NCBI GenBank assembly: GCA_902728285.1
Contig: CACVBU010001294.1
Span: 372,001-436,000 of the forward strand
Length of the DNA: 64,000 nucleotides
Direction: 5' to 3'
Origin: Clytia hemisphaerica
Taxonomy: Eukaryota > Cnidaria > Hydrozoa > Leptothecata > Clytiidae
Part shown: piece after piece, positions 1 through 64,000 of the stretch
Numbering within the stretch: the stretch's first letter is position 1
Layout: every line of letters starts with the position of its first letter
Notes under the pieces: generated by a model
Database searches by the model: none
Told to the model about the DNA's origin: nothing
Seen by the model: only the letters and a program-made list of their open reading frames with translations
Translations under genes and position numbers: made by a program

Positions 1-72
1 TCTTTTCGATACTTTCATAGACACGTATTTTACAGGTGATAGGTTTCTTGATTCGCGCACAGGCTGTCCGAA
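1..72 (-). CDS. DUS1L: DUS1L copy A, exon 4 (5' part only; cut by window edge)
   Basis: The exon begins after a TTCTTCAG acceptor (AG read from 74-73 on the minus strand) and encodes the segment with the CKIRVYE core. It corresponds to the VTCKIRV strand of vertebrate DUS1L, where the lysine contacts flavin or tRNA in the Dus family. The phase fits: exon 3 ends with one base of an Ile codon and this exon supplies the other two. It differs from copy B exon 4 at positions 20 and 71, both synonymous (Val, Ile). The remainder of the copy A gene (exons 4 end to 12) lies off the left edge. Confidence 0.93.
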
Positions 73-548
73 CTGAAGAAAAAGGAAAGAAATTATGAAA
101 AATTGTGAAAAATATAAAAGTAGAGCATCAAATGCAGCACCATTCCAGGACTTTCCGCGTACGCTGGTCAAAGTTTTTCCGATATTTGTCGTTATCGGCG
201 ATCCAAAAAATATCAGCAATCTGATTGGTGAAAAAGAGTACAATATATCTTGTATACAAATGGTATCTCCTTGAGATTATATGGGACACCTCCAGCCAGC
301 TCGGTTTAATGAGATCAAATCTTTTTTTGAAGTCACGTGATCTATTTTGAGTGTCTTCATTCACCAAAACAGTTGCAATGCAACGTCTTCGATAACATTC
401 TCCACCCCATTGCAGGGCCGGCCCGTTAATATTGGATTTTAAAAATAATATAGGGATCCTTCTCAAATCAAAGTGGGATACCAGTAAGGTGGGCTAGCCC
501 AGCTCTCTGAAAGCCTACCACCATTATGAAGAGCCACTTAGAATACCA

Positions 549-580
549 ACGTCACTTACAAAAAAAACTGACGTCAAATA
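549..580 (+). repeat. GACGTC punctuation hairpin A1
   Basis: A short stem-loop with arms ACGTCA and TGACGT around a loop of about 14 nt, followed by CAAATA. It is the first of six such hairpins in intron 3 of copy A (549, 2445, 4241, 8953, 11808, 15254). Its partner in copy B is at 37492-37523. Confidence 0.7.
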
Positions 581-716
581 AAACAAATATTGAAAATATC
601 AAAAGACATAAAAAAGAACAAAAAAAGACATTTGGTGTATAGAAGGAGAAAAGGATTTGTTGGGCTTTGCTTGGGTAAGAGGCAAACTTAAAAAAGGTAT
701 AATTCATACGTTTGCA

Positions 717-990
717 CGCCCCTGTCTCACAGTCCCAGTGGAACTTCAGTGGGAATAAAAACCTCTATTGAAATCCCGATGGGGATAGAAATTCAACGAT
801 AACGTTAAAAAATCCAGCGGGGATGGCTTTTGAATGCAATTTTTAAGCCTTGAGTTTCAAATGGGGTTGAAATCAGGGTCAATTCCCCAGTTGGGCTGAA
901 ATTCCAGGGTATTTTCCTACCGGGGACGAAATCTTTGCCAAATTTTCCAGTGGGGCTGGAATCCCAGCGGGTTTATGTCACAGGGATGTG
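717..990. mobile_element. Short inverted-repeat element, CCCCTGTCTCA family, 6-bp target duplication
   Basis: The 274-bp element is flanked by the direct repeat TTTGCA at 711-716 and 991-996. Copy B has one uninterrupted version of this site (TTTGCG near 37660), so the insertion post-dates the split of the copies. The ends resemble those of the elements at 30749 and 36124 (CACCCCTGTCTCA-like). The interior is full of GGGG/CCCC motifs such as CAGTGGGA and CCCATTGGGA-like words in both orientations. No coding capacity is visible, so it is non-autonomous. Confidence 0.85.
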
Positions 991-1191
991 TTTGCAGATG
1001 CAAAAACTAGCACAACGATTAGTGCAGTGTTAATTTAAGGTATTTGTAATAAATCTGTTCAATTACACTGTAAACTGATTAGGAAACATTCAAAAAAAAT
1101 TCCCATCATTTAGATTTTTATCCTTTAAACGATCCTTAGATTTAGGAGAATGTCCTCGTCTTATCGTTTTCCAAAAGAACAGAATGTCGTT

Positions 1192-1378
1192 TATGATCAA
1201 TGTTTGCCATATTGATAAAAAATAAAAAACAACAACATTTAAAATTAGCAAAAGCTTTTCGGTCTTTCCATCATCGGTGCTATAGAATAGTGCTATTCTA
1301 TAGCACTGATGATGGAAAGACCGAAAAGCTTTTGCTAATTTTAAATGTTGTTGTTTTATATTTTTTTAGAATGTCGTT
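1192..1378. mobile_element. Foldback insertion with a 65-bp near-perfect palindrome
   Basis: The direct repeat AGAATGTCGTT lies at 1181-1191 and 1368-1378; copy B has a single version near 38530 (AGAATGTCTTT). The inserted part contains two 65-bp arms (about 1226-1290 and 1293-1357) separated by 2 bp, with one mismatch seen between the arms. The 11-bp duplication is long for most DNA transposons. The event could also be a template-switch (foldback) insertion. A 65-codon open frame at 1200-1397 is simply a reading of the palindrome. Confidence 0.85.
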
Positions 1379-1399
1379 CTCATTCTTATTTCGTTAGAT

Positions 1400-2620
1400 T
1401 ATATTTGTTTAATTGTGAACATTTCTGTTCCGTATTTTCAAGTTCATTCGCCGCGAGCAGTATTTTCGGAGATCGGCTGTAAGAATGATTTTAAGTAAGA
1501 TTTGGCTGAAAAATAACTGAGAACAAATTAAGAATAAACTGAGTGTCAGATTTCAGAGGCTAGTCACGAAAAAGTAAGAACAGCCACGGCTGAGCCAACT
1601 TGTATTTAAAAAGTTACGGCGGAGCAAATTATCGATTTTCGATTTAACAAACTAAACATATTAATTCACGCTCTTCCACCAAAAATCTAAGAGATGCATC
1701 ACGAAAATCGTTTTCTAGCCACTTTTTTCGATCTCAGCTGCGGGACTAGATATATTAGTGAAATTACTATAGAATAGATCTATAAAAACTAACATATATG
1801 TCATCTATTGCACAATTGAACATTTGTAAACTCTGGTAGAATGTAATGCTTGAGCCAGTTGGTTGATCAACAAAAGCTATATTTGTGGGCATGATCTGAT
1901 GGCGAAGTCTTCATTTCATAGTGAAGATCTGCTCCTTGAGATTGTGCCCATTGTTATAGAGCATCGATTTTCAAAAACTGAGCGTCCAATTTAAAGGGTT
2001 TGTCTAAGCAATGGTCTGTGTTTTAATAACTAAGACTTTTTGTTGGAGTTTCTTACTCAATGCAGTAAAAGTTTTGAAAACTTTGTTAGCTTTTTCTAGT
2101 GATGTTTTTAACCAAGTTCAATAGTAACAAGAATTACAGGGGAATATCGGTCTGTTTTACGCTATTCTCGCTACTGTGCCGACACAATTAAACGTCCTGT
2201 TAGCTACCCTTGACTTACTGCCCACTCCCCCTCACAAGGCATGGGGGGGCGAAGGTTCATCAGCTTGCAAAGCTTGAATCGGACCTTGGTATTCCGTACA
2301 CGAATCACTCAAGTATCGTTGGGAATTTAAGGCCAACAGTCTGTGGGCATCTTTCAATTTTAAGTCTATTTCAGAAGCTATTTAAAAGACATTGGTATAT
2401 CTCTATCAGTATGTATAAAACTTTTTTTGCTAAGGATTGAAATTGATGTCATTGAAAAAATTGACGTCAAATAATTTTTGACATTTTTGGAATGTCAATT
2501 TTTATGAAGAATCGAAAAGACTTCCAAAGTAAGTATTGTTCACACAAGTATGGTCAAAGATTTCGCTGGTTATAAACTCGAGATAAAACGAGATGACATT
2601 TATTTATAAGCATATTGATT
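1400..2620. other. Intron 3 sequence before the hairpin arrays
   Basis: Unique-looking AT-rich sequence shared with 38540-39990 in copy B. A more GC-rich patch around 2200-2330 (partner about 39190-39310) may be an old SINE fragment, but no tRNA boxes were found. A GACGTC hairpin (A2) sits at 2445-2473. No gene is visible. Confidence 0.5.
2445..2473 (+). repeat. GACGTC punctuation hairpin A2
   Basis: Arms GATGTCA and TGACGTC around a loop of about 10 nt, followed by AAATA. The T in the left arm pairs with G of the right arm as a U-G wobble on the plus strand. Copy B partner: 39831-39859. Confidence 0.7.
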
Positions 2621-3163
2621 TTTCTATACGAAAATGAACATGCTCTTCGACAGGAAGCTTTTTGCGCTGTGAACACAACCAAAGTTAAGACATGATGGTA
2701 TTAATTCTAATAATACCATGTCTTTTGCTTTGGTTGTACTTTCAGTCGAAGTACGTTCGTATCACAGTCACTTTATTCAATACTTTCTTATGGGAGAAAT
2801 CAGTGTCAAAATCAATGTCATAATGTCAAAACTTTGATTTTATAAACAACAAATTGAAGTATGAAGACATTGTCGGTAGCTTTGTGAACCTTGGAACTTG
2901 TTTTGTGAGCATAATCAAAAGGTGTGTTATTTTCAGAATTTGAAAACGCCTCCTTGATTATGGCTCATTAGCCAAGTAGATTAATTTTGCTGAGACAATC
3001 CGCTAAACGTAGTATCAACATACTTATTGAAACTCTTGTCCTGTGAGCATGACTGAAGTTGGGTGTATTTTCAAAAAGCTTTATATCTTCCTTAGTTGCA
3101 CTCATATTAAATACAGTAGTTTTGGTCGAGAAATCGACATTGGAAGCTTTCAAAGCTTTGGTA

Positions 3164-3245
3164 GCTTGTCTTGTGAGGATAACAGAAACGCGATTCATTT
3201 TCAGAATTTGAAAAGAATCTCGTTTACTTTTGCTCATCAGGCAAG
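3164..3245 (+). ncRNA. Candidate hairpin RNA, type Ia representative
   Basis: The 5' arm starts GCTTGTCTTGTGAG and the 3' arm ends CTCATCAGGCAAGC. The upper stem pairs ACGCGATT-like with AATCTCGTTT-like sequence, and the loop contains TTTTCAGAATTTGAAA. The stem is about 31 positions with a few mismatches and plus-strand U-G and G-U wobbles. Size and shape are like a microRNA precursor. Expression cannot be seen from sequence; it may be only an inverted repeat. Confidence 0.45.
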
Positions 3246-3300
3246 CAGATTGATTTTGCTTTACGAAAATGAAAATACTTTTCGACACGAAGCTCTTTGT

Positions 3301-3380
3301 GCTGTGAACACAACCAAAGATTGGCCATAATGTTATTTTCTAATAATCTCATGTCATTTGCTTTAGTTGTGCTTGCAGCA
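3301..3380 (+). ncRNA. Candidate hairpin RNA, type Ib representative
   Basis: The 5' arm GCTGTGAACACAACCAAAG pairs with the 3' arm CTTTAGTTGTGCTTGCAGC. Differences are C-to-T or A-to-G changes that mostly keep pairing on the plus strand. Near-copies occur around 3547, 4958, 7884, 40059, 42062, 42671 and 44525, so the stem recurs across both gene copies. Confidence 0.45.
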
Positions 3381-4240
3381 GCGTACTTTTAACCATAGTA
3401 CGTTGGTAGGAATGTAGCTTGTCTTGTGAGCATAGTCGAAGGGCTCTCCCAGAATTTGAAAAGCATCTCGTCAGCTATAGCTCATCAGGTAAGCAGATTG
3501 ATTTTGCTATACAAAAAGGAACATGTTGTCGACACAAGGCTTGTACAGTGACCACAACCAAAGCTAAGACATGATGTTATTTTCTAATAATCTGAATGTC
3601 ATTGGTTTTGGTTGTGCTTACAGCAAAAAGTACGTTGGTAAGAATGGGTTATCACAGTCACTTTATTCAATACTTGCTTATGGGAGAAAGCTATGTCATT
3701 ATAATAAAATACAATTCCGAAGAACTTTGGCTCTGATTCATAATAAGACGCACTCAAATTCACCAATACGGAGTTTTAACTCTTAATCGCAGATTTACAC
3801 TTCTTATAGGAGGGAAGGAAGGAAACTTTGTGTTACAAAATGCGAGAAGATATCCATAAAAGCTACATTTCATATCATTAGTATGTTTCCGATTGTGAAG
3901 TGGTTGTCCTTTTGAGTGCATTCCTATTAGTGAAGTTGATCATAGCGCCCAATTTTTACTTTACGTATCGTAAAGAAGTTTGGCTAGCTATAATCAAAAG
4001 TTCACGATGTGAAAGGGTCGTGATTTGATCAGATTCTGTGCAAACGACCACAAACGATCATAACAAACAATTTTCCATTTCATGTGAAGCATCAAGTTCA
4101 CTGGCATGGAACGAATTGAACATTCTTATTCCAAGTAATGTAAGTGTCAGCAAGTGTGACGTGACTAAAAGGTACAGGGCATTTATATCTGACTGTAGAG
4201 GTGTGCATCCGTGACACATAAATATTTTTCATTAATTTAT

Positions 4241-4270
4241 GTCGTCACACTAAAAAAATGACGTCAAATA
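4241..4270 (+). repeat. GACGTC punctuation hairpin A3
   Basis: Arms GTCGTCA and TGACGTC (one mismatch) around a short A-rich loop, followed by AAATA. Copy B partner: 41339-41368. Confidence 0.65.
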
Positions 4271-5065
4271 AGACTGCAAAGTAATCTTGTACGAACTTTT
4301 CAAGCAACTGCTAATTATACACTTGATTCGCTAAAAGTGAAAAAAAACACGGAAAAGTTTGATGAAAAAAAACCTTAAACCTTTTGTTGTGAGCACAATC
4401 GAAGGGTACGTTATTTTCAGAATTTGAAAACGTCTTCTCGATTAGTGCTAAAAGTTGTAGAATTGTCATGATTATTGGAGCTCTTGTCCTGTAATACAAC
4501 CAAAGCCAGAATATGGTGGTAGTCGATAGAGTGTAGTCGACATTGTTAGCTTCATAAACTTGGTAGCCCTGGTAATTTTAACAATGACTAAAAACTTTGA
4601 CATCCTTGGGTAACTTGTTTTGTGAGCGTAATCGAAAGATGCGTTATTTTCAGAATTTGAAAACGCCTCCTTGATTATGGCTCATTGGCCAAGTAGATTA
4701 ATTTTGCTAAGACAATCTGCTAAACGACGGAGAATTGATGCACTGTGAGTAAAATTCGGCGAAAAAGATGTCAAATTTGTGATTGTGGTATTGTTCAAAG
4801 CGATTGTTTTCATAGCCTTGGTAGCTTGTCTTGTGAGCATAGTAGAAGCGAGATTAATTTTCAGAATTTGAAAAGAATCTCGTTGACTTTTGCTCATCAG
4901 GCAAGCAGATTAATTTTTCTTTAAGAAAATGATCATGCTGGCGACACGAAGCTTTTTGTGCTGTGAACACAACCAAAGCCAGGAGATGATGGTATTTTCA
5001 AATAATCACATTCTTTTTCTTTGGTTCTACTTTCAGCCGTCATTTTCAGAATTTGAAAAACGCTA

Positions 5066-5374
5066 CAATCTGTGCCATAATATGTTTGCACTTTTGGCTA
5101 ATTTACCATTTTTGGAAAATTGAAGTTCGAGCGAGAATGTCAATTTCAGGCCCTCAACTTGATTGCATCGATTATTTCGATCTGGGAGGGATTTATTGGT
5201 TTCTAGGCTATATTTCAAGCCCTACTGGACCATTCTTAAGTCTTAAGTCTAGCGTTAAAACTCAGAGTTAAAACTCTACCCTTCGAACCTACTTTAGAGC
5301 ACTTCCAAATCGATTGTGGTTTCAAAACACCCCGGTGAATTTCCCTTTTGTGCCAAGTATTTTGTCCCTGATTG
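5066..5374. mobile_element. Probable TA-target inverted-repeat insertion, copy A only
   Basis: The 309-bp segment lies between TA dinucleotides (5064-5065 and 5375-5376), with inverted ends CAATC and GATTG. Copy B reads straight through the site (CGCTAGTG, near 42167). The inverted ends are only about 5-7 bp, so a deletion in copy B is an alternative. Confidence 0.45.
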
Positions 5375-6265
5375 TAGTGTGATTATAGCTCATCAGATCG
5401 GTTTGGCTACGGTATACGCAAATGAACGAGACAAAAGTCTGGGCAGAGCATGATCTATTTTCTAATTATCGCATGTCATTTGCTTTGGTTGTATTTACAG
5501 CAGCCAAACTTTATTGTTAAAAGTGCGTTATCACAGCCACTTTATTCAATAATTGGTTATGGAAGAAACCGATGTCATTATAAAATGAAACGACAGAAAA
5601 CTTTGACATTCTCAGTTAGCTTGTTTTGTGAGCGTAATCGAAAGGTGCACTATTTTCAGAATTTGAAAACGCCTCCTTGATTATGGCTCATTGGCCAAGT
5701 AGATTAGTTCTGCTAAGACAATCTGCTAAACGTAGTATCAACATACTTATTGAAACTCTTGTTCTGTAAGCACACTTCGACGGGTGAAATATCATATTTT
5801 TAAGTGTATTATTTTTACTTCGATTTGTACTGATAGTCATTGCGTTCATTCGGGTAAAGAAATAGTCGTTGGAGAATTTTGCCTTTCGACATGCAGTTCA
5901 GCGATTGTCTTTTGAGGACAAGCAAAGTCAGGATATTGCTGCATTTTCAAATAATCTTATTCGTTGGTTATACTCATAATTTTAAAAGTGTTATTGTGTG
6001 TATCTTTTGTGTATCTATAGAGTATGATGGTAACAGACAAATGCAATTGATGAGAAACGTTTGGTTCCGGTAAAGCACATTCGTGATAATATTAATTAAC
6101 GATTTCTACGGGAACACTCTCTGTTGTGCCTGTAGTGGTGAATTTCAAACAATTTTCCTCTGGCTTGAATGTGACAAAAACATTACGTCATGAATATAAT
6201 TGGTACAAAGTTCTAAGCTAGCAGGTGATATTTTGCTCCAGATGTTTTAGAGCTACAACTCCAGT

Positions 6266-6405
6266 GTAGCCAAGAGGGGCGCAAAAATTGTGTAGGAGAG
6301 CAGATTTTTATGCCATCATAATTATCTTTTAATACCATGAATAGGATAATTACAGTGTCATAGAAATCTGCTCTCCTACACAAATTTTGCGCCCCTCTTA
6401 GCTAC
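6266..6405. mobile_element. Short palindromic MITE, about 140 bp
   Basis: Terminal inverted repeats of about 45 bp begin GTAGCCAAGAGGGGCGC on the left and read GTAGCTAAGAGGGGCGC from the right on the minus strand, with three or four differences further in. The central spacer is about 50 bp of AT-rich sequence. Copy B does not carry this locus in alignable form, so the empty site and target duplication could not be read. Confidence 0.7.
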
Positions 6406-7913
6406 GCTACTTCTCCAACTTTATTAGCGAACTTGGCAGCGACAAATTTTTATACGAAAAAAGCGTTTGTTAAAGCTAAGTTCATCGGTACGGAGTTATT
6501 AGCTGTCAGGCAACAATAAGCTCCGGAATGTATAAGTTAAAACTCAGTGTATTAATGAGCTTGACTATGTCAACCAGTTTTCGTACAAAAGACATATGAA
6601 TCTAGTGAAGTTTTCAATATTCATTGGTACGGAGTTTTCAGCTACCAATCGTTTATACCAGGTACTTTTATGAGGTTGTACAGCCTTTTGATAAACTTGA
6701 TCACGATAGCAAATTTCTATTTCAGCTTAAAGAAAACTGGCTATAAATGTTCATCGATATGGAGTTTTTATGAAGTCGATTCCTTGTTTGATTGAGACCA
6801 GCGCTAGAAATACACTCGTGTTCGTGAAATCGATCATAACAAAAAATGTTTCACTCATTTCATAGCGATATTGAGTACGGTATGGAGCTATTTTTCAAGT
6901 AGACTTTTACCCCCGTGTTTAAAAATGCATTATGATTACGTTTTGATCAGCCATACTCGTGAACTTGATTAAAGCGAGAGTTTTCTACTTCATAGAATAA
7001 TTTCCCTCTGGTATCAAGTTCATCGTTACGGAGTATTCAACTACCAGTCAATATGGGGTTCCATATTATTCATGACAGCGGTTTTAGTGAACTTTTCATT
7101 TTGGGTAGGTCACAATTCTCATTCCAAAATTTAAGTTAAGCCATCCCCTCCTATAGAATAAAAAACGAATCAACAAAAAGTCGCTTTAAACGTAAGGTTA
7201 CAATATCTTGATGAAACTGTAAACCCGGTACAAGAGAGCAGTTATGTTTTATAAAGCTTCGCTGATTGTTTTACTCATAAGTAAAATGGAAACTCTCTAG
7301 TATTGGAAAAGTATAGTTGGAACAATAGTTAGTATGGTTTGCTAGCAGGATTTTTATCTTCTTAGCTTACTCATAAGATAAGTGCGTTCTCTCGAATAGT
7401 ATAGTTGAAAAGTTGGTTTTACATCTATAATTTTTAAGTACAAATACTATATTTCTTGCGGGACTTGTCAATGGCGAGTATGATGAAAAATTAAAAATGA
7501 TATTCCATATTTCTTAGTAAATTTTCGTTTTACTCAGGAGAATATTGAATTCTCTCAAAGATACCACGAGCTGTATCGAAAATGGAAATGAAGAACATTT
7601 CTACGAATTCAAATTGTCTTCCTTTATATATGCTACTGTTTCGTGATGTATTTTGTATCTAAACAGCAGTATTGTGTAAATTGTGGTGCTTCGCCATAGT
7701 AGTTTTGTTAGGGCAATCGATTGATATTAGTAGCTTTAACAGCTTTGGCAGCTTGTCTTGTGAGCATAGTCGAAGAGCGGTTCATTTTAATAATTGGAGA
7801 AGCTCATTGACTATAGCTCATCGGCCAAGTAGATTTATTTTGCTATACGAAAATGAACATACTCTTCGACACGAAACTCTTTGTGCTGTGAACACAACCA
7901 AAGATAGAACATG

Positions 7914-8459
7914 CTCCAGGGGAATAAGGCGGGTTCGTGGGGGTCAAAATTCTTGCAACGTTACAAATCATTTTCATGAACTCATTTTAGGCTCAAACGA
8001 AGCGTATAACTAACTAGAATAAGATTCAGTCAATTTTGATGACGTCATAAAAATTGAAATCCCAATAACTTTTGATAGAATTATCAAAATAATTTCAAAT
8101 TTTTACCAAAGATGCATTTTAATGCAAATTTTCAAAAAAAATCAAAAAAATTTAAAAATCTTGATGAAGTCAGCATTTTTTAAGGATTTCAGTTTTTTGG
8201 CCAAAAAGTGATGACGTCATCAAATTTCAATAATTTTTTTTTCTAATTCTAAAAACATTAATAATATGCATCTTTTGTCAAAATTTGAAATTATTTTGAT
8301 AATTCTATCAAAAGTTATTGGGATTTCAATTTTTATGACGTCATCAAAATTGACTGAATCTTATTCTAGTTAGTTATACGCTTCGTTTGAGCCTAAAATG
8401 AGTTCATGAAAATGATTTGTAACGTTGCAAGAATTTTGACCCGCCTTAATCCCCTTGAG
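7914..8459. mobile_element. Foldback element with about 200-bp inverted repeats, copy A only
   Basis: Both ends begin, read inward, with an AGGGGAATAAGGCGGG or AGGGGATTAAGGCGGG block. The arms stay paired through AAAATTCTTGCAACG and TGACGTCAT to an AT-rich centre, so the whole 546 bp can fold as one hairpin. Copy B has the empty site (AACACGGGTATTT near 44548). At most 2 bp (TG) are duplicated. The internal TGACGTCAT words resemble the intron's punctuation hairpins but sit inside these arms. Confidence 0.85.
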
Positions 8460-8952
8460 TGGGTATTTTTAAATAGCCAGCTGTTTTTACTCCGAGCATA
8501 ACGCTCATTGCAGTAAGGAAAACATCGTCTCTTATATATCGTTTATAATCCGTATAATACAGTGATATTAGGGTGTTATATGATAATATGATAATTGTAG
8601 CAATTTAATATCAGGTTGTATAAAATATAATTTATCCCTTGCTGTTTTTCTACTTTGTCCACAACATGTAGCATGCTAGACTACTGTATATAATGGAAAC
8701 TTTTGGGAACTGTACTCTCAACTTCTGAGCACAAAAACGTGATGTTTTCAACAAAGAAACAAATTTTCAAAGGTGCTCAAAGGACAGTCTTAGTGAGATG
8801 ATTTAGCCACTTTAGACATAACTCTATTTCCAAATCAAATAGAATTTTATCAAAGTGGTCAAAAAACCAAATTGCTTCAAAATCAAAATCGTAATCGAAG
8901 AGCAAATGAAAAAAATCCTGACAAAAAAAATTGCTTAAGTCTTCATAAAGCT

Positions 8953-8982
8953 GGCGTCATTGAAAAAAGTGACGTCAAATAA
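8953..8982 (+). repeat. GACGTC punctuation hairpin A4
   Basis: Arms GGCGTCA and TGACGTC (one G-U wobble on the plus strand), then AAATAAA. About 40 bp downstream is the leader-like word AGTTAAGCATACAAG, also seen after hairpin A6 (near 15330) and near 57178. Copy B partner: 45061-45089. Confidence 0.7.
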
Positions 8983-10164
8983 ATCTTAATGATAAGTCGA
9001 TTTCAGTTAAGCATACAAGCCGACAAAAGAAAATTGAAGGATCGCGCTATTGGTAATTTGGTGTGACCATCATCAAAAGGGTTGATGATTTCAAATGTGT
9101 TGATTCTGCTCCTACGGTACGAAGACTCTCTCAAATAGATATACTTAGTGGCCTGATATTTTCAACAGTGATTTGTCTTGCGACCACAATAAAAAAATGA
9201 CAATGATTTTTAATTCATAGAAATTTCTTTGGGTATAGGTGTACCTAAAGTATCTGATTAATTCCAATGTTGAAAGTTTCAAAGAATTTTATATCTTGTT
9301 TATATGAATGTGCATTATGACCACATGTTAGAACTGATGACTGAAAACTTGAATGAGTGGATATCGTTCAATTCGATTTCGATGTTTATCGAAGCAAGAC
9401 GTGAAAACGTAGAGCCTGCCGCTGATTAGCTAGGACGGAATTCACAGGAACAGCTAGGATCCAAAAGGTTTGACCTAATATTTTAACTTGATGACTTTAC
9501 GTGATTTTTCATTTTTTCAATATTTTTGTAGGTATTCATAAATGTGAGGACGAACTTCTATAATATTTACATATAAAAGTATTTCAAAAAGACAAAGTCT
9601 TAAACTTTGATCTGTAAGCGCCAAGACCTTACAGTTAATAAATTCTGCTTTGATAATCGACTGTAATTTCACAGTGAAGAACTGATTAGGTCCTCATCGG
9701 TATATCATGAAATCTTACGCGAAAGGTGAAACACTTCAGAAGAGATATTACGTCTTTTACTTCCTGCGGTTTTGTAAAGGTACGCGATGCAGAATAAGAT
9801 TTAAAGCTTGTCTTGTGAGTATGTTGAAAATGAAGAATGATTGACAATTACTCTCTCCATTTTTGGTTTCATACTCACAAGAGAAGCAGCTTAGACTTCG
9901 AAATATTACTACATGAATCAACCATCATTCATCTTACGAGCGTATGTAATAAAGAAAACGATATTTTTCGATTCATATGCATTGATGAGCTTGGTATTGA
10001 CGTTCTAAGGGTTAAATATTTCTATCTGAAAAACTATGATCATGAGTGCCATTCATCGGAAAATTTCTCGTATTGCCCATTAAAATTGTTTAAACCAATA
10101 TAAAAACATCTCATACTTGATTTTACTTCGGTTATTATCATGTGAGCCAATCAAAAGTGGTGAT

Positions 10165-11200
10165 GATTTTTACAAATTACTATTAATTTGCTCATAAGGC
10201 AAGCTGATTCTCTCATAATGAATATTTTGAGCACCTTCTGTGTCTAAGATCTCACTCTAAGCAGTAATATTGCGAAAACATTTGGTGCTTTCTCGTGTGA
10301 GCACAATCAAAAAGGCTGGTGATTTCGAATTAATCAACGCTTTTAGATGAGCTCATAAGGGAATTCGATTATTATTTCACAATATCTGGATATTTAAGCA
10401 TCTTTGTCTGCGATCTCTGAGAAACAATATTGCGAAAACTTTTGGTGCTTTCTCTTCTAAGCACAATCTAAAAGGATGGTGATTTTCAAATTCACCGTCG
10501 GTTTGAGAGAAGCTCATAAGGGAATTCGATTATTATTTCACAACATCTGGATATTTAAGCATCTTTGTCTGCGATCTCTGAGAAACAATATTGCAAAAAC
10601 TTTTGGTGCTTTCTTTTGTGAGCACAATCTAAAAGGATGGTGATTTCGAATCAGCCGACGCTTTTAGAGAAACTCATAAGGGAATTCGATTATTATTTCA
10701 CAATATCTGGATATTTAAGCATCTTTGTCTGCGATCTCTGAGAAACAATATTGCGAAAACTTTTTGTACTTTCTCTTATGAGCACAATCTAAAATGATGG
10801 TGATTTCAAATTCATCAAGGTTTTTTCATCCGCCCGTAAGAAAAGTGGAAATATCTAAATATTGAAGCAACTTCTGGATATCAATCTGTAAGTAACAATA
10901 TTGCGAAAACTGTTGGTGCTTTCTCTTATGAGCACAATGAAATAGGATGGTGATTTCAAATCATCACATCTTTTCAACTTGTTCTTAAGGCGAGGAAATT
11001 CTCTAAAGATATTTGTAAATATCTAATAATTTAGATTTTCCGGTGAAACCTTCGTTGTTTTCCCTTGTGAGCGCAATCAAAAACGCTGATGATTTCAAAT
11101 TCATCGAAGCTTCTTGATGGTTCATAAGGCAATTCGAATTTCTCATATCTCTGGATATTTAAGCAACTTCTTTGTCTGCGATCTCTAAGTAACAATGAAG
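10165..11200 (+). repeat. Hairpin array II, copy A (period about 155 bp)
   Basis: About six units. Each has a stem-loop with 5' arm TTTTGTGAGCACAATCTAAA and 3' arm TTTAGATAAGCTCATAAGGG, with inner pairing GGTGA/TCACC. The conserved spacer contains GGGAATTCGATTATTATTTC and TGCGATCTCTGAGAAACAA. The stem is about 30 bp and the loop about 8 nt, among the best hairpins in the window. The last units (10840-11190) are diverged. Copy B has about ten units at 45700-47450. Confidence 0.75.
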
Positions 11201-11251
11201 CTTATTTTTTTCCCAAAATTTTTTTCATCTTATTTTGAATCTTCGACACGA

Positions 11252-11382
11252 ACACAGATTCCGATTGGTGACTAAAAATGACAATCCTTCACAACTAGGA
11301 AATCAAGGTAGGTACAAAAGGATTCCGATTGGTGACTTAAAATGACAATCCTTCCCAACTAGGAAATCAAGGTAGGTACAAA
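11252..11382 (+). repeat. Two-copy 65-bp direct repeat
   Basis: The unit starting GATTCCGATTGGTGACT and ending GGTAGGTACAAAA occurs twice in copy A (about 11252 and 11317) and once in copy B (about 47515). This is a small unequal-exchange or slippage difference between the copies. Confidence 0.8.
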
Positions 11383-11807
11383 AACGATCATACTTTAGGT
11401 TACTTTCTTTCTATCTATTTATGTTTTCTTTTTCGACATGCTTTTGAATGAATTGTTATTGTTTATTTCAAAATCATATTCTTATATAATGGACCATGTC
11501 GTTAAATAATGAGCAATGGGGAAATGCTTAGTCTGTGCTTATGAACTTTGGGAGCATGTCGTTCAAAGAATGTGCAACCGGTAATTTCTTTCTTAGTTTG
11601 TGTCTATTATTTATAAGCGAATTTCAATGGAAGCTTTGTTTACATGAGGGATGCCGTGAAAGTGAAGAAACTTTGTTGACTTGGATTGAGTTTTGGACAT
11701 GTATTTGCACGAATAGATATCGTTTTTCATGTCATGGGAGATTGTTCGGTTTATCGGCATTTTCATTATCTGGTCTTCTTATTTTGTCATACCGTTTTCA
11801 TGAAATT

Positions 11808-11841
11808 GACGTCATTTAATGGACTGATTGACGTCAAATAA
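11808..11841 (+). repeat. GACGTC punctuation hairpin A5
   Basis: Perfect arms GACGTCA and TGACGTC with a 14-nt loop, then AAATAAA. Copy B partner: 47892-47924. Confidence 0.75.
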
Positions 11842-12389
11842 AAAAAATTGCATACTAGAAAGTTAAATAAGTGCAGAACGTTGTGTCGATCACATGACAT
11901 GAAAACAGAGAAAAGTAATATTGAAATCATTTGTCTTGTCTTGTTTTGTGAGTATGAACTGAAAAGTAGGGTGATTTCAAATCAGCCAGTTTGTTTTCAT
12001 TTATACACAAAAGACGAGTCGGTCGGAATACCTGAATGATATTCTGTGTAGACAACAACATTCTTGTATACTGTGGGAATGATCATAAAGTTAGATAATT
12101 TTTCAATTATCTGCCCTAGTTCAATTAGCTGGTAAGATTATTTGGTTCTCAAAAGTATTTGAACGTTTCATCCATAGCTTGTTAGACAGGTTTAAGTAAA
12201 GGAAAATATTCGAATTCGATGGTGAGATGATTTGAAAGTCAAAAATATTTTAAAAAACTGCATTTCATTCATTATATTTTAATATTTTGCCGTGCGAGAA
12301 TAATAAAAAGGACAATGCTTAAAAATTAATATGAACTTTAAATTCATCAGTTACTTGAAATATATGTTAAAAATATAAAATTTCTTTTA

Positions 12390-13560
12390 TAGCTTCTCTT
12401 GTGAGTGTGATTAAAAAGTGTGATATTTTCAAACTATAGGCATGATCTTGATTGCACTCACAAGTTACAAAGCGGATTAGGAAAAATTTCAGATAGCAAA
12501 ATGGAAAGCCAAGCAAAATAAACTTAGAATTTCTTTTATAGCTTCTCTTGTGAGTGTGTTCAAAACGTGCGATACTTTAGAATTATTGGCATGATTTTAA
12601 TAGCACTCACAAATTATAAGCAGATTAGGAAAAGAACTTCAGATGGCAAAAAGGAAAGCCTAGCAGAAGAAACTTGAAATTTCTTTTGCAGCTTCTCTTG
12701 TGAGTGTGATTAAAACGTGCGATACTTTAGAATTATTGGCATAATTTTAATTGCACTCACAAGTTACAAAGCGGATTAGGAAAAATTCAGATGGCAAAAA
12801 GGAAAGCCAAGCAAAATAAACTTAGAATTTCTTTTATAGCTTCTCTTGTGAGTGTGTTCAAAACGTGCGATAGTTTAGAATTATTGGCATGATTTTAATA
12901 GCACTCACAAGTTACAAAGCGCATTAGGAAAAATTTCAGATAGCAAAATGGAAAGCCAAGCAAAATAAACTTAAAATTTCTTTTATAGCTTCTCTTGTGA
13001 GTGTGTTCAAAACGTGCGATACTTTAGAATTATTGGCATGACTTTTAATAGCACTCACAAGTTATAAGCGCATTAGGAAAAATTTCAGATAGCAAAATGG
13101 AAAGCCAAGCAAAATGAACTTAAAATTTCTTTTATAGCTTCTCTTGTGAGTGTGTTCAAAACGTGCGATACTTTAGAATTATGGGCATGATTTTAATAGC
13201 ACTCACAAGTTATAAGCGGATTAGGAAAAATTTCAGATATCAAAATGGAAAGCCTAGCAGAAGAAACTTGAAATTTCTTTTGTAGCTTCTCTTGTGAGTG
13301 TGTTCAAAACTTGCGATACTTTAGAATTATTGGCATGATTTTAATAGCACCCACAAGTTATAAGCAGATTAGAAAAAATTTCAGATATCAAAATGGAAAG
13401 CCTAGCAGACGAAACTTGAAATTTCTTTTGTAGCTTCTCTTGTGGGTGTGTTCAAAACGTGCGATACTTTAGAATTATTGGCATGATTTTAATAGCACTC
13501 GCAAGTTATAAGCGGATTAGGAAAAGAATTTCAGTTGGCAAAATCGAGAGTTCAAAGCAG
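12390..13560 (+). repeat. Hairpin array III, copy A (eight units, about 148 bp)
   Basis: Units start near 12393, 12541, 12691, 12838, 12988, 13138, 13286 and 13434. The stem-loop has 5' arm CTTGTGAGTGTGTTCAAAA and 3' arm TTTTAATAGCACTCACAAG around a loop with ATACTTTAGAATTATTGG. Spacers contain GATTAGGAAAAATTTCAGA and GAAAGCCTAGCAG. Units with 5' GATTAAAA carry 3' TTGCACTC, whereas units with 5' GTTCAAAA carry 3' ATAGCACTC. Copy B carries the same family at 48410-50740 (interrupted by two insertions) and again at 57430-57960. Confidence 0.8.
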
Positions 13561-13648
13561 AAGGAACTTGACATTTTAAGCAAACTTTGATATTCAACAT
13601 TCATTTCAAAATGTATAGTTGATACTTGTAAGGTCTTTGTTTATTGAC

Positions 13649-14219
13649 CAGGGGGGGGGGTCGGTACTAAAATCTCAGACATACATGAGTACTAAAAGGA
13701 TTTTCGCTAATTTTTGACATACCCCCACCTATTTTTTCGAAAATGTTATTTTAGTACACATGTACTAAAATTATTTTGAACAATTTAACATAGATACCAC
13801 CCATTTTTTGCCCTTTTACGGCTTTAAATTTACCAAAATGGGGTCATTGTTACAAACCTAGTCGAATTTAGTGCATCAATCTGCAAAATAATATAATTTT
13901 ATTACTAAACTGTGCTGAACTGTACATAAAAATATTTTCAAAAAATATTTAAAAATTTGGAAAAGTTCTGAAAGATTTCTGCAGATTTTTTTGAAAATTC
14001 CTGAAAAAAAAAATCAAATTTTTTCCAAAATTGTTAAAAAAAAACTCCATTTTGGCTGATTTTAGAACAAAATACTAAGATTTTTCAAAAATTTCTTTAA
14101 GAGACCACCCTTTTTAGTATTTTAGTACACATGGTACTAAAATTATTTTTGAGCTTTTTTGCATACCACCACGTCACTAAATGTCATGATGTCTGAGATT
14201 TTAGTACCGACCCCCCCTG
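13649..14219. mobile_element. hAT-like inverted-repeat element, copy A only
   Basis: The 571-bp element starts CAGGGG and ends CCCCTG. Terminal repeats continue TCGGTACTAAAATCTCAGAC on the left with the reverse complement on the right. It is flanked by TATTGAC at 13642-13648 and 14220-14226. Copy B lacks it (near 50815). CAGGGG ends and a 7-8 bp duplication suggest the hAT superfamily, but no transposase is encoded. Subterminal TTTTAGTAC-type motifs recur (ACACATGTACTAAAAT). The small open frame at 14159-14347 is not a gene. Confidence 0.75.
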
Positions 14220-14279
14220 TATTGACGAGTAATTTGTGTTGTTTGTTACAGGCGTTTTTGTTCGCCTTCACCGTTATTT

Positions 14280-15085
14280 TTTGTACGATTTTATTGCTTA
14301 GTCTTGTGAGCACCTTGGAAAGTAGTTCATGTTTTCAAATCACGTGATAATTTCTTGTAGAGTGCTCATAAGGGAAGCAGAAAGCATCTTCTATGGTTGT
14401 AACAATTTATTGCTTTTGTCTTGTGAACACTTTTAAAAGTAGTTCATGTTTTCAAATCACACGATCCTTTCTTGTAGAGTGCTCATAAGGGAAGCAGAAA
14501 ACATCTTCTATGGTTGTAACAACGATTTTATTGCTTAGTCTTGTGAGCACCTTGGAAAGTAGTTCATGTTTTCAAATCACACGATCATTTCTTGTAGAGT
14601 GCTCATAAGGGAAGCAGAAAACATCTTCTATGGTTGTAACAATTTATTGCTTTTGTCTTGTGAGCACTTTGGAAACTAGTTCATGTTTTCAAATCACACG
14701 ATCATTTCTTGTAGAGTGCTCATAAGGGAAGCAGAAAACATCTTCTATGGTTGTAACAATTTATTGCTTTTGTCTTGTGAGCACCTTGGAAAGTAGTTCA
14801 TGTTTTCAAATCACACAATCCTTTCTTGTAGAGTGCTCATAAGGGAAGCAGAAAGCATATTCTATGGTTGTAACAATTTATTGCTTTTGTCTTGTGAGCA
14901 CTTTGGAAAGTAGTTCATGTTTTCATATCACACGATCCTTTCTTGTAGATGCTCATAAGGGAAGCAGAAAACATCTTCTATGGTTGTAACAATTTATTGC
15001 TTTTGTCTTGTGAGCACTTTGGAAAGTAGTTCATGTTTTCAAATCACACGATCCTTTCTCATAAGGGAAGCAGAAAGCACGATTT
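14280..15085 (+). repeat. Hairpin array IV, copy A (seven units, about 118 bp)
   Basis: Each unit has 5' arm CTTGTGAGCACTTTGGAAAG, a middle TTCATGTTTTCAAATCACAC, and 3' arm CTTGTAGAGTGCTCATAAGG. The basal 11 bp pair fully with one G-U wobble. The spacer has GAAGCAGAAAGCATCTTC and GGTTGTAAC. Copy B expanded this array to about 46 units (50880-56935). Confidence 0.8.
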
Positions 15086-15253
15086 TCCGACGTTTGACTT
15101 GTTCTCTTTGCTTATCGAAAATCTACGAGAGAGTAAAATGGGTACAATAAGGAGCAATTATGATGAGAGCTGATGTGAAAATATTTAGGCTACCTCGGAG
15201 ACTAGATAAATTGGCCGAAATATTCAAGTTGGTTGAGTTTCTCTAATAAAATT

Positions 15254-15282
15254 GACATCATTAGTAAAGTGACGTCAAATAA
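15254..15282 (+). repeat. GACGTC punctuation hairpin A6
   Basis: Arms GACATCA and TGACGTC (one A-C mismatch), then AAATAA. It is followed by CAGTCAAGCATACAAACAG, similar to the leader after hairpin A4. The copy B counterpart is lost; near 56965 a different palindrome (ATGTCGTT/AACGACAT) occupies the region. Confidence 0.6.
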
Positions 15283-15509
15283 TTTTTTTTCTCGTTTTCT
15301 CCATTCCAATAACGTGCAAAATCCAGTCAAGCATACAAACAGATATAAAAGACAAATTGAACAATGCATTAATAGTCTTGCCTTGTGAGTATGATCAAAA
15401 TATACGGTGATTTCAGATCAGTTGGATGTTTAAATGTGCATACTGAAAAGGCGAGTCCACGTAACTAACTGAATTTTTTCACATACCTATATTTATATAC
15501 TATTTTAGT

Positions 15510-16190
15510 AGCTTTTACTGCCTTGAGTAGTTTGATATCTTTGTGCTGTTTCTTGTAAGCTTAACCTAAAAGGTAAAAATTCATATTGTTTGTTTGATTC
15601 TTATAGGTAGATGTAGGCTCTCTCAAATAACTGAATATTTCAGTACCTTTTTTTACTGCCTTGAGTAGTTTGATATCTTTGTGCTGTTTCTTGTAAGCTT
15701 AACCAAAAAGGTTCAAATTCATATCGTTTGTTTGATTCTTATAGGTAGAAGTAGGCTCTCTCAAATACCTGAATATTTCAGTACCTTTTACTGCCTTGAG
15801 TAGTTTGATATCTTTGAGCTGTTTCTTGTAAGCTTAACCAAAAAGGTTCAAATTCATATCGTTTGTTTGATTCTTATAGGTAGAAGTAGGCTCTCTCAAA
15901 TACCTGAATATTTCAGTACCTTTTACTGCCTTGAGTAGTTTGATATCTTTGAGCTGTTTCTTGTAAGCTTAACCAAAAAGGTTCAAATTCATATTGTTTG
16001 TTTGATTCTCATAGGTAGAAGTAGGCTCTCTCAAATACCTGAATATTTCAGTACCTTTTACTGCCTTGAGTAGTTTGATATCTTTGAGTTGTGTCTTGTA
16101 AGCTTAACCAAAAAGGTTCAAATTCATATTGTTTGTTTGATTCTTATAGGTAGAAGTAGGCTCTCTCAAATACCTGAATATTTTATTAGA
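15510..16190 (+). repeat. Array V (five units, about 131 bp), copy A only
   Basis: Units carry CTGCCTTGAGTAGTTTGATA, then TTTCTTGTAAGCTTAACC and TTCTTATAGGTAG. The arms CTTGTAAG and CTTATAGG pair only weakly, so the hairpin is poorer than in the other arrays. The array is absent from the corresponding place in copy B (about 57200-57250). Confidence 0.75.
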
Positions 16191-18020
16191 TTGTACTGTT
16201 TCGGTTAAAGTATACTACGAAAAATGTGCAAGAGTCGATAATACTACAAGTAGCTTTGATATACAGGCTATCATTTCAGCATGAATAGTTGATTTTGTTA
16301 GGTGTTGCTCGTAACAAACGATCAAGTTGCATGGGAAGAAAATTTTTCATCAAAATTGCCTCCGAATTTTAAAAAATACACAGCTTTAAGATTTCGAATC
16401 TAGTACAGTATGTACGGAGCTTCCGGGAAAACACAACAAGTTTGTGGTAAGTTTAACCTTAACATATTTTACTTGTGAGCTCATTGGTAGAAAGTTAATT
16501 TCTACGAAAAATTCCTTTTTTAGCTCGTCTTGTTAACAAAGATTTTGATTGGCTTTTTTAGTAGATTTGATATTTCGTCATGTGAGCATACAGTAATAAA
16601 AAAAACGATGATTCCAAATAACCTGAATATCAGCTAAAAATTGAAAATTATTTTGTAGCTTGTCTTGTGAGTGTGTTCAAAATGTGCGATACTTTCAAAC
16701 TCATGCCTATAGTTTGAAAGTATCGCACGTTTTGAACACACTCAAGCTACAAAAGAAATTTTAAGTTTCTTCTGCTAGGCTTTCGATTTTGCCATCTGAA
16801 TTTTTTCCTAATCCGCTTATAACTTGTGAGTGCAATCAAAATCATGCCAATAATTCTAAAGTATCGCACATTTCTGATCGCACTCACAAGTTAGAAAGCC
16901 GATCCGGAAAAGTTAGAATTTTTATAAAAGAAATCTGCCATGAGCAATTCTTAATAAGCAAGAAAATATTCTTTATCATGTTTTTACTTTGGCCCAGGTT
17001 TTTGGGCTCAAAATTCGATTTTTTGACGATTTTTCAATTCAAAATTTTATATGTAACTATGTTAGTTTCAACAAAAATTCGTTCGTAGCTTGTTCTGTGA
17101 GTGTCTTTAAGAAGATGCTATATTTTCGAACTATTGGCATGATTTTAATTGCACTCAGGGGTTTTAAAGTTGATTACGACGAAAATTCAGTTGGTTATTA
17201 TCGTAGAAACTTGTTCATAAACAAGATTTGATATTCAACTGTCATTTATAAAGAGTTGAGTTTGTTAAGTCTTGCTTCTTGACACGTCGTTTGGAAGGTA
17301 ATTCTCCATGGTTTTCTTATATTGAGAGCAATCTAAAGAAGGGGATATTTCTCATTACTAAATACAATGGGTGGTTCTCGGTATAGGTTCTTAAATTGTT
17401 TTACGAGTATTGTCCTCACCAAACATGATACTGTATCTAAGGAAAAGCTTCTGTCAGTTTGTCTTCTTGAAAACATGAATTCTTTGGCTGGAAAGTTTTC
17501 TTCAGGTACAACTTTTGTCTCGTTGAAAACAGGAAACTTAGCGAGTTTTCAATTCTCAAAGTAAAGAAACTTATAGGATCGACACTCGAGGAAAGAGTTA
17601 AGATTCGAACATCATACTTTGGTTTTGTTTTGTGAGCATTACTTATAGCAAAAGATAATACTCCATGCATGTGTTTGTCTGTAAGCAGGATCATAGATCT
17701 TTAACTTCAAGATGAAGGCTTTATTTTACATAATGCCGTGCTATTGCCTGTTTTGCGAGTGCAACTCAAAAAGAGCGGTATTTTCTTGATATGCGAAATA
17801 TTTCAGATGCACTCATAGAACAAGTAGTATTAGCTTGACGTATTTTAAAATAATGTTTTAATTCTAACATGTTAAATACATAGCCTTACTGTAGAGGTTA
17901 AATCTATAGAAGGAGGTTTCTTGTGTGTTCTTAAAATAAAATCTCTATCAAAAAAGCTTGGTACAACACCAACATTTGTTGGAAGCTTGTTTTGCGAGTT
18001 AAATTTGAAGAAAGCAATAT
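16191..18020. other. Intron 3 between arrays V and VI, with single hairpins
   Basis: Scattered stem-loops of the array III family occur here, including an inverted pair (see 16650-16895) and units near 17085 and 17750. About 1.2 kb (17335-18530) has no alignable counterpart in copy B. Open frames at 16789-17231, 17367-17694 and 17921-18166 show no domain or family. Confidence 0.45.
16650..16895. repeat. Inverted pair of array-III hairpins forming a larger palindrome
   Basis: A forward unit (CTTGTGAGTGTGTTCAAAA, then GCGATACTTTCAAAC) is followed after a few bases by its own reverse complement (GTTTGAAAGTATCGCAC, then TTTTGAACACACTCAAG). A third, reverse-oriented unit ends at about 16892 (GCACTCACAAGTT). 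This is the only clear reversal of orientation among the array-III hairpins in copy A. Confidence 0.75.
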
Positions 18021-18030
18021 TTTCGGAATA

Positions 18031-18499
18031 CCTTATCGGCCCTTTTTACGCCAGCCCTAATTTAACACCGGCCCTTTTTACGCCGGCCCTTATTACACCA
18101 CAGCCTAGTTTTGGGCTTACGCCAATTAGGGCCGTTAATAACGCCAAAATTGGTAAAAATGGCTAGTTATGCTTCAAATTAGTATATGACTAAAATTTAC
18201 ATCAAAATGTAATTTTCAGTAGTAAACTGTTGAAAATTCCATCGAAAATCAAATTTTTAAATATATTAAATATTTTATTGAAGTTTTAAATATGGAGTAA
18301 AACAATGGATAATTTTTGTCTTCGAATCATACCTAAAATCCTTTAAATTGAGAAATAATGATAAAAATTAACGCCGCTTTTAGGTCAAAATTGCAAAATC
18401 TTGGCCCTTTTTACGCCGGCCCTTTTAACACCTGCCCATATTACGCCATGAGCCCAAAAATAACGCCATTAAGGGCCGGTGTAAAAAGGGCCGATAAGG
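18031..18499. mobile_element. TA-target inverted-repeat element with GGCCCTTTTTACGCC motifs
   Basis: The 469-bp element has ends CCTTATCGGCCCTTTTTAC and GTAAAAAGGGCCGATAAGG, flanked by TA (18029-18030 and 18500-18501), as in Tc1/mariner-type elements. The interior carries about eight variants of GGCCCTTWTTACGCC or the related TTAACACC/TAACGCC near both ends. No transposase frame is present. The region is missing from copy B. Confidence 0.8.
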
Positions 18500-18689
18500 T
18501 AATTAGATTATTTTCTTCTTTTATTTGCTTGTTCGTATGTGTGTGAATTCTACCTGGTTAGTCAAGGAAAATCAACAGTATGGTAATAGACGTATTATCG
18601 GTAGGTATAAGGTTATTGCTTGTTTGTAAGAATGGTAGGAGATTTGGATTTCACTTTTTGAGGTGAGTGAAGAAATCTCTACATCATGC

Positions 18690-19975
18690 TTATTACCAAG
18701 TAGTGTTCAAACTATGTTATGGCATCATGTAGCTTCTAGTAATATTTTATGATTGCTTGTTCGCAAGCATGTTAGTGAATTCATTGGCTGTCACGTCAAG
18801 ATGGCAGCCTAAATGTCCAGAGCATGCTTATTACCAAGTAGTGTTCAAACTATGTTATGGTATCATGTAGCTTCTAGCTTTGTCAGTATCATTACATGCA
18901 TGTTAGTGAATTCATTGGCTGTCACTTCAAGACGGCAGCTAAATGTCCAGAGCATGCTTATTACCAAGTAGTGTTCAAACTATGTTATGGCATCATGTAG
19001 CTTCTAGCTTTGTCAGTATCATTACATGCATGTTAGTGAATTCATTGGCTGTCACTTCAAGACGGCAGCTAAATGTCCAGAGCATGCTTATTACCAAGTA
19101 GTGTTCAAACTATGTTATGGTATCATGTAGCTTCTAGCTTTGTCAGTACCTGCTCGTATAGCTTGTTTGTAAGCATGTTAGGAGATCTGACTGTCACTTT
19201 TAGACCGCAGCTAAATGTCCAGAACATGTTTATTACCAAGTAGTGTTCAAACTATGTTATGGTATCATATAGCTTCTAGCTTTGTCAGTATCATTACATG
19301 CATGTTAGTGAATTCATTGGCTGTCACTTTTAGATGGCAGTCTAAATGTCCAGAGCATGCTTATTACCAAGTAGTGTTCAAACTATGTTATGGCATCATG
19401 TAGCTTCTAGCTTTGTCAGTATCATTACATGCATGTTAGTGAATTCATTGGCTGTCACTTCAAGACGGCAGCTAAATGTCCAGAGCATGCTTATTACCAA
19501 GTAGTGTTCAAACTATGTTATGGTATCATGTAGCTTCTAGTAATATTTTATGATTGCTTGTTCGCAAGCATGTTAGTGAATTCATTGGCTGTCACGTCAA
19601 GATGGCAGCTAAATGTCCAGAACATGTTTATTACCAAGTAGTGTTCAAACTATGTTATGGTATCATATAGCTTCTAGCTTTGTCAGTATCTGCTCGTATA
19701 GCTTGTTTGTAAGCATGTTAGGAGATCTGACTGTCACTTTTAGACGGCAGCTAAATGTCCAGAGCATGCTTATTACCAAGTAGTGTTCAAACTATGTTAT
19801 GGCATCATGTAGCTTCTAGTAATATTTTATGATTGCTTGTTCGCAAGCATGTTAGTGAATTCATTGGCTGTCACGTCAAGATGGCAGCTAAATGTCCAGA
19901 ACATGTTTATTACCAAGTAGTGTTCAAACTATGTTATGGTATCATATAGCTTCTAGCTTTGTCAGTATCAGTTCA
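18690..19975 (+). repeat. Hairpin array VI, copy A (about ten units, about 133 bp)
   Basis: The constant word ACCAAGTAGTGTTCAAAC occurs about ten times between 18696 and 19920. Some units carry a stem-loop with 5' arm CTTGTTTGTAAGCATG and 3' arm CATGCTTATTACCAAG, with a longer imperfect pairing above it. Two unit variants alternate: one contains TAATATTTTATGATTGC, the other TCAGTATCATTACATGC. Copy B has about six units at 59070-59870. Confidence 0.8.
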
Positions 19976-20019
19976 TATTTGCTTGTGTGTGTACTGTGAT
20001 TCACTTGGCAAGTGATCGC

Positions 20020-20115
20020 GTCTTCACCCGGGTCAACCAATGCCATGTGAGGGGGATTGGGTACCATGCCCCGATAAAAGAGTGTCGGGAGATATGCGCG
20101 TGGTGTGATTAGATC
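20020..20115. repeat. GC-rich fragment closing array VI
   Basis: A 90-bp patch richer in GC than its surroundings (CACCCGGGTCAACCAATGCC through GATATGCGCGTGGTGTG). It is also present at 59868-59955 in copy B. It may be a remnant of a retroelement or SINE. I could not assign a family. Confidence 0.4.
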
Positions 20116-22600
20116 CAGTTTAACTATGGAATATTTTGTTAAATTTTAGTACCAGGTAGCTGGTTTTTGAGTACACTTGAAAAGGGCAATAAGAATTTTA
20201 GAATAATGGTGTATTTCAATTACACACATAAGACAAAGTGGGTAACTATCAAAACGTTAGAATATGTATCATGTAGCTTGTTTTGCGAGTGCAATTTATA
20301 AAGGGTGGTATTTTCAGAATAATTATCCAACTTAGTTGCACTCGTAGAACAAAAGTTTCTACAAGATTTCACAACATTTTAAAGGTACGTAATAGCTTAA
20401 GCGTACGACCTTTACCTGCTTAACAGGCGAATCGGCAGTATTGATATATGGACTATTGCTTTGAAAGTGAGCTGATAATATAACTTGTTTGTAAGCATGG
20501 TCAGGAGATTTGTCTTTCACTTTTTTGGGATGAATGATGAAATCTCGACACCATGCTTATCATCACATAGTGTTGAAAAATTCTATATTTGATATTTGAT
20601 ATTTATATTTTTTCAGTCAGTTCTAATGCCTGTTCTGCTAGTGCAATTCAATAAAGAGATATTTCAAGAACAACTTTCTACGAAAATTCTTTCTTGGCTT
20701 GTCTTGTGAGTGTGTTAAAAATATGCTATATTTTCAAACTATGGGTATGATTTTAATAGCACTCAGAAGTTACAAAGCGGACCGATAGAATGTTGAAAAC
20801 GTTTTGTAGAAGCTTGTTCATACAAGTAAGATTTGATATTCTTCTCTGCTCATTCACAGACAAGCGGGCTTTCATAAAATTTTTTTTTTTAATGGTTTTC
20901 TTGTAAATTTTTTCATAAATTTGTCGGCATTTCTTCCTTAAAATAACACGTTGACTATGAGAAGGGCCTTATTCATTAAACCTAACGACTTTATATGTAT
21001 ACGATTGACCCGTATTTGAAAGTTAGAATATCATTTATGTGAATAAATTTTACCCAGTAATCCTGTTTGAAGAGATTTATTACAGGTGACATTGAGCAGA
21101 ATTGTGCAGCAATGGCTTTTTTTAGTTAAGAGATTTGTTGTTTGCAAAATAAATAAATGACCTGGTGATGAGCAGTTAAGACTCGAAAAGCTTTGTTTGA
21201 ATAAAATCACATTTTTGTGTTATTTAGTAACATTAGCTTGGTAACATTTAAATTCCGAATCAGCACCCTCAAATTGACCAAAATCAATTCTAAACGCTTG
21301 GTCACGGACATTTTGAAAAAAAGTGAAACGTTTTGGTGGCACTGGCCATGGCCTATTTATTTTGAATCATAATTTAGTGGCTTGGAGAAAATAAAAGAAA
21401 GAAAAAAAATTTGTTGTTTGCTTCTGCTCAAATATACCAAGCACAATACACACTATTTTTACAAGAACAATCTTAAAAGAGAACATGATGTCGATTTAAG
21501 CTTTTCTTGAGTCAATATGTAAATAAGATAAATAAGCTTTTATTAAGAACATTTTAAGAGCATAATAAGCCCGGAATAAGCCTGAAAATAACAGCATAAA
21601 AACAGCCCATTCTCAGCCGTAGTAGATAAATAAATTCAATTTTAACGTCGGAAGACTTTTATTAAATTGGAAAACAATTCTTTGAAAATATTTTTACGAT
21701 TTCAATATGGTGAAGTTCAAAATGGAGTGGTAGGGTTTTGTAATGGTTGGGTTTAGATTGAGCATGATTTTCAGAGCTGAATAATCATGTTCATTGCAAA
21801 CACTTAAAACTCAAACTACACCCTTCAAAAAATCGATTGCCCTTTTCCAAGAATCGTATTGGATATTGTGTTCTCTCCTCTTCATCTCCAGAACACGCAA
21901 TCATGGACAAAAGACTTTTGCAATGTTTGCAAAATACTTCAATATCGATCAAAAACAAGTTCTGGGTGCTTTCCAAACCCATCCAAAGCTGTTCAAAGTC
22001 TTTGAAAGTCACCCACTGCAGTCTAACCACAAGGGCTAGATCAACTGGCTTACACCAGTATCAAAACGCTGATTTTTTGCTTGTGGTTCCCTTTTCAGAT
22101 ACATTGAAGAATCATTTTGCTCTATTTCTCATCATTTTTCACTGAAATTTCATTTGTCTACAACCTTTTGTCCAGAACACGGCAATATTCATCTTAACGT
22201 GATTTCAAAGAATAAAACTATTTTCTCGGTAAGAAAGTTTTAACTTCGGAATTATGTTCATATAAACATAACAAACACCACGAACTCTAAAACTGATAAC
22301 TAGAACTAAAAAACTATTCAAATGATAATATAGTGTGTCTTTCTGGACGTGATTTCCAGAGAAAACCTTTTTTTTTATAAAGAGCAATGTTTTTCTGAGT
22401 CATGTTTATTCATTCAGTCAAGGACCTTTAGAAACGATAAGTGGAATGGACAGTTCGTTCAAAAAAAATACATTCAGCTCAGAATATGTGTTTTTCTGGA
22501 CGTGATTTACAGAAAAAACCTTTTTTTTTATAAAGAGGAGATTTCTTGTGGGTCAAGTTCATTCAGATAACCAAGGACCTCAAGAAACCATAGGTGGAAT
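20116..22600. other. Intron 3 distal part, copy A
   Basis: Contains two more stem-loops near 20280-20350 (GTTTTGCGAGTGCAA with TTGCACTCGTAGAAC) and 20695-20770 (CTTGTGAGTGTG with AGCACTCAGAAG). A tandem two-copy 150-bp repeat lies at 22339-22640 (TTCTGGACGTGATTT units). Relative to copy B there are 284 extra bases between two AGAACACG words (21890-21897 and 22174-22181). The open frames at 21791-22145 lie across this indel and show no family. Confidence 0.5.
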
Positions 22601-22822
22601 GGACGTTTCGGTCAATAAGTATTTATTTAGGTTAGAAATTTCCCAATTTGGAATCAAATAGTGGTTGACTGTATTGTTGTTGTTTTGAGGAACAGGAGCC
22701 ACCCATGACAATGTGTTCGACATGTTCAAGAGGGAAAATACCGTTCATGATCTCTTTGGTAAAGGCCGAGTGAGCAAACAACATATAGAGTAAAAAGTGA
22801 AAAGTAAATAGAATTCACTTAC

Positions 22823-22873
22823 TGATATTCTCCACTAGTTCCCACTCTTCCATTAGAAATGCACCGTAATGTC
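22823..22873 (-). CDS. DUS1L: DUS1L copy A, exon 3
   Basis: A 51-nt exon between a TTTTAAG acceptor and a GTAAGTG donor, coding HYGAFLMEEWELVENI after a split Gly codon. This matches the HYGAFLQDEWDLL helix that follows the catalytic loop in vertebrate DUS1L. Phases agree with exon 2 (ends in one base) and exon 4. It is identical in sequence to copy B exon 3. Confidence 0.95.
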
Positions 22874-23126
22874 CTTAAAATGGAAAACAAAGAATGAGAT
22901 GATAATACGTCGAAAGACCGCTTCTTATGCAACGCCTGTTTAATATTCGTGATGTGAGGCACTAGAGAGTCTTCCTATAATAATTCTAGTGCTACCCTTT
23001 TCAGGACGAGCCCTTCTGCCATGCAAGAATTGTAAGAAAACCAGTGATTGATTTATATAATGAAAAGTTTACTCAACAAAGGCAACCCTAGAAAATGGGA
23101 TCGGCTTGAAAATTACACATTTGTAC

Positions 23127-23235
23127 CTCTCGCAGCGATGACTTGAGGGCAACCGAGATTCAAATCAACTCCATCACAATGTGGTTCTGCTAATTCACAA
23201 GCATCTGCAAATTTCTCAGGATCGTTTGCACAAAA
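23127..23235 (-). CDS. DUS1L: DUS1L copy A, exon 2 (catalytic cysteine)
   Basis: A 109-nt exon (CTTTCAG acceptor, GTACAA donor). It encodes residues about 79-114, starting FCANDPEKF and ending [12 protein letters not shown]. The LNLGCPQ motif holds the Dus-family catalytic cysteine (Cys107 by this model), which donates a proton to the uracil while FMN reduces it. The upstream FCANDPE segment is also a DUS1L signature. The reading frame continues cleanly from exon 1 (Gln78) into exon 3. Confidence 0.96.
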
Positions 23236-23404
23236 CTGAAAGAAAGATAGATAAAGGAACCTATTTTTCAGCGTCTTCTATATTAGGTTGCCCATTGATT
23301 TACTATTTCTATACTATGTAGCCGACCAGCCCACTAAGCTTCCATTTAATGATTTAGCTGTCCACTTCGTATCAGTTTGAATCGTAGAGTTTTATAAACA
23401 TTTA

Positions 23405-24685
23405 CAGCACCTGACCCCGAGAATGTAGTAAACCCCGAGAATGTAGGTTTCTCATTTTTTAGCATTGTAGCCCTAACGATAGTTCAACTTCATAAAAATT
23501 TGTTTCAGAGCATACTGTTACATCTTACTGATTATTTCTGGACAGAAAATTTTAACTTGAATTAATTTTTTCCAACGAAAATCTGAATGGAAGTTGATTG
23601 GATATTACCCGAACTGAGACATCTTTTAAATAAATCCTCTCTAAATCGAAATCTATTGGAATTAAGTTATGATGATAGGGTATTTTCTTAGTTCTGATGA
23701 ACTAAGGAAATGGGGAAAATAGTCCATTTCAATATTTACTGTTCTGAGTTAGATATTTTGACGAAAATGTTTGACCTAACTTTTGGGGTTAGTTGACCTA
23801 CAATTTGGGGGCCTTTATAACCCGACATAAAAAGTCTGTCAAATTATATAAAACTTGTTTGTTGTACTTTTATAACATGAAAGTACTACCTGAGAGATGA
23901 TTAATGTTGAAATTTTGAGCTTTTACGACGTGTCCCAGACCCGTTGGGGCCCCAGCCCAATCAGAAAATTTGCCTAAGTTTGGAGCAATAGAATTTCTAT
24001 TCCAATTTGGACTTAAGTAGAAATTTTTGGACCCGATGTGGGAAAAAGTTCCACCCGGGCTGTGAGGTAGGGGTGTTGTTACATTATTCACATATTTCAA
24101 CACAAAATTTTCAACCTACAAAATAAAAACAACTTTCTTGTCTCTTCTTTTCGTCCTTCCTTTTACTTTTCCTCATTTGTAGTACGATGAAATTAATATA
24201 TTTGTTAATTTTTTGTCAGCGTATATTTCTAAAGTATGAATTTCACTTAGAGAACAATGATTTCCGATGAATACCGAAATTCCATTCTCAACAACCGAAT
24301 CTTTTCACCTACATTCTGGGGGTTAAAAAGTGAAAAAATCCAATTTTCAGAATAACAAAATGCTCTTTAGAATATTGTTTTCGCATAAAACATTTCTAAA
24401 ATTTGCTGTTAGAATTAATCCAATTAAAAAAATATCAACATTTTACTATTACTAGATTTAAAGCCATAAAACGAAACCTACATTCTGGGGGCTATAACGA
24501 AAATGGGAGTCAACTTCAAGGACCAAAAAAATTGGTCTATCTATCAAAAGTAATGAAACTAACCCCTAGGAAAGGATTTTGGGAGTTCAAAATTTCGTTG
24601 AAAATATTTAATATCTTTTAAAATGCAAATCTACATCTTTCAGGTCTGATTCAAATTTTACCTACATTCTCGGGGTCAGGTGCTG
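23405..24685. mobile_element. 1.28-kb TA-target inverted-repeat element in intron 1
   Basis: Perfect 24-bp terminal inverted repeats begin CAGCACCTGACCCCGAG, flanked by TA (23403-23404 and 24686-24687). The word CCCCGAGAATGTAGG and its variants (CCTACATTCTGGGGG near 24310 and 24477, CCTACAATTTGGGGG near 23800) recur inside in both orientations. There is no long open frame, so it is a non-autonomous Tc1/mariner-like or related element. A degenerate member of the CACCCCTG family appears nested at about 23930-24076. Confidence 0.85.
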
Positions 24686-24769
24686 TATATACATAACATA
24701 TACATAAAATATTTCAACTTCTTGTAAGAAGAACCAATATACTTTTGGAGATCAAGAAATTAATGATGA

Positions 24770-24790
24770 AAAAAAAAAAAAAAAAAAAAA
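24770..24790 (+). repeat. Poly(A) tract in intron 1
   Basis: An uninterrupted run of about 21 A with no visible target duplication. It is simple-sequence DNA or the tail of a decayed retroelement. The rest of 24690-25480 shows no gene. Confidence 0.8.
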
Positions 24791-25488
24791 TAAAGGTCGT
24801 ATTATAGTCATAAACTCAATTGACTTTTCAGAAAAGATGGGGCTTTCACATAAACTAGAGAGCTGCTTACATTTAAAGTCAATACTTTTTGACTACAGAC
24901 TTCCATAAGCCTATCGATACTAATGATTTGACATGGAATTTTTTAATTGACTTGATATTTTTAGGATAACTCTAACACAAGCCAAGCCAATTTTGACCTA
25001 AACTTTATTTCACACGAGAGAAATTTCTCTGAGTCTCTGAGATGGATGATCACCTGCCTGGCACGTGATAATCAGCTTGGGGCTAGACATTTGAGCAGGC
25101 TAAGGGGTTAGATTTTCCCCAAAAGTGTGGGTAGAAAATGGGGTTTTTGTCAATTATCCAAAACAAGTTTTAAGAGTAGTATTTGCCCTAATAATGATTA
25201 CTAACTGATTAGCACTAATTAAAAACAAGAGCTTACGATGTACAAATTTCGAGCACTTTGAAAATTAAAACAAATATGATCATATTTCATGTAAACTAAA
25301 TAAGATGAACAAGGGTATGTTTCTTCAGTTTTGAGTTGAAGCGATAGTGGACAAAGACAAAAGATTGGTTACAGCCGTTTCTTACGAATTTTCAAAATTA
25401 CCATGATCTAGTTGTCGATTCTAGAATTTGCGTAATGATGATTTGATGAAACAACATGGCAATATAATATTCAAAACGCAATCTGTAG

Positions 25489-26520
25489 ATGAGTATTCCA
25501 GGAGTGATTGAGTTTGAAAGTAAGACGAGTCTTAGTCCTATTTATCTACGACGACGAACAAAAAAAGGAAATACTATGAATAGAGAATTATACAAGGATG
25601 TGATAGTGCTGATGTCAGCAATTCTCTCAATCGCAATCACAATCATCAATAGTTCATGCATTTATATCATCGTTACAACAAAAAAAATACGAGAAAAACC
25701 ACCCATGATATTCATCGTAAATCTCCTCGTAACTTATTTACTACAAAGCGTTTTCGTGCTACCGACCTACGCCGTTTTCCGGTCCGGCAACTTTAGCGAG
25801 ACTGTGTGTGCATATGTGTGTGATGCATGGCGCCTGTCTTACATGGTCACATTTTACGGGATGTGTGTCAACGTGTTACTGATCGCAATCGATCGATTTC
25901 TCGCAACCAAATATGCCTTATCTCGTAAAAGCAGGCTGACTTCGACAAAGTGTAAGACAGTATGCTGTTTGGCGTGGTTGTACATAATCATATTATGTTT
26001 GATACCGTTTGTGCCGATGAATAGGTCAAAATCGTTGGAGAATTCAAAATGTCATTACAACCAACCGAGGGTTTGGACTATTTTCATGTTGCTTGTCAAC
26101 TCTGCTCTCCCTCTAGTTCTGAATTTTGGCATTTATATATACATTGCTCGCAAAATGAAACGCAATAGTAGAGTGTTATTTGGAAAGCAGAAAAAACACA
26201 GTCAAGCTACAATAGATCGACTAGCTTTGAATAGAAAGTTGACAACTCTTACGGTCAAAATAACACTACTTTATGGTATAACCTGGATACCTTCTATTGT
26301 TTACTATAAGCTTGTTACCATAGCACCCAAAATATTCAGTGACGATTTTTACGGTTCCAACACAGAAGAAATAATAACATTTGTCAACAAGTTTGTGACA
26401 TTTTTGGATGCTGTTTTCGCACCTGTTTTGTTTTGTTACAGTAGTGAAGATTTCAGAAAGGCTTTTTGGAAGAGGTTCTGGGTGAAAAGAAGCGCGGTAG
26501 AAAGTTATGAGCTGAAATGA
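25489..26520 (+). CDS. Rhodopsin-family (class A) G-protein-coupled receptor, single exon
   Basis: The 343-residue frame has seven hydrophobic segments, about residues 38-62, 73-96, 112-134, 158-176, 195-219, 254-273 and 296-317. The real start is probably Met30 (25576), just before TM1. Class A landmarks: Asn54 (1.50), Pro92 (2.59), Cys111 with Cys188 in ECL2, Asp135-Arg136-Phe137 in place of DRY, Trp163 (4.50), Pro208 (5.50), Trp266-Ile-Pro268 (6.48-6.50), Pro312 (7.50). Two core positions are abnormal: Tyr83 at 2.50 (normally Asp) and Ala311 at 7.49 (normally Asn of NPxxY). It is intronless and lies inside intron 1 of DUS1L copy A on the opposite strand. The ligand cannot be inferred; it looks like an orphan invertebrate receptor. 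A second copy would be expected beyond the right edge. Confidence 0.9.
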   Translation: MSIPGVIEFESKTSLSPIYLRRRTKKGNTMNRELYKDVIVLMSAILSIAITIINSSCIYIIVTTKKIREKPPMIFIVNLLVTYLLQSVFVLPTYAVFRSGNFSETVCAYVCDAWRLSYMVTFYGMCVNVLLIAIDRFLATKYALSRKSRLTSTKCKTVCCLAWLYIIILCLIPFVPMNRSKSLENSKCHYNQPRVWTIFMLLVNSALPLVLNFGIYIYIARKMKRNSRVLFGKQKKHSQATIDRLALNRKLTTLTVKITLLYGITWIPSIVYYKLVTIAPKIFSDDFYGSNTEEIITFVNKFVTFLDAVFAPVLFCYSSEDFRKAFWKRFWVKRSAVESYELK

Positions 26521-26600
26521 AACTTAATTAAGAATTGAGGATTACACAAGGGCGCGAAGCACCTGAAATGTAACCCAGATTACAAAAAAACATAGCATAC

Positions 26601-26834
26601 CTGAAAAAGCAGAGGTCGATCATCAGGGCAATGTTCAATAACCAGTTTCCTGTACTTTGGATCTCTGGAAAAGATACCAGCATGCCACATCGGTGTGTAA
26701 CAAAGATGCACACCTAATTCTCTTGACATTTTTCTGAACGGTAATTCTGATTGATCAACCATTGGTGCTAAAACATGTTTAGGTGAACCGAGAACCTCTT
26801 TGTAAAATTTGTATCCTTCGTTTTCTTCAGCCAT
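26601..26834 (-). CDS. DUS1L: DUS1L copy A, exon 1 (tRNA-dihydrouridine synthase N-terminus)
   Basis: Starts at Met (26834) and runs 78 codons to a CAG/GTATGC donor. The product contains LAPMVDQSELPFRKMSRELG and LCYTPMWHAGIF, the FMN-binding start of the TIM barrel in DUS1-like enzymes. DUS1L reduces U16/U17 in the D-loop of tRNAs using FMN and NAD(P)H. The first in-frame Met lies 22 residues before the APMVDQSE motif, which fits the family. Exon 2 follows across a 3.4-kb intron that contains the GPCR and the 1.28-kb transposon. The complete gene cannot be read here because exons after 4 are off the left edge. Confidence 0.96.
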
Positions 26835-28166
26835 TTTAATGTTGTGTGATTTATAATTGTATCTTTTTGTTGTTTTTATGATTGATATTTTTTTAGTTTA
26901 GTTTTTTAACTAGGAATAAAAATAAAATCAATAGAACAACTATGCAAATTGATTAGTTGATTTTCAAACTCAGCATCGCATTAAAAAGTGAGAAATCTCA
27001 GAGAAACATTTATGCTAAACTACAAATTAAAAAACAATGGTAAACTATAATAGAATTATTGTATGTAACCTAATTACATTAGGTAAAATTTAATAGTATA
27101 TTATCATATAGAATATAAATATCAGTGTGCGATGGATGGGCAGTGTCCTACCAGCTCAAATTTTGTAAAACTTTTAAAAAATTCATTTACCTAAAAATAA
27201 TTATCATAAAAATTCAAGAAAAATAGTTGTCACACTTTTAGGCGTATTGTTTATTGATGCTGCCGATATTTTTTTTTATCTTGCTATATATGTAATTAAT
27301 TTTCAGCGTTTTCATCTTCCTTTTCAACTCTTTGGTAGGAAAATTTGTCGGAAAAAAACCCGAAAATTTTCATCATTTAAACCGTAACCACCGTTATTTA
27401 GACATAGCGCGTGAATAATTAAAAACAAAGACTAATTATTTTCAAAGTACGCCTTATCAATCAGGGGAAAATCAATCTACTAAGATCTTAAATTTCAAAC
27501 AAAAGCTTTGCTCCTTGAAAATAGCAAAACTTAGAGGAGTGTCCTAGCTAAAACAAAACAGTAAACTTTCAATTTTCTTAAACTCGAAGATAAAAATTCT
27601 GGCTCCTTATAAACGTGTTTGTAAATTTAATTCTTCCAAAACACCCCCCGTTTAGGCACTTTAGAGTAAGTGATTTTCTCTTGACACAATGAATTGTTAA
27701 TTTAACCAACCTCATTTGAATTTACATCAGCGGTCTGAGAAAGTCCTTTGCCGGGTCGGCAATATCGTACTGTGATTTGTTTCGGATTTTCAAGAAGTTA
27801 GAAGTAAAAAAATATAACTAATACAAATTCTCCTCACAACAAAAATTCAAAGATTCTTCCAAAGAAATTCTTTGATTAAATTCAATCCAATTCAACAAAG
27901 TGTTAATTATGAGTTTTTTGTACCGCAATAAAAATTCGGGAATAAATCTGCACAGCGCAGACGCTCCGTTACGATTCAGCTTGACGGACATTATACTAGA
28001 GATTCGCACGGTACACCCATAGCCTCGATGAAAAGTTCGCAGTGATTGAAAACAAACCCAATCAAACTTCCAAAGGAACTATGCATTCCAAAATAGAAGG
28101 TACTTCACTTTGGTAGATGTAAAAATTAACCTTTCCGATGCTTTCATCAAGTGGCAATGATCGAGT
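26835..28166. other. Intergenic spacer between DUS1L copies
   Basis: 1.3 kb of AT-rich DNA between the stop of copy B and the start of copy A. It must hold the copy B polyadenylation site and the copy A promoter. I see no certain TATA box or terminator, no repeats shared with the introns, and no convincing open frame. Confidence 0.6.
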
Positions 28167-28357
28167 TCAGATCTTTGGCATCATTATCACGGTTTTTTTT
28201 TTTGCTCCGCCTTTCCGGTTTTCGTCTACATTGACACCAGCTTTTATATATTTGTCTTGGCACGGTGCATTTTCAGGATTTTGTTTCTGCTTTTCTGCTT
28301 CTTCTTCGTCTTCTTTTTCACGTCTCAGTTTGTTGAATAAGAATTTGAATTTGTGAC
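28167..28357 (-). CDS. DUS1L: DUS1L copy B, exon 12 (C-terminus and stop)
   Basis: After an acceptor at CGAAG/GTCAC the frame reads GHKFKFLFNKLRREKEDEEE, a Glu/Lys-rich stretch, then a lysine-rich end and TGA at 28167. Vertebrate DUS1L has DCPGHGLLFKTKLE at this place, so GHKF is the expected continuation. The frame needs an incoming exon ending in phase 1, but exon 11 ends in phase 0. A tiny exon for the missing DCP segment therefore probably lies in 28358-28805; I could not place it. An 11-base A tract near the end codes three lysines. Confidence 0.85.
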
Positions 28358-28805
28358 CTTCGAAAATAACAAAAATGATAAATAAAGGATGTTGGCAGGC
28401 CAGTTATACTAGATCTTTTAGAAAGCAAGACGAAATTCAATTTCATTTCATTCATTTAATGTTTTTTTTCTGTATCAATAATATCAGAGTAAAGGCGAGT
28501 GGAGTAGAGCTAGAATAAACAACAAAGACGCTAGTTATAAGTTTTCAAGTTGTTTATTAAGGCTCAGCGAACCTGTTTAAAGAAATCACTGGTCTAGAAG
28601 TTTTATTCGCAAACCGATGGTCATAACACCAACCAATACATTGAAATTGCTCCACCAGTCTAGAATTCCAACACCGGAGTTATATTATAATTTGTCATTT
28701 GCCGGAGTGAAACCCTGATTTTTAGCACCCCATTTCACTCTCGAATAGATAGTCTAGAAAACTACAATAAACCAGTATGAAGTAAACAAAAAAATGAAAA
28801 CGTAC
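28358..28805 (-). other. DUS1L copy B intron 11 (may hide a micro-exon)
   Basis: No open frame or repeat is recognised. The phase mismatch between exons 11 and 12, and the missing DCP residues of the CCKK...DCPGH motif, suggest a micro-exon of 3n+1 bases here. Confidence 0.4.
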
Positions 28806-28883
28806 CTGAACAATATTGAGTACTTTGATAGCGGTCATATCTTTACAACAAGTTTTACATAAATTGTATTCACATTTCTTGCC
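28806..28883 (-). CDS. DUS1L: DUS1L copy B, exon 11 (second half of Cys cluster)
   Basis: 78 nt between TTTACAG and GTACG, coding GKKCEYNLCKTCCKDMTAIK and six more residues. With exon 10 it forms the C-terminal cysteine cluster (CxxC...C...CxxCC) typical of DUS1L, probably a zinc-binding knuckle. An alternative donor after the Lys of TAIK (AAA/GTACTC) is possible and would drop six residues without changing phase. Confidence 0.88.
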
Positions 28884-29478
28884 CTGTAAAAAAACAAGAA
28901 TAATTCGCATGCGATTTAAAGTAATTTTCCAAGCCAACTTTTGCATAGTTCCCAGTCAAATTTGTCAAAATATATTATGTTCTTCAAAACAGTTTTAAAA
29001 GTAAAGGAGGACAACTTTTACGCTACGCAAAAGGGACTTCACCAAAAATAATTTTTTACACTTCGATGATGTTCGGGAAAAAATAAACCTTTCTCAAGTG
29101 TTTTGACGCAACCTCAATTATTTCACCAGGGCTTGAAACATTCAAGTCGCAAAATGAAATGTCCGTTACCGCGTAAAAAAGTTGCTTAGTAGAGGCTTTT
29201 TCAATTAATATTAAAAGAAAATCGGGAGGAAAATTCAATAAAAAATTGCTTAATTTTAGGACATTTGGGACGGAGCACTCAGAAAAAGGATAAATTGTGC
29301 ATTCGTTTCCAACCCCCCCCCCCAAAGAAAAACTGAAATGATTACCTAATGAGAGCAAAAGATTGACAACACTGCTAATTGACAGGTGACCAGTTTAAGG
29401 AAATGGCTATTCTCGCACCGGCACGACTAAGAAATTGTGTGTTCCAAATGAAGAAATGTCAAAACATATTTAACTTAC
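28884..29478 (-). other. DUS1L copy B intron 10
   Basis: No repeat or gene is recognised. A run of about 12 C occurs near 29312. The 100-codon frame at 29056-29358 has no recognisable family. Confidence 0.5.
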
Positions 29479-29528
29479 CCAAGGGTTGTTCTTGCAAGTC
29501 ACGCATAGCGGCCATTTGTCTTTTGGAA
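29479..29528 (-). CDS. DUS1L: DUS1L copy B, exon 10 (first half of Cys cluster)
   Basis: 50 nt, acceptor TTCATAG, donor GTAAGT. Encodes VPKDKWPLCVTCKNNPW (first Val split with exon 9), matching the YAKCDQCGNPKG segment of vertebrate DUS1L. It supplies the first CxxC of the cluster. Confidence 0.88.
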
Positions 29529-30089
29529 CTATGAAGCAAAGAAAGAATATTTGACCCTCACAAACTTATCTGTATCTGACACTCGATGTAGAAATTTTCT
29601 TCCGACGCGGTAGATCTCTGAAGGTCGGGAAAATTTTTTAACATCCAGAAGAAGTAGATAACGGAATTTCGCCCGACTGCCTCAGAGATTTTGCAGAGGC
29701 CTGAACTCTAACCACCGTTTTCGGGTATTGGTTGGTCCAACCGAAATATTTTCAGGCTTAATCACAAGGGCAATTGAACCCGACCGGGAATAAGACACAT
29801 GAGGCCGACTATCATTTCTCTCATGGGAAAATGGCCCGCTGACATCAAAACGACTTGACTTTTCTAGTTCTATGAAATGTCGCCAGGACATCAATCAGAT
29901 GTATACGATTCTACATTATATGCCGTTTTTACTGAAATCTTCTATTTTGAGCTCTCATAAAGAAAGAAGGCAGAGAAAAACACCGAGCTAAACAAAGACG
30001 TAAGCATTAAACAATGTTGGAGATCGAAACATTTTTCATAGTAACGAAAAAAGGAAAAAAAAATCTAAAGTCAAAAAAACTTGACGTAC
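29529..30089 (-). other. DUS1L copy B intron 9
   Basis: 561 bp with no repeat, transposon or gene that I recognise. The 70-codon frame at 29682-29894 has no family resemblance. Confidence 0.5.
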
Positions 30090-30232
30090 CTTTAGGGAAT
30101 GCGCCTTTGCCGTGCTGATGGTGTTTTTCACGTATAGCTTTTCGTTTGGAGGGCGGTTTTAGTTTTGCTTTTGCTTCCGCCTCTTTACCGCCCTCTTCGA
30201 GTGGCCTTTTCTCGCCCGATGTTGTTTTTGGT
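30090..30232 (-). CDS. DUS1L: DUS1L copy B, exon 9 (basic linker)
   Basis: 143 nt, acceptor CACTTAG, donor GTACGT. Encodes a Lys/Glu/Pro-rich stretch containing PPKTTSGEKRPLEE, then KLKPPSKRKAIREKHHQHGK. Vertebrate DUS1L has an equivalent charged, poorly conserved linker before the Cys cluster, thought to help tRNA binding. Phases join exon 8 (two bases) and exon 10 (one base) correctly. Confidence 0.88.
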
Positions 30233-30748
30233 CTAAGTGAGGTAGAGAAGCGAAAACTTAGTGAATTTAAGGACACAATTTTTTTGGGGGAATTTAGGAC
30301 ACATTTCTTGAAATAACTTGCTAGTTAATTGAAACCATCTTAACATTCCACATACAAAATGTTTACATCAGTTTCTAAATATGTTATTCAAACGAATGAT
30401 TGACACCCGTTAAACGAAAACCAGAAAATAGAAAATGGAAATCACCCCTTTGGAGCTGCAAGGAGAACGGTTTCAAGTTAAGCCAGGGCCTCGCTTCCAG
30501 TAAAAGACAAGCAGGACAGTTTTGTTTCATCGAGCCAATGCAATTCTTGTTGATATGGGATTAAACTTAAATGTCTAGAACTATCCCGAGAACTGTTTAA
30601 CTGTTTATATTTCTGGAAAGTTCAAATTGTCATTTCTCAACTTTGGAAAAGAGATAGGCAAAATCATCTGAAGGTTTTGCCCAGAAGCATGGAAAGAATC
30701 TAATAGCGAAAGGATCTCAAACTCAAACCATCTGGTTATGCCTTCTAT

Positions 30749-31069
30749 ACACCCCTGTCTCAGTGCCCCGGTGGCCTGATTTCAGTACATGATTTTTTTC
30801 AGTACATGGTTTCAGTACATGATTTTTTCCTACGTCACTGCAGTAATCAAATTTTATTGCACTCATTTGTGAATTGATATATAAATTGAATAAAGACAGC
30901 GACAATAAAAAACAGTTCTTGAATTCCCAAGCCATTTAGGATGATTACAAATGAGTGCAATAAAAATTTGATTACTGCAGTGACGTAGGAAAAAATCATG
31001 TACTGAAACCATGTACTGAAAAAAATCATGTACTGAAATCAGGCCACCGGGGCACTGAGACAGGGGTGT
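30749..31069. mobile_element. Palindromic MITE, CACCCCTG family, 6-bp target duplication (intron 8)
   Basis: The 321-bp element starts ACACCCCTGTCTCAGTGCCC and ends with the reverse complement, flanked by TTCTAT at 30743-30748 and 31070-31075. The arms continue through CAGTACATGATTTTTTTC-like tandem words to ACGTCACTGCAGTAATC, leaving about 100 bp unpaired in the middle. It has the same ends as the element at 36124. Small open frames here are artefacts. Confidence 0.9.
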
Positions 31070-31214
31070 TTCTATCAAGGTATTGGAAAATATTAGCTTT
31101 CAATAACTGTGGTGCGACCGACAGAGGGCAAACACCTGAAATTTTATAAAGTTAGTAAATAGAAACCATCTCTAGCATTTCATACAAAACATCCTACACC
31201 TAGTTTCTACTTAC

Positions 31215-31306
31215 GGTGGTCGAACGTACGGTTGACATCTCCAAAAGGGAAGATGACCGATTTCCTCACTGTCTTTACCTTCCTCTATTTCTTTGTCCGC
31301 GATCGC
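31215..31306 (-). CDS. DUS1L: DUS1L copy B, exon 8
   Basis: 92 nt, acceptor TTTGTAG, donor GTAAGT. Encodes AIADKEIEEGKDSEEIGHLP then FWRCQPYVRPP; the last part matches LPFHWICQPYIRP of vertebrate DUS1L, the end of the catalytic and tRNA-binding helical domain. Ends in phase 2, completed by exon 9. Confidence 0.92.
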
Positions 31307-31316
31307 CTACAAATGG

Positions 31317-31470
31317 AATAGATTATGGTTAAGTACTTAATAGACGGGGAATGGTAAATTATCTAAAAACTGGTTTAGAAACTGTCATGAGATAGATTAT
31401 GGTTAGGTACTTAATAGACGGGAAATGGGGTATGGTAAATTATCTAAAAACTGGTTTGGAAACTGTCATG
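31317..31470. repeat. Tandem duplication in intron 7
   Basis: Two near-identical copies of about 75 bp (ATAGATTATGGTTAAGTAC and ATAGATTATGGTTAGGTAC starts), each ending AAACTGTCATGA. The second has a 6-bp insertion. No function is suggested. Confidence 0.85.
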
Positions 31471-31706
31471 AAATAGTATTTTTGAATTAAGAAGCTGTTG
31501 GGAAGACAGCTAAAGAAGAGGGAGCCATCGGGTCCCCATCGACTGCGATTGCAAACTTAAAGGGCAATTAAATATCAAAATCTATAAACAGGATGGATCC
31601 ACTTCGTCGAATCTCCCAGAGCAAATATAAGTGCGAAGGTAAATTTGAATCAGTCACAGTTGGACGAAGAAGTTTTACGATCAAATATATAATCTGTCTC
31701 TCTCAC

Positions 31707-31803
31707 CTTGGCTTTTTCTTTGATCGTATCCGATATTTTGCACATATCTTCGAATTTCTTTACCTTACCTAGCGGATGGCGCAGTTCTGGGAAATTATCC
31801 AAA
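31707..31803 (-). CDS. DUS1L: DUS1L copy B, exon 7
   Basis: 97 nt, acceptor ATTTCAG, donor GTGAGA. Encodes LDNFPELRHPLGKVKKFEDM and CKISDTIKEKAK, equivalent to the helical QELREELAKVKTLEGIAAV segment of vertebrate DUS1L. The preceding Cys codon is split with exon 6. Confidence 0.9.
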
Positions 31804-31860
31804 CTGAAATCAGAGTAAGGCAAAGTATTAGAAAACGTCAAAATTTCCTTTTTAATCTAA

Positions 31861-32130
31861 ACACCCCTGTGTCACAGACCCGCTGGGACCCAAGCCCCAC
31901 TGGAAAATTTCGTAAAAGTTTCGTCCCGGATGGGAAAATACCCTGGTATTTCAGCCCCAGTGGGAATTTGACTTTCATCCCCATTCGAGATCCAATGTTT
32001 AAAAATTGCACTCCAAAACCATTCCCACTGGATTTTTTAACCTTAAAACAATAAAATTGCTATCCCCATTGAGATTTCAAAAGGAGTTTTTATTCCCTCT
32101 GAGGAAAAGTTTCCAAGATTCCTGAGTGTG
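31861..32130. mobile_element. Degenerate CACCCCTG-family element in intron 6
   Basis: Begins ACACCCCTGTGTCACAGACC like the element at 36124 and has the same interior words (CCCCACTGG, ATCCCCATTGAGATTTC, TATTCCCTCTGAGG). The right terminal repeat is decayed (CCTGAGTGTG) and no target duplication is found, so the right boundary is approximate. Confidence 0.65.
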
Positions 32131-33800
32131 AAAAGTTGCAAGATGCTTTATTTTATAGCCCTCAAAAATTGACAAGAGAGTTGATGCACTCATAGTATAG
32201 AACATTAACATTAAAATATTAACATTTTAAAAAGATTCATGAGCCTAGAATCAAGGAATTGTGGTTCAAAGAAGTAAACACCGGCTACAACGATGTTATC
32301 GTCCGTTACAGTGATAGTAAAGACGGGAAAATATGGCGGTATGCGGAAAAAATCGGCGGGAGAGTTTCAACAAAGAAACTCTACCGACTGTAAACTCTTT
32401 TTGGCAAAAAAACTCGTTTGCGAATTTTCTTCGGCTTTGGGCTTATTTTCTTAGATAGTGATTTGTCTTATACTATAGCATAGTCTAAGCTACAACATCT
32501 CAATATTGGCCTAAAATATTTGAAATGTCGAAAGAATTTGAACAATTGAGCGTCAACAACAATTCATTGGTCTTTTTAAGAAATGATGAAGGCACTTGAT
32601 ATAGTCTAGTCCCCCCCCTCAGATAAGGCCGAAACGTTTGGAACAAATTTTACGTTTTCACAAAAGCTTCGATGGGATCAACTTATAATGATCCGTCGTG
32701 ATTATGGCACGTAAGTAAGTCCCGAGGAGATTTCTACAGTCTTTGTTCGCAATATATTGCACCATCATGCCTAAATATCTTAATCATTGAGAAGAACTCA
32801 ATCGATGTGGGGCAGAATCGTAATATCATTTAACTCTCTCTAATTCGAATCTCTACTAATCTTATATTAATCTTTCTGTAATTCGAACATTGGTCTCGAC
32901 AGCTAGAAAGTTATCCAAAAATACACTCGGTAATTCGAACCTTTATCTAATTCGATGAAAATTCTTGGTCCCATGAGGATCAAGCTACCTTATCCTCAAA
33001 TGGTCCTTATTTTCGGTAGATTCTATTTTAGTCGACCGTTAATCAAACGAAGGTTTAATGAAAAAATATATAAATTACTTTTATTTTAATCATGTGTAAT
33101 GTGAAAAGTTTTTTAATAAATTGCATACAGCCTTTCAACGTGAATTCACCCAAAAAAAAATTGGTGATATATGTGCGAGGTGCTTTTTTAAAAAAGAATT
33201 TTATCATATCTGTACATAAAAGTCGACACTGTGTGCATTATTTTATTGAAATGAAAAAAAAAATTCAAATTATAATTTTACGAAAATGAAATGACGCATT
33301 ACCTAATTCTAATTACGCATTAGGTATGTTTTCTTTCAAAAAACTGCATGTAACAATCTTATTGTGGAACCGTTTTTACCAAAGCTGAACTTATCCGTTG
33401 TCTCATAAGTTTTAAGAGTCAGTTTCACATATTTGAAGATTTTTTGTGATCGTTTACAATGGCTTCAAGATGCATACGTATTCACGAGAAACAGCATTAA
33501 ACTGTGAAACATTGGTTACTGACTGTTTGGATCAAATCATTTACATTATAACATGTTTACTGTGGAAATCTTGTCAATTTGTTCTTGATTTGGTCATGTA
33601 GCTTTAATAAGCATTAATTAAATTATCTTCGTTCGGTTTTAATATCAAATAAATTTCTTGGATCTTTTTAAGGCTAGCAGAACAAACAACATATTCACCA
33701 AGCCTCGTCAAATTTTTCTTCACGACGGAAAAGCCTCTTTTTATAACTTTTGTAATGAAATCCATCCGAGACAGAATAACAATACCGTACAGAAAGGTCA
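32131..33800. other. Intron 6, part downstream of the nested gene
   Basis: AT-rich with no gene. A cluster of TAATTCGAA/C words (about 32836-32960, at least four in 125 bp) resembles the terminal regions of pogo/Tigger-type elements, but no paired ends were found. Confidence 0.45.
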
Positions 33801-33811
33801 CTAATTTGTCC

Positions 33812-34735
33812 TTAGTTTGGACCTGTAGCTTTAAACATCAATTGAATTTCCTGAATCACATCACTGTCGACGTACGTCCTCCAGCGGAGAAAATTGGGAT
33901 GGTTCGGGTCAAGGTACATACAATCATTCAACCAGAACGGACCGTGACCGCGTGTAATACAAGACGATCCGTGATCTCGATCATGTGTATGGAATTTCTT
34001 TCCGTTCAGGTTTTGTGGACCCGTCAAAGATTCTATACCGGTCAGTAGAGTCTCATTGAAATGAAGAGTATAATCTTGACTCTCGTTATCGATGTAAAAT
34101 TCACCGTATCTTGAGATGGCAGTCTCACCCGTGTACGCTTCAGCGTGCACCAAAAAATCATGCTTCGCAGAGACAGTCATTTCATGGATAAAATCGTTTC
34201 CTAGCCAAAATTCTCGATGTGGGACACAAAAGCCTACTTTGTAATCATTCCAAGAGCGTTGGAAATCTACGGGGCGAGGCTGATATCGTCGTTGGAAAAC
34301 AATCCACCCTCCGCCCTCAATATCCATGTTGCATCTGATATTTTTCAAAAAACGCCCCATCCAGTTCACCTTGTAAACACCCGACGCCCTCGCTCCAATA
34401 CTGTACCAATCTTTACAGTCCCTCGCATTGATGAAGTAGCAAATTCGAAAAGAAACCCTGACCAAATCTTCACGCATGGTAGCACTATCATAAAACTGAC
34501 ATTCATATTGATTGGTGGATGTTTGTTTGATGGTGTAGGAATGGCATTTACGAGTGGTACCACAGACACTTATACATTGTTCTTTGAACTTGGATGAAAA
34601 TGTGAAGTAAGAGTCTTTAGAAGGATGACCATTAGATGTAATGAGGTGATATTGGTTAGGTGAAGTATTTGTAATCAACAGCAAAATGATAAACAAAGAA
34701 AGATGATAACATTTCTTCATTTCTTCGTGAATCAA
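33812..34735 (-). CDS. Secreted fibrinogen-related protein with PAN/apple-like N-terminus, single exon
   Basis: 307 residues, intronless. Met6 (34720) is the likelier start because it leads directly into a signal peptide (KKCYHLSLFIILLLI). Residues about 30-105 contain Cys54, Cys58, Cys64, Cys79 and Cys99, with HSYTIK and CQFYD, as in PAN/apple domains. Residues 107-305 are a fibrinogen C-terminal domain: RDCKDW, YKVNWMG, CNMDIEGGGWIVFQRR, SWNDYKVGFC, EFWLGNDFIHEMT, HDRDHGSSC and WLNDC. Cys107-Cys135 and Cys259-Cys272 fit the two conserved disulfides; Asp252 and Asp254 fit the calcium site. Such proteins are typically secreted lectins in innate recognition or adhesion; the ligand is unknown. 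It sits in intron 6 of DUS1L copy B on the same strand. Confidence 0.9.
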   Translation of the reverse strand: MIHEEMKKCYHLSLFIILLLITNTSPNQYHLITSNGHPSKDSYFTFSSKFKEQCISVCGTTRKCHSYTIKQTSTNQYECQFYDSATMREDLVRVSFRICYFINARDCKDWYSIGARASGVYKVNWMGRFLKNIRCNMDIEGGGWIVFQRRYQPRPVDFQRSWNDYKVGFCVPHREFWLGNDFIHEMTVSAKHDFLVHAEAYTGETAISRYGEFYIDNESQDYTLHFNETLLTGIESLTGPQNLNGKKFHTHDRDHGSSCITRGHGPFWLNDCMYLDPNHPNFLRWRTYVDSDVIQEIQLMFKATGPN

Positions 34736-35364
34736 CTCCTTAGAATCATCAACTCACACGGAAATGAACCTCCTTAAATTATTTTCAAGATTTTCCACTT
34801 TTTTAAATTGACTTTTTAGACAAAGAACGGAATATTGAATTTGTCAGAATGTTTCTATGGTAACGAAAATAATAATGAAAACAAACACGCTATGTGATTT
34901 ATTAATGAATTAGAAGTCAAATTTGAAATAGTTTTATTTTCAATAAAGGCAATGATTTCAAATCTTGTTTGGCTCGTGTTTCATGCGGTTTTGAATTTAG
35001 AGTCACTACACAAGAAATTTAGAAACACCACTCAATAGGGCTGCATTTTGTTGCCAATATATCGTAAAGAGAATATCAATAATTCAACATTTATTAAGAT
35101 AGGAGGTAACTAGCTTTGGAGAAAGTCAGATAGGAATGTGGTCAGTATTATTTTTGGATTTCGCAAACTCTCGATTCGTTGAACGAACTTTTAATCGATT
35201 AAAAAAGAATATTTTATCAGTTGTCGACTTCTATATTTGGGTAAGGTAATCAGGGGGGGGTTAACTATTTTATCTGCGTTGAGCTAAACAGAGAACTGCA
35301 AAATATACGAAAATTACTCCCTGAAATAATTTTTCAAACGAGAGAAAAAGAGTTTTGAACATAC
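34736..35364. other. Intron 6, part upstream of the nested gene
   Basis: This stretch must hold the promoter of the fibrinogen-domain gene. No TATA box is convincing. No repeats or other genes are recognised. Confidence 0.45.
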
Positions 35365-35509
35365 CACTTTTGCCACATGCGAAATAAATGTCCTCTCACA
35401 TAACTCAAATTGGTGGGATATTGATTGCAGTATGCTAAGTATTTATCCACCATCTCCCATGCGGGCGGTTGCCGCCCTGTGAATATGGCGGGATTGTATA
35501 ATGCACCCT
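35365..35509 (-). CDS. DUS1L: DUS1L copy B, exon 6
   Basis: 145 nt, acceptor TTTTTAG, donor GTATGT. Encodes [20 protein letters not shown], then [20 protein letters not shown] and HLFRMWQK. It matches [20 protein letters not shown] and SYVRAHLFKLW of vertebrate DUS1L. The exon ends the TIM barrel and starts the helical domain that grips the tRNA. Confidence 0.95.
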
Positions 35510-35868
35510 CTAAAAAATGAAAAAAAAAACATTGTCTGAATAACGTCATATAACTGATGGAATTACTTCTAACACCTACGTGAATACTGTCGAACGTGCT
35601 AACCGCACTGGCTCAACTTCAGTATCTTGCAGGTCCGACTGTAAAATTGATAAAAAAAAAAAAATTTCAAACAATTTCCTATTTAGTCAATAACACCCCC
35701 ATGTTTTACCTTTATTTTTTTTAGAGACTTTCATTTCAAAACAAAGTTATCTAAACGTAAATAAAAACACATCCCTGCAAACATTAGATTTCCAGGTTTG
35801 TAATGATTCCTCCTGCCAGTTGAGCGTATTTATAGTTAAAAACCTAATAAGAGAGAAAGGAGACCGAC

Positions 35869-36055
35869 CTGCACTCATCACAGCATCCACTTTGGTATAC
35901 TCTATACATTTTTCGACGTCCCGCAAATACTGGATGTTTCCGTTAGCAAATACGGGCACGGAAACAGCCTCCTTGACCGCTTTGATGTGATCCCAACTTG
36001 CAATACCGGTAAGCGGACCTCGTTGTTCGCGACGTCGACCGTGAACTGTGATGAT
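35869..36055 (-). CDS. DUS1L: DUS1L copy B, exon 5
   Basis: 187 nt, acceptor TTTCTCAG, donor GTCGGT. Encodes [17 protein letters not shown], then [32 protein letters not shown] and DAVMSA. TVHGR and PVFANGNIQ are FMN-phosphate and active-site motifs of Dus enzymes; vertebrate DUS1L reads TVHGRTKEQKGPLSG and [11 protein letters not shown]. Phase 0 with exon 4, phase 1 with exon 6. Confidence 0.97.
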
Positions 36056-36123
36056 CTGAGAAAAAGAAACGTTTAGGTAAGAGCGCATTCCGTACTTCTT
36101 TAGCTCTGATAATGCAGGTATAT

Positions 36124-36379
36124 TCACCCCTGTGTCACAGACCCGGTGGACCCCCGCCCCGGTGGAAAAAAAACCCTACATTTTCAACCCCACTGGGAAA
36201 TTGGCCTATGATTCTATCCCCATTGAAAATTGAATGGAAAAGAAATGGACTCCAAAACCATCCCCACTGGAATTTTTGAGCTGGAAACAATAGATTTTCT
36301 ATCCCCATTGGGATTTCGATAGAAATTTGTCATCCCCACTGAGGGAAAAGGTTCTACCAGGGCACTGAGACAGGGGTGT
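36124..36379. mobile_element. CACCCCTG-family inverted-repeat element, 6-bp target duplication (intron 4)
   Basis: The 256-bp element starts TCACCCCTGTGTCACAGACC and ends GGCACTGAGACAGGGGTGT, flanked by GTATAT at 36118-36123 and 36380-36385. The interior carries CCCCACTGG and CCCCATTGGGATTTC words. It is non-coding. With 717-990 and 30749-31069 it defines a family making 6-bp duplications. Confidence 0.9.
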
Positions 36380-36385
36380 GTATAT

Positions 36386-36879
36386 ATGATGTGGTCTGGT
36401 CTGCGTACCGTGTTTATTTTATGTGCACAGTGATCGTAGCTGTAGGACTATTTATTTCCGGCCAAAACCTGTTCCCTTTCTCTTTAGGTCTATCAATAAG
36501 GAGCCGAATGGTCAATGTGCGAGCGCTTAAAACAAAGGCCCGCTCTTTCAAATGTTCCGTTCAGTTCTTAGATAGCCTGACCTCCGTGAAAGTAATCGCA
36601 AGACTGTCTAAAAAATCCTACACTACACAAAAAATATATATTCTGTTTGTATGTCTATAGTTAGTTCAGTAGAAAACTATAGTAGTACTTTCCAGCTGGC
36701 GAGCAAAATCTTCCACAAATTAATTCCATCATCGAGAGTTTTTATTTATTTTCTCTCGACTAGTTAGAAAGTAAAGCATACAGCAGGATATCAATGGTCA
36801 TGCTTTTTCTCTTGTACTATTGCGAATGACTCTGAGCGCCAAATGTCAACATTTATTACAGACTCTCCAATCTTCTTAC
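36386..36879. other. DUS1L copy B intron 4 remainder
   Basis: No repeats recognised. A 94-codon frame at 36376-36660 on the plus strand overlaps the transposon end and has no family resemblance. Confidence 0.45.
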
Positions 36880-36992
36880 CTTAGCCCCCGCTCGTTCCAA
36901 TCTTTTTGCATATTCGACAGTCTTTTCGATACTTTCATAAACACGTATTTTACAGGTGATAGGTTTCTTGATTCGCGCACAGGCTGTCCGTA
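36880..36992 (-). CDS. DUS1L: DUS1L copy B, exon 4
   Basis: 113 nt, acceptor TTCTTCAG, donor GTAAGA. Encodes RTACARIKKPITCKIRVYES and IEKTVEYAKRLERAGAK after a split Ile codon. It corresponds to [20 protein letters not shown] and QMLEKAG in vertebrate DUS1L. This exon shows what the truncated copy A exon 4 should continue into. Confidence 0.96.
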
Positions 36993-37491
36993 CTGAAGAA
37001 AGAAGGAAAGAAATAATATTATTTTGAAATTATGAAAGTAGAGCATCAAATGCATCAAAATTCCAGGACTTTACACATACGCTGGTCAAAGTTTTTTCCG
37101 ATATTTGCCGTTATTGAGTAACACGAAAACTGAAAAACAAAATATGAATTCATATATATAGCCAGAGAGTGGCAAAAATTGTTTTACGAAATTTTAATAC
37201 AAATGCCATTTCCTTATGATTATATGGGACACCTCCAGCCAGCTCGGTTTAATGGGATCAAATCCTTTTTTGAAGTCACGTGATATATTTTCAGTGTCTT
37301 CGTTCACCAAAGCAGTTGCAATGTAACGTCTTCGATAACATTTTTGAATCCCACTGCCGTGTGACCCGTTTATATTGGAAATTTAATATCAATATTGGGA
37401 TCCTTCCCAAATCAAGTTAGATAACAGGAAGGTGGGCTATTGCCCAGCTCTCTGAAAGCCTGCTATCATATGAACAGTTACTTATAATACC

Positions 37492-37523
37492 AACGTCACT
37501 TAAATAAAACTGACGTCAAATAA
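37492..37523 (+). repeat. GACGTC punctuation hairpin B1
   Basis: Arms ACGTCA and TGACGT, then CAAATAAAA; partner of A1. Further copy B members are at 39831 (B2), 41339 (B3), 45061 (B4) and 47892 (B5), each with the same 3' arm TGACGTCAAATA. Confidence 0.7.
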
Positions 37524-40009
37524 AACAAATATTGAAAATATCAAAAGACATAAAAAAGGCAAAAAAAGACGTTTGGTGAAGATAGAAGGAGAAAGGGATT
37601 TGTTGGGCTTTGCTTGGGAAATAAGAGGTACACTTAAAGAAAGGTATATTAAATACATTTGCGGATTCAAAAACTAGCACAACAATTGGTGTAGTGTTAA
37701 TTAAGCAATTCTTAATAAATCTTTGTCTATTTTCTTTTAAGTCTCTAGTCTCCCAAGTTGTCTGTATTTCAAATTTAAATCACTATATTTCTAGCACTTC
37801 ATGTTTAGCCATTTTTCAAGCAATCGAGTTTTTTTTTTTTACCTTCAATAGCCGATCACGATCTCACTTTTTTTTTTTTTCACAAGCTTATTTTCAAGCA
37901 TCAATCTCACATTCAACAACACTACTTTTGCTCTTCTTTTGTTCCGACAAATAATTATTGTTTAAGATAAATTTTTATTTTATTGATTTTTAATTTATTT
38001 CATATTTCTCAATCCAATTCTGATGAATACTGTCTGATACTATGCTTAGTCTCCACCATTTAGAATTTCTCCGAGTTTTGAGCCTTGCCTGCAGAGTTAT
38101 ATCTTTCAGAAGTGAATAGGCCTCACTGAAGAGATATATAGCTCTGTATTTCAACTTGCCCAGAAAGGACAGTAGTACAATTTTATCCAAGCTTCAATTT
38201 ATGATTTTTATCTCAATCGAGAGAATAAACTTTTGGTCGTAAGTATATTTTTGCAAATTGAAAATTATATATAATATTTTTTTACATAGTAATTTATTTA
38301 TTTATTTAGTTTACTTATTATAAATAGGACGAATAGCCATTGAGATATATGGAAGTGCCTGAAATACAATTAATTAAAAAAAAAATTAAATCAATTACAC
38401 TGTAAACTAATTAAGAAACATTCAAAAAGAAATGTCCCATCATTGAGATTTTTATCCTTCAAACGATCCTTAAATTTGAAGAATGTGATTTGAGCAACCC
38501 TCTCCTTATTTTATCGATTTTCAAAAGAACAGAATGTCTTTCTCATTCTTATTTCATTACATTTATTTGTTTAAGTGCGAACATTTCTCAAGTTCATTTG
38601 CCGCACAAAAAGGAATAATTTGAAGTGAAATTTGGCTAAAAATAACTAAGAATAAATTTTAAAAGAATAATCTAAACGTCAAATTTCAGAACCTACATTC
38701 GTGAAAAATTAAGAACAGTCTCGGCTGAACCTACGGCAGAGTAGATATATTAGTGAAATTACTGAAGAATAGATCTATAAAAACTAGCACATCTGTCATC
38801 TATTGCACAATTGAACATTCGTAAACTCTGGTAGAATGCGATGCTTGAGTCAGTTGGTTGATCAACAAAAGCTATATTTGTGGGCATGATCTGATGGCAA
38901 AGTCTTCATTTCATAGTGAAGGTTGTCTGTTTGAGATTGTGCCCATTGTTAAAGAGCATCGATTTTCAAAAGCTGAGCGTCCAATTTAAAGGGTTTGTCT
39001 AAGCAATGGTCTGTGTTTTAATAACTAAAACTTTTTGTCAGAGTTTCTTACTCGTTGCAGCAAAAGTTTTGAAAACTTTGTTCGCTTTTTCTAGTGATGT
39101 TTGTAACCAAGCTCAATAGTAACAAGAATTAAGGGGAATATCTTGTTTTACGGTATTTTAGCAAATGTGTTGACACGATTAAACGTCCCGTTAGCTACCC
39201 TTGACTGACTGCGCAATTCCCTTCACATGGCACGGGGCGGGGGCGGGGGCGAAGGTTCATCTGTTTACAAAGTTTAAATCTGACCTTTGTATTCCGTACA
39301 TGTATCAAGTTGTACCATAGCACCTTCAGCTTACATCAGTGAGTTTGATGGGGCAGCAAAATTTCTCTTTCATTCAAAAGAAGAATAAATGTTCAATTGT
39401 TATTAATCTGAAAATCCAAGTAAAAAGTTTTCGCCGGAAAATATTTATTCAATATTTTGCGCTAATGTTCTTTCTTATCTGCATTTCCCTGTCTTTGGAA
39501 TGCCGAATAAAATTTAGAAGAGCAGAATCTTGATACCGAATCTCAATCGAAAGTCAGGATGGCTTGTTTTAGGAGAATGGTCAAAAAGGCCGAAATAAAG
39601 ATTAAGATTTTAAACGAGATGAGACGAAATGAGACGACAACCAGAGCTAAAGTCCTAATTTCTTTCAGCTATGATTTGATTTTAGGCAATATGCTCAATA
39701 TTTCAAACGGACATCATGCAAATTAGATTTCCACTCAAGCATCGTTTGAAAATCTAAGGCAGGAAGTCTGTGGGCATCTTTCAAAAGACATTCAGTATGT
39801 ATCAACCTTTTTCGCTAAGGAATTGAAATTGATGTCATTGAAGAAATTGACGTCAAATAATTTTCTCTTTGAATTCTTTTATTTTTGGAATGTCAATTTT
39901 TAAGAATTAAAAAGAGGTAAGTATTGTTCACATAAGTATGGTCAAAGATTTTGCTGGTTATAACTCGAGATAAAACGAGATGATATTTATTAATAAGTCA
40001 AAGGATATT

Positions 40010-42980
40010 GATTTTGCTATACGAAAATGAACATGCTCTTCGACACGAAGCTTTTCGTGCTGTGAACACAACCGAAGTTAAGACATGATGATATTGATTC
40101 TAATTATTACATGCTTTTGCTTTGGTTGTATTTTTCAGCCGAAGTACGTTGGTATCGAAGTCACTTTATTCAATACTTGCTTATTGGAGAAATCAGTGTC
40201 AAAATCAATGTCATAATGTCAAAGCTTTGATTTTATAAACAACAAATTGAAGTATGGAGACACTGCCGGTAGCTTTGTGAACCTTGGAACTTGTTTTGTG
40301 AGCATAAGTGAAGGGTGCATTGTTTTCAGAATTTGAAAACGCCTCCTTGATTATGACTCATTAGTCAAGTAGATTAGTTTTGCTGAGACCATCTGCTATG
40401 CGGCATAGAATTTCAACTTGTGAGAAGAATTCGACGAAAGAAATGTCAACTTGGCAAACATGACATTATTCAATGCGATTGTCCTCACAACCTTGGTAGC
40501 TTATCTTGTGAGATTAGTAGAAGGTTGGTTAATGTTCAGAATTTGAAAAGCTGTCTTTGACTATGACTCACCAAGCAAGCATTTTACTATACGAAAATGA
40601 ACATGTTGTCGACACGAAGCTTGTACAGTAACCACAACCAAAGCTTGGACATAATGTTATTTTCTAATAATCTGAATGTCATTTGTTTTGGTTGTGCTTA
40701 CAGCAAAAAGTACGTTGGTAAGAATGAGAGTTATCGCAGTCACTTTGTTCAATACTTGCTTATGGGAGAAAGCTATGTCATTATAATCAAATACAATTCC
40801 GAAGAACTTTGGCTCTGATTCATAATAAGAAGCACTTTTTTTAAAGTCAAATTCACCAGTACGAAGTTTTAACTCTTAATCGCAGATTTACACTTCTTAT
40901 AGGAGGGAAGGAAGGAAACTTTGTGTTAGAAAATGCGAGAAGATATCCATAAAAGCTACATTTTATATCATTAGTATGTTTCCGATTGTGAAGTGGCTGT
41001 CCTTTTCAGTGCATTCCCATTAGTGAAGTTGATCATAGCGCCCAATTTTTACGTTACGTATCGTAAAGAAGTTTGGCTAGCTATAATCAAAAGTTCACGA
41101 TGTGAAAGTGTCGTGATTTGATCAGATTCTGTGCAAACGAGCACAAACGATCATAACAAACAATTTTCCATTTCATGTGAAGGATCACAAGTTTACTGGC
41201 ATGGAGCGAATTGAACATTCTTATTCCAAGTAATGTAAGTGTCAGCAAGTTAGTGTGACGTGACTGAAAGCTACAGGGCATTTATATCTGACAGTAGAGG
41301 TGTGCATCCATGACACATAAATATTTTTTTAAGTTTATGTCGTCACACTAAAAAATTGACGTCAAATAAGACTGCAAAGTAATCTTGTACGAACTTTTCA
41401 AGCAACTGCTAATTATACACTCGATTCGCTAGAAGTGAAAAAAAAAAACACAGAAGAGTTTGATGAAAAAGAACCTTGGAACTTTTGTTGTGAGCACAAT
41501 CGAAGGGTACGTTATTTTCAGAATTTGAAAACGTCTTCTCGATTAGTGCTAAAAGTTGTAGAATTGTTATGATTATTGGACCTTTTTTCCTGTAATACAA
41601 CCAAAGCCAGAATATGGTGGTAGTCGATAGAGTGTAGTCGACATTGGTAGCTTCATAAACTTGGTAGCCCTGGTAATTTTAACAATGACTAAAAACTTTG
41701 ACATCCTTGGGTAACTTGTTTTGTGAGCGTAATCGAAAGGTGCGTTATTTTCAAAATTTGAAAACGCCTCCTTGATTATGGCTCATTGGCCAAGTAGATT
41801 AATTTTGCTAAGACAATCTGCTAAACGACGTAGAATTGATGCCCTGTGAGTAAAATTCGGCGAAAGAGATGTCAAATTTGTGATTGTGGCATTGTTCAAA
41901 GCGATTGTTTTCATAGCCTTGGTAGCTTGTCTTGTGAGCATAGTAGAAGCGAGATTAATTTTCAGAATTTGAAAAGAATCTCGTTGACTTTTGCTCATCA
42001 GGCTAGCAGATTAATTTTTCTTTAAGAAAATGATCATGATGCTGGCGACACGAAGCTCTTTGTGCTGTGAACACAACCAAAGCCAGGAGATGATGGTATT
42101 TTCAAATAATCACATTCTTTTTCTTTGGTTGTACTTTCAGCCGTCATTTTCAGAATTTGAAAAACGCTAGTGTGATTATAGCTCATCAGATCGGTTTGGC
42201 TACGGTATACGCAAATGAACGAGACAAAAGTCAGGGCAGAGCATGATCTATTTTCTAATTATCGCATGTCATTTGCTTTGGTTGTATTTACAGCAGTCAA
42301 ACTTTATTGTTAAAAGTGCGTTATCACAGCCACTTTATTCAATAATTGGTTATGGAAGAAACCGATGTCATTATAAAATGAAACGACAGAAAACTTTGAC
42401 ATTCTCAGTTAGCTTGTTTTGTGAGCATAATCGAAAGGTACGTTAATTTTAGAATTTGAAAACGCCTCCTTGATTAATTTTGCTAGGACAATCTGCTAAA
42501 CGACGCCGAATTAGGCTTTCACAGCCTTGGTAGCTTGTCTTATGAGCAAAGTGCAGGGGCGGTTCATTGTCAGTATTTGAAACGCGTCTTTTACGATGAC
42601 TCACCAGGCAAGCAGATTTATTTTGTTTTACGAATAAGAACATGCTCGTCGAAACGAAGCTCTTTGTTCTGTGAACACAACCAAAGCCAGGACATGATAG
42701 TATTTTCAAATAATTGCATGTCAATTGCTTTGGTTTTATTTTACTATTTATAGCAGTCGCTGTACTTTTAGTCATTTTAGGTTGGTAAGATTGAAAAACC
42801 ACAGTCACTTTATTCAATAATTGCTTACGGAAGAAACCTAGATGTCATTATAAAACGAAATGACCAAAAACTTTGGGATTCTTGGGTACCTTGTTTTGTG
42901 AGCATAATCGAAAGATGCGTTATTTTCAGAATTTGAAAACGCCTCCTTGATTATGACTCATTAGCCAAGTAGATTAGTTT
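40010..42980 (+). repeat. Hairpin array I, copy B
   Basis: The same two stem-loop types as 2630-5720, for example near 41923-42005 (GCTTGTCTTGTGAGCATAG with GCTCATCAGGCTAGC) and 42062-42140 (GCTGTGAACACAACCAAAG with CTTTGGTTGTACTTTCAGC). Copy B carries one more unit around 42530-42620 in which the GCTTGTCTTATGAGC arm has drifted. Confidence 0.75.
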
Positions 42981-45690
42981 TGCTAAGACAATCTGATAAA
43001 CGTAGTATCAACATACTTATTGAAGCTCTTGTCCTGTAAGCACACTTCGACGGGTGAAATATCATATTTTTAAGTGTGTTATTTTTACTTCGATTTGTAC
43101 TGATAGTCATTGCGTTCATTCATTCTGGTAAGGGAATAGTCGTCGGAGAATTTTGCCTTTCGACATGCAGTTCAGTACAGATCGTTCTGTGAGGACAGCC
43201 CAAGTTAAATCATTGCCTTATTTTCAAATAAATAATCGTTGTCTTATTTTTGGTTGTACTCGTAAAACTGTTGTTGTAAAGAGCATGGGCTAAAATGAAA
43301 TCCATTTGTTTTATTGTTGTTGTAGAGAATTACATGCTAGATATGAGAAAATGGGAATTTGTTGACATCGGTAGTCGGTCAAGCTTGTCCGTATCTGTAG
43401 TGCTTGATGTTGTCGTTTTCAATTAACAAAAGCAACAGTTTATTATGAGCTTTTGACGGGAGTTCTTCACGTGATGAGGAACGTTGGTTACGTTAATCAC
43501 ATTGATAAAGAGTTCTCAACTAAGCTGTATTAGTGAACTTGACTATGGCAACAAGTTTTCATTGGAAAAACGTGAATTGTTCAAGTCAAATCCATGGGTA
43601 CGGAGTATTTAGCTGTTAGCCAACAACAAGCTCCGGAATATATTAGTTACCGCTCTATTATTGAGCACAGCCTTTTGATGAGTTTGATCAGGACAACATA
43701 TTTTTATTTCAGCTTAAAGAAAATCGGCTATGAATGTAAAGTTCATTGATAAGGAGTTTTTATGAAGTTGATTTCTCCTTTGATTGAGAACAGCGCTAGA
43801 AATACACTCGTGTTCGTGAAATCGATCATAACAAAAAAAATTTTCTGCTCATTTCATAGCGATATTGAGTACGGTATGCAGCTATTTTTCAAGTAGACTT
43901 TTACCCCCGTGTTTAAAAATGCAAGTGCATTCTCTCGAATAGTATAGTCAATGGTGAGTATGATGGAAAAATGAAGATGATTTCTTATCACGCTTGATCC
44001 TTCTTAGCTTACTCATAAGACAAGTGCATTCTCTCGAATAGTATAGGTGAAAAGTTGGTTTTACGTCTATAGTTTTTAAGTACAATTACTATACTTCTCG
44101 CAGGACTTGTCAATGGTAAGTATGATGAGAAAATGAAGATGATTCCATATTTCTTAATGAATTTTCGTTTTACTCAGCAGAATATTGAATTCTCTCAAAG
44201 ATACCACGAGCCGTATCGAAAATGGAAATGATGACCAATTCTACGAATTCAAATTGCCTTCCTTTATATATGCAAGTGTTTCGTGATGTATTTTGTATCT
44301 AAACAGCAGTATTGTGTAAATTGTGGTGCTTCGCCATAGTAGTTTTGTTAGAGCAATCGATTGATATTGGTAGCTTTAACAGCTTTGGCAGCATGTCTTG
44401 TGAGCATAGTCGAAGAGCGGTTCATTTTAAGAATTGGAGAAGCTCATTGACTAAAGCTCATCGGCCAAGTAGATTCATTTTGCTATACGAAAATGAACAT
44501 ATTCTTCGACACGAAACTCTTTGTGCTGTGAACACAACCAAAGATAGAACACGGGTATTTTTAAATAGCCAGATGTTTACTTTTGGTTATGCTCATTGCA
44601 GTAAGAAAACATTGTCTCTTTATGTAATACTTGATAGTGGGATAATCGTTTACAATCCGTGTAATACAGTGATATTAGGGTGTTATATGATAATATGATA
44701 ATTGTAACAATTTAATATCAGGTTGTATAAAATATATTTTATCCCTTGCTGTTTTTCTACTTTGTCCACAACATGTAGCATGCTAGACTACTGTATATAA
44801 TGGAAAGTTTTGGGAGCTATAGCTTCAACTTCTGAGCACAAAAAAGCGATGTTTTCAACAAAGAAACAAATTTTCATAGGTGCTCAGAGGACAGTTTTAG
44901 TGATATGATTTAGTCACTTTAGACATAACTCTATTTCCAAATCAAATAGACTTTTATCAAAGTGGTCAAAAAAACAAATTGCTTCAAAATCAAAATCGTA
45001 ATCGAAGAGCAAATAAAAAAAATCCTGACAAAAAACATTGCTTCAAGTCTTTATAAAGCTGGCGTCATTGAAAAAGTGACGTCAAATAAATCTTAATGAT
45101 AAGTCGCTTTTACAGTGAGAATTTCAGTTAAGCATACAAGCTGACAAAAGAAAATTGAAGGATCGTGCTATTGGTAATTTGGTGTGACCATCATCAAAAG
45201 GGTTGATGATTTCAAATGTGTTGATTCTGCTCCTACGGTACGAAGACTCTCTCAAATAGATATACTTTCAACAGTGATTTGTCTTGCGAGCACAATAAAA
45301 AAATGACAATGATTTTTAATTCATAGAAATTTCTTTGGGTATAGGTGACAAAGTCTTAAACTTTGGTCTGTAAGCGCCTAGACCTTGCAGTTTCTAAATT
45401 CTGCTTTGATAATCGACTGTAATTTCACAGTGAGGAATTGATTAGGTCTTCATCGGTATATCATGAAATCTTACGCGAAAGGTAAAACACTTCAAAAGAG
45501 ATGTTACGTCTTTTACTTCCTGCGGTTTTGTAAAGGTACGCGATGTAGAATAAGATTTAAAGCTTGTCTTGTGAGTATGGTGAAAATGAAGAATGATTTA
45601 CAATTACTCTCTCCATTTTTGGTTTCATACTCACAAGAGAAGCAGCTTAGACTTCGAAATATTATTGCATGAATCAACCATCATTCGTCT
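42981..45690. other. Intron 3 between arrays I and II, copy B
   Basis: Shorter counterpart of 5721-10160. It holds stem-loops at about 44395-44468 and 45560-45640, and GACGTC hairpin B4 at 45061. It lacks the elements found at 6266 and 7914 in copy A. No gene is visible. Confidence 0.5.
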
Positions 45691-45694
45691 TACG

Positions 45695-47455
45695 AGCGTA
45701 GGTAATAAAAAAAACGAAAACTTTTGGTGCTTTCTCTTGTGAGCAAAATCTAAAAGGCTGTTAGTTTCAAATTCCCAAACGCTTTTAGAGAAGCTCATAA
45801 GGGAATTCGATTATTATTTCACAATATCTGGATATTTAAGCATCTTTGTCTGCGATCTCTGAGAAACAATATTGCGAAAGCATTTGATGCTTTCTTTTGT
45901 GAGCACAATCTAAAAGGATGGTGATTTCAAATCAACCGTCGGTTTTAGAGAAGCTCATAAGGGAATTCGATTATTATTTCAAAATATCCGGATATTTAAG
46001 CATCTTTGTCTGCGATCTCTGAGAAACAATATTGCGAAAACCGAAAACATTTGGTGCTTTCTTTTGTGAGCACAATCTAAAAGGCTGGTGATTTCAAATT
46101 CACCGACGCTTTTAGATAAGCTCGTAAGGGAATTCGATTATTATCACAAGAGAAGCAGCTTAGACTTCGAAATATTATTGTATGAATCAACCATCATTCG
46201 TCTTACGAGCATAGGTAATAAAAAAAAACGATTACTTTTGGTGCTTTTTCTTGTGAGCAAAATCTAAAAGGCTGGTGATTTCAAATTCGCAAACGCTTTT
46301 AGAGAAGCTCATAAGGGAATTTGATTATTATTTCACAATATCTGGATATTTAAGCATCTTTGTCTGCGATCTCTGAGAAACAATATTGCGAAAACCGAAA
46401 ACATTTGGTGCTTTCTTTTGTGAGCACAATCTAAAAGGCAGATGATTTCAAATTCACCGACGCTTTTAGATAAGCTCATAAGGGAATTCGATTATTATTT
46501 CACAATATCTGGATATTTAAGCATCTTTGTCTGCGATCTCTGAGAAACAATATTGCAAAAGCATTTGATGCTTTCTTTTGTGAGCACAATCTAAAGGGAT
46601 GGTGATTTCAAATTCACCGACGCTTTTAGATAAGCTCATAAGGGAATTCGATTATTATTTCACAATATCTGGATATTTAAGCATCTTTGTCTGCGATCTC
46701 TGAGAAACAATATTTTTGTGAGCACAATCTAAAAGGATGGTGATTTCGAATCAGCCGACGCTTTTAGAGAAGCTCATAAGGGAATTCGATTATTATTTCA
46801 CAATATCTGGATATTTAAGCATCTTTGTCTACGATCTCTGAGAAACAATATTGCGAAAACATTTGATGCTTTCTTTTGTGAGCACAATCTAAAAGGATGG
46901 TGATTTCGAATCAGCCGACGCTTTTAGAGAAACTCATAAGGGAATTCGATTATTATTTCACAATATCTGGATATTTAAGCATCTTTGTCTGCGATCTCTG
47001 GGAAACAATATTGCAAAAACATTTGATGCTTTCTTTTGTGAACACAATCAAAAAGGCAGATGATTTCAAATTCATCAAGGTTTTTTCATGCGCTCATAAG
47101 AAAAGTGGAAATACCTTAATATTTAAGCAACTTTTGGATATCAATTTCTAAGTAGCAATATTGCGAAAACTTTTGGTGCTTTCTCTTATGAGCACAATGA
47201 AATAGGATGGTGATTTCAAATCATCACATCTTTTCAACTTGTTCATAAGGCGAGTGGATTCTCTAAAGATATTTGTAAATATCTAATAATTTAGATTTTC
47301 CGGTGAAACCTTCGTTGTTTTCCCTTGTGAGCACAATCAAAAAGGCTGATGATTTCAAATTCATCGAAGCTTCTTGATGGTTCATAAGGCAATTCGAATT
47401 TCTCAATTCTCTGGATATTTAAGCAACTTCTTTGTTTGCGATCTCTTAGTAACAA
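45695..47455 (+). repeat. Hairpin array II, copy B (about ten units)
   Basis: Same unit as 10165-11200. The clearest stem-loops are near 46058-46130 and 46430-46500, with 5' arm TTTTGTGAGCACAATCTAAA and 3' arm TTTTAGATAAGCTCATAAGG. There are about four more units than copy A, some recombined (a spliced-in CACAAGAGAAGCAGCTTAG piece near 46145 repeats sequence from 45640). Confidence 0.75.
46058..46130 (+). ncRNA. Candidate hairpin RNA, array II representative
   Basis: CTTTTGTGAGCACAATCTAA pairs with TTTAGATAAGCTCGTAAGGG, and the stem continues with GGTGA/TCACC to a loop of about 8 nt (TTTCAAAT). There are about 28 paired positions with two small bulges and G-U pairs on the plus strand. Resembles a microRNA precursor; expression unknown. 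Confidence 0.45.
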
Positions 47456-48515
47456 TGAAGCTTATTTTTTCCCAAAATTTTTTCATCTTATTTTGAGTCT
47501 TCGACACGAATGAAGATTCCGATTGGTGACTAAAAATGACAATCCTTCCCAACTAGGAAATCAAGGTAGGTACAAAAGGATCATACTTTAGGTTACTTTC
47601 TTTCAATCTATTTATGTTTTCTTTTTCGACATGCTTTTGAATGAATTGTTTTTGTTTATTTCGAAATAATGTGCAATGGCGGGGAATACTTAGTCTGTGT
47701 TTATGAACTTTGGGAGAATGTCATTCAAAGAATGTGCAACCGGTAATTTCTCTCTTAGTTTGTGTCTAAGCAAATTTCCATGGAAGCTTTATTTTACGAC
47801 ATGCTTCTGAATGAGTGGATATCGAGTTCTTTATATTTAGAGGCATTAGTTGACTAGGATTGAGTTTTGGACATACCGTTTTCATGAAATTGACGTCATT
47901 TAATGGACTGATTGACGTCAAATAAAAAGTTGCATACTAGAAAGTTAAATAAGTGCAGAAAATAGATGTCGATCATAGACATGAAAACAGATAAAAAGAA
48001 ATATTGAAATCCTTTGTCTTGTCTTGTTTTGTGAGTATGAACTGAAAAGTAGGGTGATTTAAAATCAGCCAGTTTGTTTTCATTTATACTCAGAAGACGA
48101 GTCGTTCGGAATACCTGAATGATATTCTGCGAAGACATTATTAGTGTATTTTGTGGGAATCATCATAAAGGAAGAAATTTTTCGATTTTTCTGTCAAACA
48201 ATCTGCTGGTGAGATTATTTGGTTCTCCAGAGTATTGGAACGTTTTATCCATAGCATGCTAGAAGGTTTTAATTAGCTTTTTAAGTATATTTGATACTTT
48301 GCCGTGCGGGCATGATAAAAAAGACAATGCTTTAAAATCGATTTGAACTTCAACTTATTGGGCAAATAGGCTCTCAGTTACCTGAAATGTAAGCTAAAAA
48401 TTTAAAATGCTTCTCTTGTGAGTGTGTTCAAAACGTGCGATACTTTAGAATTATTGGCATGAGTTTTAATAGCACTCACAAGTTAAAAGCGGACTAGGAA
48501 AAATTCAGATGGCAA

Positions 48516-49674
48516 CAAGCTAGATGCTGAATGGACCTACCTGATGATGAAAGTTAGATAGCAATGCAAGGAGAAAAATGAAAAAAAATCAGTCAGAAAA
48601 CATAGCGTTTAGCGAAAATGCATAACGCAATAAATTCATCATTGATTGTTGATAAGGGGAGAGGGAAGGGTTGTAGGGAAAAAATTAATAGAAAGTTCTG
48701 GTCGCAAAAATCAGTTTTATTGACAATTGAATCATGCTTGATGGTGAGCATTGTTATCAATAATGTTTTTGTGTCAAAAACATAGAAATACAAGGAAAAA
48801 ATCTAATGAAAATCTGCAAAAACGGCGATTTCCGGCATTTTCAACCGGAAAAAAAAATTTCTCAAAAATCGAACTCAGCCATGTTTTGGGCAATATTAAT
48901 ACGCATCTTAGAGCAAAAAAATCAGAATAAACTAATGATAAAATCTCGAGAAAATGCCAAAAAAACAGTTTTTCCGGCATATTTCCGGCACTTTCGGCCG
49001 GAAAAAAATGTTTTTCGAAAATCGGGCTCCGTCACTTTTTAGGTATTGTCATTCTACATCAGTGTGCAAAATTTCATAAAAAAATATAAAGTACAGCTCG
49101 AGAAATTCAAGAAATACCGTTTTTCCGGAGAAAATCGGCTGTTCCGGCGATTTTTAGAAAGTTCCGGCTTCAAAAATCAGTTTTATCGACAATTGAACCA
49201 TGCTTGATCGTGGACATTGCTATTAATAATGTTTTTGTGTGAAAAAAAAAACAACGAAATATAAGGAAAAAGTCCGATGAAAATCTGCAAAAACGGCGAT
49301 TTCCGGCATATTTCCGGCATTTTCGGCCGGAAAAGAATTTTTCTCAAAAATCGGACTCTGCCATGTTTTAGGCATTGCTAATACGCATCTTTGAGCAAAA
49401 AATCTGAAAAAACTAATGATGAAATCTCGAGAAAATGCCAAAAAACCGGTTTTTCCGGCATATTTCCGGCATTTTCGGCCGGAAATGATTTTTTTTCGAA
49501 AATCGGGCTCCGTCACATTTTGGGCATTACCATTTTGCATCATTGTGCCAAAAATCAGAAAAAACTAATGAGCCAATCCTGAGAAAAGCTGGTAACAGAC
49601 GGACGGACGAACGAACGAACGAACGGACGGACATCGGTTAATTTATAGGACCTCTACCCCACCGGGGTAGGTCC
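48516..49674. mobile_element. 1.16-kb insertion with internal 450-bp repeats and GGAC/GAAC microsatellite
   Basis: Copy A array III units read through the site (GATGGCAAAAAGGAAAGCC). The insert has two related segments of about 450 bp rich in TTCCGGCATATTTCCGGCA and TTTTCGGCCGGAAAA. It then has a GACGGACGAACGAACG-type microsatellite (about 49598-49632) and a terminal hairpin CTACCCCACCGGGGTAG bounded by GGACCT and GGTCC. GGACCTACC near 48532 mirrors the GGTAGGTCC at the right end. The class is unassigned. Open frames inside (48774-49582) follow the repeats and are not genes. Confidence 0.75.
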
Positions 49675-50068
49675 AAAAAGGAAAGCCTAGCAGAAGAAAC
49701 TTTTTCTTCTGTAGCTTCCCTTGTGAGTGTGTTCAAAACGTGCGATACTTTAGAATTATTGGCATGAGTTTTAATAGCACTCACAAGTTAAAAGCGGATT
49801 AGGAAAAATTCAGATGGCAAAAAGGAAAGCCTAGCAGAAGAAACTTTTTCTTCTGTAGCTTCCCTTGTGAGTGTGTTCAAAACGTGCGATACTTTAGAAT
49901 TATTGGCATGAGTTTTAATAGCACTCACAAGTTAAAAGCGGATTAGGAAAAATTTCAGATGGCAAAATGAAAAGCCTAGCAGAAGAAACTTGAAATTTCT
50001 TTCGTAGCTTCTCTTGTGAGTGTGATTAAAAAGTGTGATATTTTCAAACTATAGGCATGATTTTGATT

Positions 50069-50678
50069 GAGTCTGCTAAATGACGCGCCTTACGCGCCCT
50101 CATATTTCTAAAGCGCCTTCGCACCTTACGCGTCTTACGCGCCCACGCGTAATTTCGATACGTGGATCGAGAACTGTTAGGAAATTGAACATTGATATGA
50201 ATGAGATTGAAATTCATGAATCTACTAGGAGAAATTTTTAGTCAATCTCTCTTATTATTCGTCGATTTTGAGATTATTTTTTTTCAGATATTTGCATTCT
50301 CGTTAACTCCTTGTTTTGCGCCCGGCGTGACCCCAAGGTTATACCACTATCCTTATGATGTGGATTTGTGATACTTGATTTGTTTGCCTCTTATTATTCG
50401 TTTTTAACTAATTTAGTCTTATATAATATTTATATTTATTCTAATGTATATCTCTTGGTCCAAATAATATTTATTGTCATTTACAAAAAAAAATTTAAAA
50501 ATATTTTAAGGTGCGTCAAATTTTTAGGGCGCGTCAAATTTTTAAGGCGCGTCAAATTACCAGGGCGCGTAGGCGCGTGGGCGTGTAACATTTTAGGGCG
50601 CGTGGTCGCGTAAGGCTCGTTAAAAATACGAGGGCGTGTGGGCGCGTGGGCGCGTAAGGCGCGTCATTTAGCAGACTC
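50069..50678. mobile_element. MULE-like element with GGCGCGT subterminal repeats
   Basis: The 610-bp element has about 31-bp perfect inverted ends starting GAGTCTGCTAAATGACGCGC, flanked by the 10-bp repeat GATTTTGATT (50059-50068 and 50679-50688). Dozens of GGCGCGT/ACGCGCC words pack both ends, much more GC-rich than anything nearby. A 9-10 bp duplication suggests the Mutator-like superfamily. No transposase is present. Confidence 0.85.
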
Positions 50679-50879
50679 GATTTTGATTGCATTCACAAGT
50701 TAGAAAGCGGATTAGGAAAAATTCACTTGGCAAATTTTAGAGTTCAGCAGCAGAAACTTGTTCATAAGATTTGATATTCAACATTCATTTCAAAATGTAT
50801 AGTTGATAATTTGTTTATTACGAGTAAATTGTGTTACAGAGTTTTTGTTCGCCTTTACCGTTCTTTTTTGTACGATTTT

Positions 50880-53800
50880 ATTGCTTTGTTTTGTGAGCAC
50901 TTTGGAAAGTAGGTCATGTTTTCAAATCACACGATCCTTTCTTGTGGATTGCTCATAAGGGAAACAGAAAGCAAGTTCTTTCTATCTTTCTCATTGGCTG
51001 ATCTTCTTTGCTTTATGCCTTTTGTTTTGTGAGCACTTTGATAAGTAGTTCATGTTTTCAAATCACAAGATAATTTCTTGCAGAGAGCTCATAAGGGAAG
51101 CAGAAAGCATCTTCTATGATTGTAACAATTTTCTTGCTTTTGTCTTGTGAGCACTTTTAAAAGTAGTTCATGTTTTCAAATCACACGATTCTTTGCTTGC
51201 AGAGTGCTCATAAGGGAAGCAGAAAGCATCTTCTACGGTTGTAACGATTTTTTTGCTTTTGTCTTGTGAGCACTTTTGAAAGTAGTTCATGTTTTCAATT
51301 CACACAATCCTTTCTTGTAGATGCTCATAAGGGAAGCAGAAAGCATATTCTATGGTTGTAACGATTTTCTTGTTTTTGTCTTGTGAGCACTTTGGAAAGT
51401 AGTTCATGTTTTCATATCACACGATCCTTTCTTGTAGATGCTCATAAGGGAAGCAGAAAGAATCTTCTATGGTTGTAACGATTTTATTGCTTTTTTTTAG
51501 TGAGCACTTTGGAAAGTAGTTCATGTTTTCAAATCACACGATCCTTTCTTGCAGAGTGCTCATAAGGGAAGCAGAAAGCATATTTTAAGGTTGTAACGAT
51601 TTTATTGCTTTTTTTTAGTGAGCACTTTGGAAAGTAGTTCATGTTTTCAAATCACACGATCCTTTCTTGCAGAGTGCTCATAAGGGAAGCAGAAAGCATC
51701 TTCTATGGTTGTAACAATTTTCTTGCTTTTGTCTTGTGAGCACTTTTAAAAGTAGTTCATGTTTTCAAATCACACGATCCTTTCTTGCAGAGTGCTCATA
51801 AGGGAAGCAGAAAGCATCTTCTATGGTTGTAACAATTTTCTTGCTTTTGTCTTGTGAGCACTTTTGAAAGTAGTTCATGTTTTCAATTCACACAATCCTT
51901 TCTTGTAGAGTGCTCATAAGGGAAGCAGAAAGCATCTTCTACGGTTGTAACGATTTTCTTGCTTTTGTCTTGTGAGCACTTTGGAAAGTAGTTCATGTTT
52001 TCAATTCACACAATCCTTTCTTGTAGAGTGCTCATAAGGGAAGCAGAAAGCATCTTCTATGGTTGTAACGATTTTATTGCTTTTTTTAGTGAGCACTTTG
52101 GAAAGTAGTTCATGTTTTCAAATCACACGATCCTTTCTTGTAGATGCTCACAAGGGAAGCAGAAAGCATATTCTACGGTTGTAACGATTTTATTGCTTTT
52201 TTTAGTGAGCACTTTGGAAAGTAGTTCATGTTTTCAAATCACACGATCCTTTCTTGTAGATGCTCACAAGGGAAGCAGAAAGCATCTTCTATGGTTGTAA
52301 CGATTTTATTGCTTTTGTCTTGTGAGCACTTTGGAAGGTAGTTCATGTTTTCAAATCACACGATCCTTTCTTGTAGAGGTAAGCAGAAAGCATCTTCTAC
52401 GGTTGTAACGATTTTATTGCTTTTTTTAGTGAGCACTTTGGAAAGTAGTTCGTGTTTTCAAATCACACGATTCTTTGCTTGCAGATTGCTCACAAGGGAA
52501 GCAGAAAGCATATTTTATGGTTGTAACGATTTTATTGCTTTTTTAGTGAGCACTTTGGAAAGCAGTTCATGTTTTCAAATCACACGATCCTTTCTTGCAG
52601 AGTGCTCATAAGGGAAGCAGAAAGCATATTTTATGGATGTAACGATTTTATTGCTTTTTTTAGTGAGCACTTTGGAAATAGTTCATGTTTTCAAATAACA
52701 AGATAATTTCTTGTAGAGTACTCATAAGGGAGGCAGAAAGCATATTCTATGGTTGTAACGATTTTCTTGTTTTTTTCTTGTGAGCACTTTGGAAAGTAGT
52801 TCATGTTTTCATATCACACGATCCTTTCTTGTAGATGCTCATAAGGGAAGCAGAAAGCATCTTCTATGGTTGTAACGATTTTATTGCTTTTTTTTAGTGA
52901 GCACTTTGGAAAGTAGTTCATGTTTTCAAATCACACGATCCTTTCTTGCAGAGTGCTCATAAGGGAAGCAGAAAGCATATTTTAAGGTTGTAACGATTTT
53001 ATTGCTTTTTTTTAGTGAGCACTTTGGAAAGTAGTTCATGTTTTCAAATCACACGATCCTTTCTTGTAGATGCTCACAAGGGAAGCAGAAAGCATATTCT
53101 ACGGTTGTAACGATTTTATTGCTTTTTTTAGTGAGCACTTTGGAAAGTAGTTCATGTTTTCAAATCACACGATCCTTTCTTGTAGATGCTCACAAGGGAA
53201 GCAGAAAGCATCTTCTATGGTTGTAACGATTTTATTGCTTTTGTCTTGTGAGCACTTTGGAAGGTAGTTCATGTTTTCAAATCACACGATCCTTTCTTGT
53301 AGAGGTAAGCAGAAAGCATCTTCTACGGTTGTAACGATTTTATTGCTTTTTTTAGTGAGCACTTTGGAAAGTAGTTCGTGTTTTCAAATCACACGATTCT
53401 TTGCTTGCAGATTGCTCACAAGGGAAGCAGAAAGCATATTTTATGGTTGTAACGATTTTATTGCTTTTTTAGTGAGCACTTTGGAAAGCAGTTCATGTTT
53501 TCAAATCACACGATCCTTTCTTGCAGAATGCTCATAAGGGAAGCAGAAAGCATATTTTATGGATGTAACGATTTTATTGCTTTTTTTAGTGAGCACTTTG
53601 GAAATAGTTCATGTTTTCAAATAACAAGATAATTTCTTGTAGAGTACTCATAAGGGAGGCAGAAAGCATATTCTATGGTTGTAACGATTTTCTTGTTTTT
53701 TCTTGTGAGCACTTTGGAAAGTAGTTCATGTTTTCATATCACACGATCCTTTCTTGTAGATGCTCATAAGGGAAGCAGAAAGCATCTTCTATGGTTGTAA

Positions 53801-56800
53801 CGATTTTATTGCTTTTTTTTAGTGAGCACTTTGGAAAGTAGTTCATGTTTTCAAATCACACGATCCTTTCTTGCAGAGTGCTCATAAGGGAAGCAGAAAG
53901 CATATTTTAAGGTTGTAACGATTTTATTGCTTTTTTTTAGTGAGCACTTTGGAAAGTAGTTCATGTTTTCAAATCACACGATCCTTTCTTGCAGAGTGCT
54001 CATAAGGGAAGCAGAAAGCATATTCTACAGTTGTAACGATTTTTTGCTTTTGTCTTGTGAGCACTTTTAAAAGTAGTTCATGTTTTCAAATCACACGATC
54101 CTTTCTTGCAGAGTGCTCATAAGGGAAGCAGAAAGCATCTTCTATGGTTGTAACAATTTTCTTGCTTTTGTCTTGTGAGCACTTTTAAAAGTAGTTCATG
54201 TTTTCAAATCACACGATCCTTTCTTGCAGAGTGCTCATAAGGGAAGCAGAAAGCATCTTCTATGGTTGTAACAATTTTCTTGCTTTTGTCTTGTGAGCAC
54301 TTTTGAAAGTAGTTCATGTTTTCAATTCACACAATCCTTTCTTGTAGAGTGCTCATAAGGGAAGCAGAAAGCATCTTCTACGGTTGTAACTATTTTCTTG
54401 CTTTTGTCTTGTGAGCACTTTGGAAAGTAGTTCATGTTTTCAATTCACACAATCCTTTCTTGTAGAGTGCTCATAAGGGAAGCAGAAAGCATCTTCTACG
54501 GTTGTAACGATTTTTTTGCTTTTGTCTTGTGAGCACTTTTGAAAGTAGTTCATGTTTTCAATTCACACAATCCTTTCTTGTAGAGTGCTCATAAGGGAAG
54601 CAGAAAGCATCTTCTATGGTTGTAACGATTTTATTGCTTTTTTTAGTGAGCACTTTGGAAAGTAGTTCATGTTTTCAAATCACACGATCCTTTCTTGTAG
54701 ATGCTCAAAAGGGAAGCAGAAAGCATATTCTACGGTTGTAACGATTTTATTGCTTTTTTTAGTGAGCACTTTGGAAAGTAGTTCATGTTTTCAAATCACA
54801 CGATCCTTTCTTGTAGATGCTCACAAGGGAAGCAGAAAGCATCTTCTATGGTTGTAACGATTTTATTGCTTTTGTCTTGTGAGCACTTTGGAAGGTAGTT
54901 CATGTTTTCAAATCACACGATCCTTTCTTGTAGAGGTAAGCAGAAAGCATCTTCTACGGTTGTAACGATTTTATTGCTTTTTTTAGTGAGCACTTTGGAA
55001 AGTAGTTCGTGTTTTCAAATCACACGATTCTTTGCTTGCAGATTGCTCACAAGGGAAGCAGAAAGCATATTTTATGGTTGTAACGATTTCATTGCTTTTT
55101 TAGTGAGCACTTTGGAAAGCAGTTCATGTTTTCAAATCACACGATCCTTTCTTGCAGAGTGCTCATAAGGGAAGCAGAAAGCATATTTTATGGATGTAAC
55201 GATTTTATTGCTTTTTTTAGTGAGCACTTTGGAAGGTAGTTCATGTTTTCAAATCACACGATCCTTTCTTGTAGATGCTCATAAGGGAAGCAGAAAGCAT
55301 ATTCTATGGTTGTAACAATTTTATTGCTTTTGTCTTGTGAGCACTTTGGAAAATAGTTCATGTTTTCAAATCACACGATCCTTTCTTGTAGAGTGCTCAT
55401 AAGGGAAGCAGAAAGCATATTTTATGGTTGTAACGATTTTATTGCTTTTTATAGTGAGCACTTTGGAAAATAGTTCATGTTTTCAAATCACACGATCCTT
55501 TCTTGTAGAGTGCTCATAAGGGAAGCAGAAAGCATATTTTATGGTTGTAACGATTTTATTGCTTTTTATAGTGAGCACTTTGGAAAATAGTTCATGGTCG
55601 TGTTCACACTACAGACCTTCCTTAATAAAAATGTAGTTAGGAGAATCTTTTGTTGACTACAATACAGAACGTGCATTTAACAAAGAGTCGAACGCGTAGT
55701 ATTGTAATTTTTAATCGATCTTCCTTAATTTAGAGTCGTAAGCTCTATTGTCTTAAGGGTAGGGTAGAGGCTTCCATTAAAACAAAAGATTTTATTGAGG
55801 AAGCATAAAAAAAGAATGCGTGCAGTGAACAAAAAGTTTTACGATTTCAAAAACGAATGAACTGAGGAAAAAATTAGAAATAGTGCAAACGGTGTTGTTG
55901 ATGTGTAAGATGAATGCAGTTATTGAGTAAAACCATTAGAACAAATATGTTTGCGGATTTCAAGTGATGTATGTATACCAATATCAACCAATCACAGGTG
56001 AAATCGAAACTCTCAATAAAAAATCAACCAATGAGAAGCCTTAAGCAAAATCAATTACCGTGTTATAATAGATCTCGTGAACCTACAAAGAACTGTAATA
56101 AACCAGTGTATTCATCCATCATAAATCTCTTTGTTTAACTTTGATAGATTTAATTAAGTAAACTTTCCAGTGTGAACGCGCCCCATGTTTTCAAATCACA
56201 TGATCCTTTCTTGTAGAGTGCTCATAAGGTAAGCAGAAAGCATATTTTATGGTTGTAACGATTTTATTGCTTTTTATAGTGAGCACTTTGGAAAGTAGTT
56301 CATGTTTTCAAATCACACGATCCTTTCTTGTAGGTGCTCATAAGGGAAGCAGAAAGCATATTTTATGGTTGTAACGATTTTATTGCTTTTTATAGTGAGC
56401 ACTTTGGAAACTAGTTCATGTTTTCAAATCACACGATCCTTTCTTGTAGATGCTCATAAGGGAAGCAGAAAGCATATTTTATGGTTGTAACGATTTTATT
56501 GCTTTTTATAGTGAGCACTTTGGAAACTAGTTCATGTTTTCAAATCACACGATCCTTTCTTGTAGAGTGCTCATAAGGTAAGCAGAAAGCATATTTTATG
56601 GTTGTAACGATTTTATTGCTTTTTATAGTGAGCACTTTGGAAACTAGTTCATGTTTTCAAATCACACGATCCTTTCTTGTAGAGTGCTCATAAGGTAGGC
56701 AGAAAGCATATTTTATGGTTGTAACGATTTTATTGCTTTTTATAGTGAGCACTTTGGAAAATAGTTCATGTTTTCAAATCACACGATCCTTTCTTGTAGA

Positions 56801-56935
56801 TGCTCATAAGGGAAGCAGAAAGCATATTTTATGGTTGTAACGATTTTATTGCTTTTGTCTTGTTAGCACTTTGGAAAGTAGTTCGTGTTTTCAAATCACA
56901 CGATCCTTTCTCATAAGGTAAGCAGAAAGCACGAT
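50880..56935 (+). repeat. Hairpin array IV, copy B (about 46 units, higher-order repeats)
   Basis: Same 117-bp unit as 14280-15085. Multi-unit blocks are themselves repeated: a block around 52080-53000 recurs about 926 bp later (from 53006), and its first part again at about 54640-55190. Units vary in the 5' arm (TTGTGAGCAC, TTAGTGAGCAC, ATAGTGAGCAC) and the 3' arm (GTGCTCATAAG, TGCTCACAAG). A few units (near 52375, 53301, 54933) have lost the 3' arm (AGAGGTAAGCAG). The array is interrupted by the element at 55597. Frames of 62 and 88 codons here are read out of the satellite. Confidence 0.85.
55597..56183. mobile_element. Inverted-repeat element inside array IV
   Basis: 587 bp. The ends GTCGTGTTCACACT and AGTGTGAACGCGCCC are imperfect inverted repeats, with CATG on both sides (55593-55596 and 56184-56187). 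The satellite unit is cut exactly at TTCATG/TTTTCAAATC. It must be younger than that satellite unit. No open frame is informative. Confidence 0.8.
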
Positions 56936-57425
56936 ATTCTGACATTTGGATAATATTGGATGAATCGATGTCGTTTTTGAACGACATTCGTCAATGTCTT
57001 TTTCCGTTGTCTTTTCCCATCGACAATCAAGGAGAGAGTACAAATGGTGGGTGCGAAAAAGAGCATTATATTCAGGGGGTACCAATGCCTTTGATGACAA
57101 TTGAAGTGAACACAGGCTATCTCAAAAGAAGACGTTCGTTTGACCATTGTCTTGGTTGGTCGAGGTTCGAAATCGAGTTAAGCATACAAACATAAACAAA
57201 AGACAAATTGAATAATAATGCATTGGTCTTATTTCAAAATAAGTGGTGAAGTTGTCGAGTCTGGCTGTAACTGGCGATCAAGTTGCATGGGAAGAAAATT
57301 CTTTGTCATAATAAAAAAGGATAACCGCGAGCTTCCGAGAGATCAGTGACAAATTTGTGATAAGTTTTACCTCACCATATTTTACTTGTGACCTCATTTG
57401 GTAGAAAGTTAATTTCATTTGCTTG
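56936..57425. other. Region after array IV, copy B
   Basis: Counterpart of 15086-16640 but without array V and GACGTC hairpin A6. It retains the leader-like word GTTAAGCATACAAACATAAA near 57178. Overlapping small frames on both strands (56891-57195) show no family. Confidence 0.45.
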
Positions 57426-57429
57426 TCTT

Positions 57430-57965
57430 GTCTGCTTGTGAGTGTGTTCAAAACGTGCGATACTTTAGAATTATTGGCATGATTTTAATAGCACTCACAA
57501 GTTATAAGCAGATTAGGAAAAATTTCAGATATCAAAATGGAAAGCCTAGCAGAAGAAACTTGAAATTTCTTTTGTAGCTTCTCTTGTGAGTGTGTTCAAA
57601 ACGTGCGATACTTTAGAATTATTGGCATGATTTTAATAGCACTCACAAGTTATAAGCAGATTAGGAAAAATTTCAGATATCAAAATGGAAAGCCTAGCAG
57701 AAGAAACTTGAAATTTCTTTTGTAGCTTCTCTTGTGAGTGTGTTCAAAACGTGCGATACTTTAGAATTATTGGCATGATTTTAATAGCACTCACAAGTTA
57801 TAAGCAGATTAGGAAAAATTTCAGATATCAAAATGGAAAGCCTAGCAGAAGAAACTTGAAATTTCTTTTGTAGCTTGTCTTGTGAGTGTGTTCAAAACGT
57901 GCGATACTTTAGAATTATTGGCATGATTTTAATAGCACTCACAAGTTATAAGTTGATTCCATCAA
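57430..57965 (+). repeat. Hairpin array III, second cluster in copy B (four units)
   Basis: Four almost identical 148-bp units (near 57430, 57577, 57725, 57872) with CTTGTGAGTGTGTTCAAAA and AATAGCACTCACAAG arms. The copy A position (about 16650) has single and inverted units instead. The near-identity suggests recent amplification or gene conversion from the main array III. Confidence 0.8.
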
Positions 57966-58663
57966 AAATTTAAGTTAGGAAAATCTAAAAAATCTTTCAA
58001 AAGGGATTCTGCATAAAGCAAGATTTCATATTCAAATGTCATTTAAAAGTGAAGGTTTCCTCGCAGTCTGTTTACGTATCGTTAGTTGAACAGATTTCCG
58101 AAAAGCCTTAAAATGTTCTTGAATTGTTTTTAATATTTTTACCATCGAAGCCTTTTATGTTCTTATATAGTTTGTTCTTATAAAAAGACGTGTATAATAA
58201 AAATTTAATCTTGGATATGTACTTGTTGTTAGAGAGCTTGTTTTGTGAGCGCGATTCAAAGGGCTCTGTTATTTTTGGAAATATTGGGTTTTTTCGATTG
58301 CACCCATAGAACAAGTAGGGTTCCACAGTGACAGTGATCACTGATCTGAAAGTAGTAGTTTAAGGTTGTGCAACATCAATTCAAAAAGAGATTTTATATG
58401 AAAATGTGTCATTTTCTACAAAAATTCTTTCTCAGCTTGTCTTTTGAGTGTGTTAAAAAAATGCTATATTTTCAAACTATGGGCATGATTTTAATAGCAC
58501 TCAGAAGTTATGAAGCAGACCGATAGAATGTTGAAAACGTTATTGTAGAAGCTTGTTCAAGATTTGATATTCAACTGTCATTTATATGAAGAGTTGAATT
58601 TCTTAAGGTCTTGCTTATTTACACGTCATTTGGAAAGTAATTCTTCTTGGTTTTCTTATATTG

Positions 58664-58861
58664 TATTAAGTAAGTCTGCGACCGCAGTCGGAGGCGACCC
58701 GAAGGCTCATCTTTCGATAGCTATCTACCCGAAGGTAGGGGAGGGCGCCACTCTTTCTCACTGGATTGCTCCACTTACCCTTGATCCTTCTCTTAACTGC
58801 TGAGCAACAAGCAGATAAGGCATCTTGGGAATCGGATGCTCTACCACTGCACTACGGTCAC
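58664..58861 (-). mobile_element. tRNA-derived SINE, copy B only
   Basis: 198 bp flanked by TTCTTATATTG at 58653-58663 and 58862-58872; copy A has the empty site near 17315. Read on the minus strand it starts GTGACCGTAGTGCAGTGGTA. This contains a perfect RNA polymerase III A box (TAGTGCAGTGG), followed by AGAGCATCCGATTCCCAAG, which looks like the D arm and anticodon arm of a tRNA-Gly-like sequence. The B box is not clearly preserved. No poly(A) tail is obvious. Confidence 0.75.
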
Positions 58862-59069
58862 TTCTTATATTGAGAGCAATCTAAAGAAGGGGCTATTCTT
58901 TTCGATCATAGACGTAGACCTGTGTGTGACTTCTACCTGGTTAGTCAAGGAGAATCAACAGTATAGTAATAGATGTATTATCAGTATGTAAGGTTGTTGC
59001 TTGTTTGTAAGAATGGTAGGAGATTTGGATTTCACTTTTTGAGGTGAGTGAAGAAATCTCTACATCATG

Positions 59070-59870
59070 CTTATTACCAAGTAGTGTTCAAACTATGTTA
59101 TGGCATCATGTAGCTTCTAGTAATATTTTATGATTGCTTGTTCGCAAGCATGTTAGTGAATTCATTGGCTGTCACGTCAAGATGGCAGCCTAAATGTCCA
59201 GAGCATGCTTATTACCAAGTAGTGTTCAAACTATGTTATGGCATCATGTAGCTTCTAGCTTTGTCAGTACCTGCTCGTATAGCTTGTTTGTAAGCATGTT
59301 AGGAGATCTGACTGTCACTTTTAGATGGCAGCTAAATGTCCAGAGCATGCTTATTACCAAGTAGTGTTCAAACTATATCATGGCATCATGTAGCTTCTAG
59401 TAATATTTTATGATTGCTTGTTCGCAAGCATGTTAGTGAATTCATTGGCTGTCACGTCAAGATGGCAGCTAAATGTCCAGAGCATGCTTATTACCAAGTA
59501 GTGTTCAAACCATATCATGGCATCATGTAGCTTCTAGTAATATTTTATGATTGCTTGTTCGCAAGCATGTTAGTGAATTCATTGGCTGTCACGTCAAGAT
59601 GGCAGCTAAATGTCCAGAGCATGCTTATTACCAAGTAGTGTTCAAACTATATCATGGCATCATGTAGCTTCTAGTAATATTTTATGATTGCTTGTTCGCA
59701 AGCATGTTAGTGAATTCATTGGCTGTCACGTCAAGATGGCAGCTAAATGTCCAGAGCATGTTTATTACCAAGTAGTGTTCAAACTATATCATGGCATCAT
59801 GTAGCTTCTAGCTTTGTCAGTACCTGCTCGTATAGCTTGTTTGTAAGCATGTTAGGAGAACTGCCTTCAC
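59070..59870 (+). repeat. Hairpin array VI, copy B (about six units)
   Basis: The same 133-bp unit as 18690-19975 (ACCAAGTAGTGTTCAAAC, AAGCATGTTAGTGAATTC). It has four fewer units than copy A, and most are of the TAATATTTTATGATTGC variant. The 3' border is the GC-rich fragment at 59868-59955. Confidence 0.8.
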
Positions 59871-59955
59871 CGGTCAACCAATGCCATGTGAGGGGAATTG
59901 GGTACCATGCCTTGATAAAAGAGTGTAGGGAGATATGCGCGTGGTGTGATTAGAT

Positions 59956-62148
59956 CCAGTTTAACTATGGAATATTTTGTTAAATTTTAGTACCAGGTAG
60001 CTGGTTTTTGAGTGCACTTGAAAAGGGTAAAAAGAATTTTAGAATAAATGAGTAATTCAATTAAACACATAAGACAAAGTGGGCAACTATCAAAACGTTA
60101 GAATATGTATCCTGTAGCTTGTTTTGCGAGTGCAATTTATAAAGGGTGGTATTTTCAGAATAATTATCCAACTTAGTTGCACTCGTAGAACAAAAGTTTC
60201 TACAAGATTTCACAACATTTTAAAAGTACGTAATAGCTTAATAGGCGAATCAGCAGTATTGATATATGGACTATTGTTTTGAAAGTGAGTTGATTATATA
60301 ACTTGTTTGTAAGCATGGTCAGGAGATTTGTCTTTCACTTTTTTGGGATGAATGAAGAAATCTCCACACCATGCTAATCATCCCATGGTGTTGAAAAATG
60401 ACTCAATTCTATTCTTGATATTTTTATTTTTTCAATCAGTTCTAATGCATGTTCTGCTAGTGCAATTCAATAAAGAGATATTTCAAGAACAACTTTCTAC
60501 GAAAATTCTTTCTTGGCTTGTCTTGTGAGTGTATTAAAAATATGCTATATTTTCAAACTATGGGTATGATTTTAATAGCACTCACAAGTTACAAAGCGGA
60601 CCGATAGAATGTTGAAAACGTTTTGTAGAAGCTTGTTCATAAAAGTAAGATTTGATATTCTTCTCTGTTCATTCACAAGCGGGCTTTCATAAAATTTTGG
60701 TTTTCTTGTCTGTATGTGTACGAGCGTTAACTAGTCTAAACAAATCAAGACTAGTAAAAAATTGGAGCACTTTGAGGTGTTTTTTCATAGCACTGGAGAT
60801 GCTAGCTAGATCCTCTTCTTAATGAACGTGATAAACATTTCGATGGTTATCGACCACAAAAATGATACATTCTTTAAAAGCTTGTTTTGCGAATTTATAG
60901 GGATATATTATCTTTAAAGGGTGGTATTTTCGAAAAAGCATTTTGTATTTGGTTGCACAGAAATAATGTATCTACCAAAAACCACAAAGAATGGTATTTG
61001 CAGAATAATTCCAGCATTTAGTTGCACTCATAGAACCAACGGGCGCAATTCCGGCTGATAATGCTTTTTTGCTACTTTTAAACACACCTTAAAATTTAAA
61101 GTAAGACAATTTCAAAATGAGAAAATCGTTGAGGGTCTGTGCTTTCAAGATCGTGATTCAGAGCAAAACTGTTCCTTTATGAAGACTTGTCAGCAGATTA
61201 AATCTCAAAGTAAAAAACTTTAAGGCTTGCAGTGTACCAAAAGTGTTGTTTATTAGAGTGGTTGTCTTTCATTGGCCATAGAGGTTAATTTTAATCAAGA
61301 TTTTCAGGGTAAATTTTTCATAAATTTGTCGGCATTTCTTCCTCAAAATAATACCACGTTGACTATGTGAAGGACCTTATTCATTAAACATAATGACTGT
61401 ATATATACCATTGACCCGCATTTGAAAGTTAGAATATCATTTATGTGAATAACTTATGAGTATCACCATTACCCAGTAATCCTGTTAAAAGGGTAATGCC
61501 ACAGGTGACTTCTTTAGTTAGGAGATTTGTTGTTTGCTTCTGCTCAAATATACCAAGCACAATCCACACTATTTTTACAAAAAATCAATACCAATAAATA
61601 AATGAGGTAAATAAATTAAGAACATTTTAAGAACATAATAGGCTTGAAAATAACAGCATAAGAACAGACGATTCTAAGCCGTCATAGATAAATAAATTCA
61701 TTTTTAACGTTGGAAGACATTAAATTAGAAAACTTTTGAAGCTATTTTTAGGATTTCAATATCGTGAAGTTCAAAATGGAGCGGTAGGGTTTTGTAATGG
61801 TTGGGTTTAGATTGAGCATGATTCTCAGAGCTGAATAATCATGTCCATTGCAAACACTTAAAACTCAAACAACATCCTCCAAAAAATCGATTGCCCTTTT
61901 CCAAGAATTGTATTGAATATTGTGTTCTCTCCTCTCCATCTGAGAACACGGCAATATTCATCTTAACGTGATTTCAAAGAATAAAACTATTTTCTCGGTA
62001 AGAAAGTTTAACTTCGAAATCATGTTCATATAAACATAACAAACACCACGAACTCCAAAACTGATAACTAGAACTAAAGAACTATTCAAATGATAATATA
62101 GTGTGTCTTTTTGGACGTGATTTCCAGAGAAAACCTTTTTTTTATAAA
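59956..62148. other. Intron 3 distal part, copy B
   Basis: Stem-loops near 60118-60190 and 60518-60590 match copy A 20280 and 20695. About 0.6 kb at 60700-61310 has no counterpart in copy A. It holds a further degenerate unit (CTTGTTTTGCGAATTTATAG near 60883). No gene is visible. Confidence 0.5.
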
Positions 62149-63355
62149 GATGCTGGTCAAAAATAGTGTGACATTTTTATTTCTCAAAAAAACCACCAAA
62201 TTTAGAATTTTGCTAATATCTTTCTCAAAACTTGGTATCCTGAAGTAAGATTTCAGGAGGGGATAGAGCTAATGAAGACAAAGCCATAGATATAAGTATT
62301 TCCCTTATTCGAGCCAGTTTGAGGTTGACAGGCCAAAAATGACTAGTTCAAGGAAATGTCATCCTCAGAAAAGGGAACTAAAAAGGAAATGTAAAAATTG
62401 GTGAGAATAGTTCCCTGGATAGTTATACAGGACAAAAAGTGTTAAAAGAACCAAGATTTCCTGTTATATTACCTAATTTGAGGTTGACAAAATCGATGTT
62501 ATTAAAATGCACTGTAAACCTCAAAATTTGGACTTAGAACATTACAATATGTTTTAAGTAAGGCAAAAATGCTAAGCAAAGACAGATTTTCAAACAAAAC
62601 CCATTAAATGAGCTGTTTTTGAGGTTGACAAGCCGGAAAAGTCTGTATTCAGTCAAAATTGGACAGAAAAGGCTTTTTGGGGTGTCAACCTCAAAAAACT
62701 CTTCAATAACCATTCGAATCCAATTCCATAGTCTTTCTGTCTTAAAAAAAAATAGAATTGAGGTTTACAAATGATTTTAAAAGAGCTTCTGGTTGTTTCC
62801 ATCAAAAGGCACTTTACCTTGCATTGAAATAAAAGTTGTTGTCAACCTCAAAACTTGCTCATATAACAGACATTTCCTTGAAAAAAGATTTTTAGATGGT
62901 CAATAATGATATTTTGTAAGCCAAAGTCATCATATTGATCTATCTTTGTCAAAATTATGCACAAAACTAATGTCAACCTCATTTTTGGATCCATTTAATA
63001 AATGTGAACCTCAAATAACACCCTTCATATAGCAATTTTCAACCCTTTGAGATAATTTCAGAGCTATAACATATCCAAAATCTAATTCAAAAGTCAACTT
63101 ACAGGGAGTCAAAGAACCCTAACAGTGTCAACCTCAGGCCGTGTTACCCTCAACTTTTGCTCCTACTTCAAAAAAGCATATCTCGAGTTAAGGTAAACCT
63201 CATAAAAAGATACTTATATGTCTAGAAAGCAAAATTATTCAGCCTAACCATACTAAAGTTTCAGTTGTCAACCTCGAACTTAGCACATTTTATGGGGCAA
63301 AATGTAAACCTCGACAAAAATGTCACAAATACCCCCTCTATTTTTGACCAGCATC
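62149..63355. mobile_element. 1.2-kb inverted-repeat element with about 13 GTCAACCTC motifs
   Basis: Ends GATGCTGGTCAAAAATAG and CTATTTTTGACCAGCATC are perfect 18-bp inverted repeats, flanked by TAAA (62145-62148 and 63356-63359); copy A has the empty site near 22380. The interior has about 13 copies of GTCAACCTCA or close variants, reversed (GAGGTTGACA) mainly in the left half and forward mainly in the right half (62321, 62480, 62514, 62621, 62683, 62759, 62841, 62971, 63003, 63125, 63193, 63265, 63303). No long open frame is present. Confidence 0.85.
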
Positions 63356-63793
63356 TAAAGAGGAATGTTTTTCTGAGTCATGTTTATTCATTCAGTCAAG
63401 GACCTTTAGAAACGATAAGTGGAATGGACAGTTCGTTCAAAAAAAATACATTCAGCTCAGAATATATTTTTCTGGACGTGATTTACAGAAACAACTTTTT
63501 TTTTATAAAGACGAGATTTCTTGTGGGTCATGTTCATTCAGATAACCAAGGACCTCAAGAAACCATAGGTGGAATGGACGTTTCGTTCAAAAAGATTCAT
63601 TCAGGTTAGAAATTTCCTAATTTAGAATCAAATAGTGGTGGACTGTATTGTTGTTGTTTTGAGGAACAGGAGCCGCCCATGACAATGTGTTCGACATGTT
63701 CAAGAGGGAAAATACCGTTCATGATCTCTTTGTTAAAGGCCGAGTGAGCAAACAGATAGAGTAAAAAGTGAAAAGTAAATAGAATTCACTTAC

Positions 63794-63844
63794 TGATATT
63801 CTCCACTAGTTCCCACTCTTCCATTAGAAATGCACCGTAATGTC
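63794..63844 (-). CDS. DUS1L: DUS1L copy B, exon 3
   Basis: 51-nt exon identical to copy A exon 3 (HYGAFLMEEWELVENI), with the same TTTTAAG acceptor and GTAAGTG donor. Exons 1 and 2 of copy B should lie within about 4 kb beyond the right edge if the structure matches copy A. Confidence 0.95.
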
Positions 63845-64000
63845 CTTAAAATGGAAAACAAAGAATGAGATGATAATTGGTCGAAAGACCGCTTCTTATG
63901 CAACGCCTGTTTAATATTCGTGATGTGAGGCACTAGAGAGTCTTCCTATAATAATTCTAGTGCTACCCTTTTTAGGACAAGCCCTTCTGCCATGCGAGAA

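Follow-up and report, generated by a model that had tools for sequence, protein, structure and literature searches.

In mouse, intron 10 of Sfmbt2 is described as holding 65 miRNA genes over 55–65 kb of nested tandem repeats (PMC3212979), a precedent that the original prediction overlooked in knowing of no described system with so many hairpins in one intron. For the hydrozoan Hydractinia echinata, 38 high-quality miRNAs are reported, and three have homologues among known cnidarian miRNAs (PMC11067881, PMC10368294). Here, we analyzed a window of 64,000 nt from contig C884 of Clytia hemisphaerica, in which two introns bearing hairpins (copies A and B) are separated by 14.2 kb. An intron of this kind, 16–28 kb long with dozens of short hairpins, is found in each of seven side-by-side copies of DUS1L. 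From the sequence, we tentatively suggest that a distinct hairpin-RNA locus, resembling pre-miRNA or hpRNA loci, lies within intron 3 of DUS1L on the strand opposite to the gene.

Hairpins within intron 3 of DUS1L

DUS1L forms, with a FReD gene and a GPCR gene, a unit of ∼30–44 kb that is present seven times on C884 (Table 1), and all seven DUS1L copies appear intact. The GPCR and FReD genes look cnidarian; elsewhere in the genome, contig C900 carries COX1, with three in-frame TGA, beside a cob-like gene, a gene order that would point to Hydrozoa. Splice sites bear out the prediction that the hairpins lie within intron 3: gtaagt directly follows exon 3 of copy A, which ends at 22823, and ttcttcag directly precedes exon 4 of copy B, which starts at 36992. 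Based on these sites, intron 3 spans ∼72–22822 in copy A and ∼36993–63793 in copy B, with the far end of each placed by BLAST, and is wider than first proposed.

Table 1. Coordinates in the window of hairpins, hairpin arrays and genes
Feature	Position	Strand	Basis or remark
M1, best single pre-miRNA-like hairpin, copy A	1877–1960	+	arm contrast, fold; outside the coordinates first proposed
Interspersed CTTGTGAGCATA-type (uC) and CTGTGAACACAACC-type (uD) hairpins, copy A	2902–7824	+	motif/fold, R1
Hairpin CTTGTGAGTATG..CATACTCACAAG	9812–9881	+	motif/fold, R1
160-nt tandem hairpin array, copy A	10266–10814	+	
148-nt tandem hairpin array, copy A	12376–13544	+	
117-nt tandem hairpin array, copy A	14290–15059	+	
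135-nt tandem array, weak hairpin	15501–16183	+	
Single inverted 148-type hairpin	16823–16890	-	adjoins near-perfect palindrome 16644–16762
130/137-nt tandem array with TTTGTAAGCATG hairpin	18685–19970	+	
DUS1L exon 3, copy A	22823–22873	-	splice sites read directly
DUS1L exon 2, copy A	23125–23235	-	
Intronless rhodopsin-type GPCR, between DUS1L exons 1 and 2	25576–26517	+	PF00001
DUS1L exon 1 coding part, copy A	26601–26834	-	Pfam Dus PF01207; frame open in 6/6 copies read
Fibrinogen-C domain gene of the unit	33815–34720	-	PF00147
DUS1L exon 6 (coding match), copy B	35364–35510	-	
DUS1L exon 5 (coding match), copy B	35870–36052	-	Pfam Dus
DUS1L exon 4, copy B	36880–36992	-	splice sites read directly; 7/7 copies
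M1, copy B	38872–38955	+	C884:410872
Interspersed hairpins, copy B	40295–44464	+	R1
160-nt tandem hairpin array, copy B	45715–47071	+	R1 matches
148-type array, copy B	49674–50064	+	R1 matches
117-nt tandem array, copy B	51012–56911	+	∼50 units; R1 matches
148-nt array, copy B	57435–57952	+	R1 matches
137-nt array, copy B	59066–59811	+	

A covariance model (R1), trained on 20 of the same hairpins and hence not independent of them, gave 71 rows in 90–22818 of copy A (48 on the plus strand and 23 on the minus), 143 in 37011–63789 of copy B (84 and 59), and none in 22819–37010, between the introns. The observation is thereby confirmed, the earlier counts having been >50 and >80 for copies A and B. 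Two of the 48 rows cover an inverted copy and a palindrome. Counts by motif plus fold were 47 (A), 79 (B) and 4 (between) on the plus strand and 29, 79 and 7 on the minus strand, where matches are many because the basal motif is nearly palindromic. Over all seven copies, motif plus fold gave 301 hairpins, chance ones included.

Hairpins of ≥20 bp and ≤–18 kcal/mol were compared with those in five dinucleotide shuffles of the plus strand. The plus strand contained 85 in copy A versus 61–67 in the shuffles, 104 in copy B versus 77–83, and 51 in the stretch between versus 45–53. Minus-strand hairpins (62, 83 and 57, respectively) were at about the level of these plus-strand-made shuffles. Over 264 kb, inverted repeats scoring ≥24 numbered 87, versus 1 in a single mononucleotide shuffle.

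Of the proposed organization, at least six tandem families on a common basal stem, part holds. Tandem arrays have units of 160, 148, 117, 135 and 130/137 nt, the 135-nt unit folding weakly, but the CTTGTGAGCATA family is interspersed rather than tandem. The common stem is present in many families but not in uD (e.g. 3301–3379, 3541–3626), the 130/137-nt family or M1.

These sequences are nearly confined to one locus. Three array sequences searched genome-wide matched only the C884 array, C476, C623, C19 and one 2.4-kb fragment of 148/117 arrays on C197. All listed matches of one uC hairpin (58/58) and of M1 (11/11) fell on C884, C476, C623 and C19, the repeat counts being lower bounds. Our guess is that C476, C623 and C19 are haplotigs. 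C19 has M1 and uC matches but no exon 1 match. A dispersed transposon or MITE was rejected, the listed uC and M1 matches being nearly confined to one locus. A known Rfam family was also rejected: no family reached the gathering score in the window, and the best matches below it in 1–22800 were mostly palindromes.

Pairing, strand and the contrast between M1 arms

Stem sequences differ by family yet remain paired. Twenty-three energy-selected family representatives fold with 19–34 pairs, as stem-loops of pre-miRNA size, ∼60–90 nt, in which the larger part of a 22-nt duplex is paired. Among 20 diverse hairpins, two-sided changes keeping pairs occurred in 19 cells versus 6.9 ± 2.9 in shuffles (0/500), the first eight pairs having partly served to pick the hairpins, and the covariation score was 0.263, versus 0.183 shuffled and ≤0.123 when slid. 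Arms paired better with their own than with permuted partners, both in the 23 energy-selected hairpins (–26.3 versus –14.6 kcal/mol, 0/5000) and in 12 families picked by basal motif only (–7.76 versus –5.69, 11/5000). Observed variants were less destabilizing than spectrum-matched random ones (Stouffer z –4.08, 10 of 12 families negative; z –3.55 over 11 families, minus one set overlapping another). The RNAalifold consensus of 51 uC hairpins was poor, at –1.53 kcal/mol and with two-sided change in 2 of 13 pairs, a weak result that we think reflects subtypes shifting register.

A rival reading is a neutral hairpin satellite, in which imperfect palindromes would have been amplified in tandem by unequal exchange and their arms kept alike by template switching during DNA replication, with no RNA product. 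Stems are described as able to arise and persist by template switching (PMC8794818). The fold-preservation signal is equally strong on the minus strand (z –3.97), and arms are about as variable as spacers: within arrays, stem and spacer divergence are similar (0.057 versus 0.055 for u117), arms of u160 and uC diverge faster than their flanks, and in the tandem families examined no arm conservation beyond the surroundings was found. Copy number is unstable, with 6.6 units of 117 nt in copy A and ∼50 in copy B, and near-perfect palindromes (6276–6395 and 16644–16762) occur in the same copy A intron. Inner stems are weak and without strand preference. With picking by basal motif only, 2 of 12 multi-copy families had inner stems more stable than their dinucleotide shuffles (z < –2), and only 4 of 12 folded better on the plus strand. 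Energy-picked representatives had a mean z of –5.45 on the plus strand and –4.51 on the minus, values not used as sole support because picking relied on plus-strand fold energy; in a motif-only repeat, the effect shrank and the strand difference was gone.

Other observations would not be expected from template switching alone: the hairpin excess is on the plus strand only, and G-U exceeds A-C beyond composition. Over 23 family medoids, G-T outnumbered A-C in stems by 69 to 27 (19 families to 2, with 2 ties), and the ratio, 2.56, compares with 1.62 in shuffled hairpins (two-sided p 0.046); the stretch between introns gave 172 to 163. Distinct recent mutations making G-U versus A-C were 87:95 in stems versus 38:43 in spacers (p 1.0), and counted by copies 453:509 versus 195:291 (p 0.012). 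The near confinement to one intron and the arms of M1 (see below) also speak against a neutral satellite. The plus-strand bias of the hairpins is moderate. The hairpin excess, the G-U pairs and M1, set against the motif-only null, make the plus strand, opposite to DUS1L, the likelier RNA strand.

M1 was picked as the best among many hairpins. Among the nine copies read, of 11 in all, its 5' arm varies at 2 of 34 sites, versus 11 of 35 in the 3' arm (p 0.012) and 68 of 300 in the flanks (p 0.024), and the 3' arm still pairs. The nine fold at –26.9 to –42.8 kcal/mol, in every case better on the plus strand than on the minus. Collection of the nine required 21 nt of the 5' arm to match exactly, and each of the two unread copies has a single change within the 22 nt of that arm; if at least 3 of the 34 sites are variable, p would become ∼0.076 versus the flanks and ∼0.034 versus the 3' arm. 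The contrast resembles that of guide and star arms and is suggestive of a 5' arm conserved beyond its surroundings. Because of how the M1 copies were collected, and of the missing strand preference under motif-only picking, we weighed the hairpin-RNA cluster slightly down and the satellite slightly up. The satellite is a serious contender, and the two readings are nearly equal.

The hairpins might instead serve as repeated binding sites, whether in a long noncoding RNA or on single-stranded DNA, forming a structural or protein-binding array. Pairing is kept rather than sequence, and uniformity across 20 hairpins is greatest in the basal stem and in the TTT/TTTTCA stretch at the apex. Yet such an array would by itself leave the nearly invariant single arm of M1 unexplained, and we regard it as very unlikely. 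The proposal of pre-miRNA-like loci is partly supported: stem-loop size, common base, family-specific upper stem, maintained pairing, the smaller harm of observed variants to the fold and the M1 arm contrast agree with it, whereas the weak inner stems and the lack of antisense sites elsewhere for four arms (see below) do not.

A putative antisense transcript and its products

Under the marginally favored reading, an antisense hairpin-RNA cluster, we infer a long plus-strand transcript through intron 3, opposite to DUS1L, whose start may lie near M1, immediately beyond exon 4. It would fold into 30–80 short imperfect hairpins, and Dicer, where present, would process these to ∼22-nt small RNAs, in the manner of a polycistronic pri-miRNA or a tandem hpRNA. 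The cluster would have grown at two levels, by short tandem duplication of hairpin units inside the intron and by tandem duplication of the whole FReD–DUS1L–GPCR unit. Dicer-like ORFs, with two RNase III domains each, are present on C643 and C517, one also having PAZ and Dicer-platform matches below cut-off; none was identified as Drosha. A search of the main text of open-licence papers found no mention of six arm sequences.

Antisense sites were sought in the assembly for four arms in one register each (M1-5p, u148-5p, u117-5p and one M1-3p version). Sites with ≤2 mismatches were found only in the hairpin arrays on the complementary strand and, for u148 and u117, in the C197 fragment; none lay outside the array contigs and that fragment. 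C494 has four sites resembling u117. Small RNAs of Nematostella and Hydractinia are described as needing near-full target complementarity (PMC11811051), and this absence matters if the present animal has the same need. Any products would therefore need targets outside the assembly or across splice junctions, weaker matches, or action in cis on the complementary intron of DUS1L pre-mRNA.

The complementary sites would also suit a cis endo-siRNA (hpRNA) locus, whose plus-strand hairpin RNA, possibly paired with DUS1L pre-mRNA, would yield siRNAs, either dampening the seven DUS1L copies or silencing the array. Seven apparently intact copies would give a reason for dosage control, and tandem hpRNAs such as hp-CG4068 are reported to differ in copy number among species (PMC10317233). 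However, intron RNA is not spliced message, and the stems are short (∼20–30 bp) and mismatched. Stems of hpRNAs are long and near-perfect; apart from the two palindromes, no long near-perfect inverted repeat was found. We consider this locus type unlikely. A bolder version of the antisense cluster would be a lineage-specific nested hairpin-RNA gene with ∼300 precursors over seven copies, its fold selected while stems change, supplying a renewing stock of small RNAs against targets outside the assembled genome or for feedback on the DUS1L array; this we view as doubtful.

Comparison with known clusters

If expressed, the array would rank as a very large cluster of hairpin RNAs for a non-bilaterian animal, and we know of no larger one. 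It would allow the origin of new small-RNA precursors by tandem duplication to be studied in a natural setting, and would also test whether cnidarian small RNAs always require near-perfect targets. If silent, it would be a clear satellite mimic of structured RNA and a warning for hairpin-based miRNA prediction.

Like the Sfmbt2 cluster as described, the DUS1L array is lineage-specific and places dozens of pre-miRNA-like hairpins in a single intron through two levels of tandem duplication; unlike here, the hairpins of Sfmbt2 have been named as miRNA genes, and its repeats contain B1 elements and CA/TG repeats (PMC3212979). The DUS1L hairpins, known from sequence alone, differ in that they seem to oppose their host gene, which is itself present seven times. 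The miR-430 and miR-427 clusters of fish and frog are likewise highly multi-copy loci, but these are reported to be expressed in the embryo and to have many maternal mRNA targets (PMC10368294). Drosophila hp-CG4068 shares tandem hairpins, a common transcript (putative here) and fast copy-number change, whereas its siRNAs are reported to be Dcr-2-dependent and to target mus308 (PMC10317233). Unlike those of hp-CG4068, the stems of the DUS1L array belong to many families.

The repeated DUS1L unit and its hairpin intron

C884:172001-372000 was joined to the window for analysis; contig C884, which holds the window, is 2.24 Mb of a 417-Mb genome. Across C884:172000-440000, the tRNA-modifying enzyme gene DUS1L stands in seven tandem units with exons nearly unchanged. 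By BLAST, the unit runs FReD gene (fibrinogen-C domain), exons 6-5-4, hairpin intron, exons 3-2, GPCR gene (intronless, rhodopsin-type) and exon 1. DUS1L is encoded on the minus strand. Pfam Dus matches fall within the stretches that contain exons 1 and 5, and the splice sites flanking intron 3 were read directly from the sequence. BLAST gave seven copies of this intron, 16.0 to 28.3 kb each, and a genome search listed ten copies of exon 1: seven on C884 (205-438 kb, spacing 30-44 kb), with two more on C476 and a further one on C623. DUS1L looks functional in every unit, judging from frames open in 6/6 copies of exons 1 and 2 and 7/7 copies of exons 4, 5 and 6 in the C884 stretch read, with protein identity of 96.7-100% among copies of these exons. 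One copy each of the FReD and GPCR genes is matched in separate segments, whereas the rest of those read are whole.

The original prediction of an intron 3 packed with hairpins was sound. Model R1, a covariance model built from 20 of the hairpins and so not independent, found 48 on the plus strand of intron A, 84 on that of intron B and 0 between exon 3 of copy A and exon 4 of copy B. Across 274 kb, both strands together, it made 472 matches (300 of them listed). Counting by regular expression plus folding over 264 kb gave 313 hairpins, which group at 78% identity into 60 clusters; a good many single-member clusters are probably due to chance. The individual introns hold 39, 34, 30, 34, 57, 43 and 64 hairpins (sum 301). 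The DUS1L intron is remarkable.

Repeat counts from genome searches are lower bounds, because the searches score best candidates only. The array of 117-nt units (u117) matched on C884, C623, C476 and C197; uC, an interspersed hairpin type, had at least 58 matches, every listed one on C884, C476, C623 or C19. On C197, a 2.4-kb fragment of 148/117 arrays adjoins a transposase-like ORF, which we take to resemble pogo/CENP-B. The introns also hold near-perfect palindromes of ~120-150 bp, and copy B has repeats with no counterpart among the tandem-repeat rows of copy A.

Locations of individual features
Feature	Location	Strand	Remarks
M1	window 1877-1960	+	11 genome places: C884 (7), C476 (2), C623, C19
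148/117 array fragment, C197	L037:3404-5778		C197:289.4-291.8 kb
Transposase-like ORF, C197	L037:6109-7638		
Palindrome	window 6276-6395		recurs near C884 225 and 297 kb; partially at 336, 339, 341 kb
Palindrome	window 16644-16762		
Palindrome	window 1217-1366		
Hairpin block, fifth unit	C884:335200-340430		~2.5 kb, seemingly three times over; uC matches at C884 335211, 337723, 340236
Copy B repeats	window 49300-49587 and 50499-50570		152-nt CCGG-rich repeat and GGCGCGTC short repeats
FReD copy in pieces	C884:213859 (~213.9 kb)		
GPCR copy in pieces	C884:358543 (~358.5 kb)		
u117-5p antisense sites, C494	C494:239197-241955		four, ~0.9 kb apart, 3 mismatches each

Strand and fold of the hairpins

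The proposed check of folding against shuffled sequence came out positive for the plus strand, opposite to DUS1L, and negative for the minus strand. In a local-fold scan of A and B that compared both strands with shuffles made from the plus strand, the plus strand held ~22-24 strong hairpins above the mean shuffle and the minus strand showed no excess. Under scoring that treats G-T and A-C equally (hairpin score ≥18), G-T outnumbered A-C in 57/75 hairpins of A, 95/103 of B and 22/42 in the stretch between, an excess that is partly composition, given the G- and T-rich plus strand of the intron. One medoid from each of 23 families gave 69 G-T versus 27 A-C, compared with 1.62 : 1 in shuffled hairpins (two-sided p 0.046). 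For M1, the best single pre-miRNA-like hairpin, the counts were 52 and 1 in seven related copies, and the plus-strand fold was better in 9/9 copies read. The basal stems of 20 hairpins had 26 G-U and 6 A-C cells, a single column supplying 13 of the 26. Against the plus strand, motif-only ascertainment found the inner stem better on plus in just 4/12 families, and a fold-preservation test of variants (12 families) showed no difference between strands. The plus strand is therefore favoured, but unproved.

Two-sided changes in the basal stem, at columns 11-72 (CG/UA), 12-71 (AU/GC) and 13-70 (CG/UA/UG), show that the fold has been kept over long times; pairs 1-8 were used in picking hairpins, these three columns were not. 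Short-time variants among copies were less destabilising than matched random ones in the 12 families (Stouffer z -4.08 plus, -3.97 minus; 10/12 families negative per strand; -3.55 on plus without the w20703 set, taken to overlap the 148-nt family u148). Inner stems, under motif-only ascertainment, were significant in 2/12 multi-copy families. Arm sequence, by contrast, is not maintained: the arms diverge like spacers or faster (0.13 and 0.22 vs 0.065 for u160, the 160-nt family). Retention of the fold while sequence changes freely is compatible with selection acting on shape, or with correction of the arms through template switching. The latter (PMC8794818) is the main neutral rival, and a neutral hairpin satellite is almost as likely as an antisense hairpin-RNA locus.

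M1 and the antisense target search

Nine M1 copies, gathered by requiring identity to 21 nt of the 5' arm, vary at 2/34 5'-arm, 1/14 apical, 11/35 3'-arm and 68/300 flanking sites; on C884, BLAST returned the same seven. Two unread copies carry one base change each in the 22-nt 5' arm, which is exact in 8/11 copies. Taking at least 3/34 variable 5'-arm sites, p is 0.076 vs flanks and 0.034 vs the 3' arm; because conservation also takes in part of the 5' flank, and because M1 was selected as best among many hairpins, this contrast is a lead, no proof. The microRNA-like reading originally proposed is possible, best supported for M1, and unproved. Paired RNase III domains occur in two ORFs, on C643 and C517, the former with PAZ and Dicer-platform matches below cut-off.

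Antisense sites were sought with up to 3 mismatches and controls alongside (reversed pattern for u148-5p). M1-5p matched the 11 M1 places only, and one version of M1-3p six of them (controls 0). Of 71 places for u148-5p, three lay outside hairpin regions and C197 (C341, C885 and C884:1608956; 3 mismatches each), versus 3 for the control. For u117-5p there were 96, ten of them outside with 3 mismatches each (C34, C250, C378, C452, C456, C890 and four on C494), a small excess over the control (1), above all for C494, where the sites may form a tandem target or simply be chance matches within a repeat. In the registers tried, none of these four queries had a site elsewhere with ≤2 mismatches. Silencing in Nematostella and Hydractinia needs nearly full complementarity (PMC11811051); if Clytia shares this requirement, the absence of such sites counts against ordinary miRNA function.

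Comparison with known systems

Our leading, tentative reading, only narrowly ahead of the neutral satellite, is an antisense locus for hairpin RNA of the miRNA/hpRNA kind. The closest known system in architecture is intron 10 of Sfmbt2 (PMC3212979), and the closest in copy-number behaviour are tandem hpRNAs such as hp-CG4068 (PMC10317233).
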